Source: Hamadaea tsunoensis DSM 44101 (GTDB lineage Bacteria; Actinomycetota; Actinomycetes; Mycobacteriales; Micromonosporaceae). Taken from it: DNA of 64,000 bases. The DNA lies in the NCBI RefSeq assembly GCF_000428945.1, contig NZ_AUAX01000022.1, positions 1-64,000 of the forward strand, in the 5' to 3' direction. The notes under the pieces were generated by a model. That model was not told where the DNA came from. It worked only from the letters and a program-made list of their open reading frames with translations, and did no database searches. The translations under genes and the position numbers were made by a program. Of this stretch, positions 1 through 64,000 are shown piece by piece (the stretch's first letter is position 1; every line of letters starts with the position of its first letter).

Positions 1-207
1 CAGAACCGGCAGCGACGGCGACGCCAACGTCACCGCGAGCGTCTCGGCACCCTCGTTCTCACCCCGGTACGCGACCAGCTCCACCACGAACTGCGTCCAC
101 CCGGTCTCCCGATCCGTACGCGGAGCGTTATTCCGACCCAGACGCGGAACCGGCGACTTCGCCACCTCGTACTCCACACCCCGCGTGTCGATCTTGAAGC
201 TCTCCAT
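1..207 (-). CDS. Partial small protein beside the KorSA-like regulator (Pra-like position)
   Basis: The open frame starts at an ATG on the minus strand (205-207) with a good GGGAGG ribosome site at 216-221 and runs off the left edge, so only the first 69 residues are seen (starting MESFKIDTRGVEYEV). It is divergent from the GntR regulator and shares its intergenic operator. Short proteins of this look are, from memory, encoded next to the transfer and replication genes of actinomycete integrative conjugative elements, and in pSAM2 the KorSA repressor controls the activator gene pra. Assignment as a Pra-like activator rests on position only; no domain is recognisable in the visible part. Confidence 0.6.
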   Translation of the reverse strand, partial: MESFKIDTRGVEYEVAKSPVPRLGRNNAPRTDRETGWTQFVVELVAYRGENEGAETLAVTLASPSLPVL

Positions 208-374
208 GACCTCGTCCTCCCGGTGATCTCGCGCTTAGCTGCGCGTCGATTTAGATGTAAGACATGCTACGTCGAGCCAAACGTAGATGCAAGATGTCTT
301 ACAAGCTGAGATGCATCAGGCGGCTCACGCACCTAAGCTGTCCCTGTCAGACGTCGTACAAGCAGGTGAGCAGC
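208..374. promoter_or_regulatory. Divergent promoter region with nested palindromic operator (257-302)
   Basis: This lower-GC spacer separates two divergent genes. GTAAGACAT at 257-265 is mirrored by ATGTCTTAC at 294-302, and inside them CTACGT at 267-272 is mirrored by ACGTAG at 281-286. The motif GATGYAAGA also recurs directly (254-262 and 286-294). Such nested dyads fit binding of a dimeric GntR/HutC-family repressor, by analogy with KorSA autoregulation in pSAM2. That the adjacent GntR protein binds here is inferred. Confidence 0.6.
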
Positions 375-1139
375 GTGACCGTGATCAAACCGGGCAAATC
401 GCAGTACCAGCAGATCGCCGATCTGCTGCAAGAGCGCATCCAGGACGGCACCTACGCGCCGGGAACCCTGCTGCCCAGCGAGCCGGAGCTATCGCGAGAG
501 CTGGACGTCTCGCGCGTCACCGTCAACAAGGCGGTCACCCTCCTGCGGGCCAGCGGCCAGGTCAAAGTCCGGCGCGGCGCTGGGACGTTCGTCCGTAGCC
601 TGCCCAAGTTGAACCGCGATGCGGTCGCACGGTTCGCCGCCCGCAACCAAGGAACAGGCGCCGGCCAGGTCGAGATCTCCAAGCTCAATCTGCAATCCCG
701 GACCGAGTACCTGCACATCGGCCGAGTCGAGGCACCTGCCGCCGTCGCAGAGATCCTGGGCGAACGCGACGTTCTGATCCGCAGCCGCCGGCTGTTCGCC
801 AACGACGAGCCGACTCAGCTCGCAGACTCGTACTACTCATGGGCTCTGACCAAGGACGGCCCGCTGACTGCTGCCGAGGTCGGCAAGGGCGGGTCGTACG
901 CGAGGCTCGCCGATCTCGGCGTCGGCCCGGTCCGCTTCAGCGAAGACGTGAACGTCCGGATGCCCTACGACATCGAGCGAGACCGCCTGGAAATCGAGGC
1001 CTCGGCTCCGATCTTCGAGATCACCCATGTTGCGTACGCCGCCGACGACCGCCCGGTCAGCGTGACGATCCACGTCATGCCCGGCCACCTCTGGACACTG
1101 CGATACACGTGGGACGACCCGCAGGAGAGCGGCCAGTGA
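375..1139 (+). CDS. GntR/HutC-family repressor, KorSA-like
   Basis: The protein has an N-terminal winged helix of GntR type (SQYQQIADLLQERIQDGTY, then LPSEPELSRELDVSRVTVNKA, roughly residues 8-60). A C-terminal UTRA/HutC-like ligand domain follows (RSRRLFANDEPTQLADSYY to PVSVTIHVMPG). Length near 250 residues is normal for the family. The longer frame from 264 would place the start inside the operator palindrome, so GTG 375, preceded by AGGTGAG at 364-370, is preferred; GTG 366 or 381 are alternatives. The stop overlaps the next start, so the next two genes are probably cotranscribed. In pSAM2 KorSA represses pra and its own gene and is followed by pif, an arrangement this locus resembles with one gene inserted. 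Confidence 0.85.
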   Translation: MTVIKPGKSQYQQIADLLQERIQDGTYAPGTLLPSEPELSRELDVSRVTVNKAVTLLRASGQVKVRRGAGTFVRSLPKLNRDAVARFAARNQGTGAGQVEISKLNLQSRTEYLHIGRVEAPAAVAEILGERDVLIRSRRLFANDEPTQLADSYYSWALTKDGPLTAAEVGKGGSYARLADLGVGPVRFSEDVNVRMPYDIERDRLEIEASAPIFEITHVAYAADDRPVSVTIHVMPGHLWTLRYTWDDPQESGQ

Positions 1140-1960
1140 TCGAGGTACGCCTAGCGACCGAGAAGGCACCAGACCGGAGCGCGAACGAAGACGCGGTCTT
1201 CCGCGCGGGCAACCTCGTCGGGGTGCTCGACGGCGTGACTCAGCCCGCCGGTATGGACTCCGGCTGCGTGCACGGCGCTGCCTGGTACGTCGGCCGCCTC
1301 GTCGCCCGGCTAACTGAGCAGCACACCGCCTGTCCGAGCGCTGACTTACCGGACCTTCTCGCGGCAGCGATTGCCGACGTCCGTACCGATCACCCGCAAT
1401 GCGATCTGGCTCGGCCGAATACGCCTGCCGCCACCGTGTGTCTCGTCCGGGCGAACGCCGAACGAATCGACTACCTGGTGTTGTGTGACACGACCCTGGT
1501 CTACGAGGTCTCCGGCGAGGTCGTGGCCGTGACGGATGATCGGTTCCATCGCATCATCAACGTGTTGCGGCACACGCCGAGTGACCCGACGGCCGCTCAG
1601 TCCGTTGCTGCCAACCGCGGCTACACACCGGGCAAGTGGGCGTACACCAATCGCGACGGCGGCTACTGGATCGCCGCGGCTGACCCAGAAGCAGCACATC
1701 ACGCGATCACGGGAAGCCTGCCGACCTCCGAGACCCGACGCGTCGCACTCCTCACCGATGGAGCCTCGTGCGCCGTCGACAGTCTCAACATCCTCGACTG
1801 GCCCGGCCTGCTGAAGCTCCTGGCCGACGAAGGGCCGGCCGAACTCATCCGGCGCGTACGCACAGCCGAAGACAACCTGGCCGCCACCGGACAGGTCGAA
1901 GGGAAGCTCCACGACGACGCGACAGCCGCCGTCCTGCTCATCACGGAGGACCAGCCATGA
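1136..1960 (+). CDS. PP2C-family phosphatase-like protein of integrative-element regulatory block
   Basis: GTG start overlaps the preceding TGA (GTGA). The N-terminus reads RSANEDAVFRAGNLVGVLDGVT, matching the PP2C pattern of an Asn-x-Asp metal motif followed by a VxDGxT/G turn. A later LLTDGASCAVD around residues 203-213 resembles the LxTDG motif, and the C-terminal DDATAAVLL matches the D-D-x-(T/A)-x-(I/V) end of PP2C domains. Metal-binding aspartates therefore seem present. It is about 274 residues, a single soluble domain without membrane segments. It sits between a KorSA-like repressor and a Nudix protein and is translationally coupled to both. The substrate is unknown. Confidence 0.75.
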   Translation: MIEVRLATEKAPDRSANEDAVFRAGNLVGVLDGVTQPAGMDSGCVHGAAWYVGRLVARLTEQHTACPSADLPDLLAAAIADVRTDHPQCDLARPNTPAATVCLVRANAERIDYLVLCDTTLVYEVSGEVVAVTDDRFHRIINVLRHTPSDPTAAQSVAANRGYTPGKWAYTNRDGGYWIAAADPEAAHHAITGSLPTSETRRVALLTDGASCAVDSLNILDWPGLLKLLADEGPAELIRRVRTAEDNLAATGQVEGKLHDDATAAVLLITEDQP

Positions 1961-2379
1961 CTTTGCCCCGCCACTCCGTCAGCGTGACCGGTGTCGTCGT
2001 CGACGACCAGGACCGGGTCCTCGTCATCCAGCGACGCGACAACGGCCGGTGGGAGCTGCCCGGCGGAGTCCTGGAACTGGAGGAGTCCATCCCGGACGGC
2101 ATGAAGCGCGAAGTCCTCGAAGAGACCGGCGTCCACGTCGAGCCCGTACGCCTGACCGGCGTCTACAAGAACATCAAGGTCGGCGTTGTCGCGTTGGTCT
2201 TCCGCGCCCGATACGTATCAGGCCAGCCAACCACGACCGACGAGTCCCAGGCCGTCGAATGGTGGACCGAGGAAGAGATCCGCGCCAAGATGCCCCAGGT
2301 GTACGCCATCCGCGCCATCGACGCCATCCAGGCGACCGACGTACCAGTGCGCCTCCACGACGGAGTCACGATCCTCTGA
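1957..2379 (+). CDS. Nudix hydrolase, Pif-like
   Basis: This 140-residue protein carries a complete Nudix box, G-x5-E-x7-R-E-x2-E-E-x-G-V, at about residues 33-55 (GGVLELEES then MKREVLEETGV), so it should bind Mg2+ and hydrolyse a nucleoside-diphosphate-linked substrate. ATG overlaps the stop of the PP2C-like gene (ATGA). In pSAM2 the Nudix protein Pif, encoded near korSA, gives conjugal immunity. The same neighbourhood here supports a Pif-like role, but Nudix substrates cannot be read from sequence. A strong inverted repeat downstream (2521-2565) may end the operon. Confidence 0.85.
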   Translation: MTLPRHSVSVTGVVVDDQDRVLVIQRRDNGRWELPGGVLELEESIPDGMKREVLEETGVHVEPVRLTGVYKNIKVGVVALVFRARYVSGQPTTTDESQAVEWWTEEEIRAKMPQVYAIRAIDAIQATDVPVRLHDGVTIL

Positions 2380-2520
2380 GGCTGATCAGCCTTGTGAGAA
2401 CTTTCTATACGTTTTCAAGGCGCCGCTTCGCGGCGCGCACGCCTGCTCGCTCGGGCACGGATCGCCGCTATGCCTTCGGCGTCGCGGCGACCGGCCCGGC
2501 GGCTGGCGTGCACAGGCATG

Positions 2521-2565
2521 GCTCGGCGCCGGAACGTAAGAGTTCGCAGCGTTCCGGCGCCGAGC
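2521..2565. repeat. 16-bp perfect inverted repeat, possible terminator
   Basis: GCTCGGCGCCGGAACG at 2521-2536 is perfectly mirrored by CGTTCCGGCGCCGAGC at 2550-2565 with a 13-nt loop. It lies between the end of the Nudix operon and the 3' end of a small minus-strand gene, so it could terminate both. No T-tract follows, which is common for actinomycete terminators. Another short GC hairpin (GGCGCCGC-TTC-GCGGCGC) lies near 2420. The rest of 2380-2571 shows no gene. Confidence 0.55.
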
Positions 2566-2571
2566 TGCTGG

Positions 2572-2742
2572 TTACCTGATCTGCTTCTTGTCCGAGATCG
2601 GCGAGCGCTTCAACGCTCGTGCGATCTCGACCAAGTTCTCTTTGGGGGCACGGACGGCGATAATGATCCATGGCAGGCTATATGCAACCTGGCACAGGAC
2701 CGCCCCGACCGCACCCCAGAAGCAGGTGACCTTGTCGATCAT
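2572..2742 (-). CDS. Small hypothetical membrane protein
   Basis: From ATG at 2742 the frame encodes about 56 residues with one hydrophobic helix (FWGAVGAVLCQVAYSLPWII) followed by a charged C-terminus (KENLVEIARALKRS, SDKKQIR). The composition looks protein-like and GC is lower than in the core genes. The ribosome site is weak and the frame stays open upstream to 2835, so the start is uncertain. I do not recognise a family. It lies inside the accessory segment between the Nudix operon and the MazEF locus. Confidence 0.35.
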   Translation of the reverse strand: MIDKVTCFWGAVGAVLCQVAYSLPWIIIAVRAPKENLVEIARALKRSPISDKKQIR

Positions 2743-2994
2743 CTTCAACCAATCTGGTTGATGGATCGGCCGCGGGGTCCGAGAACAAGATGAGCTGTCG
2801 ACTGCTCTACACACCGAACTGACGGCCGAGGACACGCGATGAGCGACAGAGCCACTTTACGCTTTGAGGCGCGCCTCTGGCAGGGGCGCTTCCTGCAACA
2901 GGAGGCAGAGGAAGTCGGGCGACTGCCGGGTGGAGTGGTGGTGTGGCTTGGTGGGACTGGTCCCGTCACTGCCGGCCCGAGCGAGCTGAGCAGA

Positions 2995-3058
2995 CTTCTC
3001 CTTGGGCGCATAGGTCGTTCGTCCGGTGGGGCGCTCCACCTATGCGCCCAAGGAGAAG
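2995..3058. repeat. 21-bp perfect inverted repeat in gene-poor stretch 2743-3152
   Basis: The left arm is 2995-3015 and the right arm 3038-3058 (begins ACCTATGCGCCCAAGG). All 21 pairs match around a 22-nt loop. A further GGCCCG/CGGGCC pair flanks it outside. The arms are far longer than needed for a terminator and no T-tract follows. The surrounding 400 bases hold no convincing gene: open frames on both strands lack family similarity and read through the palindrome. Confidence 0.6.
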
Positions 3059-3152
3059 CCCGCTCCCCGGTGGGCGGGCCGACAGCGACGGGACACCTGA
3101 GTGGGCCACCGGCGCGCGACGGGGGCAAGGAATCCTTGACGGCAGAGAGTCG

Positions 3153-3464
3153 CTACAGGTCCAGGACTGTGCGGAGCGCTTGGTTCACGTTGGAGATCTC
3201 GCGGGCGCTCAGATGGCCGACGAGGCGGCCGAGGCGCTCCGGATCAACCGCGGCTGTCTGCTCGACGAGCACCAGCGTTGTCTTGCCGAGCAACTCGATC
3301 TCTGGACGGAAGGACGCCGGGCGGGCGCTCGTCGACGTCGGGGCGACCAGCCATGTCGACAGTGGGAGGTGATCGGACTGGACGACTACGGCGTACCGGT
3401 TGCCTCGCTGCTCATGACCACGAGCGCCCCGGGGCGCCGGTAGCTCGTGCACGTCACCACGCAC
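3153..3464 (-). CDS. mazF: MazF/PemK-type toxin (endoribonuclease)
   Basis: The 103-residue protein opens with the MazF signature M-R-G-D-V-(H/Y) and contains RYAVVVQSD and WLVAPTSTSARPASFRP, followed by KTTLVLVEQTAAVDPERLG. These correspond to the R-G-D-V, P-V-V-V-V-Q and L-x-x-Q-x-R/A positions of MazF/PemK toxins, which cut single-stranded RNA. The GTG start (3464) lies within the 3' end of the antitoxin gene, an 11-bp overlap that couples translation and is typical of these pairs. It likely stabilises the accessory region. Confidence 0.85.
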   Translation of the reverse strand: MRGDVHELPAPRGARGHEQRGNRYAVVVQSDHLPLSTWLVAPTSTSARPASFRPEIELLGKTTLVLVEQTAAVDPERLGRLVGHLSAREISNVNQALRTVLDL

Positions 3465-3681
3465 GAAGGCCCTCCATGTCTTCCAGCACTGCTCGTGCTT
3501 CCGCTCGGTCGTCTTCGTCTTCGGCCAGCGCCACAGCTTCAGCGCGGAGCCGTTCCGCTGTACGTACGCGTGCGGCGGTCAAGATCGCATCACGGATCAC
3601 CTGGGAACGGTCACGTCCGTCCTCCAGGCTGGCGAGCGCTTCATCCACCGCGTCGTCAGTACGGAACGTAATCGTAGTCAT
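3454..3681 (-). CDS. mazE: Ribbon-helix-helix antitoxin partner of MazF
   Basis: Starting at ATG 3681, the 75-residue protein begins MTTITFRTDDAVDEALASL, a ribbon-helix-helix DNA-binding beta strand plus helices (RDRSQVIRDAILTAARV). An acidic alpha-helical tail follows (AEDEDDRAEARAVLEDMEGL) of the kind that wraps the toxin. The longer frame up to 3738 has no ribosome site and runs into a repeated operator-like region, so the internal ATG is chosen. It would bind and repress its own promoter with MazF as co-repressor. Confidence 0.85.
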   Translation of the reverse strand: MTTITFRTDDAVDEALASLEDGRDRSQVIRDAILTAARVRTAERLRAEAVALAEDEDDRAEARAVLEDMEGLRAW

Positions 3682-3724
3682 AAGACAAAGCGTATGCCAG
3701 CGTGAACTCAGTTTGCAACGCATT

Positions 3725-3764
3725 GCGTGGCATTGCATCGCTGGGCGTGGCGTTACATCGCTGA
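3725..3764. promoter_or_regulatory. Tandem 20-bp imperfect repeat upstream of mazEF
   Basis: GCGTGGCATTGCATCGCTGG (3725-3744) is followed directly by GCGTGGCGTTACATCGCTGA (3745-3764), 17 of 20 identical. The pair begins about 44 bp upstream of the antitoxin start. Two-turn spaced direct repeats are a usual binding arrangement for ribbon-helix-helix antitoxins, so this is a candidate autoregulatory operator. The function is inferred from position. Confidence 0.5.
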
Positions 3765-3804
3765 GCGAGGTGTTGAGCGGCCTGGCAGGCCGCCTGCATA
3801 CCGC

Positions 3805-4386
3805 CTACGGCTTGCAGCGGATCGGCTCGCACCATCGAGCGTTACGCAGTTCGTGGATGCGCCAGCCGCCCGAGCCTTCGTTGACGATGTGGAAGACCCA
3901 GGGTGTTTCGATGAGGCTGGTGTTGAAGGTGGTGCCGTGACCCTCGGTCTGCCAGGTGACCTCTATCCGTAGTTGCAGGGTGGCCGACGGGTCGGTGATC
4001 TTGTCGGTCATCGGTACAGCGGTCACCGGTGCGATCTCGAACGGGCGGCCGCCGGCCGACCTGCCCACCTCGGCGTTGAGCTGGTCTAGCTGCTGTAGCA
4101 GTTCGTCCCGGTGTGACCCGCCCAGTACACGCCACGCATCCCCCGGGTGCCCGTCTTGCAGCGCGTCTAGGTAAACCCCTGCCGCGCAGGTGGAGCAGGC
4201 TTCGCCTTTGCCAGCGTCGACCGTGATCCGAGCCAGCCAGGCGACGGCGCCAACAACCGGCACCGCAACGCACGCGGTCAGGATGCTCAGGAAGATCAAT
4301 ACTGCTACGAGCAGCCGCCGTCGTGCGTTCTTGGACATGGGCGGTGCGGGCGGCACGGGTGCCTGCTCCGGTACCAGGATGATCAT
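3805..4386 (-). CDS. Membrane-anchored hypothetical protein, NTF2-like ectodomain possible
   Basis: The 193-residue protein has a Pro-rich start, a basic stretch (SKNARRRLL) and one transmembrane helix (VAVLIFLSILTACVAVPVVG, about residues 26-50). An extracellular part of about 140 residues begins with a CSTC pair. The ectodomain pattern (VYLDALQDGHPGDAWRVLG, then LRIEVTWQTEGHGTTF) resembles small NTF2/DUF4878-type folds attached to actinobacterial membranes, but this is only a resemblance. The start ATG overlaps a TGA of an upstream frame that runs back into the tRNA remnant; I do not regard that frame as a gene. Confidence 0.65.
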   Translation of the reverse strand: MIILVPEQAPVPPAPPMSKNARRRLLVAVLIFLSILTACVAVPVVGAVAWLARITVDAGKGEACSTCAAGVYLDALQDGHPGDAWRVLGGSHRDELLQQLDQLNAEVGRSAGGRPFEIAPVTAVPMTDKITDPSATLQLRIEVTWQTEGHGTTFNTSLIETPWVFHIVNEGSGGWRIHELRNARWCEPIRCKP

Positions 4387-4463
4387 TCGATCACCGTACG
4401 GCTGTCGATCAACCCGAAGGCCGTGTCGGTGTCGCGTCCCGCGACGGCGCGGCCAGCAGATTG

Positions 4464-4482
4464 TGTTCCCGCTATGTTCCCG
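4464..4482. other. Direct repeat TGTTCCCG at 11-bp period near the tRNA remnant
   Basis: TGTTCCCG occurs at 4464-4471 and again at 4475-4482, one helical turn apart, about 100 bp from the tRNA 3' fragment. Short direct repeats with this spacing beside an attachment core are typical of arm-type or excisionase sites of tyrosine integrases. This reading is tentative. The rest of 4387-4536 has no gene that I can support. Confidence 0.3.
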
Positions 4483-4536
4483 TGAACGGCCGTTGAGAGC
4501 CGGACTTGACCGGACTCAACCGGACCGGGAAACGGC

Positions 4537-4573
4537 GACGGCCTCTGCCTGTTTGTCCAGGTCGGAGGCCGTC
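4537..4573 (-). terminator. Hairpin after the tRNA 3' end
   Basis: GACGGCCTC (4537-4545) and GAGGCCGTC (4565-4573) form a perfect 9-bp stem about 10 nt beyond the CCA of the tRNA-Tyr fragment, reading on the minus strand. This is the usual position of a tRNA terminator, so the fragment has kept its natural downstream flank. Confidence 0.55.
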
Positions 4574-4583
4574 TTTGTGCTAT

Positions 4584-4640
4584 TGGTGGCGGGTGAAGGG
4601 TTCGAACCTTCGTAGCTTTCGCGACGGATTTACAGTCCGC
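4584..4640 (-). other. 3' half of a tRNA-Tyr(GUA), candidate attachment-site core
   Basis: Read on the minus strand, the segment contains the anticodon stem-loop with CTGTAAA (anticodon GUA), a long variable arm (class II tRNA), the T-arm GAAGG-TTCGAAC-CCTTC, the acceptor strand ACCCGCC and an encoded ACCA. The matching 5' half (GGCGGGT plus D-arm) is absent. Upstream sequence instead runs into the stop codon of an unrelated gene 20 bp away. A 57-bp 3' tRNA duplicate is the usual scar of integration by a tyrosine integrase; SLP1 of Streptomyces is a known tRNA-Tyr integrator. No integrase gene is in the window. Confidence 0.75.
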
Positions 4641-4660
4641 ATTCACCGATTGCCTAGAGG

Positions 4661-5239
4661 CTATTTCGCAATTACGGCACCAATGATTGTTGCGACTGCG
4701 CCTATGGCTGCACCTATTACCCCGGAAATGAGGGCAAGCTTCAAATCGTGGCGGCGCTGATCAGTGCGGGCGAGCTTCGACAAGCGCTTGTCCGTCACTA
4801 TTTCTGCATAGTTACCGATTAAGGGAGAAAGTAGCCGGAAGCGTCTGCGTTCGAGTGAGCTGAGGAAATGCTCAACTATCGACCGAGGCACGATGGTCTT
4901 ACCTGCCATACGTACGCGTACGCCGGTCATCCCGAGGTCAAGCTCGGTGTATCCCCACGGCTGGCCCTTAGGGTTTTCGACGCGCATGCTCACGCCATAA
5001 ACGTCTTTTCGCCCGATCAAGTCGTCGATTGAATCGTAGATCGAATCGGGGCGCCCTCGATGTGAAACCGTTACTTCGGCCGTGCCGTACTTGCCTAGCT
5101 CCGACGCCATATTTTCGACGTCATCGAGGTAAATTCGGACGCCCCGAATTTCCGTTATCCATAGATCCTCATTGGCGGGTCTAAGAGGCATCTGATTGGC
5201 CGCCTTGACTGGTCCGGTAACCTGCTGGTCGTTAAGCAT
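4661..5239 (-). CDS. Orphan protein with C-terminal membrane helix, lower GC
   Basis: About 192 residues from ATG 5239 (GTG 5254 also possible). The soluble part has beta-rich, charged sequence (WITEIRGVRIYLDDVENMA, then VSMRVENPKGQPWGYTELD). The C-terminus is a Gly/Ala/Ile-rich hydrophobic segment (LALISGVIGAAIGAVATIIG) ending in AK, which suggests tail anchoring with the N-domain in the cytoplasm. Codon use is visibly AT-richer than the core genes (codons such as ATT, TTT, GAA and TTA), a sign of transfer. The stop lies 20 bp from the tRNA-Tyr remnant, as expected for a gene at the end of an integrated element. No family is recognised. Confidence 0.7.
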   Translation of the reverse strand: MLNDQQVTGPVKAANQMPLRPANEDLWITEIRGVRIYLDDVENMASELGKYGTAEVTVSHRGRPDSIYDSIDDLIGRKDVYGVSMRVENPKGQPWGYTELDLGMTGVRVRMAGKTIVPRSIVEHFLSSLERRRFRLLSPLIGNYAEIVTDKRLSKLARTDQRRHDLKLALISGVIGAAIGAVATIIGAVIAK

Positions 5240-5440
5240 ACACAGACCACGCACGCTGCCGCCTAGCTCATGTCTACGTTAGGCTCAACACTACGAATAC
5301 CATCAACACTACGAATATCGCCAGCTCAGAAGGCCGGGGATCGGCGTGATCAGGAAGGCGGCGGACGAGTCGGCCTGTACGCCGGAATCTGTCAGACCCT
5401 CCCCGGAAACTATGTCCACAGCGCTACACCAGGAGGCGAC

Positions 5441-5720
5441 GTGGATTACCTGTACACGAAGAACGGCGAGCCGTTGCGAGTCGATGGCGATGCTGTGTAT
5501 GACCGCTCCGGCAGGCATGTCGGCAAGATCAGGGGTGACCACGTGTACACCCCCGGCTGGCAAGTACGCGGGCACCATTGTTGGAGACAGAGTTGTGTAC
5601 CGATCAACCAATGCTGGTCGTGTTGGTCCTGCCAGTGCGCATCGCGCCGGACGTAGCGGGAGTGGAAGGGCCAATCGGGCAGCCTCCGCCATCTGGGGCG
5701 AAGAACCTAAGTTCGACTAG
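5441..5720 (+). pseudogene. Frameshifted small repeat-beta protein gene
   Basis: A GTG at 5441 preceded by AGGAGG (5431-5436) starts a frame reading VDYLYTKNGEPLRVDGDAV, then YDRSGRHVGKIRGDHVYTP. At about 5551-5557, in a run of C and G, the sensible reading moves by one base to another frame (KYAGTIVGDRVVYRSTNA) and ends IWGEEPKFD at 5720. The repeated pattern G-(D/R)-x-V-Y-x-x-x-G-x-(Y/H)-(V/A)-G-x-I continues only across the shift, so one extra base seems to have been gained (or is a sequencing error). Similar short proteins of unknown function occur in actinomycetes. The segment 5240-5440 shows no other supported gene. Confidence 0.6.
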
Positions 5721-5879
5721 ACGTGTAGGCCGGACCTGTGCTGTCGAGATCATCGGGCACAGATTCGGCACAACTCGGCACGGAAACCGCTGCAAAGTGA
5801 TGACAAGCGATGGCGGCGTTCTAGCTGCTCCGGACGTCAAGGCGTCCGGCTTGAGGCGATCTCGCGAAGCTCAATATCT

Positions 5880-6125
5880 ATGGTGCTCAAATCCCCTGTG
5901 GTGATCTACGCTACGCGCGTGGCGTACTGCTGCGACACCATGCGATCGAACTTCGAGACATCCTGCGACCTGCATCCTGACCCATTCGACTGCCCGGACC
6001 GGCTGGTCTGGCGGGACGCACAGGGTCGGTTCGGTTTGATCCTTCACGACGGCGGGTCGTCATACGTCCAGATCAAGTACCGCCCCTGGTGCGGCACCCC
6101 GCTCGACCTGCCGAAATCGGGCTGA
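5880..6125 (+). CDS. Small cysteine-rich protein, DUF6980-like
   Basis: The 81-residue protein has YCCDTM near the start, then CDLHPDPFDCPD, a GLILHDGGSS segment and a C-terminal PWCGTPL. The order CC, C, C, C-x-x-x with 'HDGGSS' and 'PWCG' matches the small conserved family I know as DUF6980, of unknown function and possibly zinc binding. The start ATG 5880 is tentative; GTG 5919, just before the first Cys pair, is an alternative. No operon partner. Sequence 5721-5879 contains nothing I can assign. Confidence 0.65.
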   Translation: MVLKSPVVIYATRVAYCCDTMRSNFETSCDLHPDPFDCPDRLVWRDAQGRFGLILHDGGSSYVQIKYRPWCGTPLDLPKSG

Positions 6126-6268
6126 GTGTCTAACTGGGTGACAATCGCGGCGTACGCGGACGGACGTTGGTGAACGGCGGCTGACTATTTCCCGAGCCAG
6201 GCACGGTTGCTCCCCAAGGTCAAACCGCCGTGATCGTTCGTTGACACGGAAGGACGTGTCGTTGCAGA

Positions 6269-6511
6269 TCAACGCCGGCGGCTCTTCCTGGCCGGCGAGA
6301 GCATCCCAGGGGTGAGCACTGTCTCCTCGGTCAGCGGTACCTCTGGCTGGTCGGCCCATCTGCTCCAGGTTCGATCGCATCGCTCGCAGTGCAGCGGAGT
6401 CTTGCACGTCCTCTGCTGATCGTCTTCTCGGCGGCCCAGCACCATACCGAGCAGGCGCAACGGCCCACTGCACTCAGGGCAGACATCGCCTTTCCAGGCG
6501 GATCCAGTCAT
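6269..6511 (-). CDS. Small zinc-ribbon protein
   Basis: The 80-residue protein has two knuckles, CPEC at residues 11-14 and CERC at about 42-45, with a Trp following (DRTWSRW), as in four-cysteine zinc ribbons. The rest is charged and shows no further domain. It is probably real because the cysteine spacing is well formed, but the start has only a weak ribosome site. It lies alone; 6126-6268 shows nothing further. Confidence 0.5.
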   Translation of the reverse strand: MTGSAWKGDVCPECSGPLRLLGMVLGRREDDQQRTCKTPLHCERCDRTWSRWADQPEVPLTEETVLTPGMLSPARKSRRR

Positions 6512-6611
6512 GCCGGAGAGGATGCCATACGACGACGGCGCCGGTTGGCGACAGCAAGTCCGAGGGGAACCCTGGGCCGCCAGGGTGGAAGCGGTCTCGC
6601 GGTGCTGGCCC

Positions 6612-6650
6612 GGGCCGTCGCCGGGCCGTCAGGGCCGTCATTGGGCCGTC
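6612..6650. repeat. Four copies of GGGCCGTC upstream of the metal exporter
   Basis: GGGCCGTC occurs at 6612-6619, 6623-6630, 6632-6639 and 6643-6650, with start-to-start steps of 11, 9 and 11 bp, i.e. about one helical turn each. It lies in the 297-bp gene-free gap before the CDF gene. Helically phased repeats could bind a regulator cooperatively, but a simple slippage repeat is equally possible. Confidence 0.5.
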
Positions 6651-6750
6651 AAAAGAGGGCCAATGACGACCATCAACGACAATCGTCGCGGACGATCGAT
6701 GCAGCTCAGATGGACCCACGCGACGGTGAACATGGCCGGAAGAGTTTCCG

Positions 6751-6773
6751 CACTTGAAAGCCATGTTCAAGTG
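6751..6773. promoter_or_regulatory. Palindromic operator candidate before the CDF exporter
   Basis: CACTTGAA-agccatg-TTCAAGTG is an 8-bp perfect dyad with a 7-bp spacer, 36 bp upstream of the exporter start. It overlaps a second dyad, GAACATGGC (6728-6736) with GCCATGTTC (6760-6768). Compact AT-rich dyads of this kind are usual targets of ArsR-, MerR- or Zur-type metal sensors. No regulator gene is adjacent, so the binder is unknown. Confidence 0.5.
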
Positions 6774-6808
6774 GCATTTCCCGCCCCTCCGCGCCACCAT
6801 GGGCTGCG

Positions 6809-7792
6809 ATGGACAAGCATGAGCACGCCCACGGCCATGGCGAGCCCCACGGCCACTCCCATGGCGTGAACGCCGACGCCGACCGCCGGTGGCTGTCGAT
6901 CGCCCTTGCCCTGATCCTCGGGTTCATGGCCGTCGAGGTCGTCATCGGCCTGGTCGCGCATTCGCTCGCGCTGCTCTCCGACGCGGCCCACATGCTCACC
7001 GACGCCGCCTCGATCGTGCTGGCGCTCATCGCCGTACGCCTCGCGGCCCGACCCGCTCGCGGTACCTATACGTATGGCCTGAAACGCGCCGAGATTCTGT
7101 CGGCCCAGGCCAACGGGTTGACGCTGCTGCTGCTGGCGGCGTGGCTGGCGTACGAGGCGGTGAAGCGGCTGCTCAACCCGCCCGAGGTGGCCGGCGGGTG
7201 GGTGCTGGTCACGGCGATCGCCGGGATCGGGGTCAATGTGGCGGCCGCGTGGGCGTTGAGCAAGGCCAACCGGGCGAGTCTCAACATCCAGGGCGCGTTC
7301 CAGCATGTTCTGAACGATCTGTATGCCTTCATCGCCACCGCGGTCGCCGGCGCGATCATGCTGCTCACCGGGTTCAGCCGGGCGGACGCGCTGGCGTCCC
7401 TGGTCGTGGTGGTGCTCATGGTGAAGGCGGGGCTCGGGTTGCTGCGCGACTCCGGGCGGATCCTGCTGGAGGCGGCGCCGGCCGGGATCGACCCCGATCA
7501 TATCGGCGACGACCTGCTCCGCCAGCCGGACGTGGTCGAGGTGCACGACCTGCACGTATGGGTGATCACGTCGCAGCAGCCCGCGTTGTCCGCGCACGTG
7601 CTGGTGCAGCCGGCGGCGGACTGCCACGCCGTGCGGGTGCAGCTGCAGGAGGTCCTGGCCAGGGACTACGACCTCACGCACACGACGCTCCAGGTGGACC
7701 ACGTCGGTGAGGAACTGCTGCAGATCCCCTCCGGCGACCACTGCGCCGACTCGCACGGCCCGGTCCACCGCGGCCACGACCACCAGCACTGA
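6809..7792 (+). CDS. Cation diffusion facilitator metal efflux transporter (CzcD/ZitB type)
   Basis: The 327-residue protein has a His-rich N-terminus (HEHAHGHGEPHGHSHG), six predicted membrane helices, and the CDF signature in helix 2 and the following loop (LLSDAAHMLTDAASIVLALI), in which the Asp and His residues form the transport metal site. The region around GTYTYGLKRAEILSAQANG is the conserved cytoplasmic loop. The C-terminal domain (DDLLRQPDVVEVHDLHVWVI) is the usual ferredoxin-like metal-sensing domain, and the protein ends in a second His-rich tail (HRGHDHQH). It should export Zn2+, possibly Co2+, Cd2+ or Ni2+, by proton exchange at the cytoplasmic membrane. It is monocistronic. Confidence 0.93.
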   Translation: MDKHEHAHGHGEPHGHSHGVNADADRRWLSIALALILGFMAVEVVIGLVAHSLALLSDAAHMLTDAASIVLALIAVRLAARPARGTYTYGLKRAEILSAQANGLTLLLLAAWLAYEAVKRLLNPPEVAGGWVLVTAIAGIGVNVAAAWALSKANRASLNIQGAFQHVLNDLYAFIATAVAGAIMLLTGFSRADALASLVVVVLMVKAGLGLLRDSGRILLEAAPAGIDPDHIGDDLLRQPDVVEVHDLHVWVITSQQPALSAHVLVQPAADCHAVRVQLQEVLARDYDLTHTTLQVDHVGEELLQIPSGDHCADSHGPVHRGHDHQH

Positions 7793-7807
7793 TAACGACC
7801 GCCGGCA

Positions 7808-10732
7808 CTAATAGGGCATCGTGTCCGCCAGGCGCTCGCGTACCTTCTCCTGCCAGGCGCCCGCGGGGATCTCCGCGAAGAGCTCGCCCGCTGCGGCCAG
7901 CCGCTCCGCGCCCATCTCTCCGCGGCGGCGGTCGAGGTCGAGCTCGCCGAGCGCCTGCAGGGCCCGCGCGGCGACGAACTTCTCGCCGGTACGCCGAGCC
8001 AGCCCCAGCGCCGCCGCATAGCACCGGCCGGCCTGGTCCGGACGGTTCTCGGCGTGCTCGACGCGGCCGAGTCCGAGCAGCGCGTACGCCTCGCCGACCC
8101 GGTCGCCGCAGTGCCGGACGATCCGCAGGGCGGAGGTGAACATCTCGCCGGCCTCGGTGTACTCGGAGCGGGTGAGGCACACCTCGCCCATCCGGTGCAG
8201 CACCTGGGCCTCGACGCGGCGGCTGCCCACGCTGCGGCACAGGGAGAGGGCCTCGCCGAGCAGGTCGCGCGCGTCCTCGACGTGGTTGTCCGCCAGCAGC
8301 AGGCCGGCCACGTTGACCAGGACGTGGGCCTGCCCGATCAGGTCGCCGGCCTGCTGCAGACCGGCCAGCGCCTCGTCGTACCGGGCCCGGGCCTGACGGG
8401 TGCGGCCCTTGATCCGGTCCAGGTACGCGAGATTGCGCAGCACCAGCGCCCGGCCGTGCCCGTCGGCGCAGGCGGTGAACAGGTCCAGCGCCTGGTGCAG
8501 CAGGGATTCCGCGTCGTCGGTGCGGCTTTCGAAGAGCTCGACCGCGCCGAGGGTGGCGAGCATGGCCGCCTGGCCGCGTACGTTGGCGGTGGCGGTGCAG
8601 CAGTCCAGGGCCGTCTGGGCCGTCTCGCGCCACGCCCGGTGGTAGGAGCGGGCCTCGAACAACGTGACCGACGTCAGGGCCAGGTCCCAGCAGAGCTCGT
8701 CCCAGCCGAGGGCGGCGGTCTGGCGTACGGCGGCGTGCAGGGTGGCTCGTTCGGCCGCGAGCCAGCCGAGCGGGTCGGCCCGGACGTCGTCGGCGAGGCC
8801 GCCGGGGACCGGCCAGCGGGCGGCGGAGCCGTGCAGGATCGTGAAGTCGCCGCCGTACTCGGCCCGGTGCGCGGTCTCGGCCAGGCTCAGCATGGCCCCG
8901 AACAGGCGTTGCTGGGCGGCCTCGGCCTGCTGCGGCGTCTCCTCCTGGGCGAGGCGCTCGCGGGCGAAGACGCGTACCAGCTCGGGGTGTCCATAGCGGA
9001 CGGTCGTCGCGGACGGGCGGGTGACCGCGGTCAGCATCTGCGCTTCGACCAGCCGCTCGCAGATCTCCTCGGCCTCCTCGGGGCCGACGTCCAGCAGCGC
9101 GGCGGCGGCCCAGGGCGCGCAGTCGGGCGCCTCCAGCAGGGTCAGCCGGCGCAGCAGCCGCCGTTCGGCCGGGGCCAGCATGTCGTAGGTGATCGTCATG
9201 CTGGCGCGTACGCCCATCTCGCCGTGCTCGAGCTCGTCGAGCCGGCGGGTCTCGTCGCGCAGCCGGCCGGCGAGCCTGGTGAGCGTCCAGTGTGGACGGG
9301 CGGCGAGCCGGGCGCCCGCGATGCGCAGGGCCAGGGGGAGCCGGCCGCAGAGGTCGGCGATGGCGAGGGCCTGGTCGGGGTCGGCCGCGACGCGCTCGGC
9401 GCCCGCGGCGTCGGCGAGCAGGGCGAGGCTGCCGGCCGCGTCGAGGACACCGAGGTCCACCCGGTCGGCCGCGTCCACGCCGGTGAGCCGGGCCCGGCTG
9501 GTGAGCAGGACGGCGCTGGAGTCGGTGCCCGGCAGCAGCGGGCGGACCTGGGCCTCGCTCGCGGCGTCGTCGAGCACGATGAGGACGCGGCGGTCGGCCA
9601 GCCGGCTGCGGTACATCTCGGCGCGCTCGTCGGCGCCGGTCGGGACGGCCGCCTCGCTGCCGCACAGGGCGCGCAGGAACCGGCCGAGGATCTCCGCGGG
9701 CGGGTGCGGACGCGGTCCGCTGCCACCGAGGCCGGCGTACAGCTGGCCGTCGGGGAACTGCTCGGCCAGGGCGTGCGCCGCGTGCACGGCCAGTGCGGTC
9801 TTGCCGATGCCGCCCGGCCCGTGGATGGTCACCACCGGTACGCCGCGCGCAGCCTCCCCGCACAGGGCTCGGCGGATCTGCAGCAGGCTGTCGGTACGCC
9901 CCACGAATCCGGGTACGTCGGCCGGCAACTGGTGCGGCATGGGCGCGCGGGCGGGCGGGGCAGGGCGCGGGGGAGCGGCGTACCCGGCGAGTTCGGTGGA
10001 GCCGACGAGGATCGCGTGTTCGAGCCGGCGCAGTTCCGCGCCCGGTTCGAGGCCCAGCTCGTCGGAGAGGGTCCGGCGCGCCCGCCGGTACGCCTGCAGC
10101 GCCTCGCTCTGCCGTCCGGAGCGGTAGAGGGCGAGCATGAGGTGCGCGTACAGCCGCTCGCGCAGCGGGTATTCCTCGATGAGGGCCATCAGCTCGCCGA
10201 TGAGATCGTCGTGCCGGCCGAGGGCGAGGTCGAGGTTGATGCGCTCCTCGGTGACGGTCAGCCGCCGGTCGTTGAGGGCGCGCGCGCCGGCCTGCACGAG
10301 CCGGCCGGTGAGCCCGGCCAGCGCTGGACCCCGCCACAGGGCCAGCGCCCGGCGGAGTTCCGCGGCCGCCTCCGCCGTACGCCCCTGGGCGCCGAGGTTC
10401 TTGGCCGCGGCGACGTGCTCGGCGAAGACGTCCGCGTCGAGCCCGCCCGGCCCGACCCGCAGGAGGTAGCCGGGCGCGCGGGTCTCGATGACGTCGGCGG
10501 CCCCGCAGGCGGCGAAGGCCCGCCGCAACAGGGAGATGCACATCTGGAGCTGGGCTCGCGCGGTCGCGGGCGGGTCGTCGTCCCACACGGCGTCGACGAG
10601 CCGCTCGACCGGGACCGCCCGGTGCGGTTCGAGCGCCAGCAGGGCGAGTACCGCCTGGTTGCGAGGGCCGCCCAGGGCGACGGTCCGGTCGTTCACGCGC
10701 GCGGTCAACGGCCCTAGGATCCGCAGCTCCAT
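7808..10732 (-). CDS. AfsR/SARP-family transcriptional regulator with NB-ARC and TPR domains
   Basis: The 974-residue protein has an OmpR-like SARP DNA-binding domain (residues 1-95), a bacterial transcriptional activation domain (about 100-245), an NB-ARC ATPase with Walker A GPGGIGKT at 305-312 and Walker B RRVLIVLDDA at 381-390, and a C-terminal TPR array (about 600-960). This is the full AfsR architecture; such regulators switch on secondary metabolism or development genes, with the STAND ATPase acting as a molecular switch. No biosynthetic cluster lies beside it, so its target is probably elsewhere. Its 5' region (10733-10981) is strikingly AT-richer than its surroundings. ATG 10732 is preceded by a G-run that can serve as ribosome site. 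Confidence 0.93.
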   Translation of the reverse strand: MELRILGPLTARVNDRTVALGGPRNQAVLALLALEPHRAVPVERLVDAVWDDDPPATARAQLQMCISLLRRAFAACGAADVIETRAPGYLLRVGPGGLDADVFAEHVAAAKNLGAQGRTAEAAAELRRALALWRGPALAGLTGRLVQAGARALNDRRLTVTEERINLDLALGRHDDLIGELMALIEEYPLRERLYAHLMLALYRSGRQSEALQAYRRARRTLSDELGLEPGAELRRLEHAILVGSTELAGYAAPPRPAPPARAPMPHQLPADVPGFVGRTDSLLQIRRALCGEAARGVPVVTIHGPGGIGKTALAVHAAHALAEQFPDGQLYAGLGGSGPRPHPPAEILGRFLRALCGSEAAVPTGADERAEMYRSRLADRRVLIVLDDAASEAQVRPLLPGTDSSAVLLTSRARLTGVDAADRVDLGVLDAAGSLALLADAAGAERVAADPDQALAIADLCGRLPLALRIAGARLAARPHWTLTRLAGRLRDETRRLDELEHGEMGVRASMTITYDMLAPAERRLLRRLTLLEAPDCAPWAAAALLDVGPEEAEEICERLVEAQMLTAVTRPSATTVRYGHPELVRVFARERLAQEETPQQAEAAQQRLFGAMLSLAETAHRAEYGGDFTILHGSAARWPVPGGLADDVRADPLGWLAAERATLHAAVRQTAALGWDELCWDLALTSVTLFEARSYHRAWRETAQTALDCCTATANVRGQAAMLATLGAVELFESRTDDAESLLHQALDLFTACADGHGRALVLRNLAYLDRIKGRTRQARARYDEALAGLQQAGDLIGQAHVLVNVAGLLLADNHVEDARDLLGEALSLCRSVGSRRVEAQVLHRMGEVCLTRSEYTEAGEMFTSALRIVRHCGDRVGEAYALLGLGRVEHAENRPDQAGRCYAAALGLARRTGEKFVAARALQALGELDLDRRRGEMGAERLAAAGELFAEIPAGAWQEKVRERLADTMPY

Positions 10733-10981
10733 ATGTGTCGCCCCCCATAGCTGGCCGGTGGCCCACGCGCGGTCGGGGGAGCGGACGTGGGTGGTCCGCC
10801 GTTGGACAGGTTGAAATATTTGCAGTAATGAACCTGAGCTGGCAGCGCTGTTCGTGCCGTACCTCCCCGACGTTCGTCCGATAGCCTACTAAGCCGCACG
10901 CGGGGGTCAAGCAATCCATAAAGTTTCCTTGCAGATCACACTTGGCCGATTTCTGCCCCGGTTTCGCCTGTGGGTGCGGGC

Positions 10982-11782
10982 TCAGACGTCGCGTCGACGC
11001 AAGGTGATCAGAGCGAGCGCGAGCGCCGCGATCGGCCACGCGGCGTACACGACCCAGGAGCCGAGAAGCGTCGGGGGATAGAAGACGCCCGGGCGTGTCA
11101 CCGCCGGCCAGATGTCCGCGAGCCGCTGCCAGGCGCTCACGATCATCGTGTGCCGGATGTCCGCCTTCCACAACTTGTCGTCGCGGGTGAACTGCGGCAC
11201 GAGCAACAGGAGTACGCCGAGGAAGACCGCCGTCGTCGCCGGGTGCCGCAGAACCGTGCCGATGCCCAGCCCGGTCAGGGCGCAGACCGGCGCGAGCAGG
11301 ACGGCCGCGAGCACCGCCCGGGGTACGCCGGGATCGGTGATCGAGAGTCCGACGTGCCGGTCGGCGAGGATGGCCTGGGTGACGAAGAACGAGGTCAGCG
11401 CGATGAACGCGCCGACGAGGGTGAACACGGCCCCGACCACGGCGGCCTTGGCGAGCAGCACCGCCCGGCGGTCCGGCACGGCGGCGAAGGTCGTGCGGAT
11501 CAGGCCGGAGCTCAGCTCGCCGACGATCGACAGCGCGCCCATCGTGCTCATCGCGAAGATCATGAACAGGTACGCGTTGTTCTGGAACGCGTCGCCGAGC
11601 GCGTAGAAGTGCCGCTGCTCCTCGACGGGAAGCCGGTCGAAGAAAGTTTCATCCCAGAACGCGGCCGAGATGTTCACGTACAGGATGAGGACCGTGCAGA
11701 CGAGCAGGCCCCAGCGTGTCGAGCGCAGCGACCAGAACCTGATCCACTCGGCGACGACGAGATCGCGGAAGCGCGCCTTCAC
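10982..11782 (-). CDS. ABC-2 type exporter permease
   Basis: The 266-residue protein has a cytoplasmic N-terminus (VKARFRDLVVAEWIRFWSLRS) and six hydrophobic segments, with the ABC-2 motif region ELSSGLIRTTFAAVPDRRAVLLAK in the middle. The final helix ends in basic residues (LITLRRRDV), typical of DrrB/NodJ-like permeases. The GTG start overlaps the stop of the ATPase gene (GTGA), so the pair is an exporter unit. The cargo is not evident; a lipid, antibiotic or peptide is usual. Confidence 0.88.
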   Translation of the reverse strand: MKARFRDLVVAEWIRFWSLRSTRWGLLVCTVLILYVNISAAFWDETFFDRLPVEEQRHFYALGDAFQNNAYLFMIFAMSTMGALSIVGELSSGLIRTTFAAVPDRRAVLLAKAAVVGAVFTLVGAFIALTSFFVTQAILADRHVGLSITDPGVPRAVLAAVLLAPVCALTGLGIGTVLRHPATTAVFLGVLLLLVPQFTRDDKLWKADIRHTMIVSAWQRLADIWPAVTRPGVFYPPTLLGSWVVYAAWPIAALALALITLRRRDV

Positions 11783-12675
11783 CGGGCACCCCCGGCGGCG
11801 AACTCGGTACGGTCGGCCGTCAGGCGCATGAAGGACTCCTCCAGGGACGCGTGGCGGGGCGTCAGCTCGTGCAGGCGTACGCCGTGGGTGAAGGCCAGCT
11901 CGCCGAGCTCGTCGGCGCCGAGGCCGCGCACGGTCAGGGTGTCGCCGTCGATCGCGGGCGGCTCCGGCAGGAGAGCGGCGAATCGGGCGGCGTCGGGCGT
12001 ACGGACGAGGACCGAGGTGCCGCCGCGCCGGGCGAAGTCGGCCAGACTCTCGTCGGCGAGCAGCCGCCCCCGGCCGATGACGACCAGATGGTCGGCGGTG
12101 TTCTCCATCTCGCTCATCAGGTGACTGGAGACGAAGACCGTACGCCCCTCGGCGGCCAGGGTCCGGAACATCGTGCGTACCCACTGGACGCCTTCGGGGT
12201 CGAGGCCGTTGAACGGCTCGTCGAACAGCAGCACCGGCGGATCGCCCAGCAGCGCGGTCGCGATGCCCAGGCGCTGGCGCATGCCGAGCGAGAAGCGCCC
12301 GATCATCCGGCCGGCCGCGCTGGTCAGGCCCACCTCGGCGAGCACCTCGTCCACCCGCGTACGCCCGATGCGGTTGCTCGCGGCCAGCGCCCGCAGATGC
12401 GAGCGCGCCGACCGGCCGCCGTGCACGTCGGCGGCGTCGAGCAGGGCGCCGACGTGGTGCAGGCCGCGCGCGTGGGCCCGGAACGGCCGGCCGCCGACCG
12501 TCACCGTGCCGGAGCTCGGCGTGGCCAGGCCGAGGACCATGCGCAGCGTCGTCGACTTGCCGGCGCCGTTCGGGCCGAGGAACCCCGTGACCCGGCCGGG
12601 CCGCACGGTGCAGGTGAGGTCGTCGACCGCCGTGGTCTCGCGGTAGCGCTTCGTCAGCGCGGTCATCTCGATCAC
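11779..12675 (-). CDS. ABC exporter ATPase (DrrA-like)
   Basis: Walker A GPNGAGKST, Q-loop region, signature FSLGMRQRLGIATALL, Walker B PPVLLFDEPFNGLD and switch His in SSHLMSEM are all intact. The C-terminal extension (about 220-298) is typical of ATPases that pair with ABC-2 permeases. GTG 12675 (reading VIEMTALTKRY) aligns best with the family start; the frame stays open to 12711. It is coupled to the permease and diverges from a histidine kinase over an 83-bp promoter gap, suggesting control by that two-component system. Confidence 0.9.
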   Translation of the reverse strand: MIEMTALTKRYRETTAVDDLTCTVRPGRVTGFLGPNGAGKSTTLRMVLGLATPSSGTVTVGGRPFRAHARGLHHVGALLDAADVHGGRSARSHLRALAASNRIGRTRVDEVLAEVGLTSAAGRMIGRFSLGMRQRLGIATALLGDPPVLLFDEPFNGLDPEGVQWVRTMFRTLAAEGRTVFVSSHLMSEMENTADHLVVIGRGRLLADESLADFARRGGTSVLVRTPDAARFAALLPEPPAIDGDTLTVRGLGADELGELAFTHGVRLHELTPRHASLEESFMRLTADRTEFAAGGAR

Positions 12676-12758
12676 CGTAGGCACGATGCCGGAAGCGCGG
12701 CCGAGAAGCATCCGCCGGCGGGCGTACGCCCACGGGAGAATGCCCTGATCGCGGCGGT

Positions 12759-13919
12759 ATGGCTACGATCGGCGGCGTGGAAGAACCGCGACCGAGGCCC
12801 AGTGGGCGGGCAATGGTGATCATCGTGGCGGCCGTGGCGGCCCTCGCCGCCCTCTGGACGACCGTCGTCATGCCCGTCAACGTCGACCGCTACGTGTGGC
12901 CGGTGGCGGGCGTGGTCGCGCCCGCCCTGCTGCTGCGCCGGTTCCCGAAGACCGCCCTGACGATCATGTTGCTGGTCACCGCGTGGTTCGCGTTCAGCCT
13001 GCGCGGCTGGCAGGCCGGGTACCTGCGCGACCTGCGGTACATCACCTTCATCGTGATCGACCTCGCCATCGTCTACCTCGCCGTACGCCGGCCGCGCGTG
13101 AGCTCCGTCGTCTTCGCGGTCTCGGTGCTCGGTGTGCAGCTGGCCATCGTGTTCATCCGTCCGATCTGGACGATGGACACGGTCAACCTCGCCGTCGACG
13201 CCTTCTTCGCGCTCCTCATCGCCTGGACGATCGGCAGCCAGATCCGCCAGCGCCGGGCCCAGGCCGAGCACGACCGGGCCCGGGCGGCCGAGCGGACGAT
13301 GGCCGAGGAGCGCCAGCGCATCGCCCGCGAGGTGCACGACATGGTGGCGCACAGCATCGGCATCATCGCCATCCAGGCCGGGGTGGGGCGCCGGGTCATC
13401 GACACCCGCCCGGACGCGGCCCGCGACGCGCTCGACGTCATCGAGGCGACGAGCCGCCAGACGCTGGCCGGACTGCGGCGTACGCTCGGCACGCTCCGGC
13501 AGGCCGACGGCAGCGCCTCCCTCGATCCACTGCCCGGCCTGGCCGATCTCGACCGGCTCGCCGAGCAGACCGAGCGGGCCGGCGTACGCGTGTCCGTCGT
13601 GCGGTCCGGCGAGGCGGTCGCGGTGCCGGGGGACATCGACCTGTCGGCGTACCGGATCGTGCAGGAGGCCCTGACCAACGTCGTACGCCACGCGGGCGTC
13701 GCCGAGGCGCGGGTCGCCCTGGCCTACGGCGGGGACGCCCTGACCGTCGAGATCGTCGACGACGGCTGCGGCGGCCAGCCGGAAGGCAGCGGGTTCGGCC
13801 TGGCCGGCATGCGCGAACGGGTGGCCCTGCTCGGCGGCGAGATCGAGGCCGGCCCCCGCGACGGCAAGGGATTCCGCGTTTTCGCGAGGATCCCGTTGAG
13901 TCTGGTGACGGCATCATGA
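12759..13919 (+). CDS. NarL-family sensor histidine kinase
   Basis: The 386-residue protein has four or five membrane helices in residues 18-155, a coiled linker (RQRRAQAEHDRARAAERTM) and a HisKA_3 dimerisation domain with the phospho-acceptor His193 in ERQRIAREVHDMVAHS. A HATPase domain follows with N-box VVRHA, G1 DDGCGG and G2 GFGLAGMRERV. This is the compact DesK-like layout with little extracellular sequence, so it may sense a membrane event such as the transporter's substrate. It is coupled to the response regulator by an ATGA overlap and diverges from the ABC exporter. Confidence 0.92.
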   Translation: MATIGGVEEPRPRPSGRAMVIIVAAVAALAALWTTVVMPVNVDRYVWPVAGVVAPALLLRRFPKTALTIMLLVTAWFAFSLRGWQAGYLRDLRYITFIVIDLAIVYLAVRRPRVSSVVFAVSVLGVQLAIVFIRPIWTMDTVNLAVDAFFALLIAWTIGSQIRQRRAQAEHDRARAAERTMAEERQRIAREVHDMVAHSIGIIAIQAGVGRRVIDTRPDAARDALDVIEATSRQTLAGLRRTLGTLRQADGSASLDPLPGLADLDRLAEQTERAGVRVSVVRSGEAVAVPGDIDLSAYRIVQEALTNVVRHAGVAEARVALAYGGDALTVEIVDDGCGGQPEGSGFGLAGMRERVALLGGEIEAGPRDGKGFRVFARIPLSLVTAS

Positions 13920-14569
13920 GTGTCCGGGTGATGCTTGTGGACGATCAGCCGCTGATCCGGTCGGCGCTGCGCGTCCTGATCGAGGGCACCGAGGGGATGG
14001 ACGTCGCCGGCGAGGCCGCCTCCGGTGCCGAGGCCGTACGCCTCACCGCCGACCTGCGCCCGGACGTCGTCGTCATGGACATCCGGATGCCCGGCATGGA
14101 CGGGATCGAGGCGACCCGGCTGATCACGGCGAGCGGCGCGGCGCGCGTACTGATCCTGACGACGTTCGACGACGACGACTACGTCTACGGCGCGCTGCGG
14201 GCGGGGGCGAGCGGCTTCCTCGTCAAGGACATGGCCCTGGAGGAGATCCTCGGTGCGATCCGGGTGGTCGCGGGCGGCGACGCGCTCATCGCGCCGAGCG
14301 TGACCCGGCGGCTGATCTCCGAGTTCGCCGGCCGGCCCGCCGTGGTGCCGGCCGCCGCCCGGCCGATGGCGGACGGGGTCACCGAACGCGAACGCGAGGT
14401 GCTGACGCTGGTCGGCCAGGGGCTGTCCAACACCGAGATCGCGGCACGGCTGTTCATCAGCGTCGCGACGGCGAAGGCCCACGTCGCCCGGTTGCTGTCC
14501 AAACTGGGCGCGCGGGATCGCGTACAACTGGTGATCTTCGCTTATGAACTGGGTCTGGTGCAGCCGTAA
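13916..14569 (+). CDS. NarL/FixJ-family response regulator
   Basis: The receiver domain (1-120) has the acidic pair DD near residues 9-10, phospho-acceptor Asp55 in VVVMDIRMPG and Lys in FLVKD. The C-terminal LuxR helix-turn-helix (about 150-210) reads TEREREVLTLVGQGLSNTEI then ATAKAHVARLLSKLGARDRV. At 217 residues it is full length. Its start overlaps the kinase stop; it likely regulates the divergent ABC exporter. Confidence 0.94.
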   Translation: MSVRVMLVDDQPLIRSALRVLIEGTEGMDVAGEAASGAEAVRLTADLRPDVVVMDIRMPGMDGIEATRLITASGAARVLILTTFDDDDYVYGALRAGASGFLVKDMALEEILGAIRVVAGGDALIAPSVTRRLISEFAGRPAVVPAAARPMADGVTEREREVLTLVGQGLSNTEIAARLFISVATAKAHVARLLSKLGARDRVQLVIFAYELGLVQP

Positions 14570-14574
14570 GTGGG

Positions 14575-14606
14575 GGGCCGGGCCCCGACCCGCCGGGGCC
14601 CGGCCC
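14575..14606. terminator. GC hairpin between convergent genes
   Basis: GGGCCGGGCCCCG (14575-14587) pairs perfectly with CGGGGCCCGGCCC (14594-14606) across a 6-nt loop, squarely between the response regulator end and the substrate-binding protein end. It suits a bidirectional terminator. Confidence 0.75.
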
Positions 14607-14611
14607 GGTCG

Positions 14612-15901
14612 TCAGCCGCCCACGGCGCCGGCGGCGTTCATCCGGCGGGTGATCTCGTCGCTGGCCTGACGGGCGAGCGTCGCGAGGTCGCCGCCGGAGA
14701 GCACCTGGGTCATGTAGCGGCGGATGACGTTGGGCTCGTTCTCGACGGCGGCCCAGCGCGGGTCGACGGGCATGGACCGGCCGAACGCGGCCGCCTGCGA
14801 GACCACGGTCATGACCGGGTCGTTGGCGACCGCCGGGGCGAGCGTGGTCTTGTCCGGCACGTACCAGTTGTTGGGGTACTGCACGAGCTTGGTCTGGTAC
14901 TTGTCGCCGGTCAGCATCTTGATGTACTCGTACGCCAGGTCGGCGTGCTTGCTGCGGACCGGGATGGACAGGTTGGAGCCGCCGACGAAGACCGAGCCGG
15001 GCTTGTCGGCGGTCAGCCCGGGGATCGGGAAGACGCCGAGCTTGCCGTCGAGCGACGGGTTCTTGGTGATCGCCTCGTGGTAGTAGAGCGGCAGCGAGAC
15101 CATCTGCGCGGTGTCGCCCTGGGCGAACACGTCCGAGCTGCGCGGCACGTCCTCGTCGGAGTCCGGGGCGAGCTTGGAGAACTTGAACATGGTCTGGAAG
15201 TAGCGCATCGCGTCGACCGACTGCGGGGAGTCCAGGGCACCCTTCCAGCTGCCGCCGTCGTCCGTCGCCAGCTGGCCGCCGCGGTCCCAGATGAAGCCGC
15301 ACAACGCGTACCAGAACGTGCCGGGCAGGAGCAGCGCCTGGAACTTCGGATCACCCGCGTACGCGTTCTTCAGCTTCTGCGACACCTGCACCCATTCGGC
15401 CTGGGTCTTCGGCGGCGTCACACCCGCCCGCTCGAACATGTCCTTGCGGTACACGACGACCCGGTTGGAGGCGAAGAACGGGATGCCGAACTGCTTGTTC
15501 TCCCACACCCCCGAGTCGACCAGGCCCGGCAGCCAGTGGTCGCCGCCGAGCTCGGCCTTCTTGCCGGTCAGGTCGAGCAGGCCGCCGCCGCGGGCGAAGC
15601 TGACCGTCTGCGTGCTGCCGGTCTCGATGACGTCCGGCGGGTTGCCACTGCTCAGCGCGGCGCTCAGGGTGGTCTGGATGCCGGCCCACTTCTGGATCTC
15701 GTAGCGCACCTTGTAACCGGAGTGGGTCGCCTCGAACTCCTTGTCCAGGTCCGCGATGACCTGGTCGGGAGCGGAGTCCTCCATCAGCCACACGCGGATC
15801 GTCTTCTGGTCGCCGGCGTTCTCGGTCTTGGTCGTCACGCAGCCGGACGCCGCGACCATCACGCCGGCCAGGCTCACGGCAAGGAACAGTTTGGTCTTCA
15901 C
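14612..15901 (-). CDS. Sugar ABC transporter substrate-binding lipoprotein (orphan)
   Basis: From GTG 15901, with a G-rich ribosome site, the signal peptide KTKLFLAVSLAGVMVAASGC ends in a lipobox, so the mature protein is lipid anchored. The remainder is a type-1 extracellular solute-binding domain (TIRVWLMEDSAPDQVIADLD, later GNPPDVIETGSTQ, and KLGVFPIPGL) of about 405 residues, of the size and style that binds oligosaccharides. The longer frame from 15964 would bury the signal peptide. Unusually no permease or ATPase gene is adjacent; it must use a transporter encoded elsewhere or have a sensing role. Confidence 0.9.
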   Translation of the reverse strand: MKTKLFLAVSLAGVMVAASGCVTTKTENAGDQKTIRVWLMEDSAPDQVIADLDKEFEATHSGYKVRYEIQKWAGIQTTLSAALSSGNPPDVIETGSTQTVSFARGGGLLDLTGKKAELGGDHWLPGLVDSGVWENKQFGIPFFASNRVVVYRKDMFERAGVTPPKTQAEWVQVSQKLKNAYAGDPKFQALLLPGTFWYALCGFIWDRGGQLATDDGGSWKGALDSPQSVDAMRYFQTMFKFSKLAPDSDEDVPRSSDVFAQGDTAQMVSLPLYYHEAITKNPSLDGKLGVFPIPGLTADKPGSVFVGGSNLSIPVRSKHADLAYEYIKMLTGDKYQTKLVQYPNNWYVPDKTTLAPAVANDPVMTVVSQAAAFGRSMPVDPRWAAVENEPNVIRRYMTQVLSGGDLATLARQASDEITRRMNAAGAVGG

Positions 15902-16112
15902 GCTGCCCCCCAGTGGGTCTCCCGGGCGGGTGCTCGGTTGCTCATTCGGGTTCCTCCTGCTCATCCCTGCTCGTCCTGCTGATCGCTTCAGAGAGCGTTC
16001 GGGGAGCTACTATGAGTCGCCCATCGATCCGCTATGCATCCGTCGCCGGCATCCGGGCGCGCGGACGATGGCGACGGGAGAAAAGCATCGACGAGCATCA
16101 CCGTCGAGTCCG

Positions 16113-16799
16113 ATGAACACCGATACGATCCTTTACCTCGACGAGCGCGCGACCCGCCAGGCCTGCCGGCACCTCGACCCCGCCGCGGTCGTCGTCGCCG
16201 CCCACCGCCGGGGCGTCCCGCACTCGATGGCGACCCCGGTCGTCTCCGCCGTCCCCGGCGACCCCCGGCTCACCGTCCTGGTCGACCGGTGGCTCTGGCT
16301 CGACGTGTGCCTCATCTCCTCGGCGTACCTGGCCGGGCTGCGGGTCGCGGCCACCGCCGCCGCGCTCGCCGCGCACCTGCTGCGGGGGCTGCCCGTCACG
16401 GCCGCCGTCCTCGGCGCGACCCCGGAGACGGTCGAGGCCCTGCTGCACGCCCTGCCCGGCCTCGTGCACCTGAGCGTGTACGGGGTCATGCCCGGCCTGC
16501 CCGTGCTGGAGGCGGCCCGGCGGTTCGGCGTACGCGTGAGCGCGGTCGCGGACGCCGAAGAAGCGGTCTACGGGGCGAATCTGATCGTCGGCACACCGCC
16601 GTTCGCGACGCTCTCCCCGGACGCCGTGGTGCTGGCGGCGGGCGGGAAGCTGCGCCTGTCCGACGTGCTGGACGAGTCGCCCGACGAGGGACTGCGGGTG
16701 GTCGACCCCGATGACGGCGGCCTCGGGGCGGACGCGCTCGCCGTCGAGATCTACCGCACCGCCGTACGCCTCAACCTCGGCGTACGCCTGCCGCGCTGA
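16113..16799 (+). CDS. Short ornithine cyclodeaminase/mu-crystallin-like protein
   Basis: The 228-residue protein begins ILYLDERATRQACRHLDPAA, like the N-terminal arm of the ornithine cyclodeaminase family. It then has a Rossmann-like part with VYGVMPGLPVLEAARRFGVR, followed by AEEAVYGANLIVGTPP, matching the family pattern of adenine-ribose region and (D/N)-(V/L)-(V/I)-V-x-(A/G)-T-P. Normal members have 310-350 residues; here the central part and the catalytic Asp region are reduced, so activity is doubtful. The start ATG 16113 lacks a clear ribosome site. It stands alone between two transcription units. Confidence 0.6.
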   Translation: MNTDTILYLDERATRQACRHLDPAAVVVAAHRRGVPHSMATPVVSAVPGDPRLTVLVDRWLWLDVCLISSAYLAGLRVAATAAALAAHLLRGLPVTAAVLGATPETVEALLHALPGLVHLSVYGVMPGLPVLEAARRFGVRVSAVADAEEAVYGANLIVGTPPFATLSPDAVVLAAGGKLRLSDVLDESPDEGLRVVDPDDGGLGADALAVEIYRTAVRLNLGVRLPR

Positions 16800-16877
16800 G
16801 CGGGTTGAGGGGTGGGAGAGCCGGGCTGGTCGGGCGGTTGATATCGGGACCATAGCGCGGCGTCGTCCACTCCCCGC

Positions 16878-18704
16878 ATGCCTCGCGTGTCCGTCGTGAT
16901 CCCCGCCTACAACCGCGTACGCACCCTGCCGCTGTGTCTCGACTCGGTCGCCCGCCAGACCCGTACCCCTGACGAGGTCATCGTGGTCGACGATGCGAGT
17001 ACCGACGGCACGGCCGACCTCGCCGCCTCCCTCGGCGCGACCGTCGTGCGCCTGCCCGTCAACGGCGGCGTGTCCGTCGCCCGTAACGCCGGGGTCGCGG
17101 CCAGCTCCGGCGAGGTGCTCTTCTTTCTCGACTCCGACGAAGCCCTGGCGGAGCACTCGATCGCCAACGCCCTCGAACTCCTGGCGGGCGGCTACGGCGT
17201 CGTGCACGGGGTGATCGCGCCCGAGCCGCTCATCGACGACGGTCCGGTCGAGTGGTACAAGACGCTGCACGCGTACTTCTGGCGCAAGCGCGGGGCCGGC
17301 GAGGTGCCGACCGCCTTCTTCGCCCAGGCCGCCATGCCGCGCCACGTCTTCGACGAGGTCGGCCCGTTCAAGCCAGAGCTGCGCGACAGCGAGGACCTCG
17401 AATACAGCGAGCGCCTCGCGCCGCGCCACCGCATCCTGCTCACCGACCGGATCTCCGCGCGCCACGACGAGGAGCACCGCCTGTGGCCGATGCTGCGGGA
17501 GCAGTTCCGCCGGTCGCTGCTGCTGGGGGAGACGCTCTTCGCCGCCCGCCGGTCCGGCCGCACGTCGCTCACCGCCAACCGTCCACTCGGGATTCTCGCG
17601 GTCGGCCTGATGCTCGTCGCGCTCGGGCTCTCGCTCCTGTCGCCCTGGTCGCTGGTCGCGGCCGCCGGATTCCTCGCGCTCTTCACCGCCGCCGACCCGG
17701 GGCTGCTGAGCTTCGTGGCCCGCCGCAAGGGAATCCCGTTCCTCCTCTACTTCCTCTGCCTGCACCTGCTCACCCATGTCGCCCTGGTGGCCGGCGCCGT
17801 CGTGGGTCTGCTCCGCCTTCGAGGTGTACGCGTCGCGGTGGCCACCGGAATGGTCGTCGCGGCCGCGGTGGCCGTCGTGCTGCTCGTCCGCCACGACCGT
17901 GCGGTGCTGTCGGCCGCGCTGGCCCGGCCGCGAGCGCTGCCCCTGGCGCTGCTGGCGTTGGTGGCCAACGCAGTCGGCCTGTGGCTCGGGATGCTGTCGT
18001 GGCGGGCGCTGCTCGGCCGCCGGATCCCCGCCCTGGCCGCCGGGCGCATCTTCTTCCTCGGCCAGTTGAGCAAGTACCTGCCGGGCCGGGTGTGGGGCGT
18101 CGTCACGCACATCGAGCTCGGCCGTCCACTCGGGATGGACGCGGCCCGGATGACGACGGCGTACCTGATGAGTCTCGGGATCACCACGCTGACCGGGTTC
18201 GTCGTCGGGCTGCTGGCCGCCCCGCTCACCTACGCGCTGGCCGCGCCCGTCGCGGTGCTCCTCGTGCTGCTGCTCTGGCCGGCGCTGCTCACCGCGCCCG
18301 TCGGCTGGGTCGCCCGGCGGGTGGGCAAGCCCGTCGAACCGCTGCCCGGTAGCGCTGTGCGGGCAGGCGTGCTCACCGCGGTGATCTCGTGGCTCGCGTC
18401 CGGCGTACACCTGTGGGCCGTCGCCGTGGCGCTCGGCGCGGAACCGGCCCGGGCTGCCCTGCCCAGTGCGGGCGCCTTCGCTCTGGCGACGGTGGCCGGA
18501 AGCCTCGTGCTGATCGTGCCCGACGGCTGGGGTGTACGCGAAGTGGCGATCGTCGGCGCGCTCGCGACGGTGCTGCCGCCCGCGACGGCGGCCGCGGCGG
18601 CGGTGGCGAGCCGGATCGTCTGCGTGCTCGCGGAGCTGACGACGTCGCTCGCTGTTCTGGGCACTTCGAAACTGTCTACTAAGGAGACAGCGCATGCGGT
18701 ATGA
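16878..18704 (+). CDS. GT2 glycosyltransferase fused to an AglD-type flippase-like membrane domain
   Basis: The N-terminal domain (residues 1-225) is a GT-A family 2 glycosyltransferase: RVSVVIPAYNRVRTLPLCLD, then EVIVVDDASTDGT and metal-binding LFFLDSDEA. Residues 235-310 contain helices that link to a C-terminal domain (about 320-600) with eight or so membrane helices of the LPG synthase TM/UPF0104 type (LGQLSKYLPGRVWG, later IVPDGWGVREVAIV). Such fusions usually transfer or move sugars on a polyprenyl-phosphate carrier. It is the first gene of a six-gene coupled operon, overlapping the next gene by 11 bp. The donor sugar is unknown. Confidence 0.88.
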   Translation: MPRVSVVIPAYNRVRTLPLCLDSVARQTRTPDEVIVVDDASTDGTADLAASLGATVVRLPVNGGVSVARNAGVAASSGEVLFFLDSDEALAEHSIANALELLAGGYGVVHGVIAPEPLIDDGPVEWYKTLHAYFWRKRGAGEVPTAFFAQAAMPRHVFDEVGPFKPELRDSEDLEYSERLAPRHRILLTDRISARHDEEHRLWPMLREQFRRSLLLGETLFAARRSGRTSLTANRPLGILAVGLMLVALGLSLLSPWSLVAAAGFLALFTAADPGLLSFVARRKGIPFLLYFLCLHLLTHVALVAGAVVGLLRLRGVRVAVATGMVVAAAVAVVLLVRHDRAVLSAALARPRALPLALLALVANAVGLWLGMLSWRALLGRRIPALAAGRIFFLGQLSKYLPGRVWGVVTHIELGRPLGMDAARMTTAYLMSLGITTLTGFVVGLLAAPLTYALAAPVAVLLVLLLWPALLTAPVGWVARRVGKPVEPLPGSAVRAGVLTAVISWLASGVHLWAVAVALGAEPARAALPSAGAFALATVAGSLVLIVPDGWGVREVAIVGALATVLPPATAAAAAVASRIVCVLAELTTSLAVLGTSKLSTKETAHAV

Positions 18705-19806
18705 CGTGACCGTCGTTCTGAACTACTACGCGCCCTATGTGAGCGGGCTGACCGAGGCAGCCAGGCTGGTCGCGGAGGGGCTGGCCGGGCGCGGCCACAA
18801 GGTCGCGGTGGTCTGTGCCCAGCACGACACCGCGCTGCCGCTGCGGGAGCGGCGGGCCGGCGTGGACGTGTTCCGCTGCCCGGTGGGCCTGCGGATCAGC
18901 CGGGGCGTGCTGAGCCCGGCGTTCCCGCGGCTGGCCGCGAAGCTCGCCCGGGAGTCCAGAGTGGTGCATCTGCACGCGCCGATGCTGGAGGCCGGGTTGA
19001 TCGCCCGCCTGGCCGGCCGTACGCCGATCGTCACGACCTACCACCTGGACCTGTGGCTGCCGAAGGGGTTCGTGAACTCGGCGGCCGCCAAAGCGACCGA
19101 CCTGTCGGCGCAGATGGCGATCCGGCGGTCGGCCGCGGTCGTGGTGAACAGCGTCGACCAGGCCGACCACTCACGGATCCGGCCGACCCTGGACAAGCAG
19201 GGCTACGTGCCGATCCCGGCACCGTGCGTCGACCGCAGCGGCGGCAAGCCCGGCTACCGGGAGACGGACGGGCTGCACATCGGGTTCATGGGCCGCATCG
19301 TCGAGGAGAAGGGGATCGAATACCTCGTCGAGGCGTTCCGGCGGCTGCCCGACACCGACGCCCGGCTGCTGCTCGCCGGGGACTACCTGGCGGTGGCCGG
19401 CGGCAGCTGCATCGACCGCGTACGCGCGGCCGCCGACGGGGACGGCCGGATCCGGATCCTCGGGCTGCTCTCGGGGACGGACATCGACGACTTCTATTCC
19501 TCGATCGACCTGTTCGCCCTGCCCAGCGTGTACGAGTCGTTCGGCATCGTGCAGGCCGAGGCGATGATCGCGGGGGTCCCGTCGATCACGGCGGAGGTGT
19601 GGGGCGGCCGCGTCCCCATCCAGCAGACGGGGTTCGGCGAGCTCATCCCGCCGGAGAACCCCGACGCCATCCTCGCGGCGATCCAGAAGCTGCGCGAGCT
19701 GCCGCCCGACCACCGGGCCGAGCGCGCCGCCCTGGCCTGGCAGCTCTACGGCGTGACGCCGTGCGTGGACGCGTACGAAAAACTTCTGACGGGAGTCTAT
19801 CGATGA
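18694..19806 (+). CDS. GT4-family glycosyltransferase
   Basis: The 370-residue GT-B enzyme begins MRYDVTVVLNYYAPYVSGLT, with a Gly-poor acceptor loop. Its C-terminal GT4 half contains IGFMGRIVEEKGIEYLVEAF, the binding-site segment FALPSVYESFGIVQAEAMIAG and the ExxxxxE pattern within it. It is cytoplasmic and probably membrane associated, transferring a nucleotide sugar to a lipid or glycan. It starts inside the preceding gene and its TGA overlaps the next ATG, so coexpression is tight. The role in the operon is probably adding a sugar to the polyprenyl-linked precursor. Confidence 0.88.
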   Translation: MRYDVTVVLNYYAPYVSGLTEAARLVAEGLAGRGHKVAVVCAQHDTALPLRERRAGVDVFRCPVGLRISRGVLSPAFPRLAAKLARESRVVHLHAPMLEAGLIARLAGRTPIVTTYHLDLWLPKGFVNSAAAKATDLSAQMAIRRSAAVVVNSVDQADHSRIRPTLDKQGYVPIPAPCVDRSGGKPGYRETDGLHIGFMGRIVEEKGIEYLVEAFRRLPDTDARLLLAGDYLAVAGGSCIDRVRAAADGDGRIRILGLLSGTDIDDFYSSIDLFALPSVYESFGIVQAEAMIAGVPSITAEVWGGRVPIQQTGFGELIPPENPDAILAAIQKLRELPPDHRAERAALAWQLYGVTPCVDAYEKLLTGVYR

Positions 19807-21254
19807 CCCAGCATGCGATGACCCACCATGCGATGACCCAGCCCCAGCTGATCACGCTGGAGGAGTGCGACAAGCTCAGCGTCGAGCAGGTCCACGACCT
19901 CTACCGCAAGTATGTCAACAAGAGCCAGGTCTCGCTGATGACCTCGTTCGGCTTCGGCCGGGAACTCGCCGAGCGGGCCGAGGGCGCGTACATCTACGAG
20001 CGCGGCGGGCGCAAGGTGCTCGACTTCACCGGCGGCGTCGGCGTCCTGTCCCACGGCCACAACCACCCGCGCGTCCTGGCCGCCCGCCGGCGCTTCGCCG
20101 AGCAGCAGCGGATGGAGGTGCACAAGACCTACTTCTCGCCCTACGTCGCGGCCCTCGGGCACAACCTCGCCGCGGTCCTGCCCGGCGACCTCAACCTCTC
20201 GTTCTTCCCCAACTCCGGGGCGGAGGCCGTCGAGGGCGCGGTCAAGCTCGCGTACAAGTACCACGGCGGGAAGCGCAACACGATCCTGCGCGCCGACATC
20301 AGCTTCCACGGCAAGCTGCTCGGCTCCGGCGGGCTCACCGCCGGGGCGCAGTCGCACTTCGCGTTCCCGACCATCCCCGGCATCGCCTCCTTCGCCTACG
20401 GCGATCTCGATTCCGTACGCCGACTCGTCGCCGCCCACGCCGGAGACGTGTACGCCCTTCTCATCGAACCGTTCAGCGCCTCGACGATCCGGTGGTGCTC
20501 GGAGGAGTTCCTGCGCGGCGTACGCGAGATCTGCACCGAGCACGACATCGTGCTGGTGTTCGACGAGATCTACTCCGGCTGGGGCAAGACCGGTTCGCTG
20601 TTCTACTTCATGCGCTACGAGGGCCTGATCCCGGACGTGGTCACGACGTCGAAGACGTTCGGCGGCGGCAAGTCGTCGATCTCGGCGTACGTGGCCCGGG
20701 AGAAGGTGTTCCGCAAGGCGTACGACAACCTGAACGACGCGCTGATGACGAGCACGAGCACGACCTACTACGGGTTCGGCGAGGAGTGCGCGACCGCGGT
20801 CGAGGCGATCGCCGTGGTCATGGAGGAGGACTTCCCGGCCCGGGCGCGCGCGATCGGCGAGCAGCTGGGCACCGGGCTGCGGGCGTTGCGGGCCAAGTAT
20901 CCCGAGGCCATCGGCGACGTGCAGGGCGACGGCGCGATGTGGGGCGTCTTCATCGACGGCGGCCCGAAGGTGCTGGACCTCGTCACGAAGTTCGCGCCCG
21001 GCGGCCTGGCCAAGGACCCGCGCTTCAAGGCGAAGCTCGTGACCAGCTCGGTCATCAACGCGCTCTACCGCGACCACGCGCTCTACACGTACTACACCCT
21101 CAACGGGCTCAACCCGCTGATCTTCGGCCCGCCGCTGATCGTCGGCCGCGACGAGGTCCAGTACGCCCTCGACGCCCTCGACGCCGTGCTCGCCCAGGGG
21201 CTGACGAAGCTCGTGACGCGGTTCGTCGCCGAGAAGGTGAGCACGCTGTGGTGA
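19803..21254 (+). CDS. Class III PLP-dependent aminotransferase
   Basis: The 483-residue fold-type I enzyme has the motif FPNSGAEAVEGAVKLAYKYH (phosphate/PLP region), DEIYSGWGKTG with the PLP-ring Asp, and the Schiff-base Lys284 in TTSKTFGGGKSS, all usual for class III. The N-terminus carries a 15-bp repeat giving MTQHA-MTHHA-MTQPQ with three in-frame ATGs (19803, 19818, 19833); the first overlaps the previous stop. Placed between glycosyltransferase and sugar epimerase genes, it may aminate a keto-sugar or its lipid-linked form. HpnO-type hopanoid aminotransferases are an alternative comparison. The substrate cannot be read from sequence. Confidence 0.9.
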   Translation: MTQHAMTHHAMTQPQLITLEECDKLSVEQVHDLYRKYVNKSQVSLMTSFGFGRELAERAEGAYIYERGGRKVLDFTGGVGVLSHGHNHPRVLAARRRFAEQQRMEVHKTYFSPYVAALGHNLAAVLPGDLNLSFFPNSGAEAVEGAVKLAYKYHGGKRNTILRADISFHGKLLGSGGLTAGAQSHFAFPTIPGIASFAYGDLDSVRRLVAAHAGDVYALLIEPFSASTIRWCSEEFLRGVREICTEHDIVLVFDEIYSGWGKTGSLFYFMRYEGLIPDVVTTSKTFGGGKSSISAYVAREKVFRKAYDNLNDALMTSTSTTYYGFGEECATAVEAIAVVMEEDFPARARAIGEQLGTGLRALRAKYPEAIGDVQGDGAMWGVFIDGGPKVLDLVTKFAPGGLAKDPRFKAKLVTSSVINALYRDHALYTYYTLNGLNPLIFGPPLIVGRDEVQYALDALDAVLAQGLTKLVTRFVAEKVSTLW

Positions 21255-22291
21255 GGACGGTCGCGGTCACGGGCGCGGCCGGGATGCTCGGCTCACGCCT
21301 GGTCACCCGCCTGCTCGCCGACGGCTGCTCGGTACGCGGCATCGACCTCCGTCCCGGTTCTCCGGAGGAGTCTCTGGAGTGGACGGTCGCCGACGTGCGG
21401 GACACCGCCGCGATGACCGCCGCGTTCCGGGGCGTGGACCTCGTCGTCCACACCGCGTCGGCCCTGCCGAGCTATCCCGAGGCGGAGATCTCCTCGATCA
21501 TCGTCGGCGGCACGACCTCCGTCTTCGACGCCGTACGCGCGGCCGGCGTACCCCGGATCCTGCACGTCTCCTCGACGGCCGTGTACGGCCTGCCGTCCGT
21601 GGTGCCGACGACGGAGGCGTACCCGCGCGAGCCGGTCGACGCGTACAGCCGGGCGAAGGCGGCGGCCGAGGAGATCGCCGAGCGGCACCGCGCGGACGGG
21701 CTGGCGGTGGGGATGCTGCGGCCCAAGACGTTCCTCGGGCCGGGCCGGATGGGCCTGTTCGCGATGCTCTTCGAGTGGGCCGACGAGGGCCGCAATTTCC
21801 CCGTCCTCGGCAAGGGCGACGTACGCATCCAGATGTTCGCCCTGTCCGACCTCGTGGACGCCGTCGTGACGGTGCTCAACGCGCCCGACGACGTCTTCGT
21901 GGACACCTACAACGTGGGCGCCGAACGGTTCGGCACGTTCCGCGAGGACCTCCAATCGGTGCTGGACGCGGCCGGGCACGGCAAGCGCGTCGTCAGCCTG
22001 CCGGCCCGCCCGGCGCTGGCCCTGCTGCGCGGGCTGGAGCGCACGAAGCTGTCGCCGGTCTACGGCCGCCTGCTGTCGAAGTTGCAGGCCGACTCCTATG
22101 TGAGCGTCGAGAAAGCCAAGTCGCGCTTCGGTTTCGCACCCAAGCTGTCCAATCAGGACGCGATCCTGGCGAGCTACGAGTGGTGGCGCTCGCAGCGCGA
22201 CCTCGCGCCCGCGACCCGCCCGTCGGGCGGCCGGACCAGCCGCGACCCGTGGCGGCAGGGCGCCCTCGCCGCCGTGAAGTTCTTCTTCTAG
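21251..22291 (+). CDS. NAD-dependent sugar epimerase/dehydratase (extended SDR)
   Basis: The 346-residue protein has the nucleotide-binding motif TGAAGMLGSRL, the VVHTASA segment, LHVSSTAVYG with the catalytic Ser/Thr and the YSRAK pair (Tyr and Lys). This is an intact extended short-chain dehydrogenase active site. The C-terminus carries a basic extension of about 30 residues (RPSGGRTSRDPWRQ) that may bring it to the membrane. The GTG start overlaps the aminotransferase stop (GTGA). It may oxidise or epimerise the sugar that the aminotransferase modifies. Confidence 0.9.
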   Translation: MRTVAVTGAAGMLGSRLVTRLLADGCSVRGIDLRPGSPEESLEWTVADVRDTAAMTAAFRGVDLVVHTASALPSYPEAEISSIIVGGTTSVFDAVRAAGVPRILHVSSTAVYGLPSVVPTTEAYPREPVDAYSRAKAAAEEIAERHRADGLAVGMLRPKTFLGPGRMGLFAMLFEWADEGRNFPVLGKGDVRIQMFALSDLVDAVVTVLNAPDDVFVDTYNVGAERFGTFREDLQSVLDAAGHGKRVVSLPARPALALLRGLERTKLSPVYGRLLSKLQADSYVSVEKAKSRFGFAPKLSNQDAILASYEWWRSQRDLAPATRPSGGRTSRDPWRQGALAAVKFFF

Positions 22292-22309
22292 GAATGGGGT
22301 AGTCGCACC

Positions 22310-23296
22310 ATGACCGTCGCCGATCCGGCGCAGCCGAGGACGGCCGTCCCGCCGGCGCCCGCTCTCGCGGACGATCCGCCTCGCCGGGGCCGCCTCGCCG
22401 ATCTGATCAACCTCGTACGCCCGCGGCAGTGGTCGAAGAACGCGGTCGTCGTCCCGCTGGCGCTGCTCGACGCGCCGGACTGGTCGGCGCGGGCGTTCAC
22501 GCGCATCGGCTGGGCGGTGCTGGTCTTCACGATCGCGGCGAGCCTCGTCTACGTCGTGAACGACATCGCCGACCGGCACCGCGACGCCGAGCATCCCGTG
22601 AAACGGCACCGGCCGCTGGCCTCGGGACGCGTCGGCGTCGGCCTCGCCTGGGCGTACGCGGTCCTGCTCGGGGCGCTGCTCGTCGGCGGGCTGGCCGTCG
22701 AACCGCTGACGCTGGGCTGGCCGGCACTGGCGTACGTGGCGCTCAACCTCGCGTACAGCACGTGGCTCAAGCACCTGCCGATGGTCGACGTGTTCGTCAT
22801 CGCCGGCGGATTCCTGCTGCGGCTGGTCATCGGGGACCTCGCCGCCGGATCGCACGTCTCGGGCTGGCTGACCGTCAGCGTGCTCGCCCTGTGCCTGCTG
22901 CTCATCCTGGGCAAGCGGCGTACCGAGATCCTCGCCTCCACCACCGAGCACCGGCCGGCCCTGCGCGGCTACACCGTCCAGCTGGCCGACTACCTGATCC
23001 TGCTGAGCGCCGGGCTGACCGGCGTGGCCTTCCTGCTGTACCTGCGTACGGAGGCGCCCATCGGCGGGTACGCGACCGCGGCCATGCTCGTCTCGGCGCC
23101 GTTCGCGCTGTTCTGCCTGTTCCGCTACCTGCAGAACCTGCTGATCCGGCACACCGGCGGCGACCCGGCGGCGGCGCTGTTCGGCGACCGCGTCCTGGTC
23201 ACCAGCTCCCTGCTGTGGATGGTGCCGCTGGTCGCCATCTTCGCCGCCGCCCGCTATCCCGGTTTCGCGCACGCCCTGCTGCACGGCGTCATCTGA
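22310..23296 (+). CDS. UbiA-family polyprenyl-phosphate phosphoribosyltransferase-like protein
   Basis: The 328-residue integral membrane protein has about nine helices and the two Asp-rich motifs of the DPPR synthase subgroup: RPRQWSKN near residue 43, then NDIADRHRDAEHPVKRHRP at about 84-102, and a second motif around LKHLPMVDVFVIA. The HPxKxxRP element is characteristic of decaprenyl-phosphate 5-phosphoribosyltransferases, which join PRPP to decaprenyl phosphate in arabinan precursor synthesis. In this operon it probably makes the lipid-linked pentose on which the other enzymes act. ATG follows a GGAATGGGG-like site 18 bp after the epimerase. Confidence 0.9.
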   Translation: MTVADPAQPRTAVPPAPALADDPPRRGRLADLINLVRPRQWSKNAVVVPLALLDAPDWSARAFTRIGWAVLVFTIAASLVYVVNDIADRHRDAEHPVKRHRPLASGRVGVGLAWAYAVLLGALLVGGLAVEPLTLGWPALAYVALNLAYSTWLKHLPMVDVFVIAGGFLLRLVIGDLAAGSHVSGWLTVSVLALCLLLILGKRRTEILASTTEHRPALRGYTVQLADYLILLSAGLTGVAFLLYLRTEAPIGGYATAAMLVSAPFALFCLFRYLQNLLIRHTGGDPAAALFGDRVLVTSSLLWMVPLVAIFAAARYPGFAHALLHGVI

Positions 23297-23310
23297 GAGG
23301 TGCTGTTTCG

Positions 23311-24465
23311 ATGTCCCAGTCTCTGCAAGACGTCCCGGCGACCGAGACGCCGGAACCCGAGCCGGCCGCCCCGGTCCAGGCGCGCTGGAACCGGCGTACG
23401 CGCTTCTTCGTGTGGTTCGCCGCGCTGTGGGTCGCGTACCTCGTGGCTCATCTGGTCTTCAGCGGGGTTTCCTACCTGTTCCTGCTGTTCGACCTGCTGC
23501 CGCCGCCGGCGTACCTCCTGGTGGGTGTGATCTTGATCGTGGCGGGGGTGACGCTGCGGGCGGCGAGAAGGTACGTGCTGACGCTCGCGGTGGCCGCGAT
23601 CCTGTTGAGCGCGAATCTCACGGGGCTGAACCCGCACGCGGTGTTCGGCGGGGGCGACGGCGCGGCACCGGCCGGATCGCTGAAGATCTTCTCCTGGAAC
23701 ACCGAGTACTGGGACCAGTACGACAGCCCGGACCAGTTCTACGACTTCCTCAAGGCGCAGAACGCCGACGTGTACCTGTTGCAGGAGTACATCTTCTGGG
23801 ACAACACGATGAACGCGCAGTGCCTGCCGACCGGCCCGCGGTCGGCGGGCGACCTGCTGCGGCTCAAGCAGGTGTTCCCGGGCTACACCGTGACCACCCG
23901 CGGCGAGCTGCTCACGCTGTCGCGGCTGCCGGTGGTGGCCACGCCGCCGGTCGCGCCGGACTGGGGCCGGCTGCCGGTCGAGGACTGGACCGACGTCTAC
24001 ACGAACGTCAAGGTGCTGCGCACGGACGTGAAGGTCGGCGACCGGATCCTGTCGATCTACAACACGCACATGCCGGTGCAGCTGGGCGAGCACTCGCTGC
24101 TGACCCTCGACTTCCTCAAGGACGTGGCGTTCGCCGACACCGCGCGGCGCGACCAGTTCGAGGGCGTGCACGACGACATCGCCGCCAACCGGAACCCGGT
24201 CCTCCTCGCGGGTGATTTCAACACCTCACCGTCCATGGGGGACATGCACTGGATCACCTCGGTGGCCGACGACGCGCTGCGGGCCAACCGCGACCTGTAC
24301 CCGTACAGCTGGCGGTCGCGCAGCACGGTCAACGCGTTCCCGATGCCGCTGTGGCGGCTGGACTGGGCGTTCACGGCGCACGGGGTCAAGGTCCACGACT
24401 ACGACTTCATGCCCACCGAGCGGATGAGCGACCACCGCGCGCAGTCCTTGTCCATCTCGCTGTAG
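23311..24465 (+). CDS. Membrane-anchored EEP-family phosphatase/nuclease-fold protein
   Basis: The 384-residue protein has a cytoplasmic head, three hydrophobic segments (about residues 33-110) and an extracytoplasmic EEP domain. Active-site motifs are FSWNTEYWDQ, LLQEYIFW, IYNTHMPV, LLAGDFNTSPS and MSDHRAQ, which give the Asn, Glu, His, Asp/Asn and final Asp-His set, so it should be catalytic and Mg2+ dependent. As it follows the UbiA gene by 14 bp, it may remove a phosphate from the lipid-linked product, as PAP2-type Rv3807c is thought to do in mycobacteria. A 75-bp palindrome ends the operon. Confidence 0.87.
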   Translation: MSQSLQDVPATETPEPEPAAPVQARWNRRTRFFVWFAALWVAYLVAHLVFSGVSYLFLLFDLLPPPAYLLVGVILIVAGVTLRAARRYVLTLAVAAILLSANLTGLNPHAVFGGGDGAAPAGSLKIFSWNTEYWDQYDSPDQFYDFLKAQNADVYLLQEYIFWDNTMNAQCLPTGPRSAGDLLRLKQVFPGYTVTTRGELLTLSRLPVVATPPVAPDWGRLPVEDWTDVYTNVKVLRTDVKVGDRILSIYNTHMPVQLGEHSLLTLDFLKDVAFADTARRDQFEGVHDDIAANRNPVLLAGDFNTSPSMGDMHWITSVADDALRANRDLYPYSWRSRSTVNAFPMPLWRLDWAFTAHGVKVHDYDFMPTERMSDHRAQSLSISL

Positions 24466-24470
24466 GGCAT

Positions 24471-24545
24471 GATCCCGCTTGGATCAGGGAAGTCACCCGA
24501 ATCATGGCCCTTGATTCGGGGGGTATCCCTGATCCAAGCAGGGTC
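24471..24545. repeat. 75-bp dispersed palindrome, copy A
   Basis: It starts GATCCCGCTTGGATCAGGGA and ends TCCCTGATCCAAGCAGGGTC (18 of 20 positions complementary), with an inner CCCGAATCA/TGATTCGGG dyad. It begins 6 nt after the operon's last stop codon and precedes the prolyl oligopeptidase gene. Likely a terminator; see copies at 36125, 46009, 62688 and 63845. Confidence 0.85.
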
Positions 24546-24561
24546 GTGACACACTGACGGC

Positions 24562-26565
24562 GTGGTCGATGATGAAGATCAGTATCTATGGCTTGAGGAC
24601 GTCACATCGGCCAGGGCGCTGGCCTGGGTACGCCAGAACAACGCCTCCGCCGTCGCCGACCTCTCCCGCGGCGGGCTGTTCGACCGGCTGCGCCGCGAGA
24701 TCCACGAGGTGCTCGACGCGGAGGAGCGGGTTCCCCTGCCGACCTGGCGCGGGGCGCATCTGTACGACTTCCGTCAGGACGCGGCGCACCCGCGGGGTGT
24801 CTGGCGGCGAATGACCGTCGAGGCGTTCCGGGCGGGCGAGTCCACCTGGGACACCCTGCTGGACGTGGACGCGACGGCGGCCGCCGAAGGGGAGAGCTGG
24901 GTCTGGAAGGGCGCCCGGGTCCTGCGTCCCGGCCACACCCGCGCGCTGGTCAGCCTCTCCCGGGGTGGCGCGGACGCGGTCGTCGTCCGCGAGTTCGACC
25001 TCTGCTCGCTGTCGTTCGTCGCCGACGGCTTCACGCTGGCCGAGGCGAAATCCGAGGTCTCGTGGATCGACCAGGACGAGATCTTCGTCGCCACCGACTT
25101 CGGCGCCGGGTCGCTGACCGAGTCCGGCTATCCGCGCATCGTCAAGCGCTGGCGCCGGGGCACCCCGCTCGCCGGGGCGCCGACGGTCCTGGCGGCGCCG
25201 GTGACCGACGTGTTCGCGTACGCGTGGCGGTCCCACCAGGACGGGTTCGTCCGCGACTTCGCCCGGCGCATGCCCGACTTCCACACCCGCGAGACGTTCC
25301 TGCTGACGGACGACGGCCCGGTACGCATGGACGTGCCGGCGGACGCGTACTTCGAGGCGCACCGGGAATGGCTGCTGATCCGCACGAGCACCCCGTGGAC
25401 CGCCGGCGGCACCACCCATCCCGCCGGTACGCTCCTCGCCGCCCGCTTCGACGCGTACCTGGCCGGGGAGCGGGAGATGACGGTGGTCTTCGCGCCCGAC
25501 GAGCGCACCAGCCTGCTCGACTGGCGGTGGACACGGGACCGGCTCGTGCTCGGCCTGCTCACCGACGTCCGCGGCCGCCTGGAGATCCGCACCCCCGGGA
25601 CCTGGTCGGCCGAGCCGATCGCCGAGGCGGACGCGTACGCGACCGTCGGCATCGTCACGGCCGAACCCGACGAGTGCGACGACTTCCTCATGACGTCCGA
25701 GGGTTTCCTGCGGCCCACCACCCTGTCGTATGTCACGGGGGCGGGGGAGCCGTCGGTTCTGCGTACCGCGCCGGACTTCTTCGACGCGGCCGGGGCCGAG
25801 GTCCGCCAGTACTTCGCCACCTCCGACGACGGGACGCGGATCCCCTACTTCGTCGTCGGCTCGTCGGCGCGGCCGGGCCCGACCCTGCTGTACGCGTACG
25901 GCGGCTTCGAGGCGGCGCGGACACCGGAGTACTCCGGGGTGATCGGCCGGGGCTGGCTGGCCCGGGGCGGGACCTACGTCCTGGCGAACATCCGGGGCGG
26001 CGGCGAGTACGGCCCGGGGTGGCACCGGGCGGCGCTGCGGGAGAACCGGCCGCGCGCGTACGAGGACTTCGCGGCGGTGGCCCGCGACCTCGTGGCGCGG
26101 GGGATCACGACGCCGCGCCGGCTCGGCATCCACGGCCGCAGCAACGGCGGGCTGCTCATGGGCGTGATGCTGACCCGCTACCCGGAGCTGTTCGGCGCGG
26201 TGGCGATCGGCGTGCCCCTGCTCGACATGCGCCGCTACCACCGGCTGCTCGCGGGCGCCTCCTGGATGGCCGAGTACGGCGATCCGGACGTGCCCGAGGA
26301 CTGGGACTTCCTGCGCGGCTACTCGCCCTACCACAACGTACGCGCCCGCGCGGGCTACCCGCCGGTGCTGCTCTACACGTCCACAAAGGACGATCGGGTG
26401 CACCCCGGGCACGCCCGCAAGATGGCCGCCCTCCTGCGCCGGCACGGCTACGACGTGACGTACTACGAGAACACCGAGGGCGGGCACGCGGGCGCGGCCG
26501 GGCACGAGCAGGAGGCGTACCTGGAGGCGCTGCGGCTGACGTTCCTCTGGCACCGCCTCCGGTGA
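24562..26565 (+). CDS. Prolyl oligopeptidase family serine peptidase (S9A)
   Basis: The 667-residue protein has an N-terminal start YLWLEDVTSARALAWV, a seven-bladed propeller region (about 60-390) and a C-terminal alpha/beta hydrolase. The catalytic Ser527 is in GRSNGGLL, the Asp is 610/611 in TKDDRVHPGHARK and His642 is in EGGHAG. No signal peptide is seen, so it is cytoplasmic and cleaves after proline in short peptides. The GTG start 24562 sits just after the palindrome. Monocistronic, and convergent with glgC. Confidence 0.92.
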   Translation: MVDDEDQYLWLEDVTSARALAWVRQNNASAVADLSRGGLFDRLRREIHEVLDAEERVPLPTWRGAHLYDFRQDAAHPRGVWRRMTVEAFRAGESTWDTLLDVDATAAAEGESWVWKGARVLRPGHTRALVSLSRGGADAVVVREFDLCSLSFVADGFTLAEAKSEVSWIDQDEIFVATDFGAGSLTESGYPRIVKRWRRGTPLAGAPTVLAAPVTDVFAYAWRSHQDGFVRDFARRMPDFHTRETFLLTDDGPVRMDVPADAYFEAHREWLLIRTSTPWTAGGTTHPAGTLLAARFDAYLAGEREMTVVFAPDERTSLLDWRWTRDRLVLGLLTDVRGRLEIRTPGTWSAEPIAEADAYATVGIVTAEPDECDDFLMTSEGFLRPTTLSYVTGAGEPSVLRTAPDFFDAAGAEVRQYFATSDDGTRIPYFVVGSSARPGPTLLYAYGGFEAARTPEYSGVIGRGWLARGGTYVLANIRGGGEYGPGWHRAALRENRPRAYEDFAAVARDLVARGITTPRRLGIHGRSNGGLLMGVMLTRYPELFGAVAIGVPLLDMRRYHRLLAGASWMAEYGDPDVPEDWDFLRGYSPYHNVRARAGYPPVLLYTSTKDDRVHPGHARKMAALLRRHGYDVTYYENTEGGHAGAAGHEQEAYLEALRLTFLWHRLR

Positions 26566-26568
26566 CGT

Positions 26569-26637
26569 CCTAGGGCCTGTCTCCCGGATCTCGAGGCCGC
26601 CAACGGGCCGCGAACGATCCGGGAGACAGGCCCTAGG
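26569..26637. repeat. 22-bp perfect inverted repeat overlapping the glgC stop codon
   Basis: The left arm 26569-26590 begins CCTAGGGCCTGTCTCCC, and the right arm 26616-26637 is its exact complement, with a 25-nt loop. It lies between convergent genes and the TAG stop of glgC is inside the right arm. It can serve as a bidirectional terminator. The sequence also resembles terminal repeats of actinomycete insertion sequences, so a miniature transposable element is possible. Confidence 0.75.
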
Positions 26638-27868
26638 GATCGATCCGCTGGCCCTTGCCGACCACGACGACACCGCCGTCGGACACCGTGAACCGGCGGC
26701 GGTCCCGTTCCAGGTCGACGCCGATCTCCGCGCCCTCGGGCACGACGACGTTCTTGTCCAGGATCGCGTTGCGTACCACGGCGTGGCGGCCGATGTCGAC
26801 GCCTTCCATGAGCACCGAGCCGGACACGTGCGCCCACGAGTGGACGTGCACGTTCGGGGAGACCACCGAGTTCTCCACCAGGGAGCCCGAGACCACCGCG
26901 CCCGGCGACACCATCGACCCGATCGCCCGGCCGAGCCGCTCCTGGTACCCGTGCACGAACTTGGCGGGCGGCCAGGGCCGGTTCTCGGTGTAGATCGGCC
27001 ACTTGTAGTTGTACAGGTTGAAGATCGGATGGATCGAGATCAGATCCATGTGGGCGTCGTAGAACGAGTCGAGCGTCCCCACGTCGCGCCAGTAGCCGCG
27101 GTCGCGCTCGGTGCTGCCCGGCACCTCGTTGTCGCGGAAGTCGTAGACGTGCGCCTGCCCGCGCGAGACGAAGTTCGGGATGATGTTGCCACCCATGTCG
27201 TGCTTGCTGTCGCCGTCCGTCGAGTCGGCGATGAGCATCTCGGTCAGCGCCTTCGTCGTGAAGACGTAGTTGCCCATGGACGCGTACACCTCGTGCGGCG
27301 CGTCCGGCAATCCCTTGGCGTCCTTGGGCTTCTCGCGGAACCGGGCGATCTGCGTGCTGCCGGGGGTGGTCTCGATGACGCCGAACTGGTCGGCCAGGCT
27401 CAGCGGCTGGCGGATGCCGGCCACCGTCGCGTCGGCGCCCGAGGCGATGTGGTCGGCGACCATCTGCGACGGGTCGAAGCGGAACACGTGGTCCGCGCCG
27501 AACACGATGATGTAGTCCGGCTGCTCATCGTTGACCAGGTTGTAGCTCTGGTGGATGGCGTCCGCCGAACCGGCGAACCAGTGGGGGCCGAGCCGCTGCT
27601 GCGCCGGAACCGGCGTGACGTAGTTGCCCAGCAGGTTCGACATACGCCACGTCTTCGTGACGTGCCGGTCGAGGGAGTGGGACTTGTACTGGGTCAGGAC
27701 GACGATCTTCAGGTAGCCGCCGTTGACCAGGTTGGACAACGCGAAGTCCACCATCCGGTACAACCCACCGAAGGGAACCGCGGGCTTGGCCCGATCCGCC
27801 GTCAGCGGCATCAGGCGTTTGCCTTCCCCACCGGCCAGCACCATTGCGAGAACCTTGGGAGGAGCCAT
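26633..27868 (-). CDS. glgC: Glucose-1-phosphate adenylyltransferase
   Basis: The 411-residue enzyme shows the pyrophosphorylase motif [20 protein letters not shown] (residues 10-29), the effector/ATP region, the sugar-phosphate motif FREKPKD and GNYVFTT, then a left-handed beta-helix ([20 protein letters not shown] onward). It makes ADP-glucose from ATP and glucose-1-phosphate, the donor used by the divergent glgM. The gap to glgM is about 100 bp and holds both promoters. The stop lies in a 22-bp inverted repeat. Confidence 0.96.
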
Positions 27869-27970
27869 GAGGAGAAGTTAGCCCGCAACCACCCGTTACA
27901 CCACCGGAGGCGGGGTGTCCGTTCGGCTCGACCCTGCCTCGTCCGGTAGATCAATCCGGCGGTGCGCATT

Positions 27971-29206
27971 ATGGTCGGGGTCATGGCCGCGCCCCCGGCA
28001 CCACCCTCGCCCCCGCTCCGTGTCGACCTGCTGACCAGGGAGTATCCGCCGCATGTCTACGGCGGCGCGGGCGTGCACGTCGAGTACCTCGCCCGCAGTC
28101 TGCGCATGCTCGCCGACGTCCGCGTCCACTGCTTCGGCCCGCCGCCGCACCCCGAGCCCGGCGTGGTCGCGTACGCCGACCCCGTCGAACTCGCCGGGGC
28201 GAACGCCGCGCTGCGCACGCTCGGCGTCGACCTCGCGATGGCCGCCGCCACCGCGGGCACCGACGTCGTGCACTCCCACACCTGGTACGCCAACCTTGCC
28301 GGGCACGTCGCGAGCCTGCTGCACGGCGTACCGCACGTGGTCACGGCACACTCGCTCGAACCGCTGCGCCCGTGGAAGGCCGAGCAGCTCGGCGGCGGCT
28401 ACCGGCTGTCGTCCTGGGCCGAACGCACCGCCGTCGAATCCGCCGACGCGATCGTCGCGGTCTCCGCGGCCATGCGGCGCGACGTGCTGGCCGCCTATCC
28501 TTCCGTCGACCCCTCCCGCGTACGCGTGGTCCACAACGGGATCGACGTCGCACAGTACGCGCCCGACCCCGGTACCGACGTGCTGGCCGCGTACGGCATC
28601 AAGCCGGACCTGCCCACGGTCGTGTTCGTCGGCCGGATCACCCGCCAGAAGGGCCTGCCCTACTTCCTGCGGGCCGCCGCCCACCTCCCGCCCGATGCGC
28701 AGATCGTCCTGCTCGCCGGCGCGGCGGACACCCCGGAGATCGCGGCCGAGGTCGAACAGCTGGCCGGCGACCTGGCCCGCGAACGCGGCAACGTGGTCTG
28801 GATCGAGGCGATGCTGCCCAAGCCGCAGGTCATCCAGATCCTCACGCACAGCACGGTGTTCGTCTGCCCCTCGATCTACGAGCCGATGGGCATCGTCAAC
28901 CTCGAGGCGATGGCCTGCGAGACGGCCGTCGTCGCGACCGCGGTCGGCGGCATCCCCGAGGTCGTCGACGACGGCACGACCGGACTGCTCGTCCCGCTCG
29001 AACAGCGCCCGGACGGCACCCCGGTCGCCCCCGACCGCTTCGCGGCGGACCTCGCGGCTCAGATCACCGCCCTGCTCGACGACCCCGGCCGCGCGTACGC
29101 GATGGGTGTGGCGGGCCGCCGCCGGGCGATCGAACACTTCTCCTGGGACGCGATCGCGCACCAGACGCTGGACATCTACCGCTCGGTCCTGAGGAGCACC
29201 CCATGA
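27971..29206 (+). CDS. glgM: GT4 alpha-glucan synthase, probably maltose-1-phosphate synthase GlgM
   Basis: The actinobacterial 'glgA-type' GT4 enzyme begins LRVDLLTREYPPHVYGGAGV and has HSHTWYANLAGH, FVGRITRQKGLPYFLRAA, and VCPSIYEPMGIVNLEAMACE with the E-x7-E catalytic pattern. Divergence from glgC and coupling to glgE is the arrangement of mycobacterial Rv1212c, shown to make maltose-1-phosphate from ADP-glucose and glucose-1-phosphate. Hence GlgM rather than a true glycogen synthase is the likely activity (inference from context). Start ATG 27971 has a GGCGGTG upstream; ATG 27983 and GTG 27962 are alternatives. Confidence 0.9.
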   Translation: MVGVMAAPPAPPSPPLRVDLLTREYPPHVYGGAGVHVEYLARSLRMLADVRVHCFGPPPHPEPGVVAYADPVELAGANAALRTLGVDLAMAAATAGTDVVHSHTWYANLAGHVASLLHGVPHVVTAHSLEPLRPWKAEQLGGGYRLSSWAERTAVESADAIVAVSAAMRRDVLAAYPSVDPSRVRVVHNGIDVAQYAPDPGTDVLAAYGIKPDLPTVVFVGRITRQKGLPYFLRAAAHLPPDAQIVLLAGAADTPEIAAEVEQLAGDLARERGNVVWIEAMLPKPQVIQILTHSTVFVCPSIYEPMGIVNLEAMACETAVVATAVGGIPEVVDDGTTGLLVPLEQRPDGTPVAPDRFAADLAAQITALLDDPGRAYAMGVAGRRRAIEHFSWDAIAHQTLDIYRSVLRSTP

Positions 29207-31517
29207 CGGACAACGCCTCGACACCATCCGGGCGGCTCGCGCCGCGTCCGACCGGGGGCGGGGCGGAGATCCCTGCACCCCGGGTTCCCGCCGCGCCCGC
29301 CGTGGCGACGGCCGCTGAAGGTGCCGCGCCCGCCGTGGCGACGGCCGCTGAAGGTGTCACGCCAGCCGTGGCGACGGCCGCTGAAGGAGCCGCGCCCGCC
29401 GAGGACCTGGCGCCCGCCGTCCTCATTCCCGTGCCGCGGCCCGCCGACCCCGAGAGCTACCTCGACGCCGCCGAGCAACCGGTAGAGAAGCCGGAAGTGG
29501 ACCTCCAGCAGGCCGTTCCCGCCGACGTGAAACCTCGCGCCTCCCTCGAAGCCCCGCCGCCCGCGGAGTCCTGGGAACCCGCGACCATCGGCCGCCTGGC
29601 GATCGAGAGCATCACCCCGACTGTCCACAACGGACAGCTGCCCGCCAAGGCCGTCCCCGGCGAGCTGATCCCGGTCTCCGCGGTCGCGTACCGGGAGGGG
29701 CATGACGCCATGGGGTGCTTCGTCGTCTGGCGCGGGCCCGACGGGACCGTCCGGCGTACCCGGATGAACGCGCAGGGGGACGACACCTGGCACGCGGCGA
29801 TCACGCCCGACCAGGAGGGCCGCTGGACGTTCCAGATCGAGGCCTTCAGCGATCCCTTCCAGACCTGGTCGAACGCGGTCCGCAAGAAGATCGAGGCCGG
29901 CCAGGGTCCCGAGGATCTCCGGAACGACCTGGCCACCGGCGTGAAGATCCTCCACAGGGCGCCCATGCCCGAGCCGCGGATCACCGCCGCGATCGAGGCG
30001 CTGGAGGCCGCCGACATGCCGCTGGGCGTACGCGTCTCCCCGGCGCTCGGCCTGCACGACCTGTTCTGGGCGAACCCCGTCACGGAGCTGACCACGAGGT
30101 CGGCCGAGCGCGAGATCCTCGCCGAGCGCGAACGGGCCCTCTTCTCGGCCTGGTACGAGTTCTTCCCCCGCTCCGAGGGCGCGGTCGTCGACGCGGACGG
30201 GCGGGCGGTCCGGCACGGCACCTTCCGCACGGCGGCCGACCGGCTGCCCGGGATCGCGCGGATGGGTTTCGACATCGTCTACCTGCCGCCGATCCACCCG
30301 ATCGGGCGTACGCACCGCAAGGGCCGGGACAACGCGCTCGTGGCCGAACCGGCCGACGTGGGGTCGCCGTGGGCGATCGGCGCGGCCGAGGGCGGGCACG
30401 ACGCGATCCACCCCGAGCTCGGTACGCTCGACGACTTCCGCTGGTTCCTCGGCCAGGCCCGGGAGAACGGGCTCGAGGTCGCGCTGGACCTGGCGTTGCA
30501 GTGCTCGCCGGATCACCCGTGGGTCGCCGAGCACCCGGAGTGGTTCACGACGCTGCCGGACGGCACCATCGCGTACGCGGAGAATCCGCCGAAGAAGTAT
30601 CAGGACATCTATCCGCTGAACTTCGACAACGATCCGGAGGGCATCCGGGCCGAGATCCTGCGCGTCGTCCGGCACTGGGTACGCCAGGGCGTCAGGGTGT
30701 TCCGCGTCGACAATCCGCACACGAAGCCGATCGACTTCTGGCACTGGTTGATCGGCCAGGTGCGTACCACCGATCCCGACGTCCTCTTCCTCGCCGAGGC
30801 CTTCACGAAGCCGACCCTCATGCGAGGTCTCGGCGCGGCCGGTTTCACCCAGTCGTACACGTATTTCACGTGGCGTACGGGTGCGAGGGAGCTGCGGGAC
30901 TACTGCGAGGAGCTGGTACGCACGGCCGACGTGATGCGGCCGAGTTTCTGGCCGACGACGCCGGACATCCTGCACGAGTCGCTGCAGCACGGCGGCCCGC
31001 CGATGTTCAAGATCCGGGCGGTGCTGGCCGCCCTGCTGAGCCCGTCGTGGGGGATCTACTCGGGTTACGAGCTGTACGAGCACGTGGCACGGCCGGGTGT
31101 GGAGGAGTTCGCGCAGAACGAGAAGTACCAGCTGCGGCCGCGGGCGTGGGCCCGGGCGGAGGCGGCGGGCGAGTCCCTCGCACCCTTCCTGACCAGGCTC
31201 AACGAGGTACGCAACGGCCATCCGGCCCTGCGCCGGCTGCGCAACCTGCGCTTCCACGACGTGGACAACGACCAGTTCCTCTGTTGGTCCAAAATGGACT
31301 CCGAGACCGGCGACACGGTCATCGTCGTGTGCTCGCTCGACTCGCACAACCTGCAGTGGGGCAACACGTCGCTGAACATGCCCGTGCTCGGCTACGACTG
31401 GCACGAGCGGTTCGACGTCGTCGACCAGCTCACCGGCGAGCGGTTCACCTGGGGGCAGCACAACGCCGTCCGGCTCGACCCGTTCGACGAGCCCGCCCAC
31501 ATCCTCGTGGTCCAGCG

Positions 31518-31521
<4 letters not shown>
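29203..31521 (+). CDS. glgE: Alpha-1,4-glucan:maltose-1-phosphate maltosyltransferase
   Basis: The 772-residue GH13_3 enzyme carries the GlgE beta-sandwich (about 125-230) and the catalytic barrel with [17 protein letters not shown], nucleophile Asp503 in [11 protein letters not shown] and acid/base Glu532 in [10 protein letters not shown]. It transfers maltosyl units from maltose-1-phosphate to growing alpha-1,4-glucan. Known GlgE proteins are about 660-700 residues; here an N-terminal extension of about 100 residues, with three 11-residue Ala-rich repeats, is added and is probably disordered. It is coupled to glgM (ATGA) and to glgB. Confidence 0.95.
29296..29394 (+). repeat. 33-bp minisatellite x3 inside glgE
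   Basis: Three consecutive 33-bp units (29296, 29329 and 29362) encode [22 protein letters not shown] and [11 protein letters not shown]. Nucleotide identity is nearly complete over the first 24 bases of each unit, so they arose by recent duplication. Copy number may vary between strains. Confidence 0.9.
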
Positions 31522-33620
<2,099 letters not shown>

Positions 33621-33651
33621 GATCGACGAGCACCCGTCGATGGGAGTGATC

Positions 33652-34155
33652 ATGACCCGGACCATGCGCACGATGCGAGACGAGCTGGCCGACCTGTTGG
33701 ACAGCGCCACCGACCGGGCGCACGACCTGACCGACGAGGCGCACGACCGCGTGCTGGCGCTGTCGGACCACGGCCGGCGCCGGGCGAAGGAACTGCGCAA
33801 GGAGGGCCGCAAGGCGGTCAGCGCCGCGCGGGCCGAGAGCGCCTGGCGGGCGAAGGCCGCGCGGGACGCCCTGGCCGGTCACCGCCGCAGCCGCCTGCCG
33901 TGGATCCTCGGCGCCGCGGCGGTCGGCATCGGTGTCGGCGCCGCGGCCACGTACGCCGCCGCCCGGATGCGGGCGCGGGCCGCCCGCCGTCAGGCGATCG
34001 AGCAGGAAGAAGAGATGTACGCGCTGGAGATGATGAACGGCTCGACGGTCGTGGGCGTGGCCCCGATCCCGCCCGCCACCGACCGGATCCCCGTCGCGAA
34101 GCCGGCCGACACGGCCAAGCGGGGCGCCTCGGCGACCGACCTCGAACGCCCCTGA
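33652..34155 (+). CDS. Hypothetical membrane protein with coiled-coil N-terminus
   Basis: The 167-residue protein has a highly charged alpha-helical first half (RDELADLLDSATDRAHDLTD, then RRAKELRKEGRKAVSAAR), one membrane helix (RLPWILGAAAVGIGVGAAAT, about residues 82-105) and an Arg-rich then acidic tail. GGGAGTG just before ATG 33652 decides this start over 33640. It is 31 bp after glgB and may be read with it. It resembles YtxH-like actinobacterial envelope stress proteins in layout, but no family is certain. Confidence 0.7.
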   Translation: MTRTMRTMRDELADLLDSATDRAHDLTDEAHDRVLALSDHGRRRAKELRKEGRKAVSAARAESAWRAKAARDALAGHRRSRLPWILGAAAVGIGVGAAATYAAARMRARAARRQAIEQEEEMYALEMMNGSTVVGVAPIPPATDRIPVAKPADTAKRGASATDLERP

Positions 34156-34272
34156 TCCGATGACCGACCGCAGCGCCGCGGCCCGCGCCGACCATGACGC
34201 GGGCCGCGTAGCGGCGTGCACATCCTGTTCGCCTACCTGATCAACCTGCCTCGCCCGCCGCCCGGTCTCGGC

Positions 34273-34560
34273 TCACCGCGCCGAGATCTTCTCGGCCACC
34301 GACACCCTGAAGTGGTACTGCGAGGTCGCGCCCTGCACCAGAACCAGGAGCCCGCCGTCGGGCAGCCGGAAGATCTCCCGGCCGCTGTCGAAGGTGGGGT
34401 GGCGCGGCTGGAACTCGTGGGCGTACTTCACCGCGAGCGCGTCGGCGGCGTCGCGGCTGAGCCCGGCGTCGTGGTACTCCGAGACCCGCCAGGTGCGGTT
34501 CTCGCCGTAGTTCATGTTCTCTTCCACCAGAACGAACCAGTTCCCCATGCGGATCATCAT
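34273..34560 (-). CDS. Small hypothetical protein
   Basis: The 95-residue protein starts MMIRMGNWFVLVEENMNYGE after a GGGGGAG ribosome site. It continues with a compact sequence (AADALAVKYAHEFQPRHPTF, DGGLLVLVQGATSQYHFRV) that predicts two or three beta strands and a helix. No membrane segment or known motif. It is divergent from the MFS gene with only about 60 bp between the starts, so the two may share regulation. Confidence 0.6.
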   Translation of the reverse strand: MMIRMGNWFVLVEENMNYGENRTWRVSEYHDAGLSRDAADALAVKYAHEFQPRHPTFDSGREIFRLPDGGLLVLVQGATSQYHFRVSVAEKISAR

Positions 34561-34622
34561 GCGCTCCCCCCGCAACCGGACTTTCCGCGTTTTCCGGCGA
34601 GTTTCCGGGGTACCCGTCGTGC

Positions 34623-36119
34623 ATGGTCGCTGTAGCCGAATCATCCAGCCGATCCATCCGAAGTCTGATCCCGGCGCGGATCGACCGTCTCCGGTGGTCG
34701 CCGTTCCATACGCGGATGGTGATGGCGCTGGGCGTGGCCTGGGTCCTCGACGGGCTGGAGATCACGATCGCCAGTGCGGTCGGTGCCGTTCTCAACGAAA
34801 AGGAGACGCTGGCCCTCAGCGCGACCCAGGTCGGCGCGATCGCCACCGTGTACCTGCTCGGCGAGGTGTTCGGCGCGCTGTTCTTCGGCCGGCTGTCCGA
34901 CGCGCTCGGCCGCCGGAACCTGTTCATCGTGACGCTGGGCGTCTACCTCGCCGGTAACGTGCTGACCGCGTTGACCTGGGGGAACAGCCTGCTCGCGCTG
35001 ATCTTCCTCTACGGGACCAGGTTCATCGCCGGCGCCGGCATCGGCGGCGAGTACGCCGCGATCAACTCGGCGATCGACGAGATGATGCCCGCCCGTTACC
35101 GGGGCCGGGTCGACATCGCCGTCAACGGCACCTACTGGGCCGGTTCCATCCTCGGCACGCTCGGCACCTTCATCCTGCTCAACCAGCTGCCGCTGAACAT
35201 CGGCTGGCGGCTCGGCTTCCTGATCGGGCCGGTGATCGGCGTACTGATCTGGAATCTGCGGCGGCATCTGCCCGAGAGTCCGCGCTGGCTCATCACGCAC
35301 GGCCGCCAGGACGAGGCCGAGGAGAACATCGCCTTCATCGAGCACGAGGTCGAGGCGTCCGGGCAGCGGCTGGCGGAGGTCGACGAGAAGGACGCGATCG
35401 AGTTGCGGCCGTCGGGGCGGCACGGATACCTGTCGCTGCTGCGCGTGCTGTTCTCGCACTATCCGCGGCGGTCGGTGCTGGGCGCCACGCTGATGATCAC
35501 TCAGTCGTTCCTCTACAACGCGATCTTCTTCACCTACACGCTGGTGCTCACCAAGTTCTACGGGGTCAAGGCCGAGGCCGCGCCGCTCTACCTGATCGCG
35601 TTCGCGGCCGGCAACCTGGCCGGGCCGCTGCTGCTGGGCCGCTTCTTCGACACCGTCGGGCGGCGCAAGCTCATCTCGGGCACGTACCTGGTCTCCGGCG
35701 TACTGCTCGCGATCAGCGCGGTGCTCTTCGACAAGGGCATGCTCACGGCCACCACGCAGACGATCGCCTGGTGCGTCATCTTCTTCTTCGCGTCGGCCGG
35801 GGCGAGTTCGGCGTACCTGACGGTCAGCGAGAGCTTCCCCCTGGAGGTACGCGCCCAGGCGATCGCGGTCTTCTTCGCCATCGCCCAGTGCTTCGGCGCG
35901 ATCGGCCCGATCTTCTACGGCCACCTCATCGGCGACGGCGAGGACCCGGGCAAGCTGTTCATCGGCTTCCTCGTCGGCGCCGGGGTCATGATGATCGGCG
36001 GCATCGTCGAGATCTTCCTGGGCGTGGACGCGGAGGGCAAGTCGCTGGAGGACGTCGCCCCACCCTTGTCCACAGTCGCCCGCGACTCCACAGTGGCCCA
36101 GCACCCCGAAGCCGCCTAG
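34623..36119 (+). CDS. MFS transporter, sugar/aromatic-acid porter type
   Basis: The 498-residue protein has 12 membrane helices. The loop 2-3 motif reads GRLSDALGRRNL, helix 5-6 carries PESPRWLITHGRQDEAE (the PESPRWL motif of the sugar porter/AAHS groups) and the loop 8-9 repeat reads GRFFDTVGRRKL. It starts VLDGLEITIASAVGAVL like metabolite:H+ symporters. The substrate is not evident and no catabolic genes adjoin. A 75-bp palindrome follows its stop. Confidence 0.9.
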   Translation: MVAVAESSSRSIRSLIPARIDRLRWSPFHTRMVMALGVAWVLDGLEITIASAVGAVLNEKETLALSATQVGAIATVYLLGEVFGALFFGRLSDALGRRNLFIVTLGVYLAGNVLTALTWGNSLLALIFLYGTRFIAGAGIGGEYAAINSAIDEMMPARYRGRVDIAVNGTYWAGSILGTLGTFILLNQLPLNIGWRLGFLIGPVIGVLIWNLRRHLPESPRWLITHGRQDEAEENIAFIEHEVEASGQRLAEVDEKDAIELRPSGRHGYLSLLRVLFSHYPRRSVLGATLMITQSFLYNAIFFTYTLVLTKFYGVKAEAAPLYLIAFAAGNLAGPLLLGRFFDTVGRRKLISGTYLVSGVLLAISAVLFDKGMLTATTQTIAWCVIFFFASAGASSAYLTVSESFPLEVRAQAIAVFFAIAQCFGAIGPIFYGHLIGDGEDPGKLFIGFLVGAGVMMIGGIVEIFLGVDAEGKSLEDVAPPLSTVARDSTVAQHPEAA

Positions 36120-36124
36120 CCCAA

Positions 36125-36199
36125 GATCCCGCTTGGATCACGGTTGTCACCCGAATCATGGCCCAAGATTCGGGTGATTTCCCTGATCCAAGCGGGATC
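36125..36199. repeat. 75-bp dispersed palindrome, copy B
   Basis: This is the most regular copy: two 33-nt arms around the 9-nt centre ATGGCCCAA, starting GATCCCGCTTGGATCA and ending TGATCCAAGCGGGATC. It lies 6 nt after the MFS stop and 60 bp from the end of the convergent nitroreductase gene. Likely a bidirectional terminator. Confidence 0.88.
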
Positions 36200-36259
36200 A
36201 TGGTGACGCGGCTGGACGGGCGCCGCCCGGGGGCGCCGGGGTAGACGGGGTAGCCCGGG

Positions 36260-37024
36260 TCAGACGGGGGCGATGGGGGTGGGGCGGGGGCGGGGTGGCG
36301 GGGGCGGCGGCCCCGGCTTCGGGCCGGCCGGTACCGGATCCTGGGCGGCCCGGGGCGGGAAGAACGTCAGCGCCGCGTCGAGCGGCTTGCGGACGATGTC
36401 CGGCACGGTCGCCCCGCGGGCCGGGTAGCCCACCGGGAACAGGATGTACGGCCGTTCGTGGGCCGGCCGTTCCAGGATCTCGGTCAGGAACGCCATCGGA
36501 TTCGGTGTGTGCGTCAAGGTCGCCAGCCCCATCGTGTGCAACGCCTGGATGAACAGCCCGCAGGCGATCCCCACGCTCTCGTTGACGTAGTACGCCTTCT
36601 GCAGCCGGTCGCCGCGTACCACGGACTTCTCGGCGAAGCAGACGACGATCCACGGTGCTATGTCCAGATAGGACTTATCCGCGTCGGTACCCAGCGGGGC
36701 CAGCGCCGCGCGCCATTCCGGGGTCAGCCGGCCGCCCTCGTAGTTGATCTTCTCCTCGACCTCGGCCGCCGCCCGGATCCGGTGGCGCACCGCGGGATCA
36801 CCGACCGCCACGAACCGCCAGGGCTGCAGGTGCGCCCCGCTCGGTGCCGTGTTCGCGCAGCGTACCGCCCATTCGATGCACTCGGCCGGCACCTTTTCCG
36901 CGCTGAACGCGCGTACGCTGCGGCGGTCGTCGAGAGACGTGAACAAGGCGCGTACGCGTCGCAGCCCTTCCTCGACGGGTAGCCGAGGCGGGGCGTACGG
37001 GCGCACCGGGTAGTGATCGCTCAT
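36260..37024 (-). CDS. Nitroreductase-family flavoprotein, iodotyrosine-dehalogenase-like
   Basis: The 254-residue protein has the FMN-binding RRSVRAFSAEKVP, CANTAPSGAHLQPWRFVAV and the mid-sequence EKINYEGGRLTPEWRAAL with a lid-like insertion, all resembling the IYD/BluB branch of nitroreductases. It should reduce or dehalogenate small aromatics using FMN and NAD(P)H. An unusual proline-rich tail (about 20 residues of P, G, R and K) ends the protein. It is divergent from a LysR gene that probably regulates it. ATG 37024 is chosen; 37033 is also possible. Confidence 0.9.
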   Translation of the reverse strand: MSDHYPVRPYAPPRLPVEEGLRRVRALFTSLDDRRSVRAFSAEKVPAECIEWAVRCANTAPSGAHLQPWRFVAVGDPAVRHRIRAAAEVEEKINYEGGRLTPEWRAALAPLGTDADKSYLDIAPWIVVCFAEKSVVRGDRLQKAYYVNESVGIACGLFIQALHTMGLATLTHTPNPMAFLTEILERPAHERPYILFPVGYPARGATVPDIVRKPLDAALTFFPPRAAQDPVPAGPKPGPPPPPPRPRPTPIAPV

Positions 37025-37098
37025 GGCAGCCATTCTGCGGCCGGGGCACCCCTGGACGGACCCTTTACCTTCCCTTGCCCGCGGCCTACAGTCGTCGG

Positions 37099-38058
37099 AT
37101 GCGGCTGGAGCTGCGGCATCTGCGGGTACTGTGCGCGATCGCCGACGCGGGCAGCGTGACCAGGGCGGCCGCGGTCCTCGGGCTCGCCCCGCCGGCGCTG
37201 ACGACGCAGCTCAAACGCATCGAGCACATGTTCGGCGGCCGGCTGTTCGACCGCGACCACACCGGCGCCCGCCCCACCGAGCTCGGCGAGCTGGTGCTGG
37301 CGCGGGCGCGCGTACTCCTGCCGGCCGTGCAGGCCCTGGAGGACGAGGCGGCCCGGCTGGCCAGTTCGCAGCGGCAGGACGGGGGACCGGCGGCGTACCG
37401 GATCGGTGCGGTGAACGGGCCGATCCTGGGCGGTCTCGTGAGCCGGCTGGCCGCCGGGGAACCGGCCGCCCGCCTGACGACCCTGCCGTCCTGGTCCACG
37501 GCCGAACTCGGCTCGATGCTGCTCGACGACCGGCTCGACTTCGCACTCGCGGGCGCCTGCGGCGATCCGACCACGCCGTTGCCGCCGCAGCTGAGCTGGC
37601 ACCTGGTCGCCGAGGCGCCGGTCTTCGTCCTCGTGCGCCACGACCATCCCTTCGCGACGGCCGAGGAGATCGACCTCGCCGAGCTGGCGCAGGCGCAGTG
37701 GGCGGCCACGCCGGGCGACGGCTGCTTCGCCGAATGCTTCGCGGCGGCGTGCGCCCGCGCCGGATTCACCCCGCGGCCGATCTTCGAGACGGACATCGCC
37801 GGCTGCGTCGACCTGGTACGCGACGGCCACGCGGTCACGCTGTGCCAGCCGACGTTCCGGGAGTCGCCGGGCGTGGTGGTCGTGCCGATCAAGGGCGCCC
37901 CGCTGCGGTGGCGCCATCTGGTCGGGTGGCGGCCGGAGTCGCCCGCCGCCCCGGGCGCGATGAAGGTGATCGAGCTGGCCGAGGACGCGTACGCCGAGGC
38001 CGTCGGGCGTAGCCGCGCCTACGTGCGGTGGCTGCAGCGGCACTCCCAGCCGCGTTAG
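37099..38058 (+). CDS. LysR-family transcriptional regulator
   Basis: The 319-residue protein has a typical N-terminal winged helix (LELRHLRVLCAIADAGSVTR, AAVLGLAPPALTTQLKRIE) and a C-terminal periplasmic-binding-like effector domain from about residue 95. LysR regulators usually control the divergent gene, here the nitroreductase 74 bp away. No special feature beyond this. The following 38059-38197 contains a short frame with no recognisable product. Confidence 0.92.
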   Translation: MRLELRHLRVLCAIADAGSVTRAAAVLGLAPPALTTQLKRIEHMFGGRLFDRDHTGARPTELGELVLARARVLLPAVQALEDEAARLASSQRQDGGPAAYRIGAVNGPILGGLVSRLAAGEPAARLTTLPSWSTAELGSMLLDDRLDFALAGACGDPTTPLPPQLSWHLVAEAPVFVLVRHDHPFATAEEIDLAELAQAQWAATPGDGCFAECFAAACARAGFTPRPIFETDIAGCVDLVRDGHAVTLCQPTFRESPGVVVVPIKGAPLRWRHLVGWRPESPAAPGAMKVIELAEDAYAEAVGRSRAYVRWLQRHSQPR

Positions 38059-38197
38059 GACCCAGCCGACAACTCATGTCCGGGCCGCGCACCGCCGTAC
38101 GGTGCGGTCATGAAACCAGCGATGATCACCCGTGCCGCCGCCATCCCGCCCGGCCTCGGCTACGGGCGGTCGAACACGGGACACCTGGATCAGGGAT

Positions 38198-39190
38198 CTA
38201 CAGGGAGGACTCCCATTTGGTGGTGCCGGACTTCACCGCGTCGGCCTTGAGGCGGCCGTGGGCGGCGGCGTCGTTGTAGAGCGTCCAGCGGAAGAAGTCC
38301 AGCGTAGTACGCATCATCTGGTCGAAGCCCTTCGCCCCGGCGCCGAGGTACTCGCCGTGTCCCTGGCCCACTTCGGTGAGGAACGCCTTCGGCCACTTCA
38401 GGGACGCGTACGCGTTGTGTCCCATCGAGTACGGCACGGTCGGGTCGGCGTCGCCGTGCACGAAGAGCACCGGGGTCTTCGGGCCGCTGAACGTGCCCAT
38501 CGCCGCGCCCGCGATCACGACCGCCCCCTTGATGCGGGTGTCCCGCTTGTCGGCGAGCAGGCCGGCCGTGGTGAAGCCGCCGGCGGAGTGCCCGGCCGCG
38601 CCGATGTGCTGGGTGTCGAGGTGGCCCGCGAACCGGTCGCCGGCCTTGGTGTCGAGCTTGAGGACGCCGGTGATCACGGCTGACGCGTCGGCGGGCTGGT
38701 TGGTCATGTCGGCCGGGTTGAAGTCCTTGGTGTTCGCGTTCGTGAACGGGTACGCGGGGCCGGCCACGACGAATCCGGCGGCGGCCAGCCGGGACTCGAT
38801 CTGCTGGTAGTAGGCGGGCAGCCCGTGCAGGCCGTGGCTGAACAGGATCACCGGGAAGCGTCCGGCGGGCAGGGCGGAGCCGGAGCCCACCGGGTACCAG
38901 ATCGTGGTCGGCAGCGAGCGGCTGCCGCGGGAGAACGTGATCTGCCGGGTGGCGACGGAGAACGTCTTCGCGGGCGCGCCGTGCGGCACCGGGCTCGCCG
39001 AGGGCATGGCGCTGGGCGAAGGCGCCGCGCTCGTCGAAGGCTGGGCGGAAGCGCCCCCCGAAGCGACGGTCGAGGCGCCGGCTGAGGCGCTGGACGCGGG
39101 GTCGCCGGCCGTGAGCGTGGGCGCCGCCGAACCGCAGCCGGCCGCGAACAAGCCCATGATCAGGACAGCTGCGATTCGAGGGATACGCAC
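38198..39190 (-). CDS. Secreted lipoprotein alpha/beta hydrolase (esterase/PET-hydrolase-like fold)
   Basis: The signal sequence ends in the lipobox FAAGC (Cys19), followed by a Ser/Ala/Pro-rich spacer of about 50 residues and an alpha/beta hydrolase: oxyanion FSHGLHGL, nucleophile in AAGHSAGG, acid in HGDADPTVP and His in GQGHGEYL. Chlorophyllase- or lipase-like enzymes have this pattern. The active site is intact and extracellular. The substrate is unknown. Divergent from a small lipoprotein gene with only 39 bp between them. Confidence 0.88.
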   Translation of the reverse strand: MRIPRIAAVLIMGLFAAGCGSAAPTLTAGDPASSASAGASTVASGGASAQPSTSAAPSPSAMPSASPVPHGAPAKTFSVATRQITFSRGSRSLPTTIWYPVGSGSALPAGRFPVILFSHGLHGLPAYYQQIESRLAAAGFVVAGPAYPFTNANTKDFNPADMTNQPADASAVITGVLKLDTKAGDRFAGHLDTQHIGAAGHSAGGFTTAGLLADKRDTRIKGAVVIAGAAMGTFSGPKTPVLFVHGDADPTVPYSMGHNAYASLKWPKAFLTEVGQGHGEYLGAGAKGFDQMMRTTLDFFRWTLYNDAAAHGRLKADAVKSGTTKWESSL

Positions 39191-39229
39191 GCGCCGACTC
39201 TAGACCCTCGCGCGGCGTACTGTGCGTCT

Positions 39230-39718
39230 ATGCGTCGCCCCCTCGCCGCCCTGCTCCTGACCCTCGGCCTCGTCGGCGGCTCCGCCGGCTGCGCCGCCGG
39301 CAAGCCCGCCGAGAAGACCGCCATGGTCTGCGGCACCGAAGTCGCCGGCGAGCTGGCCGCCGCCTTCGGCACCCCCGCCCGGACGACTCCCGCTTCTACG
39401 TGGGTCAAGCCCACTTTCACCTGCATTTACGAGTACGCGAACGGCAGCTTCACCATGACCGTCACGGAACTGAAGGACGAGGCGGCCGCCGCGGCCTACC
39501 TGTCGGACCGGCGGGGCGGCAACGAGCTCGTCCCGGAGCTGGGTGCCGGGGCGTTCCACGAGCCGAACGGCAACGTCTACGCGAGCCGCGAAGCGTCGGT
39601 GCTCTACGTCGACGTGAGCCGCCTGCCGGAGCCGTTCGGAACGCCGCCGAGCCCGCGTGCGCAGGCCGCGCGGACCATCGCCGAGACCGTTCTGCACTGC
39701 TGGACGGAGGAGTCGTAG
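39230..39718 (+). CDS. Small secreted lipoprotein of unknown function
   Basis: The 162-residue protein has a signal peptide with lipobox SAGC (Cys21) and a compact mature domain (VCGTEVAGELAAAFG ... FTCIYEYANGSFTMTVTELK) containing three cysteines that could form disulfides. This looks like the DUF3558-type sensor-like lipoproteins of actinomycetes, a tentative comparison. It is convergent with the LacI gene. Confidence 0.75.
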   Translation: MRRPLAALLLTLGLVGGSAGCAAGKPAEKTAMVCGTEVAGELAAAFGTPARTTPASTWVKPTFTCIYEYANGSFTMTVTELKDEAAAAAYLSDRRGGNELVPELGAGAFHEPNGNVYASREASVLYVDVSRLPEPFGTPPSPRAQAARTIAETVLHCWTEES

Positions 39719-39755
39719 GCCGGGTGACGGCATCGGCCCGGCCCCGGTACGCGTA

Positions 39756-40769
39756 CTAGGGAGTGGTTGGGAGAGGACCGGTGGACTCGCGGACCGTGAG
39801 GTGCGTGGGCAGGACGAGTGACCGCGCGGGCCCGGCCGGGTTCTCCAGGCGGGCCAGCAGCATGGAGACGGCCATGCGGCCGGCCTGCTCGATGGGTGCC
39901 GTCAGGGTCGTGAGCGTCGGGTGGCAGAAGTCGGCGCCGAAGATGTCGTCGCAGCCGACGATGCTGATCTGGCCGGGGACGTTCACGCCGCGCTCGCGCA
40001 GGCGGGTGAGCATGCCGATGGCCAGCAGGTCGTTGAAGGCGATGCCGGCGGTGGCGCCGGTGTTGAGCAGGGCGTCGGCCGCGGCCGAACCGGACTTGCG
40101 GCCGGCGGGGAAGGGGCCGAGGCGGCGGACGGCGAGGCCGTGCCGGCCGCCCGCGGCGGACAGCGCCCGCCAGCGGGCCTCGTTGGCCCAGGAGTTCTCG
40201 GGGCCGGACAGGTAGACGATCTCGCGGTGGCCGAGCGAGATGAGGTGCTCGGTGGCCTGCGCGATGCCCGACGGCGAGTCGATGACGACGCTCTGTACGC
40301 CGCGCACCGTCCGGTTGATCGCGACGAGCGGCAGGTCGGCGGCGAGGGCGGCGAGCGCGCGGTCGGACAGGCGGGACGCGGCGAGGATGGCGCCGTCGAT
40401 GGACTGGCGCATCTTGGTGAGCATGTGCGATTCGAGTTCGGCGGAGTTCTCGCTGTCGATGAGCAGGTGGGCGTAGCCGGCCGCCTTGAGCTGCTGTTGC
40501 GTGCCGCGGATCAGCCCGAAGTAGAACGGGTTGGTGACGTCCGAGACGAGCACCGAGATCGTCTCCGTCCGCCCCGACGTCAGCGCCCGGGCCTGCGTGT
40601 TCGGCACGTAGGCCAGCTCGCGGGCGGCGGCCTGGATGCGGTCGCGCGTCTCGGCGTTGACCCGGCCGGGCCGGGAGAGCGCGCGGGACACGGTGGACGC
40701 CGCGTACCCGGTGGCCGCCGCGATGTCGTTGATCGTCACCCGGCGCGGGCGCGGAGCGGGGGTCTCCAT
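39756..40769 (-). CDS. LacI-family sugar-responsive repressor
   Basis: The 337-residue protein begins after ATG 40769 with a LacI helix-turn-helix (TINDIAAATGYAASTVSRAL) and hinge helix (YVPNTQARALTSGRT). The periplasmic-binding-like effector domain follows. It is divergent from the sugar ABC importer and sialidase genes and probably represses them. Operator-like GGCAAACGGTTGCC lies in the gap. The frame reads upstream to 40898, but the family start is at 40769. Confidence 0.93.
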   Translation of the reverse strand: METPAPRPRRVTINDIAAATGYAASTVSRALSRPGRVNAETRDRIQAAARELAYVPNTQARALTSGRTETISVLVSDVTNPFYFGLIRGTQQQLKAAGYAHLLIDSENSAELESHMLTKMRQSIDGAILAASRLSDRALAALAADLPLVAINRTVRGVQSVVIDSPSGIAQATEHLISLGHREIVYLSGPENSWANEARWRALSAAGGRHGLAVRRLGPFPAGRKSGSAAADALLNTGATAGIAFNDLLAIGMLTRLRERGVNVPGQISIVGCDDIFGADFCHPTLTTLTAPIEQAGRMAVSMLLARLENPAGPARSLVLPTHLTVRESTGPLPTTP

Positions 40770-40800
40770 GGCGAAGAGGAGACCACGAGTGGCAAGAAAT

Positions 40801-40814
40801 GGCAAACGGTTGCC
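40801..40814. promoter_or_regulatory. LacI-type operator between regulator and ABC importer
   Basis: GGCAA-ACGG-TTGCC is a near-palindromic LacI-family site. Extra half sites TGGCAA (about 40790) and TTGCCA (about 40820) flank it. It lies 32 bp from the LacI start and 120 bp from the importer start, so one protein could control both directions. Confidence 0.65.
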
Positions 40815-40933
40815 GCATGTTGCCACCGTTGATACGTTGCCGGACAACCCGCTCCCCAGGCCCGCATCCCCCGTTCGGCCTCCGCTCCGTCGCCCCACCG
40901 GCCGGGATGCCCGCTCCCCTCAAGGAGTCAGTG

Positions 40934-42265
40934 ATGATTGCCAGACGCGGTATCGCGGTGCTCGCCGGCGCCGTGTTGCTCACCTCCATAACGGCGTGCT
41001 CGTCGGACTCGTCGTCCGGCGACGGCGCCGGCAAGACCCTCAACGTCCTCGTCTCCGCCAACTCGATCTACCCGCAGCAGCAGAAGGACTGGTTCGCCTC
41101 GGTGTCGGCGAAGTTCGCCGAGCAGAACGGCGGGGCCAAGGTCTCCTTCGAGACGTTCGCCTCGCCCAACGACGAACTGACGAAGATCCAGACGGCCGTC
41201 CTCGCCGGACAGGGCCCGGACGTCTACTCGCTGGGCACCACCTTCACCCCCACCGCGTACGCGACGGGGGCGTTCGTCGAGCTGTCCGCCGACGACTGGG
41301 GCAAGGTCGGCGGCCGGGACCGGTTCCTGCCCAGCACCCTGACCCTCTCCGGGCCGGACGCCACGCACGAGGTCGGCATCCCGTTCACGAGCCGGCCGTT
41401 CGTGATGGCGTACAACAAGGACATGCTGGCCGCGGCCGGCATCGACAAGCCCGCCGACACCTGGGACGGCCTGGCCGCCCAGGCGAAGCAGCTCACCAAG
41501 CCGGGCCAGTTCGGGCTGGCGGTCGCGTACGGGGACGGGTTCGATCCCTGGAAGTTCATCTGGGCGATGAGCGTCCAGGCCGGCAACCCGCTCGTGGCCG
41601 ACGGCAAGGCGAGCCTGTCCGACCCGGTGACGCTGAAGGCGTACCAGACCTATCTGGGCTGGCTGGCCAACGACAAGGTGGTCGACCCGGCCGCGGTCGG
41701 CTGGAAGAACGCCCAGGCCATCGCGGCCTTCGGGGCCGGCAAGGCGGCGTTCCTGCCGATGGTCTCGGCCACCTCCAAGGTGACCCTGGACAAGTCCGCG
41801 GTCGCCGGCAAGTACGCGTACGCGATCATGCCGACCGTCCCGCCGGGACAGTCCGCGCTGCCGGCCAACGGCAAGGCGGCGACCAGCATCCTGTCCGGGG
41901 ACAACCTGGTCGTGGCGAAGTACTCGAAGAACAAGGATCTCGCGTACGCGCTGATCAAGATGCTGACCAGCGCGGAGTGGCAGGAGACGTACTACAAGAC
42001 GTTCGGTGAGCTGCCGACCAACGCCGAGTACGCGAAGACCCTGCAGGGTGACGCGGCCCTCGCGGCGATCGTCGACTCCTCCTCGAAAGCCGTCGGTACG
42101 CCGTTCTCCGGTGCCTGGAGCCAGGTGCAGCTGGCCCTGGTGAACGTGGTGGTGCAGTCGGTGCCGAACCTCGCCAAGGGCAAGGTCGACGACGCCGCGC
42201 TGCAGGCGCTGCTCGCCAAGGCCCAGTCGGACGCGCAGGCCGCCCTGGACAAGGCGAAGAAGTAG
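40934..42265 (+). CDS. Sugar ABC transporter substrate-binding lipoprotein
   Basis: AAGGAG at 40922-40927 precedes ATG 40934. The signal peptide RRGIAVLAGAVLLTSITAC ends in a lipobox; the mature protein is a type-1 solute-binding domain (TLNVLVSANSIYPQQQKDWF, later GQGPDVYSLGTTF) of about 420 residues. It presents a sugar to the two permeases encoded next, with which it is coupled. With a sialidase at the operon end, sialic acid or a released glycan is a candidate ligand (inference). Confidence 0.92.
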   Translation: MIARRGIAVLAGAVLLTSITACSSDSSSGDGAGKTLNVLVSANSIYPQQQKDWFASVSAKFAEQNGGAKVSFETFASPNDELTKIQTAVLAGQGPDVYSLGTTFTPTAYATGAFVELSADDWGKVGGRDRFLPSTLTLSGPDATHEVGIPFTSRPFVMAYNKDMLAAAGIDKPADTWDGLAAQAKQLTKPGQFGLAVAYGDGFDPWKFIWAMSVQAGNPLVADGKASLSDPVTLKAYQTYLGWLANDKVVDPAAVGWKNAQAIAAFGAGKAAFLPMVSATSKVTLDKSAVAGKYAYAIMPTVPPGQSALPANGKAATSILSGDNLVVAKYSKNKDLAYALIKMLTSAEWQETYYKTFGELPTNAEYAKTLQGDAALAAIVDSSSKAVGTPFSGAWSQVQLALVNVVVQSVPNLAKGKVDDAALQALLAKAQSDAQAALDKAKK

Positions 42266-43134
42266 TGTCCCAGGCAACCGGCCGCCGGGGCCGCATCCCG
42301 TGGTGGATGCTGGTCCCCGGCGGCCTCCTCATGATCGTGGTGATCGTGGTACCGCTGCTCGCGGCGGTCCAGATCTCCCTGCTGGACCTCGACCAGTACA
42401 CGTTCCGCGAGTGGCTGTCCGCGCCGTTCGCCGGGCTCGCCAACTACACCGGCGCGCTGCGGGATTCGAGCCTGCTGCACGCGGTGTGGGTCAGCCTCGG
42501 CTACTCGGTCATCGTCACCGTGGTGACCGTCCCGATCGGCGTCGCGGCGGCGGTCGCCACGCACAACGCCTTCCGCGGCCGGGGCCTGGTCCGATCGGTC
42601 TTCCTCATCCCGTACGTGCTGCCCGCCTTCGTGGTCGGCACGATCTGGCGGATCATCCTGCAGCCGCAGGGCATCGCCAACCAGCTGCTGCACGGCGACG
42701 GCCTGTGGCTCAACGGCCCGCGCAGCTTCTGGGCGCTCGTCCTCGTCCAGGCCTGGAGCTCCTGGCCGCTGATCTACCTGCTCGCCCTCGCCGGCCTGCA
42801 GTCCATCGACCCGCTCCTGCACGAGGCGGCCGCGCTCGACGGCGCCGGCTGGTGGGCCAAGCTGCGCCGGATCGTGCTGCCCCTGCTGCGCGGCCCGGTC
42901 GCGCTGGCCGCGGTCATCGCGTTCCTGCACGACCTCAACGCCTTCACGCTGCCGTTCGTGCTGTTCGGCGTACCCGCCCCGCGCGACGTGGAGGTGCTGC
43001 CCGTGCTCACCTACGTCGAGAGCTTCCAGAACTTCCGGTTCGGCGTCAGCGCGGCGATGGCGATCTTCTCCCTCATCCTCGTGCTGGTCCCGCTCGTCGG
43101 CTACCTGCGGGCCGTCCGTCTGGAGAAACCATGA
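42265..43134 (+). CDS. Sugar ABC transporter permease 1 (MalF type)
   Basis: The 289-residue protein has six membrane helices and the cytoplasmic EAA loop EAAALDGAGWWAKLRRIVLP that contacts the ATPase. GTG overlaps the stop of the binding protein. It forms the channel with the next permease. No ATPase gene is present in the cluster, as is common for actinomycete importers that share a multiple-sugar ATPase such as MsiK. Confidence 0.93.
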   Translation: MSQATGRRGRIPWWMLVPGGLLMIVVIVVPLLAAVQISLLDLDQYTFREWLSAPFAGLANYTGALRDSSLLHAVWVSLGYSVIVTVVTVPIGVAAAVATHNAFRGRGLVRSVFLIPYVLPAFVVGTIWRIILQPQGIANQLLHGDGLWLNGPRSFWALVLVQAWSSWPLIYLLALAGLQSIDPLLHEAAALDGAGWWAKLRRIVLPLLRGPVALAAVIAFLHDLNAFTLPFVLFGVPAPRDVEVLPVLTYVESFQNFRFGVSAAMAIFSLILVLVPLVGYLRAVRLEKP

Positions 43135-44006
43135 CCCGAGTACGCGTCCGCGAGGCCCAGGTCCAGCAGCTCCTGCCGGGGCCGCTGCGGATGATCGTCG
43201 TCGCGGTGCTGCTGCTCCTGGTGGGCGCGCCGATGGCGTACGTGGGGCTGGCGTCGGTCAACTCCGACCTCGACGTGGTCGCCGGCGAGTTCTGGCCGTC
43301 GCACCTCGTGCTCGGCAACTACGTGTCGATCTGGTCCACCGTGGATCTGGGCAGCGGCCTGCTCAACAGCTTCATCGTCTGCGGTGCCGTGGCGCTGACC
43401 TGCGTCGCCGTCTCGCTGGGCAGCGCCTACGTCCTCGTCCGGTACGCCTTCCGCGGCAAGGCGATGATCCTGCGCGGCCTGCTGGCGCTGCAGAGCGTAC
43501 CGGGGACGCTGCTGGTGCTGCCGGTGTTCGTGCTGTTCGCGAGCACGGCGAACGCGGTCGGCGTACAGATCATCGGTACGCGGTGGGCGCTGATCGTCAC
43601 GTACCTCACCTTCGCGCTGCCGTTCTCCACCTGGGTCATGGTGACCTACCTGCGGGGGCTGCCCGCCGAGCTGGACGAGGCCGCCGTGATCGACGGAGCG
43701 ACGCCCCGGCAGATCCTGCTGCGGATCGTCCTGCCGCTCAGCTGGCCGGGCATGGTCGTCTCGGGCATCTTCGCCTTCCTCCTCGGCTGGAACGACGTCC
43801 TGTACGCGTCCGTGCTGACCGCGCCGGACACGCGTACGGCCGCGGTGGCCCTGCAGGTGTTCGGGGCGACGCAGGAGGGCGGCGCGATCCCGCCCTACGG
43901 CCAGCTGATGGCGGCGGCGCTGGTGTGCGCGGTGCCGGTGGTGGCGCTCTACCTGGTGTTCCAGCGCTACCTGGTGAGCGGCCTCACGGCCGGTGGTGTG
44001 AAGTAG
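43131..44006 (+). CDS. Sugar ABC transporter permease 2 (MalG type)
   Basis: The 291-residue protein has six membrane helices and the EAA loop ELDEAAVIDGATPRQILLRI. ATG overlaps the stop of permease 1 (ATGA). The C-terminus ends in the usual VSGLTAGGVK of this group. It works with the preceding permease and binding protein. Confidence 0.94.
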   Translation: MTRVRVREAQVQQLLPGPLRMIVVAVLLLLVGAPMAYVGLASVNSDLDVVAGEFWPSHLVLGNYVSIWSTVDLGSGLLNSFIVCGAVALTCVAVSLGSAYVLVRYAFRGKAMILRGLLALQSVPGTLLVLPVFVLFASTANAVGVQIIGTRWALIVTYLTFALPFSTWVMVTYLRGLPAELDEAAVIDGATPRQILLRIVLPLSWPGMVVSGIFAFLLGWNDVLYASVLTAPDTRTAAVALQVFGATQEGGAIPPYGQLMAAALVCAVPVVALYLVFQRYLVSGLTAGGVK

Positions 44007-44046
44007 GCCATTCTGTGCGTCTACTGTGGATGCCTACAGTGGTCGT

Positions 44047-45981
44047 ATGCGCATGCGTACCCTGCTGCGGGCGGTGCTGGCCGTGGCGGTCCTCACCGTC
44101 CCGGCCGTCACCGCCCTGCCGCCCGCCGCCCTCGCGGCCACCACGATCTTCGCCGAGGGACAGACCTACAACGGCGTCACCTACGAATGCTTCCGCATCC
44201 CGTCGATCGTCCGCTTCCCGGACGGCGAGCTCGTCGCCTTCGCCGAGGGCCGGATCACCTCGGTCACCCCGGGCCGGGTCTGCGAGGACAACGGCAACAT
44301 CGACGTCGTCACCAAGCACTCCTACGACAACGGCGCGACCTGGACCGACTTCGGGATCGCGGTCAAGGGCAACAAGGACGTCAAGGACAGCCCCGCTCCG
44401 TTCATCGTGCCGGGGACCGACAAGATCGTCCTGCTCACCGCGGTGGGCTGCATCGAGCACCCGTCGTGCGGCTCGTATCCGTGCCGCCTGTCGGGGACCA
44501 CCGGCACCGATCCGGTGTGCGGGCGGCAACCCCGCGTCTCGTACAGCAGCGACCGGGGCAGGACCTGGACGGCCCCCAAGGACATCACCGGCCAGCTGGG
44601 GTGGACCTTCCCGCCCGCCTGGCTCGCCATCGGGCCCGGACATGGAATCGTTCTCAGCCCCTCCGGCCGGTTCGTCGGCGGCATGAACTACATCAACGGC
44701 GGCGTACGCAGCGCGGCCCTCATCTACAGCGACGACCAGGGCGTGACCTGGCACCGGGGCGAATCGCAGAACTCCACCGCGACGGTCGACCCGGGCGAGC
44801 TGGCGGTCGCGCAGACCGCCGACGGCAAGGTGTACGTCAACGCCCGCAACCAGGCCAACCCGACCGGTGACCTGTGCGAGAACGACGGCCGCGACAACCG
44901 CACGTACGCGGTCAGCCCCGACGGCGCCACCCTGTCCAAGAAGTTCGGCTTCGAGTCCGACCTGGTGACGCCGACGGCGTACGGCTCGCTGCTGGCGGTC
45001 GGCAACCGGCTGCTGTTCGCCAACCCGTCGATCTGCGACCGCCGCCACGACCTGCGCATCCGGACGTCCTTCGACAACGGGTGCAGCTGGCAGACCATCT
45101 CCGACCAGGGCAAGCAGGTCTGGGCGAACGACGCGTCGTACACGGACATGGTCCAGATCAGCTCGACCTCCGTCGGCCTCATCGGCGAACTCGGCCCGGA
45201 CGGCAACGCCGCCGCGACCCTGAGCTGGCTGACTTTCAATCCCACCACCCTCGGTACGCCGCACACCCTCGTCGACACCCCGGACAGTTCGGGCAACGGC
45301 CTGGACTCGTGCCTGTCCTGGGGAACGACCGGCGCCCCGGCGACCGTGGCCGGCCGCGTGGGAACCGCCGTCAAGCTCGGCGGCGGCAGTTACGTGAAGA
45401 TCCCGTACGCGGCCGCGGACGCGACCGGCGCCGGCGACTTCACCTGGAGCGGCTGGTTCGACACGTCGTCGGCCACCGGTACCCAGGCCGTCCTGTGGGC
45501 CTACGACCAGGGCGCCGGCAAGCCCCAGGTCTGGCTGCGGCTCGAAGCCTCAGGGACGGGGGTACGCGTACGCGGCCACGCCGAGGCGGTCACCGCGGGC
45601 ACGAGCGCGTGGACGACCACGACGGCGGACATCTTCCCGGCGCCGGTCCTCGCCGTCAATTCCTGGCACCATTTCGCCCTCGTACGCTCCGGCACGACCC
45701 TGTCGCTCTACCTGGACGGGGTGTTCGCCGGTGCGAAGACGGGGCTGACCGGGAACGTCAGCGCCAGCGGCGAGATCGCCGGCCTGGACGCCGAGGACCA
45801 GTTCACCATCCACCTCGGACACCGGCCGGACCGCGTGCTCCCCGGCGACGCCCCGTACCCGTTCAGCGGGATGCTCGACGAGATCTCCCTCTACAAGCGC
45901 GCCCTGACCGACACGGAGATCGCCGCCCTGGCCTCAGCCACCACTACCCCCGCGAGCCCGGCCCTCGCCCTCTCCTTCTGA
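44047..45981 (+). CDS. Secreted exo-sialidase with C-terminal LamG-like domain
   Basis: The signal peptide (RTLLRAVLAVAVLTVPAVTA ... LAA) is followed by a GH33-type six-blade propeller with ECFRIPSIVR (the FRIP motif) and four Asp-boxes: SYDNGATW, SSDRGRTW, SDDQGVTW and SFDNGCSW. From about residue 440 a concanavalin-like LamG domain follows (FTWSGWFDTSS, SWHHFALVRSG, FSGMLDEISLYKRAL). It should release sialic acids outside the cell. Only 40 bp separates it from the permease gene, so it is likely part of the operon. ATG 44047 or 44053 are both possible starts. Confidence 0.92.
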   Translation: MRMRTLLRAVLAVAVLTVPAVTALPPAALAATTIFAEGQTYNGVTYECFRIPSIVRFPDGELVAFAEGRITSVTPGRVCEDNGNIDVVTKHSYDNGATWTDFGIAVKGNKDVKDSPAPFIVPGTDKIVLLTAVGCIEHPSCGSYPCRLSGTTGTDPVCGRQPRVSYSSDRGRTWTAPKDITGQLGWTFPPAWLAIGPGHGIVLSPSGRFVGGMNYINGGVRSAALIYSDDQGVTWHRGESQNSTATVDPGELAVAQTADGKVYVNARNQANPTGDLCENDGRDNRTYAVSPDGATLSKKFGFESDLVTPTAYGSLLAVGNRLLFANPSICDRRHDLRIRTSFDNGCSWQTISDQGKQVWANDASYTDMVQISSTSVGLIGELGPDGNAAATLSWLTFNPTTLGTPHTLVDTPDSSGNGLDSCLSWGTTGAPATVAGRVGTAVKLGGGSYVKIPYAAADATGAGDFTWSGWFDTSSATGTQAVLWAYDQGAGKPQVWLRLEASGTGVRVRGHAEAVTAGTSAWTTTTADIFPAPVLAVNSWHHFALVRSGTTLSLYLDGVFAGAKTGLTGNVSASGEIAGLDAEDQFTIHLGHRPDRVLPGDAPYPFSGMLDEISLYKRALTDTEIAALASATTTPASPALALSF

Positions 45982-46008
45982 CCGCACCCGCCCTGCCCCG
46001 CCCCGCTT

Positions 46009-46083
46009 GATCCCGTTTGGATCAGGGAAATCACCCGAATCATGGGCCATGATGAGGTGCGAATCCCTGATCCAAACGGGATC
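46009..46083. repeat. 75-bp dispersed palindrome, copy C
   Basis: Starts GATCCCGTTTGGATCAGGGA and ends TCCCTGATCCAAACGGGATC, with perfect outer arms of 20. The inner right arm is degenerate (GATGAGGTGCGAA instead of the GATTCGGGTGATT form). It lies between the convergent sialidase and S15 peptidase genes, 27 nt after the sialidase stop. Confidence 0.87.
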
Positions 46084-46103
46084 TTCGGTGGGTGCGAGGG
46101 CTG

Positions 46104-48008
46104 TTACCGAAGGGTGAGGCGGGTCGTGGTCTGCGCGGGGTCGATGACGGTGGCGGGCGCGGACAGGGCCGAGGCCGCGAACGACGCCGGGGCCACCGGC
46201 AGCGCGAGCGCGCAGCCGCTGAGGTCGTAGCTGACCGTCGCGCCGGTCGAGTGCGACGAGACGAACTCCGCGTCGCTCAGCGTGAGCACCAGCCCGAGCT
46301 GGTGGCCGGCCGGGATCACCTGGTCGATCGGCCGCAGCTGGATGGTGATCGTGTAGTACGTGGACGTCGACATCGCGGTCGTGGCCGACAGCGAATCCCG
46401 GTGGGCGCCGTCGATCCAGCCGCGGGCGAGGACCTGCTGCGCCGACGAGGAGACCGTCTTCGCGGTGTCCTTGTAGCAGGCGTCGTCGGCGGTCGTGGCC
46501 GAACCCCAGCAGGTCTGCGTGGTCAGGGTCGTGATCCCCTCACCGGAACTGCGGTAGTTGACACGGGTCGCCGTGCCGTAGTCGACCAGCCGGGCCGACA
46601 GCGTCGTCGTCGACTTGCTCGACTTCACCTTGAGCGTGACGGTCGGCGTACCGGCGATGTGCAGGGCGGTGGCGAGGGCCGCGGTCTCGTAGACCTTCCG
46701 GCCGGTCCGGCTGGTCGCCGGGGAGGAGACCGCGTTCGTCTCGGTCAGCGACGGGGAGTCCGTGATGGACAGTGTGCCCGCGGCCGGGGCGGCGGTGCTG
46801 AGCGTACCGGGGTTGGCGGTGCCGGCGAGGGAGTAGTTGACCGTGGCGGTGCCGGCCGGCGGCCAGACCGAGCTGGTGGACCAGGTGTCCGCGGCGCGTT
46901 CGACGTCGGCCGTCGGCGTGCTCATGATGCCGTTGGCGATGCCCATCAGCCAGTAGTCGAACCACTGGTGCAGGGTGTCGACCCAGGCCGCGCGGCGGAA
47001 GTCGAACGGGTCGACGTGCCCCTCCTGGGACAGCCAGATCTTGCGCGGTACGCCCGCCGCCGACAGCGCGTTCCACCACTTGCCGAAGTTGACGCCCTGC
47101 ACGTTGAGGTCGTTCATGCCGTGCACGACGAAGACGCTGGCGTGCACCTGGCCGGCGGCCGCGGCGGGGACGTAGTCGCGGGCCGCCCAGAACGCGTTGT
47201 AGTTGCCGGTACTCGCGTCCGAGCCGCTGGACAGCGCGCTCGCCACGGCGGAACAGGCGCTCGACGTCCGCCCGGTCACCAGCGACTGCAGGCTGGTCAC
47301 CGAGCTCACCTTCGGGTTGACCGAGCCGTTGACCCGCTCGTAGTCGTACCAGCTGGAGATGGCCGAGATCGGGACGATCGTGACCAGCCCGGCGACACCC
47401 GTCGCGGCGACACCGTTGGCGATGCTGCCGTCCCACGACTTGCCGATCATGCCGACCTTGCCGTTGGACCAGCTCGCCACGACGGCCGTCCCGCTCGCGG
47501 TGTGCGCCGTCGTACGCCCGTTCAGCCAGTCGATCACCGCCTTCGCCCCGGCCACCTCCTCGGGGCCGCCGACGTCCTCGCAGCCGGTCGACTTGGACGT
47601 GCCGGGCAGGTCGGCGGCGATGAACGCGTACCCGCGGGGGACGAAGTAGTTGTCGTAGTACAGCGGGAACTTCGTCACCGTGCCGTCGGCCGCGTAGACC
47701 TTGGTCTCGCTCTCGTTGCCACGTCCGCAGCAGTCGTAGTAGGGCGACGCGTCCATGATGACCGGGACGGTCGCCACCCCGCTCAGCTCGCGGGGGCGGA
47801 TGATGTCCGCCACGACCTTGTCCGGCACGTGGTCGCCGTCGTTGTCGAGGGCGGTGTCGACGTAGACGGTCTCCCGGATCGCGTCGGTGTAGGAGTAGAC
47901 GGGGTCGGTCTGGGTGAGCGCGGCCGCGTGCGCCGGTCGGGCGTACGCGCCGCCGCCGACGAGCACGACGGCCAGCACGAGGGGGATGATCAGGCGAGGT
48001 GTACGCAT
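46104..48008 (-). CDS. Secreted Xaa-Pro dipeptidyl-peptidase (S15)
   Basis: A Sec signal (TPRLIIPLVLAVVLVGGGAY ... AHA) is followed by an S15 hydrolase with nucleophile in IGKSWDGS, acid in HGMNDLNV and His in QEGHVDPF. A C-terminal jelly-roll (about 430-632) of X-Pro dipeptidyl-peptidase type follows. Related enzymes release Xaa-Pro dipeptides or act as esterases. The start is ATG 48008; the frame's earlier Met 48023 lies before the signal peptide's basic region. The 199-bp gap to the divergent GH16 gene holds both promoters and is comparatively AT-rich. Confidence 0.92.
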   Translation of the reverse strand: MRTPRLIIPLVLAVVLVGGGAYARPAHAAALTQTDPVYSYTDAIRETVYVDTALDNDGDHVPDKVVADIIRPRELSGVATVPVIMDASPYYDCCGRGNESETKVYAADGTVTKFPLYYDNYFVPRGYAFIAADLPGTSKSTGCEDVGGPEEVAGAKAVIDWLNGRTTAHTASGTAVVASWSNGKVGMIGKSWDGSIANGVAATGVAGLVTIVPISAISSWYDYERVNGSVNPKVSSVTSLQSLVTGRTSSACSAVASALSSGSDASTGNYNAFWAARDYVPAAAAGQVHASVFVVHGMNDLNVQGVNFGKWWNALSAAGVPRKIWLSQEGHVDPFDFRRAAWVDTLHQWFDYWLMGIANGIMSTPTADVERAADTWSTSSVWPPAGTATVNYSLAGTANPGTLSTAAPAAGTLSITDSPSLTETNAVSSPATSRTGRKVYETAALATALHIAGTPTVTLKVKSSKSTTTLSARLVDYGTATRVNYRSSGEGITTLTTQTCWGSATTADDACYKDTAKTVSSSAQQVLARGWIDGAHRDSLSATTAMSTSTYYTITIQLRPIDQVIPAGHQLGLVLTLSDAEFVSSHSTGATVSYDLSGCALALPVAPASFAASALSAPATVIDPAQTTTRLTLR

Positions 48009-48207
48009 GGCACATCGTGGCACCGGTCAACGAGAAATGTCGATGCTCAAATATCGATGCCGGATCGGCCGCTTCGGTAAGCCATCCGACACTTGCCGGG
48101 CGGGATCGGCGTACAACGAAGATCGGCAGGTCAGCATGCCCGACCCGTTCGTGTAGATCTATGCGGACGGGCGCTTGCCGGACAGCCGCCGCTGTTAAGG
48201 TCGCCGG

Positions 48208-49341
48208 GTGCTGTCCGCGGACCCGTACGCTCCCGCCCACCGCCGCCGCGGCGGCCGGCTGTGGCTCGCCATCGGCCTGCCGGTCGCGGCCCTGGCCGTG
48301 GTGATCGGGGTGGTGCTGGCGATGCTCGCGTTGCCGCCGACGCAGGTGAGTCCCCGGGCGCAGGGCGGTCCGCTCGCCGGCCCGCAGCCGAGTGAGTCCA
48401 TCGTGGACGGTTCGCCGTCGGCCATGGGGCCCAGCCTCTCGGCCACGCCGAGCCCGTCGGCCTCGGGCCAGGCTTCGACCACGGCGAAGCCGTCGCCGCG
48501 CAAGCCGGTTCCCCCGTGCGCCGACTGCGGTCAGCCGCCCTTCGCGGCGGCCGGCGGCAAGGCGTGGAAGGTCACCTTCAACGAGGAGTTCGACGGCTCG
48601 GACTACGACCACGACCACCTGACGCCGTGCTTCGACTGGAACACCGGCGGCTGCACCAACTCGTTCAACAACGGCCGCGAGCACTACCAGTCGTCGCAGG
48701 TGCGGGTCTCCGGCGGCACGGCCAAGCTGGTCGCGGCCCCGCTCTCACCGGCGCTGAAGGCCGACGGCTGCCAGAACGGCACCTGCACCTACAAGTCCGG
48801 GCTGCTGTCGACCGCGCGGCCCAACGCGAACAACGGCTCCGGCTACCTCTACAAGTTCACCTACGGCTACGTCGAATCGCGCTTCAAGGTGCCGGCCGGC
48901 CGCGGCTTCTTCACCGCGTTCTGGATGCTGCCCACCGACACGAGCTTCCACTACCGGAGCGAGATAGACATCCTGGAGATGCTCGGCGACGACCCGAGCA
49001 CCATGTTCATGACCTACAACTACGACGACCGCACCCAGTCGTACGCCGTGAACAAGGGCAAGGGCAACAACGGCGCGTGCGCGGTGAAGGACTACTCCAA
49101 GGACTTCGTCCGCATGGGCGTGGACTGGGAGCCCCACCGGATCGCCTGGTACATCGACGGCAAGATGTGCGCGCAGTACACCGACGCGAGTCAGATCGAG
49201 AACGGGCCCATGCAGATCATCCTCAACCTGATGGTCGACGTGGACTGGCAGCGCCGGTGGGGCGTGGGCCTGGCCGACCCGTCGCTGACGCGCCAGCTCG
49301 AGGTCGACTACCTGCGCGTCTACCAGCAGGTGCCGGCCTAG
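48208..49341 (+). CDS. Secreted or membrane-anchored GH16 glucanase
   Basis: The 377-residue protein has an N-terminal membrane helix (LWLAIGLPVAALAVVIGVVL), a Ser/Pro-rich linker of about 60 residues and a GH16 domain with the catalytic motif EIDILEMLG (E-x-D-x-x-E) plus DWEPHRIAWYIDGK. The beta-bulge form of the motif suggests endo-beta-1,3 or 1,3-1,4-glucan cleavage. The basic N-terminus without a clear signal-peptidase site suggests it stays anchored outside the membrane. The GTG start at 48208 has a GGTCGCCGGGT-like site. Confidence 0.9.
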   Translation: MLSADPYAPAHRRRGGRLWLAIGLPVAALAVVIGVVLAMLALPPTQVSPRAQGGPLAGPQPSESIVDGSPSAMGPSLSATPSPSASGQASTTAKPSPRKPVPPCADCGQPPFAAAGGKAWKVTFNEEFDGSDYDHDHLTPCFDWNTGGCTNSFNNGREHYQSSQVRVSGGTAKLVAAPLSPALKADGCQNGTCTYKSGLLSTARPNANNGSGYLYKFTYGYVESRFKVPAGRGFFTAFWMLPTDTSFHYRSEIDILEMLGDDPSTMFMTYNYDDRTQSYAVNKGKGNNGACAVKDYSKDFVRMGVDWEPHRIAWYIDGKMCAQYTDASQIENGPMQIILNLMVDVDWQRRWGVGLADPSLTRQLEVDYLRVYQQVPA

Positions 49342-49349
49342 CGCCGGTC

Positions 49350-49697
49350 TCAGGTGCCGGCCAGCTCGGCCGCCGCCTCCTCGACCGTCGCGGTCACGAC
49401 CAGGGCCTCGATCAGCCCGCTGATCTCCAGGATGCGCCGGACGATGGCGGTCGCGCCGGCGATGGCCAGCCGGCCGCCGGAATCCTCGAGCCGGGTGGCG
49501 ATCGCGACGAACGCCGTGATGCCGGACGAGTCGCAGAAGCTCAACCCGCTCGCGTCGATCACCACGTCGCGCCGGCCGGCCGCGATCAGCTCACCGGCCG
49601 CCCGGGTCAGCTGCGGCGCGGTCACGAGGTCGAGGTCGCCGGTGACGGCCAGGACGCCGTACGCGCCGGCCTCCGTGGCGGAGGTGCTCAGCGGCAT
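49350..49697 (-). CDS. STAS-domain anti-sigma factor antagonist
   Basis: The 115-residue single STAS domain has VLAVTGDLDLVTAPQLTRAA and the phosphorylatable Ser in SGLSFCDSSGITAF. It would bind an RsbW-like kinase when unphosphorylated. It is divergent from the stressosome operon and ends 8 bp from the GH16 gene. It is probably the partner of the kinase at 55948. Confidence 0.9.
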   Translation of the reverse strand: MPLSTSATEAGAYGVLAVTGDLDLVTAPQLTRAAGELIAAGRRDVVIDASGLSFCDSSGITAFVAIATRLEDSGGRLAIAGATAIVRRILEISGLIEALVVTATVEEAAAELAGT

Positions 49698-49712
49698 GAC
49701 GCCCCCGTGGAC

Positions 49713-49738
49713 GGTTGGGCGGTGCGCGCACCGGGTAA
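49713..49738 (+). promoter_or_regulatory. Possible sigma-B-type promoter for the stressosome operon
   Basis: GGTTG (49713) and GGGTAA (49733) are separated by 15 nt, close to the actinobacterial general-stress consensus GTTT-N14-16-GGGTA(T/A). It points toward the RsbR gene 152 bp away. The match is short and could be chance. Confidence 0.35.
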
Positions 49739-49889
49739 GACGGCGCCGCAGTCAAGCGGGACGGGAGAGACGGCCATGGTCACGATTGTGGCCACAACTC
49801 GCGAGACCTGCAACGCGACGTGTCGGCCGACATGGCCGGCGGGTAGCGTGGCCGCTACCGAACGTCGCTGAAAGCCACACGGAGGACAC

Positions 49890-50744
49890 ATGGAGACGAA
49901 CACGGCCCTACGCCTCGCGGCGGTGCTCGCCGACCGGCAGGACGCGGTGGTCGAGGCCTGGTCCGACGCGGTCCGGGAGACCCTGCGCGGCCGGCTGACC
50001 CGGGCCGAGCTGGACCGGCAGCTGGCCGATCTGTACACGCTCCTGCGCACCTTGCTCGAGTCGGGCAGCTCGTCGCTGGGCCGGCCCGATGCGGCGGATC
50101 TGCGCTCGATGCTGTCCGATCTGTCGCATGCGCGGGCCAGGCAGGGCTTCTCGGTCTCGGAGACCGCCATCAGCGTTTTCGCGCTGAAAGCGGCGTTCTA
50201 CCGGGCCGCCGGCGACGACGATCACGTGTCGAAGGCCGACTTCGCGGCGTTCTCGCTGTTCATCGACGACCTCGGGCTGCACACCGTGGAGACCTACGTG
50301 GCCGCCCGTGATTCGATCATCACCGAGCAGTCCCAGCAGCTGATGGAGCTGTCGACCCCGGTGGTGAAGCTGTGGGACGGGGTGGTCGCCGTACCGCTGA
50401 TCGGCACGCTCGACTCGGCCCGGTCCCAGATCGTCATGGAGCGGCTGCTGCAGGCGCTGGTCGACACCGGCTCCCCGTACGCGATCCTCGACATCACCGG
50501 CGTACCAGCGGTGGACACCCAGGTCGCCCAGCACATCCTGAAGACGGTGGTGGCCGCCCAGCTGATGGGCGCGCAGTGCATCATCTCCGGCATCCGGCCG
50601 CAGATCGCCCAGACGATCGTGTCGCTGGGCATCGAGTTCGGTGAGATCGTCACGAAGGCGAACCTGTCGGACGCCCTCCAGTACGCCCTGCGCTCGCTCG
50701 GCACGGACATCGGCAAGCGGGCGCCCCGCGGCGCGGTGATCTGA
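49890..50744 (+). CDS. rsbR: Stressosome co-antagonist RsbR
   Basis: The 284-residue protein has an N-terminal RsbRD-type helical sensor domain (VVEAWSDAVRETLRGRLTRA to about residue 130), a joining helix (DSIITEQSQQLMELSTPVVK) and a C-terminal STAS domain. Thr210 in DITGVPAVDTQVAQ corresponds to a phosphorylation site of RsbT in the Bacillus protein. Together with RsbS it would form the stressosome shell that holds RsbT. It leads a coupled operon. Confidence 0.92.
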   Translation: METNTALRLAAVLADRQDAVVEAWSDAVRETLRGRLTRAELDRQLADLYTLLRTLLESGSSSLGRPDAADLRSMLSDLSHARARQGFSVSETAISVFALKAAFYRAAGDDDHVSKADFAAFSLFIDDLGLHTVETYVAARDSIITEQSQQLMELSTPVVKLWDGVVAVPLIGTLDSARSQIVMERLLQALVDTGSPYAILDITGVPAVDTQVAQHILKTVVAAQLMGAQCIISGIRPQIAQTIVSLGIEFGEIVTKANLSDALQYALRSLGTDIGKRAPRGAVI

Positions 50745-51151
50745 TGGACCGGATCCCCGTCCTGACCCTGGGCGACGTGCTGCTGGTCTCGATCCAGGTG
50801 GACCTGGAGGACCAGCTGGCGCTGCGCCTGCAGGAGGATCTCGCCGACCGGATCGTGTCCACCGGCGCGCACGGTGTGATCATCGACATCACCGGGCTGG
50901 ACATCGTCGACTCGTTCGTGGGCCGGATGCTCGCCACCATCGCAGCCGTGTCGAAGGTGCTCGACGCCGAGACCTTCGTCGTCGGCATGCGCCCGGCGGT
51001 CGCGATCACGCTGGTCGAGCTGGGCCTGCCGCTGCGCGGCATCCGCACGGCGCTCAACGTCGAGCTGGGCCTGGCCGCGCTGCGGGCCGCCCGCGCCGCC
51101 GAGTACGCCGAGCCGGAGGAGAGCGACGACGACGAGTCGGTCGCCACATGA
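50744..51151 (+). CDS. rsbS: Stressosome antagonist RsbS
   Basis: The 135-residue STAS protein has IIDITGLDIVDSFVGRM with Ser57 at the RsbT phosphorylation site. It opens IPVLTLGDVLLVSIQVDLED as in RsbS of Bacillus. A 15-residue acidic tail (EPEESDDDE) is extra. Its start shares a base with the rsbR stop. Confidence 0.94.
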   Translation: MDRIPVLTLGDVLLVSIQVDLEDQLALRLQEDLADRIVSTGAHGVIIDITGLDIVDSFVGRMLATIAAVSKVLDAETFVVGMRPAVAITLVELGLPLRGIRTALNVELGLAALRAARAAEYAEPEESDDDESVAT

Positions 51152-51567
51152 TCAACGCCGAACCGACCGGGGAGACCCGCCGGCAGGGCATCGGCGGGGA
51201 CGACGACGTCGTACGCGTACGCCAACTCGTGCGGGCGGCCGCCGTGGCGACCAAGCTCAGCCTCGTCGACCAGACGAAGCTGGTGACCGCGGCCAGCGAG
51301 CTCGCCCGCAACACGCTGATCCACGGCGGCGGCGGGTACGCGGAGGTGATACCGGTCACCAACGGCCGGCGCAACGGCATCCTCATCGTCTTCGTCGACG
51401 ACGGCCCCGGCATCGTCGACCTGGATCTCGCGTTCACCGACGGCTACACCACCGCGGGCGGGCTGGGGCTCGGGCTGTCCGGGGCCCGGCGGTTGATGGA
51501 CGAGTTCCGGGTGGAGACGACGCCCGGCGAGGGGACCACCGTCTCCGCCGTCAAGTGGGAACGATGA
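51148..51567 (+). CDS. rsbT: Serine/threonine switch kinase RsbT
   Basis: The 139-residue GHKL kinase contains the N-box VTAASELARNTLIHGGGG, FVDDGPGI and the G-rich GLGLGLSGARRLMDEF. It would phosphorylate RsbR and RsbS and, when released, activate the downstream phosphatase. ATG overlaps the rsbS stop. Confidence 0.94.
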   Translation: MINAEPTGETRRQGIGGDDDVVRVRQLVRAAAVATKLSLVDQTKLVTAASELARNTLIHGGGGYAEVIPVTNGRRNGILIVFVDDGPGIVDLDLAFTDGYTTAGGLGLGLSGARRLMDEFRVETTPGEGTTVSAVKWER

Positions 51568-52568
51568 CCGCCACCGTCCGCACCACCGAGGACCGGGCCT
51601 GGCTGCCCGCGACCGAGGTGACGGGAGCGGGCGGCGTACGCCGGGCGGCGGTCGCGCTCGGTGCCGAGGCAGGGCTGTCCGAGCAGGCGCAGGCCGGCCT
51701 GGCGATCGTCGCGACCGAGCTGGCGACCAATCTCGCCCGGCACGCCGAGGGCGGCGTGGTCCTCCTCCGGCTGGTCCGCAGCGACGAGGCGTACGGGGTG
51801 GAGATGATCGGGATCGACCGCGGCCCCGGCATGGCCGACCTGGCGGCGTCGACAGTGGACGGACACTCCACGGCCGGCACGCTCGGCATCGGTCTCGGTG
51901 CCATCCAGCGGCAGGCCTCGGAGCTGCACGCGTACTCCCGTGTGGGCAAAGGGACGGTGCTGGCGGCCACGGTCTGGAGCGCGACCCCCGCGGCGGCCTG
52001 GTACGCGGGCCTGCGCCGGCCGATGGACGGCGAGACGGTCTGCGGCGACGGCTACGCGGCGCGGCTGGTGGGCGAGCGGCGGCAGATCATGCTCTGCGAC
52101 GGGCTCGGGCACGGCGCGCTCGCCGCGATCGCCGCCGACGCGCTGGTCACCGCCTTCCACGCGGCCCCGGCCGCGGGTCCACAAGAGACACTCAACTTCC
52201 TGCACCGCAAGGTCACGCACACCCGCGGCGCCGTCGTGGGCATCGCCGATCTCGATCCCGTACGCGGTGCCGCCCGCTTCGCCGGCATCGGCAACATCGG
52301 GGCGGTGGTCTGCGCCGACAGCCGCCGCGCGATGGTGTCGCTGCCGGGAATCGTGGGCCACCAGGCGCGCACGATCCGCGAATTCGAGTACCCGCTGACA
52401 CCCGGCGCCCTGGTCGTCCTGCACACCGACGGCCTGACCGACCGCTGGGACCTCGCCGACTACCCGGGCCTGTCCCGGCAGGCGCCGGTCGTGGTGGCCG
52501 CGACCCTGCTGCGGGACGCCGGCAAGCGGCGCGACGACGCGGCGGTCCTGGTGGCGACGGCCACATGA
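51564..52568 (+). CDS. GHKL ATPase fused to a SpoIIE-type phosphatase (RsbX-like)
   Basis: Residues 1-140 form an anti-sigma-kinase-like ATPase (VATELATNLARHAEGG, DRGPGM, GTLGIGLGAIQRQAS). Residues 150-334 form a small SpoIIE/PP2C domain (CGDGYAARLVGERRQIMLCD, GLGHG, LHTDGLTDRW, RDDAAVLVA) like RsbX, the feedback phosphatase that resets RsbS and RsbR. Kinase-fold and phosphatase in one chain next to rsbT suggest a two-way switch. It is coupled on both sides. Confidence 0.9.
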   Translation: MTATVRTTEDRAWLPATEVTGAGGVRRAAVALGAEAGLSEQAQAGLAIVATELATNLARHAEGGVVLLRLVRSDEAYGVEMIGIDRGPGMADLAASTVDGHSTAGTLGIGLGAIQRQASELHAYSRVGKGTVLAATVWSATPAAAWYAGLRRPMDGETVCGDGYAARLVGERRQIMLCDGLGHGALAAIAADALVTAFHAAPAAGPQETLNFLHRKVTHTRGAVVGIADLDPVRGAARFAGIGNIGAVVCADSRRAMVSLPGIVGHQARTIREFEYPLTPGALVVLHTDGLTDRWDLADYPGLSRQAPVVVAATLLRDAGKRRDDAAVLVATAT

Positions 52569-54295
52569 GCGCCCGGGAGCTGCTGCGTGCGGTGGTCGCG
52601 ACGGAGGCCGATGTTTTCGGCGTACGCCGTCAGGGAAGACAACTGGCGGCGGGGCTGGGACTGGAGAACCAGGACCAGATCCGGGTGGCCGCGGCGCTGT
52701 CGGAGACCGGGCGGCGGCTGCTGCCGCTGGGCCGGGTGACGGTGATCTTCGCGCTGGAGGCCCCGCAGCCCGCGCTGTTGTTCGCCGCGACGGTCGCGGC
52801 GGACGTGGACGAGGAGTTCGTCGCCGCGCTGGCGGTGACAAGAGGACTGATGGACCGCTGGTCGGTCGAGCGGGAGCCGGGGAGGACGACGGTGATGATG
52901 GCGCGCCGGGTGCCGGACAAGGCCGCGACCCTGACCGACGACCAGCTCGGCGCGCTGCGTACGGAGGTCGTCTCGGCCCAGACCGGTACGCCGCTGGAGG
53001 AGCTGGCCGAGCACAACCGGCAGCTGCTGGCGACCCTGGGCGAGGTCCAGACGCAGCGCGACGAACTGCTGCGGCTCAACGCCGAGCTGGAGGAGACCAA
53101 CCGCGGCGTGCTCGCCCTCTACACCGAGCTGTCCGAGGAGCTGGAGGCCACCAACCGGGGCGTGGTCGCGCTCTACGCCGAGTTGGAGGAGCGCTCGGCG
53201 CAGCTGCGCGCCGCGAGCGAGGCCAAGACGCGGTTCCTGGCCAACGTCACGCACGAACTGCGCTCGCCGGTCAGCTCGATCACCGGCCTGACCCGGCTGC
53301 TGCGCGATCCCCTGTCCGACCCGCTCTCCGCGGAGCAGTCCCAGCAGCTCGACCTCATCGACGCCTCGTCGCGCAGCCTGCTGACGCTCGTCAACGACCT
53401 GCTCGACCTGGCCAAGGCCGAGTCCGGCCGGGTCGAGCCTGCGATCGAGGACACCGACCTGCGGCCCATCTTCACGACCCTGCGGGGTACGCTGCGCGCC
53501 GCTCCGCGGTCGGCGGACACCTCGCTGGTGGTGGACGATCCGGTCGGCGTACCGGTGATCCACACTGATCCGATCATGCTGGCCCAGGTGCTGCGCAACC
53601 TGCTCACCAACGCGCTCAAGTTCACGCCCGACGGCGAGGTACGCCTGACGGCCACCGTGGACGGTGCATGGGTCGCGCTGGCGGTGAGCGACACCGGCAT
53701 CGGCATTCCCGAGGCCGAACAGGACCGGGTCTTCGAGGAGTTCCACCAGGTCCGCAATCACCTGCAGGCGTCGGCGCAGGGGACCGGCCTCGGGCTCGCG
53801 TACGCGCGCCGGCTGGCCGAGGCGCTCGGCGGCACCCTGGAACTGGCGAGCGAGGTCGGCCGGGGGAGCACCTTCACGCTCCGGCTGCCCGTCGGCGGGC
53901 CGGCCGACGCCCGGCCCGACCAGCCGATCAGCGTGCTGCTCGTGGACGACGACGACACGTTCCGCGGGGCCGCCGCCCAGGTGCTGCGCGGTTGTGGGTT
54001 CGGCGTACGCGAGGCAGCCGACGGGCGTACCGCGCTGGCCGCGATCGCCGCCCGGCCGCCCGATGTGGTCCTGCTCGACCTGCGGCTGGCCGAGCTCGAC
54101 GGGTTCGCCGTGATCGAGGCCCTGGAGGCCGACGAGCGGCTGCGCTCGATCCCGGTGGTGGTCGTGACGGCGTACCGGGCCGACGTGGTGGACACGGCCG
54201 AGCTGCGGCACGCGGTGGCGGTGCTCGACAAGACGTCGACCACATTGGACGATCTGTGCGGCGTCGTGGTGCTGACCGCCCGGCGGCGGGGCTGA
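52565..54295 (+). CDS. Soluble hybrid histidine kinase with C-terminal receiver
   Basis: The 576-residue protein has a degenerate GHKL-like N-terminal region (1-115). A coiled coil follows with a duplicated element (ELEETNRGVLALYTELSEE, then LEATNRGVVALYAELEERS). Next are HisKA with His in FLANVTHELRSPVSS, HATPase (NLLTNALKFTPDG, DTGIGIPE, GTGLGLAYARRLAEALGG) and a receiver (VLLVDDDDTF, acceptor Asp in VVLLDLRLAELDG). No membrane segments. It probably takes signals inside the stress module; the receiver may pass to or compete with the next gene product. Confidence 0.92.
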   Translation: MSARELLRAVVATEADVFGVRRQGRQLAAGLGLENQDQIRVAAALSETGRRLLPLGRVTVIFALEAPQPALLFAATVAADVDEEFVAALAVTRGLMDRWSVEREPGRTTVMMARRVPDKAATLTDDQLGALRTEVVSAQTGTPLEELAEHNRQLLATLGEVQTQRDELLRLNAELEETNRGVLALYTELSEELEATNRGVVALYAELEERSAQLRAASEAKTRFLANVTHELRSPVSSITGLTRLLRDPLSDPLSAEQSQQLDLIDASSRSLLTLVNDLLDLAKAESGRVEPAIEDTDLRPIFTTLRGTLRAAPRSADTSLVVDDPVGVPVIHTDPIMLAQVLRNLLTNALKFTPDGEVRLTATVDGAWVALAVSDTGIGIPEAEQDRVFEEFHQVRNHLQASAQGTGLGLAYARRLAEALGGTLELASEVGRGSTFTLRLPVGGPADARPDQPISVLLVDDDDTFRGAAAQVLRGCGFGVREAADGRTALAAIAARPPDVVLLDLRLAELDGFAVIEALEADERLRSIPVVVVTAYRADVVDTAELRHAVAVLDKTSTTLDDLCGVVVLTARRRG

Positions 54296-54297
54296 CG

Positions 54298-55875
54298 ATG
54301 AACACCGTCCTCGTCGTCGACGACACCCCGTCCAAGCGCTACATCCTGGCCAGCTGGCTGCGCCGCGGCGGGTACGCGGTCGACGAGGCGGCCACCGGCG
54401 CGCAGGCGCTCGAACGCTTCGAACGCGGCGGCGTGGACCTCGTCGTCCTCGACGTACGCCTGCCCGACGCGAGCGGCTTCGAGGTCTGCGAGCAGATGAA
54501 GGCGCACCCCGTGCACGGGGCGACGCCGGTGATCCACGTGTCGGCGGCGGCGATCCACGCCGTGGACCGCACGCACGGGCTGGAGCGGGGCGCGGACGCG
54601 TACCTGGTGGAGCCGATCGACCCGGACGAACTGCTGGCCACGGTGTCGGCGATCCTGCGCTACTACCAGGCCCGCATCCAGGCCGAGCGGCTGGCGTCCC
54701 GGCTGGCGAACCTGGTCCGGGTGACCGCCGCGATGAACGGCGTGACCGCGCAGCGGGCCCTGCTCGAAGCCGCGGCCGCCGGCGGTGCCGAGATCTTCCA
54801 GGCACCGATCCTCGTCATCGCCAATGACGCGGACGGCGCCCGGGTGGTCGCGGCGTGCACCGGTCCCGGCGCCGCCGTCGACGTGCGACCGTCCATGGTG
54901 GACGTCGGCGACGAGCCGGTCGGCGTACGCTTCGCCGACGAGTCGGCCGGGCGCTGGCCGCAGATCGCCTTCCCGCCCGACGGCACCGTACGCGTGCTGA
55001 CCGTGCGTACGCGCGCCGACCGCCCGGCCCTGTACGTCATCGTGCCGACGGCGGCCACCCTGGAGGGCGCGCCGGTGCTGACCCTGTTCGGCCAGGCGGT
55101 GATGGCGGCGACCGAGGCGGTGCGCCTGTTCGACGAGGAGCACAATCTCGCCCTGACCCTGCAACGCAGCCTGCTGCCCGCGCGCCCGCCGGCCGTGGCC
55201 GGTTACGACCTGGCCATCCGGTACGTCCCGGCCAGCGACACCGCGGAGATCGGCGGCGACTTCTACGAGGTGGTACGCATCGGCGACCGGCTCTTCATCG
55301 CGGTCGGGGACGTCGGCGGGCACTCCCTGCACGCCGCGACGGTCATGGCCGAACTGCGCCACGCGACCCGGGCGTACCTGGTCGAGGGGCACGGTCCGGC
55401 GGCCGTCCTGGACCGCCTCAACACCCTCGTCCGGCGGCTGCTGCCCGGCGAGATCGCGACACTGTGCCTGTTCAGCCTGGACACGGCCACCGGGGAGATG
55501 CTGATGGCGAACGCCGGCCACCCGCCGCCGCTGCTGCACCGGCCGGACCCCGAAGCCTCTCCCGCGTTGCCGTGCGCGCCCGGAAGTGTCAGCATGATCA
55601 GCGAGCACGGTCCGTTGCTCGGCATTCACGTTCGGGCGGCCACCGAGACCAAGGTGACCCTCGATCCCGGTGCGACCCTCGTGCTGTACACCGACGGGCT
55701 CGTCGAACTGCGTACCGAGACGTTCGACGAGAGCTTCGAGCGGCTGGCCGCGGCCTCCGTCCGGATCGAACGCGACCTGGAGGAGTACGCCAGCCGGCTG
55801 CTCGCCGACGTGGGCCCGCCGGTGCCGAGCGACGACATCGCGCTTGTCGTCCTGCGCCGGCAACCCGCCGGCTGA
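54298..55875 (+). CDS. Response regulator with SpoIIE-type phosphatase output (RsbU/RsbP role)
   Basis: The 525-residue protein has a receiver (VLVVDDTPSKRYIL, acceptor Asp in VVLDVRLPDASGF), a short coiled coil and GAF-like middle (about 140-270), and a PP2C/SpoIIE domain with LQRSLLP, EIGGDFYEVVRIGDRLFIAV, GDVGGHS and LYTDGLVE. These metal ligands are intact. It would dephosphorylate a STAS antagonist such as the 49350 product and so free a sigma factor. It begins 2 bp after the hybrid kinase. Confidence 0.93.
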   Translation: MNTVLVVDDTPSKRYILASWLRRGGYAVDEAATGAQALERFERGGVDLVVLDVRLPDASGFEVCEQMKAHPVHGATPVIHVSAAAIHAVDRTHGLERGADAYLVEPIDPDELLATVSAILRYYQARIQAERLASRLANLVRVTAAMNGVTAQRALLEAAAAGGAEIFQAPILVIANDADGARVVAACTGPGAAVDVRPSMVDVGDEPVGVRFADESAGRWPQIAFPPDGTVRVLTVRTRADRPALYVIVPTAATLEGAPVLTLFGQAVMAATEAVRLFDEEHNLALTLQRSLLPARPPAVAGYDLAIRYVPASDTAEIGGDFYEVVRIGDRLFIAVGDVGGHSLHAATVMAELRHATRAYLVEGHGPAAVLDRLNTLVRRLLPGEIATLCLFSLDTATGEMLMANAGHPPPLLHRPDPEASPALPCAPGSVSMISEHGPLLGIHVRAATETKVTLDPGATLVLYTDGLVELRTETFDESFERLAAASVRIERDLEEYASRLLADVGPPVPSDDIALVVLRRQPAG

Positions 55876-55880
55876 ACGGC

Positions 55881-55905
55881 GTCTGAACGGCGCGAATGTG
55901 GGTAT
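55881..55905 (+). promoter_or_regulatory. Sigma-B-type promoter before the RsbW-like kinase
   Basis: GTCT at 55881 and GGGTAT at 55900-55905 are 15 nt apart; the -10 is an exact match to the general-stress consensus. It lies 43 bp upstream of the kinase gene, consistent with feedback transcription of the anti-sigma factor. Confidence 0.5.
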
Positions 55906-55947
55906 GACGGACGCGAGGGCCACTGGATACGCGGGAGAGGGGGCGGC

Positions 55948-56418
55948 ATGAGGGCGACCGACACCTCCCCGGACTGGGTGTTCGATCACGGGCAGCCCCG
56001 GATCGACGGCGAAGCCCCGCCATCGGGCACGCCCGGGTACGCGGTCGACATCGACTCGCTGGCCGCGCTGCGTACCGTGATCCTGCGTACGGCGGAGGGG
56101 TGCGGACTGACGCCCGAGCACCGCGACAATCTCGTGCTCGCCGTGAACGAACTGCTGACGAACGTCATGCGGCACGGCGGCGGGACCGGGCGGATGTGGC
56201 TGTGGCCGGACGGCGGCTGGCTCTACTGCCGGGTCGAGGACCACGGTCCGGGGCTGGCGCAGCCGCCCGGCGACGTCGGTGCGGAGCGGCCGGCGCCGTC
56301 GGCCGCCACCGGCCGCGGGCTCTGGTTGATCCGCCAGTTCGTCCCGCGGGTGAAGATCGAGACGGGCGGCCGGGGCACCCGGGTCACCGTCGCGATGCCC
56401 ACCGTCGTCACGCCCTAG
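55948..56418 (+). CDS. RsbW-like anti-sigma serine kinase
   Basis: The 156-residue GHKL protein has LVLAVNELLTNVMRHGGG, VEDHGPGL and GRGLWLIRQFV, all the ATP-site boxes. A 35-residue N-terminal extension is unusual. It would sequester a sigma factor and phosphorylate a STAS antagonist. No sigma gene is in the window, so the target must lie elsewhere. A GGGGGCGGC ribosome site precedes ATG. Confidence 0.88.
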   Translation: MRATDTSPDWVFDHGQPRIDGEAPPSGTPGYAVDIDSLAALRTVILRTAEGCGLTPEHRDNLVLAVNELLTNVMRHGGGTGRMWLWPDGGWLYCRVEDHGPGLAQPPGDVGAERPAPSAATGRGLWLIRQFVPRVKIETGGRGTRVTVAMPTVVTP

Positions 56419-56525
56419 CCCGCCGGCCGGCCGCAGCCCTGTCGGGGTGGCGGACGTGGGCGGCGCCGACCTCGCCACCGGGGATCCGGCGGTCGCGTGA
56501 CTCGACGCGCCCGGGATCGAAGGTC

Positions 56526-57743
56526 TCAGCTGCCCGGTAGCGTCACGGTGACGACGAGGCCGCCGCCTTCGCGGGGCCGGGCCGCCACCTGCCCGCCGTG
56601 GGCGCGGACGACGGACTGCACAATGGACAGTCCCAGGCCGGCGCCCTTCGCCGTCACCAGCCGCTCGTCGCCGTAGCGGCGGAACGGCTCGAACAGGCCC
56701 GGAATGTCGTAGGGCGGGATCGCCGGACCGCTGTTGGCGACCTCCAGGCGGGCCGAGCCGTCGGGCAGGGTGCCACTGGAGATCTCCGCGAACCCGCCGG
56801 GCGAGTTGTGCCGGATCGCATTGTCGAGCAGGTTCTGCGCGAGCCGCTCCAGCAGGATCGGATCGCCGGACGTACGCGCTTCCGCCCCGTCGGCGCGTAC
56901 CGCCACGTCGAGGTCGCGGGCCTCGGCGGCGGACTGCGCCTCGACGTGCGCCACGACGTCGGCGAGGTCGAGTTCGGTGGGGCGGCCGATCTCCACCTCC
57001 GATTTGGCCAGCATCAACAGGCCGCTGATCAGCTGTTCGTGCCGCTTGTTGATCTCCAACAGGGTCTCGCCCAGCTGCTTGACGTCCGGGCTCGCCGTCC
57101 GCCGGTGCATCGCCACCTCGACGAGGGCCCGGTTCAGCGTCAGCGGCGTACGCAGCTCGTGCGAGGCGTTGGCGACGAACCGGCGCTGCCCCTCGAAGGA
57201 CCGGTCGAGCCGGGCGACCATCACGTCGAACGTGTCGGCCAGCTCCTTCACCTCGTCCCGCGGTCCGGTCAGCGCGATGCGTTCGCGCAGGCCGTGCTCG
57301 GCCGCCGGGGCGTCGGCGATCCGCCGCGCCGTCTCGGTGACCTTGGTCAGCGGCGCGAGTACGCGTCCCGCCACGAGCCAGCCCAGCATGACCGAGACCC
57401 CGCTGACCAGGACGAGGGCGATCGCCCCCTGCGTGAGGAAGGCGGTCATCGTCGAGTCCCGGACCATCTTCTGCTGCTCCAGGATGAACTGCGGGGCCTG
57501 GTCCGCGGTGATCACGTCGCCGTTCGTCGTCCGCAGCACCGGTGGGTTGCCCTTGTTCACGTCGGCGTCGGAAGCCTGGCCGGAGCCGTAGACGGTGTCA
57601 CCGGAGCCCATCCGGGTCCCGACGAAGCTGGCGATCCCCGGCCCGTGCTGCCCGACCAGCACGTAGGTCACCCCGAGCAGGACGAGGCCGGCGGCGAACA
57701 GCATCCCGCCGTAGACGATCGTCAGGCGCGTACGCAGACTCAT
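56526..57743 (-). CDS. OmpR-type two-component sensor kinase
   Basis: The 405-residue protein has helix 1 (LTIVYGGMLFAAGLVLLGVT), an extracellular domain of about 90 residues, helix 2 (GAIALVLVSGVSVMLGWLVA), a HAMP domain, HisKA with His in NASHELRTPLTLNRA and HATPase (NLLDNAIRHNSPGG, GAGLGLSIVQSVVRAHGG). ATG 57743 overlaps the response regulator stop. It likely senses envelope stress or a drug and controls the neighbouring exporter. Confidence 0.92.
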   Translation of the reverse strand: MSLRTRLTIVYGGMLFAAGLVLLGVTYVLVGQHGPGIASFVGTRMGSGDTVYGSGQASDADVNKGNPPVLRTTNGDVITADQAPQFILEQQKMVRDSTMTAFLTQGAIALVLVSGVSVMLGWLVAGRVLAPLTKVTETARRIADAPAAEHGLRERIALTGPRDEVKELADTFDVMVARLDRSFEGQRRFVANASHELRTPLTLNRALVEVAMHRRTASPDVKQLGETLLEINKRHEQLISGLLMLAKSEVEIGRPTELDLADVVAHVEAQSAAEARDLDVAVRADGAEARTSGDPILLERLAQNLLDNAIRHNSPGGFAEISSGTLPDGSARLEVANSGPAIPPYDIPGLFEPFRRYGDERLVTAKGAGLGLSIVQSVVRAHGGQVAARPREGGGLVVTVTLPGS

Positions 57744-58396
57744 GGGATGCGGTACCCCTCTCCGGGCAGCGTCTCGATGACGGGCGGATCGCCGAGCTTG
57801 CGGCGCAGTTTGAGAACCGTCAGCCGGACGGCCGAGGTGAACGGATCCGCGTTCTCGTCCCAGACCTTCTCCAGCAGCTGCTCGGCCGAGACCACCGCGC
57901 CGTCGCCCCGCAGCAGCTCGGTCAGCACCCCGAACTCCTTCTTCGACAGCAGGAGGTAGCGGCCGTCGCGGAAGACCTGACGGCGTACCGGGTCGAGAAT
58001 GATGCCGGCCCGGCGCAGCACCGGCGGCGTCGCGGGCCGCGACCGGCGTCCGAGCGCGTGGACCCGGGCGGCGAGCTCCGGGAAGGCGAACGGCTTCGGC
58101 AGGTAGTCGTCGGCACCGAGCGCGAGCCCGGCGACCCGGTCGGAGATCTCGCCGGACGCGGTCAGCATGAGCACCCGCGCCGTCGAATCGCCGGCCACGA
58201 CCGCCCGGCACACGTCGTCGCCGTGCACGACCGGCAGATCCCGGTCGAGGACCACCACGTCGTAATCGTTCACGTCCAGCCGCTGCAACGCCGCCGCGCC
58301 GTCGCCGGCCACGTCGACGGCGTGCGCGTCGTCCCGCAGCCACTCCGCGATCGCGTCGGCGAGCAGCCGCTCATCCTCCACCACCAATACCCGCAT
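57740..58396 (-). CDS. OmpR-family response regulator
   Basis: The 218-residue protein has a receiver with EDE at 7-9 and acceptor Asp51 (VVVLDRDLPV), Lys in YLPKPF, and a winged-helix DNA-binding domain (LSKKEFGVLTELLRGDGAVV, AVRLTVLKLRRKLGDPPVIE). It is the first gene of the pair, divergent across a 600-bp gap from the MacB-like exporter operon. Confidence 0.94.
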   Translation of the reverse strand: MRVLVVEDERLLADAIAEWLRDDAHAVDVAGDGAAALQRLDVNDYDVVVLDRDLPVVHGDDVCRAVVAGDSTARVLMLTASGEISDRVAGLALGADDYLPKPFAFPELAARVHALGRRSRPATPPVLRRAGIILDPVRRQVFRDGRYLLLSKKEFGVLTELLRGDGAVVSAEQLLEKVWDENADPFTSAVRLTVLKLRRKLGDPPVIETLPGEGYRIP

Positions 58397-58470
58397 CCGA
58401 CAATGGTGCCTGCCGACCCTGTTTCTTCCCTGTTAGCGGAGGAGACCAGATTCAAGATCAAATGCCTTTT

Positions 58471-58867
58471 GTCCCGGGTTCGTCGATCTCACCTCCGCTC
58501 CTCGCGCGGGAGACCGTTCCGCCCCTATCGCTGCGCTCCGGGGACTCCACTGCCACCTGAGTGGGGCGACGCATCGTCCACCGTGGCTCGGTCACCGCTT
58601 CACCCCACCCCCCACCCGGCCTTTGTCGCGACTGTCCGATATGGGTGCCGAGTGGGGTCGGTGAGGTGATCGTTTACGGCTGTGGTGTCGAAACGGCCAC
58701 CCGATGCATGATCGTTTACGGTTCTGGAGCACGTTGACCGGCTTTGGCTACACCTGACGCGTCATTGATCATGCAGATCGGGCTGGATTTACGCCTTAGC
58801 CGTAAACGATCAAGAAATCAGCACCCGGCGCCGACCTGGCGGAAGGTGAGATCGACGAACCCGGGAC
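58471..58867. repeat. About 400-bp inverted-repeat-bounded element in a 613-bp gene-free gap
   Basis: The left end GTCCCGGGTTCGTCGATCTC (58471 on) is repeated inverted at 58844-58867; 24 bases match perfectly, and the flanks (AGATCAAAT) are also partly mirrored. Inside, TGATCGTTTACGGC is present at 58667, nearly repeated at 58709 (one change) and inverted at 58799-58812. No open frame of significance lies within. The whole gap 58397-59009 has no gene. It resembles a miniature inverted-repeat element; it may also carry the promoters of the two divergent operons. Confidence 0.7.
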
Positions 58868-59009
58868 GAGAATCCGGCCTTGAATTTGATCTTTGCTCGG
58901 GCTGGTGTTTCCTCGGCGTTAGCGGATGAGGAAGCGCCCGGGAAACAGGCTCCGCCGAAGACTGCGATGCGACGGCCGGAACAGCCGGTCGCGGATCGTG
59001 GAGTGGATC

Positions 59010-59615
59010 ATGACAGTGTTCGTACGCGGGTCGAGCCGGGGGACGCTCGTCCTGCTCGGGCTCGGGCTGCTGGCGTTGGCGCTGATGCTGGCCGCGGCCG
59101 GCTGCGCCAAGAAGGACGACGGCAGCAAGGTCGCCTCGGTCACCGGTACGGCCTCGGCCCAGCCCGGCGCCAGTCCCACGCCGACCTTGTCGGAGCAGGA
59201 CCGGTCGCTGAAGTTCGCCCAGTGCATGCGGGACCACGGTGTTCCCATGGACGACCCGAAGATCGACGGCAACGGCGGGATCCAGGTCCAGATCGGCGGC
59301 AACGTCAAGAAGGAGGACGTCGACGCGGCCCAGAAGGCGTGCAAGGACTACTCGCCCGGCGGCGGTCCCGGCGGCGGCAAGGTCGACCCCGCTCTGCAGG
59401 AGAACATGCGCAAGATGGCGCAGTGCATGCGGGAGAGCGGCGTACCGAACTTCCCGGATCCGAGTGCCGACGGCGGCATCGCCATCGACGGTTCGATCGC
59501 CGAGGATCCCGACTTCAAGGCCGCTCAGGAGAAGTGCATGAAGCTCATCCCGCCGCCGAGCGGCAAGGCCCAGATCGGCTCGCTCACCGCCCCCGGCAGC
59601 GGCGGGAAGGGCTGA
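59010..59615 (+). CDS. Lipoprotein of unknown function preceding the exporter
   Basis: The 201-residue protein has a signal peptide with lipobox AAGC ([12 protein letters not shown]). The mature part has twice the motif (F/M)AQCMR(D/E)xG(V/I) followed by an extended Pro/Asp segment (VPMDDP and VPNFPDP) and further Cys residues, so it is an internal duplication with paired cysteines. This matches small actinomycete lipoproteins seen next to MacB-like exporters; their function is not known. A GGAG site decides ATG 59010 over earlier in-frame starts from 58926. Confidence 0.82.
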
Positions 59616-59617
59616 TC

Positions 59618-60741
59618 ATGACCGAGACCACCACCAGCGCAGGCACGCCGGACGAGCCGGTGGCCGTTCCCCGGTCCCGCCGGCGGCGGCGCAGGGGCAA
59701 GGCGGCGGCGGGCGCGGCGGCCGTCGTGGTCGTCGCCGGAGCGGCGGCGGCGGCCACGATCGGCTTCGGGGGCCATGGTCCGAGTACGCCGGCCGCGGCG
59801 GGCCTGCCCCCGTCGACCGCCCAGGTCACCCGGCAGACGCTCGACGACACCCAGTCCGAGGACGGCGACCTGGCCTTCGGCCCGACGACCTCCCTGAAGG
59901 TACGCCTGCCCGGCACCGTCACGTCCCTGCCCTACAGCGAGACCGTCGTCGCCCGCGGCAAAGCGCTGTACAAAGTGGACAATACGCCGGTCGTGCTGAT
60001 GTACGGGACCGTTCCGGCGTACCGGGAACTGGGCACAGGTGCCAAGGGTGCCGATGTACGCCAGCTCGAACAGAACCTGAAAGCGCTGGGCTACAAAGGA
60101 TTCACCGTCGACGACAAGTTCACCTCCGAAACCGCGGCCGCGGTCAAGGACTGGCAGGACGATCTCGGGCTCACCAAGACCGGCCGGGTCGAGCTGGGCC
60201 GGGTCGTCTTCAGCCCCGGCGCCGTACGCGTCGACAGCGTCAGCGCCGATCTCGGCGGCGAGGCGCAACCGGGGCAGGAGGTGCTCGCGTACACGGGAAC
60301 GGTGCGCGTGGTGACCGTGAAGCTGGACGTGGCCGACCAGCGCCTGGCGAGGAAGGGCGCGAAGGTCTCGGTACGCCTGCCCGACGGCAAGACGGTGAAC
60401 GGGAAGATCGACCGGGTCACTACGAAGATCGAGAGTTCGGACAGTCCGAACGGCGGGACCGAGACGAAGATCGAGGTGCTGATCTCGCTCGACGACGCCC
60501 AGGCGGTGGCCGGGTTCACGGCCGCGTCGGTGCACGTGGAGTTCACGGCCGGTCAGCGGACCGGCGTGCTGACCGTGCCGGTCGGCGCGCTCGTGGCGCT
60601 CTCGGAGGGCGGCTACGGCGTCGAGGTCGTCGAGGGCTCGGCCACGCACTACGCCAAGGTGGAGACCGGCCTGTTCGCCAACGGCCGGGTGGAGGTCACC
60701 GGCGACGGCATCGCCGAGGGCACCACGGTGGGGATGCCGCG

Positions 60742-60745
<4 letters not shown>
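59618..60745 (+). CDS. Membrane fusion-type subunit with inserted peptidoglycan-binding domain
   Basis: The 375-residue protein has an Arg-rich cytoplasmic start, one membrane helix ([20 protein letters not shown]), a biotinyl-lipoyl/HlyD-like part, and a PG_binding_1 domain at about 135-190 ([20 protein letters not shown], then [14 protein letters not shown]). A second beta-barrel part follows ([19 protein letters not shown]). Gram-positive exporters of MacB type often have such HlyD-like partners. The wall-binding insertion suggests anchoring to peptidoglycan. It is coupled to the ATPase by GTGA overlap. Confidence 0.88.
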
Positions 60746-61428
<683 letters not shown>

Positions 61429-62649
61429 ATGGCAACGGTGGAGCTGGACCGGCCGCGGCTGGCGCCGCCCCGGATGCGCCCGCGCGACATCGTGCGGGTG
61501 GGCGCGGCGGGACTGAGCACGCGACCGACCCGCGCGCTGCTCTCGGCGCTGGGCATCGCGATCGGCATCGCGGCGATGATCGCGGTGGTGGGCATCTCGG
61601 CCTCGTCGCAGGCGGACCTGGACCGCAAGCTGGCGGCGCTGGGGACGAACCTGCTGACGGTGTCGCCGGGGCAGACGATGTTCGGCGACACGGCCGTGCT
61701 GCCGGTCGAGTCCGAGGCCATGGTGGCGCGGATCGGGCCGGTGCAGGCGACCTCGGCGACCGGCAAGGTGACCGGGGCGAAGGTCTACCGCTCGGACAAG
61801 GTGCCGGCGGCGCAGACCAACGGCATCTCGGTGCTCACGGCCCGGGTGACGCTGCCGGCCACCGTCGGGGCGACGGTGGCGTCCGGGGCGTGGCTGAACG
61901 ACGCCACGGTCAACTATCCGGCGGTGGTGCTCGGCGCGGCCACCGCCGAGCGGCTCGGCCTCGGCAAGGTGGATCCGCAGACCCGGATCCAGGTGGGCGG
62001 GCACTGGTTCAGCGTGGTCGGCATCCTCGACCCGGTGGCGCTCGCGCCCGAGCTGGACTCGGCGGCGCTCATCGGCTGGCCGGTCGCGCAGAGCGTGTTC
62101 GGCTTCGACGGGTACCCGACGACGATCTACACCCGGTCGCTGGACAGCCAGGTGGAGAACGTGCGGGGAGTGCTCGCCGCGACGGCGAACCCGTCGGCGC
62201 CCAACGAGGTCAGCGTGTCCCGACCGTCCGACGCGCTGGTCGCCCAGCGGGCCGCCGGCACGGCGTTCACCGGCCTGCTGCTGGGCCTCGGCGCGGTGGC
62301 CCTGCTCGTCGGCGGGGTCGGCGTGGCGAACACGATGGTGATCTCGGTGCTGGAACGCCGGGCGGAGATCGGCCTGCGCCGGTCGCTGGGCGCCACGCGC
62401 GGCCAGATCCGGCTGCAGTTCCTGGCCGAATCCCTGCTGCTGTCCGCGCTGGGCGGGGCCGGTGGGCTGTTCCTCGGCATCCTGGTCACCACCGGGTACG
62501 CCTTCTACCAGGACTGGCCGTCGGTGGTACCGGCGTGGGCGACGGTCGGCGGCCTGGCCGCGACCATCCTCATCGGAGGGATGGCGGGGCTGTACCCGGC
62601 GATCCGGGCCGCGCGCCTGTCACCCACCGAAGCCCTGGCCACCCCCTGA
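61429..62649 (+). CDS. MacB-type FtsX-domain permease
   Basis: The 406-residue protein has one N-terminal helix (ALLSALGIAIGIAAMIAVVG), a large extracellular MacB periplasmic-core domain (about 65-270) and three C-terminal helices (GLLLGLGAVALLVGGVGVAN onward, with ERRAEIGLRRSLGA). This is the usual mechanotransmission-type architecture with four helices. Exports or releases macrolides, peptides or lipids; the substrate is not evident. Confidence 0.94.
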   Translation: MATVELDRPRLAPPRMRPRDIVRVGAAGLSTRPTRALLSALGIAIGIAAMIAVVGISASSQADLDRKLAALGTNLLTVSPGQTMFGDTAVLPVESEAMVARIGPVQATSATGKVTGAKVYRSDKVPAAQTNGISVLTARVTLPATVGATVASGAWLNDATVNYPAVVLGAATAERLGLGKVDPQTRIQVGGHWFSVVGILDPVALAPELDSAALIGWPVAQSVFGFDGYPTTIYTRSLDSQVENVRGVLAATANPSAPNEVSVSRPSDALVAQRAAGTAFTGLLLGLGAVALLVGGVGVANTMVISVLERRAEIGLRRSLGATRGQIRLQFLAESLLLSALGGAGGLFLGILVTTGYAFYQDWPSVVPAWATVGGLAATILIGGMAGLYPAIRAARLSPTEALATP

Positions 62650-62687
62650 CGCCCCTCCCTGGGGCCCCTCCCAGGGGCCGCTTGCTT

Positions 62688-62762
62688 GATCCCGTTTGGA
62701 TCAGGGATCGCCACGTGATCTTGGGTCAAGATTCGGGTGATTTCCCTGATCCAAACGGGATC
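62688..62762. repeat. 75-bp dispersed palindrome, copy D
   Basis: Starts GATCCCGTTTGGATCAGGGA and ends TCCCTGATCCAAACGGGATC. The inner left arm has a variant form (CACGTGATCTTGGGTCAA) shared with copy E. It lies between the convergent permease and DUF6295-like genes, 38 nt after the permease stop. A short GC hairpin (about 62650-62680) lies before it. Confidence 0.87.
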
Positions 62763-62779
62763 AAGAGCAGGCGGGGCGG

Positions 62780-63046
62780 TCAGCGGGTGAGCTCGGCGGG
62801 AACCGCGTCCAGCGCCTCCTGGATGGCGGCGACCAGGCGGCGGGCCGACTCCGCGGTCAGCTCCAGCGCGATCCGGGCGGCCGGGCCCTTCGCCGGGTCG
62901 GTGAAGTCGATGTTGAGCGTGTGGTCCGCCATCGCGTGGACCGGGTGGTCGAAATAGACGGTCGCGTCGGTCACGCGCAGCCAGCTGCCGCCCGGTCCCT
63001 TGCCGGAGCCGTCGACGCACAGGCACACGGTCTCGTAGGTGCACAT
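62780..63046 (-). CDS. Small conserved protein, DUF6295-like
   Basis: The 88-residue protein opens MCTYETVCLCVDGSGKGPGG and has VTDATVYFDHPVHAMADHTL, NIDFTDPAKGPAARIALEL, features of a small family I know as DUF6295. No catalytic function is known. The start lies 3 bp from the stop of the hydrolase gene, so it is cotranscribed with it. Confidence 0.85.
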   Translation of the reverse strand: MCTYETVCLCVDGSGKGPGGSWLRVTDATVYFDHPVHAMADHTLNIDFTDPAKGPAARIALELTAESARRLVAAIQEALDAVPAELTR

Positions 63047-63049
63047 CGC

Positions 63050-63790
63050 TCAGCCCGCCAGGTGCTTGCCGTAGAAGGCCGCGATCCGCTCCCAGCCGTC
63101 GTTCGCCGCGGCCACCCGGTACGCGGGCCGGTCGACCGCGAAGAACGCGTGCCCGGCCTCGTCGTAGGTGTGCTCCTCGAAGTCCTTGCCGTGGGCGGCC
63201 AGGATGTCGCGCAGCTCGGCCACCTGCTCCGGGCCGGGGTACTTGTCGTCCGCCCCGAACAGGCCGAGCAGCGGCGTACGCAGATTCGGCAGCTCCTCGA
63301 CCAGATTGCGGCGCATCGGCATGCCCTCGGGCGGCGTACCGGTGACGAAGGCGCCGTAGCAGTCGACGGCCGCGTCGAGGTCGAGACGGCAGGCCGCGAG
63401 CACGGACTGCCGGCCGCCGGAGCAGTAGCCGATCACGCCGACCCGGCCGTTGGCGGTGTCCAACCCCCGCAGGTACGCGGCCGCGCCCGCCACGTCGCCG
63501 ACGAGCCGGTCGTCGGGGACGCCGCCCTGGGCCCGGGCCGTGGCCGCGGCGTCGTCGGGGGCGGCGCCGGGCGCTTCACGCCAGTAGAGGTTGGGGCAGA
63601 TCGCGTCGTAGCCGAGTTCGGCGAACCGGCGGACGATCTCCTTGGTGGCGCGGTCGTAGCCGGGCATGTGGTGGATGACGACCACCCCGCCCCGCCGATC
63701 GGTCTCCGCGGGCCGGGCCAGGTAGGCCTCGATCTCGTCGCCGCCGTCCCCAGTGATCTTGATCGTGCTGGTGGTCATCGAGTCGCTCAT
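63050..63790 (-). CDS. Dienelactone hydrolase family protein
   Basis: The 246-residue alpha/beta hydrolase has nucleophile Cys in VIGYCSGG, acid in FGADDKYP and His in DEAGHAF, i.e. the Cys-Asp-His triad of dienelactone hydrolases. It is cytosolic, without a signal. The start ATG 63790 lies in a CATCACGTGATG palindrome; GTG 63793 or ATG 63778 are also possible. The DUF6295-like gene follows at once. No aromatic catabolic genes adjoin, so the natural substrate is open. Confidence 0.9.
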   Translation of the reverse strand: MSDSMTTSTIKITGDGGDEIEAYLARPAETDRRGGVVVIHHMPGYDRATKEIVRRFAELGYDAICPNLYWREAPGAAPDDAAATARAQGGVPDDRLVGDVAGAAAYLRGLDTANGRVGVIGYCSGGRQSVLAACRLDLDAAVDCYGAFVTGTPPEGMPMRRNLVEELPNLRTPLLGLFGADDKYPGPEQVAELRDILAAHGKDFEEHTYDEAGHAFFAVDRPAYRVAAANDGWERIAAFYGKHLAG

Positions 63791-63844
63791 CACGTGATGA
63801 AATCACGCCTGCCTGAGCCGCGAGACAGGACCCGTCGCCCCCTT

Positions 63845-63974
63845 GATCCCGCTTGGATCAGGGATCCCCACGTAATCTTGGGTCAAGATTCGGGTGATTT
63901 CCCTGATCCAAACGGGATCAAGGCCAAACGGGATCAAGGCCAAACGGGATCAAGCGCCAAACGGGATCAAGCGG
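63845..63974. repeat. 75-bp dispersed palindrome copy E plus tandem arm expansion
   Basis: The palindrome occupies 63845-63919. Its 3' arm end is then repeated: units CCAAACGGGATCAAGG at 63908-63923 and 63924-63939, then 17-bp variants at 63940 and 63957 (CCAAACGGGATCAAGCG). Four units in all. The region lies between the hydrolase start and the 3' end of an incoming minus-strand frame. Confidence 0.88.
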
Positions 63975-64000
63975 TCAGGGGAGGAAGTAGTTCGGGTTGG
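63975..64000 (-). CDS. Possible C-terminal end of a gene continuing beyond the window
   Basis: On the minus strand the frame ends NPNYFLP followed by TGA at 63975-63977. Only eight codons are visible. Its position immediately beside copy E fits the rule that these palindromes follow stop codons. Identity cannot be judged. Confidence 0.3.

Follow-up and report, generated by a model that had tools for sequence, protein, structure and literature searches.

An operon of six genes in the window (the entire analyzed stretch of 64,000 nucleotides) is considered, with somewhat more confidence than doubt, to make and export an amino-pentose linked to polyprenyl phosphate. The original prediction of such a pathway stood as regards the UbiA active site, the conservation of the gene set and the parallel with the L-Ara4N (Arn) pathway, whereas the step given to the EEP protein fits poorly with its predicted topology, and the action of the aminotransferase on a lipid-linked pentose is inferred.

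The proposed mechanism can be summarized as follows. The UbiA protein would transfer 5-phosphoribose from PRPP to polyprenyl phosphate, as suggested by homology and conserved site residues. The lipid-linked pentose would then be oxidized, the likeliest role of the SDR, or epimerized, the SDR of Citrobacter youngae O2 being a precedent. The class III aminotransferase would place an amine on a carbonyl of the lipid-linked pentose, C5 being considered likelier than C3 or C2. The GT2 and GT4 enzymes may extend the lipid-linked sugar or build further lipid-linked sugars, the LPG_TM domain would flip the lipid-linked product, and the EEP protein, facing outward, may remove a phosphate or cut a phosphodiester outside. 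The expected end product is an amino-glycan, either secreted or displayed on the cell surface.

Operon organization

The following features were assigned:

16878..18704, + strand: fusion of a GT2 glycosyltransferase (PF00535, residues 5-115) and an LPG_synthase_TM domain (MprF/YbhN-type, flippase-like; PF03706, residues 325-581)
18694..19806, + strand: GT4 glycosyltransferase, accessory (Pfam GT4-type domains)
19803..21254, + strand: class III aminotransferase (PF00202, 208 bits; PLP lysine K284 at about 20652-20654)
21248..22291, + strand: extended SDR of the epimerase/dehydratase type, with Thr-Tyr-Lys (PF01370)
22310..23296, + strand: UbiA-family protein, probable polyprenyl-phosphate phosphoribosyltransferase (Pfam, 8j8j_D, PRPP-site residues)
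23311..24465, + strand: membrane protein of the EEP superfamily with three N-terminal helices (PF03372)
24468..24548, strand not given: 81-nt hairpin directly 3' of the operon, putative terminator by position only

The six genes, all on the + strand between 16878 and 24465, overlap their neighbors or lie at most 18 bases from them, the spacing from stop to next start being -11, -4, -7, +18 and +14 bases from gene 1 to gene 6. The main Pfam family exceeded its curated cut-off for each protein, and the predicted operon was confirmed in coordinates, strand and families. The hairpin has 40-nt arms with 80% complementarity (-57.1 kcal/mol, z -7.8); it contains no T-run and is not one of the two sites in the terminator scan. 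No model for ArnA, ArnB or ArnC was over its cut-off among the Pfam and NCBIfam matches listed for the six proteins. A hopanoid pathway was rejected as well, the HpnA-like (80 of 368 bits) and HpnB-like (31 of 379 bits) NCBIfam matches both being far under the cut-off. No GT-C family was found among the six proteins (Pfam, E<=0.1); the lack of such an enzyme to use the flipped donor counts against the best explanation.

The first protein matches GT2 at 104 bits and LPG_synthase_TM at 39 bits (cut-off 33.4). The predicted GT2-flippase fusion is therefore real in the window, but the two functions are mostly encoded by separate genes in related loci, and many relatives carry at least two GT2 genes.

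The UbiA protein

The UbiA protein scored 68 bits with the Pfam family (cut-off 34.2), and the DPPR-synthase motifs attributed to it, NDxxD and HPxKxxRP, were found as NDIAD and HPVKRHRP (about 22559-22615). A HAD domain is absent (Pfam). The search of solved structures returned two matches in total (E<=1), both named decaprenyl-phosphate phosphoribosyltransferase, with 8j8j_D aligned over residues 23-309 at E 3.5e-32. Eleven residues of the PRPP/Mg site of M. tuberculosis Rv3806c are named in PMC10994848; upon alignment, nine of these 11 are identical in the window protein, the differences being Q135 to N and Y157 to F, and the same paper gives position 157 as Phe in some mycobacteria. The nine identical residues are invariant across the family wherever aligned (73 to 77 of 77 rows). 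Most PRPP-binding residues are thus kept, as assessed by sequence alignment. The NCBIfam cut-offs for decaprenyl-phosphate phosphoribosyltransferase, including that of the PRK12324 equivalog, were missed (179.9 of 234 and 174.3 of 207 bits), which counts against the best explanation. The protein probably works like a polyprenyl-phosphate phosphoribosyltransferase; curated equivalog status is not claimed.

Conservation of the gene set

The genome collection was scanned with the aminotransferase alone as query using six peptide patterns, and 80 of 110 relatives were kept, giving 80 loci. Gene families were obtained with a home-made gene caller followed by clustering, and ORF ends are approximate. 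The SDR gene lies immediately 3' of the aminotransferase gene in all 80 loci and UbiA is present in 76. When the thirteen loci shorter than 20 kb are excluded, the remaining 67 contain the SDR (67), UbiA (66), EEP (67), GT2 (64), flippase-type (63) and GT4 (16) families. The GT2 and flippase counts are probably lower bounds; weak GT2-flippase matches were detected by TBLASTN in three loci scored as devoid of GT2. Such linkage across related loci rules out a chance neighborhood, and the gene set, as judged from these families, is conserved together in soil actinobacteria with the exception of GT4. The GT4 gene, predicted as an operon member, is indeed present in the window but is accessory, being found in 18 of the 80 loci. 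The GT87 family was seen in 8 loci only.

Sister clusters devoid of the aminotransferase occur in five loci, one in the same genome and four in relatives, and carry SDR, UbiA, GT2, GT4 and EEP genes. The aminotransferase therefore seems to have been added to a pathway for lipid-carried pentoses, and the retention of the SDR suggests that this enzyme has a role of its own. Two aminotransferase copies also depart from the common arrangement. The Embleya copy has no partner genes within 10 kb (E<=1e-8); next to it lie genes for a DegT aminotransferase and for a PgfS/ArnC-like GT2, and UbiA is lacking. A second copy in locus L099 is accompanied by UbiA and GT4 and has no SDR beside it. Both copies and the sister clusters count against the best explanation.

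A distant parallel in Neorhizobium

In a search of 72,556 plasmid records, three were matched at E<=1e-60, one of them a plasmid of Neorhizobium sp. SOG26. This plasmid carries in a row genes for a HAD-UbiA protein (628 bits, cut-off 351), a DprE1-like oxidase (349 bits, below the cut-off of 500), an ArnF-like protein (57 bits, below 99), an SDR and a related aminotransferase, with a NAGPA phosphodiester glycosidase gene directly 3' of the latter. The Neorhizobium aminotransferase aligns with the window enzyme at 291 bits, whereas nine other enzymes of class III reach 147-177 bits. A tree groups it with the actinobacterial enzymes at 99/99; as this tree is unrooted and carries a long-branch warning, the kinship rests on the bit scores.

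The Neorhizobium aminotransferase matched 24 plasmid records at E<=1e-50. Nine of these were inspected besides the Neorhizobium one. In seven, the gene tables, which are incomplete and reach 0.5 to 8 kb to either side, list no UbiA gene beside the aminotransferase; the other two are unannotated over the stretch, their aminotransferases serving as outgroup only. HAD-UbiA matches occur in 83 plasmid records, among which the locus was inspected in the Neorhizobium one only. Neorhizobium is thus the one case outside Actinomycetota among the plasmid records inspected. As far as gene content can tell, this run is a distant parallel that supports the aminotransferase-UbiA link, and its ArnF-like gene beside HAD-UbiA, DprE1-like, SDR and aminotransferase genes strengthens the predicted resemblance to L-Ara4N synthesis.

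These observations bear on a possible, although rather unlikely, division of labor in which UbiA and the SDR make a polyprenyl-phosphate-linked pentose, as in the sister clusters, and GT2 or GT4 adds an amino sugar, soluble or nucleotide-linked, that the aminotransferase has made separately. The sister clusters and the Embleya neighborhood both favor it. The constant junction of aminotransferase and SDR, the scarcity of GT4 and the Neorhizobium pairing of the aminotransferase with UbiA, DprE1-like and SDR genes argue against it.

The aminotransferase and the SDR

The Pfam score of the aminotransferase is far above the cut-off of 30.5, and K284 is kept in 83 of 83 family ORFs. Among NCBIfam models it comes closest to PigE (231 of 850 bits), followed by putrescine aminotransferase (224 of 612 bits). 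The residue preceding the PPL-type motif is V in 52 of the family ORFs, I in 16, M in 13 and a gap in 2, and never the Arg present in the Neorhizobium enzyme and in YgjG. This Arg is presumably the carboxylate-binding residue of class III aminotransferases, and its absence, which obscures the nature of the amino donor, counts against the best explanation. Class III aminotransferases mostly act on terminal aldehydes, hence the preference for amination at C5. The AlphaFold model (mean pLDDT 67.6) was set aside. As for the predicted conversion of the pentose into an amino-pentose, the linkage of the genes is conserved, and action on a lipid-linked pentose is suggested by gene neighborhood only.

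The SDR matches PF01370 at 122 bits, and T110, Y133 and K137 are kept in all 81 family ORFs aligned. In Citrobacter youngae O2, it is the SDR that determines the choice of xylofuranose over ribofuranose (PMC11127046).

The EEP protein

The EEP protein scored 49 bits with PF03372 (cut-off 24.5), and 11 catalytic positions are conserved in 33 to 40 of the 40 aligned sequences. The structure model (pLDDT 90.2) displays helices at 28-50, 65-81 and 83-103. The sequence had no match among solved structures at E<=1, and a Foldseek search with the model retrieved AP endonucleases, TDP2 and neutral sphingomyelinase; these phosphodiesterase and endonuclease folds cannot separate a phosphatase from a phosphodiesterase or name the bond cut. 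An external position is predicted for the domain; a simple topology method places it inside in 47 of 115 cases. An outward domain fits poorly with a cytoplasmic step yielding polyprenyl-phosphate-ribose, and the protein may release the product instead of making that intermediate as originally proposed. Amination at C5 would conflict with this predicted location, because the 5-phosphate would need cytoplasmic removal.

An outward EEP protein, present in every locus of at least 20 kb, would also suit the export of a small amino sugar or iminosugar for which the lipid is a mere carrier, the exported aminopentose being freed by EEP or, in Neorhizobium, by the adjacent NAGPA. The unspecified bond, the inside topology calls and the several glycosyltransferase genes, which point to a larger glycan, make this quite improbable.

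That the operon serves a conventional route to arabinan or to ribofuranose side chains, with unrelated genes as passengers, is highly improbable despite the DPPR-synthase type of the UbiA protein, given the aminotransferase-UbiA linkage, the lack of any DprE1-like match in the 80 loci (E<=1e-8) and a best DprE1 score of 54 bits against a cut-off of 500 in the same genome. The two PF04030 matches of this genome fit FAD oxidoreductase/lactone oxidase models better. With no DprE1 over the cut-off, canonical arabinan synthesis is unlikely and the two PRPP-type UbiA proteins of the genome hardly feed the standard route.

Implications

If the lipid-linked amino-pentose reading is true, a known sugar pathway gains a new branch: lipid-carried ribose would lead to amino-pentoses in addition to ribo-, xylo- and arabinofuranose, providing a second route alongside the Arn pathway. 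It would further hint at as yet undescribed glycans with a positive charge, secreted or at the surface, in Streptomyces, Micromonospora and their relatives. The SDR and class III aminotransferase form a named enzyme pair that can be tested in membranes. A bolder version, which is speculative and on balance unlikely, describes a separate and widespread amino-pentose route: ribose loaded from PRPP onto polyprenyl phosphate would receive its amine while lipid-bound, from a class III enzyme whose donor site is unusual; glycosyltransferases in the cytoplasm would extend it, an MprF-like domain would flip it and an EEP phosphodiesterase would free it outside, so that as yet unknown amino-pentose glycans or iminosugars are secreted.

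Comparison with known systems

No description of the aminotransferase-UbiA gene combination was found in the open-access literature, consulted mostly from listings, in agreement with the original view that it is undescribed. The three-component pentofuranose systems of Citrobacter youngae O1/O2, as presented in PMC11127046, resemble the operon as interpreted here in combining a polyprenyl phosphoribose synthase with a flippase and with an SDR whose substrate is a lipid-linked pentose. In contrast, the window UbiA lacks the HAD domain, an LPG_TM domain replaces the MATE protein, an aminotransferase is added, and no GT-C transferase (GT136) is among the six proteins. Of the pair formed by a phosphoribose synthase and a 5-phosphate phosphatase, the operon has a UbiA protein without HAD domain, and its EEP protein is predicted to lie outside.

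The mycobacterial decaprenyl-phosphate-arabinose route (Rv3806c, Rv3807c, DprE1/E2) relies on a UbiA-family PRPP transferase as well, and its PRPP-site residues are for the most part those of the window protein. The operon differs by its SDR and aminotransferase, by its GT2 and GT4 partners and by an EEP protein where mycobacteria use Rv3807c, in a genome without DprE1 over the cut-off.

In the Arn pathway, a DegT-type enzyme aminates a UDP-sugar before lipid loading. The operon resembles it in outline, through a proposed lipid-linked amino-pentose, a flippase and the ArnF-like protein of the Neorhizobium relative, but PRPP would load the lipid and the aminotransferase is of class III. Class III sugar aminotransferases include the hopanoid enzyme HpnO, the aminoglycoside 6'-enzymes and nojirimycin GabT1, which, as proposed for the operon enzyme, aminate a sugar carbonyl but are not known to do so on polyprenyl phosphate. 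Finally, VanJ and StaP presumably have the same membrane EEP architecture as the operon protein. VanJ is tied to teicoplanin resistance (PMC4790382 and PMC6001138).

Organization of the operon

The six genes named in the original prediction were confirmed on the forward strand, and the main family of all six encoded proteins exceeds its Pfam cut-off. Consecutive genes are separated by -11, -4, -7, +18 and +14 bases.

Features of the operon and of the sister cluster found in the same genome
16878-24465, + strand: six-gene operon, in the order GT2-LPG_synthase_TM fusion, GT4, class III aminotransferase, extended SDR, UbiA, membrane EEP
24468-24548: hairpin of 81 nt directly 3' of the last operon stop, two 40-nt arms 1 nt apart
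Contig C26, about 5644-11451 (locus L096): sister cluster with a second PRPP-type UbiA, SDR, GT4, EEP, GT2 and flippase genes

The hairpin arms are 80% complementary (-57.1 kcal/mol, z -7.8); the structure displays no T-run and the terminator scan gave no match there. The downstream gene belongs to the prolyl oligopeptidase family. Upstream lie a histidine kinase and, judging by sequence, a response regulator (12813-14569), as well as a SARP-type regulator with BTAD, NB-ARC and TPR domains (7808-10732). ORFs of the same clustering families as the SARP-type regulator, the kinase and the response regulator occur in 19, 14 and 18 of 81 loci, the window counted. An upstream ORF of 226 aa at 16034-16714 has no Pfam match at E<=1e-5.

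Conservation of the gene set

The genome_contigs collection was scanned once using the aminotransferase alone as query, and 80 of 110 relatives were retained for the counts. An SDR gene directly follows the aminotransferase on the same strand in all 80 related loci, accompanied by UbiA (76), GT2 (76), EEP (74), a flippase-type gene (70), AKR (48) and GT4 (18). The original prediction required the gene set to be conserved elsewhere, and it is: the 67 loci with a length of 20 kb or more contain SDR in 67, EEP in 67, UbiA in 66, GT2 in 64, flippase in 63, AKR in 42 and GT4 in 16 cases. Among these 67, UbiA is missing only from L044, a recognised flippase from L019, L033, L064 and L087, and a recognised GT2 from L057, L090 and L093. 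The hosts of the related loci include Streptomyces, Micromonospora, Salinispora, Herbidospora, Actinosynnema, Amycolatopsis and Myceligenerans. Occurrence of the aminotransferase is patchy: it was found in 8 of 61 genomes of the relatives search (E<=1e-60) and 3 of 396 of the phylum sample (E<=1e-80), both including H. tsunoensis itself, and, for the Streptomyces-like genus g60 (genus name presumed), in 26 of 199.

Nine further aminotransferase copies were considered, of which seven come from relatives (L097, L098, L099 second copy, L100-L103) and the other two from plasmid records (L107, L108). UbiA is nearby in eight and SDR adjoins in seven; the second copy of L099 has UbiA and no adjoining SDR, and the Embleya copy L108 has neither nearby. 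On the latter plasmid (Embleya sp. NBC_00888), the surroundings at 6374-14906 comprise a DegT aminotransferase gene together with genes for a PgfS/ArnC-like GT2, one flavin oxidoreductase and two GMC oxidoreductases. Within the L100 cluster (7099-9517), genes for a nucleotide-sugar dehydrogenase and for an SDR of dehydratase/UXS-like type hint at a glycan containing a uronic acid or a pentose. In L136, the GT4 gene (7147-8273) is split over two overlapping frames, with matches at 7159-7386 and 7365-8258, reflecting either a frameshift or a sequencing error.

UbiA and the sister clusters

Compared to solved structures at E<=1, the operon UbiA matched only 8j8j (E 3.5e-32) and 8j8k (E 1.5e-22), whose matched chains are both named decaprenyl-phosphate phosphoribosyltransferase; 8j8j is the M. 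tuberculosis enzyme according to PMC11127046. The PRPP/Mg site residues listed in the structure paper PMC10994848 are R22, K28, Y70, N73, D77, K87, R90, Q135, Y138, K143 and Y157. Aligned to the solved structure, nine of these 11 are identical in the operon protein, in agreement with the PRPP-type UbiA originally proposed, the exceptions being Q135 (N) and Y157 (F). The nine are invariant wherever aligned among 77 family ORFs (73 to 77 rows), in which position 135 is N in 60 and S in 17, and position 157 is F in 77. The protein is predicted to work like DPPR synthase, a wording chosen because it did not reach the cut-offs of the NCBIfam equivalog models.

The sister cluster L096 has no aminotransferase match, and its SDR and GT4 match those of the operon at 55% and 56%. 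The same gene set is present in G002, G003, G004 and G012; in G002 the locus (L135) stops at a contig edge and no flippase match is present. These clusters suggest that a pathway for lipid-carried pentose came first and that the aminotransferase was added on to it. The sister cluster occurs in two of three congeners and the aminotransferase in none of them (G001, the third genome, has a completeness of 87%), so that the operon may have been gained by transfer. The best DprE1 match in the H. tsunoensis genome (9.48 Mb, 99.5% complete) scores 54 bits against a cut-off of 500.

Proposed pathway and related systems

The original prediction stands in part. The genes, their conservation and the PRPP-type UbiA are evident from sequence, as are the lack of a DprE1 above its cut-off, the sister clusters and the Neorhizobium parallel, whereas amination on the lipid and flipping are kept as proposals. 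UbiA would load ribose from PRPP on polyprenyl phosphate, the other enzymes acting later in a presumed order; amination would take place while the pentose sits on the lipid, putatively at C5, and the lipid-linked sugar, presumably an amino sugar, would be flipped and then released.

The EEP model (pLDDT 90.2) displays three helices N-terminal to the domain. Lys/Arg counts before helix 1, between helices 1-2 and 2-3, and after helix 3 are 4, 0, 3, 0 using a simple helix finder and 1, 0, 3, 0 using helix ends from the model; this distribution places the domain outside the membrane, as a leaning and not as proof. Using the simple finder, 68 of 115 family ORFs are placed outside and 47 inside, the commonest class (53) being three helices with the domain outside. 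An outward EEP could act on the flipped lipid, either as 5-phosphatase or as a phosphodiesterase freeing the sugar.

The aminotransferase matches 3 of 72,556 plasmid records at E<=1e-60, one of them outside Actinomycetota (Neorhizobium sp. SOG26; 35% identity, 97% covered). This locus, L106, encodes on one strand, in this order, GH10, a HAD-UbiA fusion scoring 628 bits with PRK08238 (cut-off 351), an oxidase resembling DprE1 (349 bits, below the cut-off of 500), a small ArnF-like membrane protein (57 bits, below 99), SDR, aminotransferase and an NAGPA phosphodiester glycosidase. The Neorhizobium aminotransferase scores 291 bits with the operon enzyme and 211-240 bits with nine other class III enzymes, and is therefore nearest to the operon family by a margin that is not wide; the same nine score 147-177 bits with the operon enzyme. 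Speculatively, the 5-phosphate could in Neorhizobium be taken off by the HAD domain on the cytoplasmic side, and the glycosidase gene following the aminotransferase would suit the idea of sugar release.

The residue preceding the PPL motif is Arg in the Neorhizobium enzyme and in YgjG, and V (52), I (16), M (13) or a gap (2) in 83 actinobacterial aminotransferases. This Arg is the carboxylate-binding one, so the actinobacterial enzymes may use an unusual donor or bind it in an unusual way. Searches of an open-access library yielded no class III aminotransferase in such a gene set, and the word 'aminotransferase' is absent from the main text of PMC11127046. All 81 SDR ORFs retain Thr, Tyr and Lys. 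According to PMC11127046, an SDR sets xylofuranose over ribofuranose in the polyprenyl-P-ribose system of Citrobacter youngae O2, which therefore offers a precedent for an SDR working on a lipid-linked pentose.
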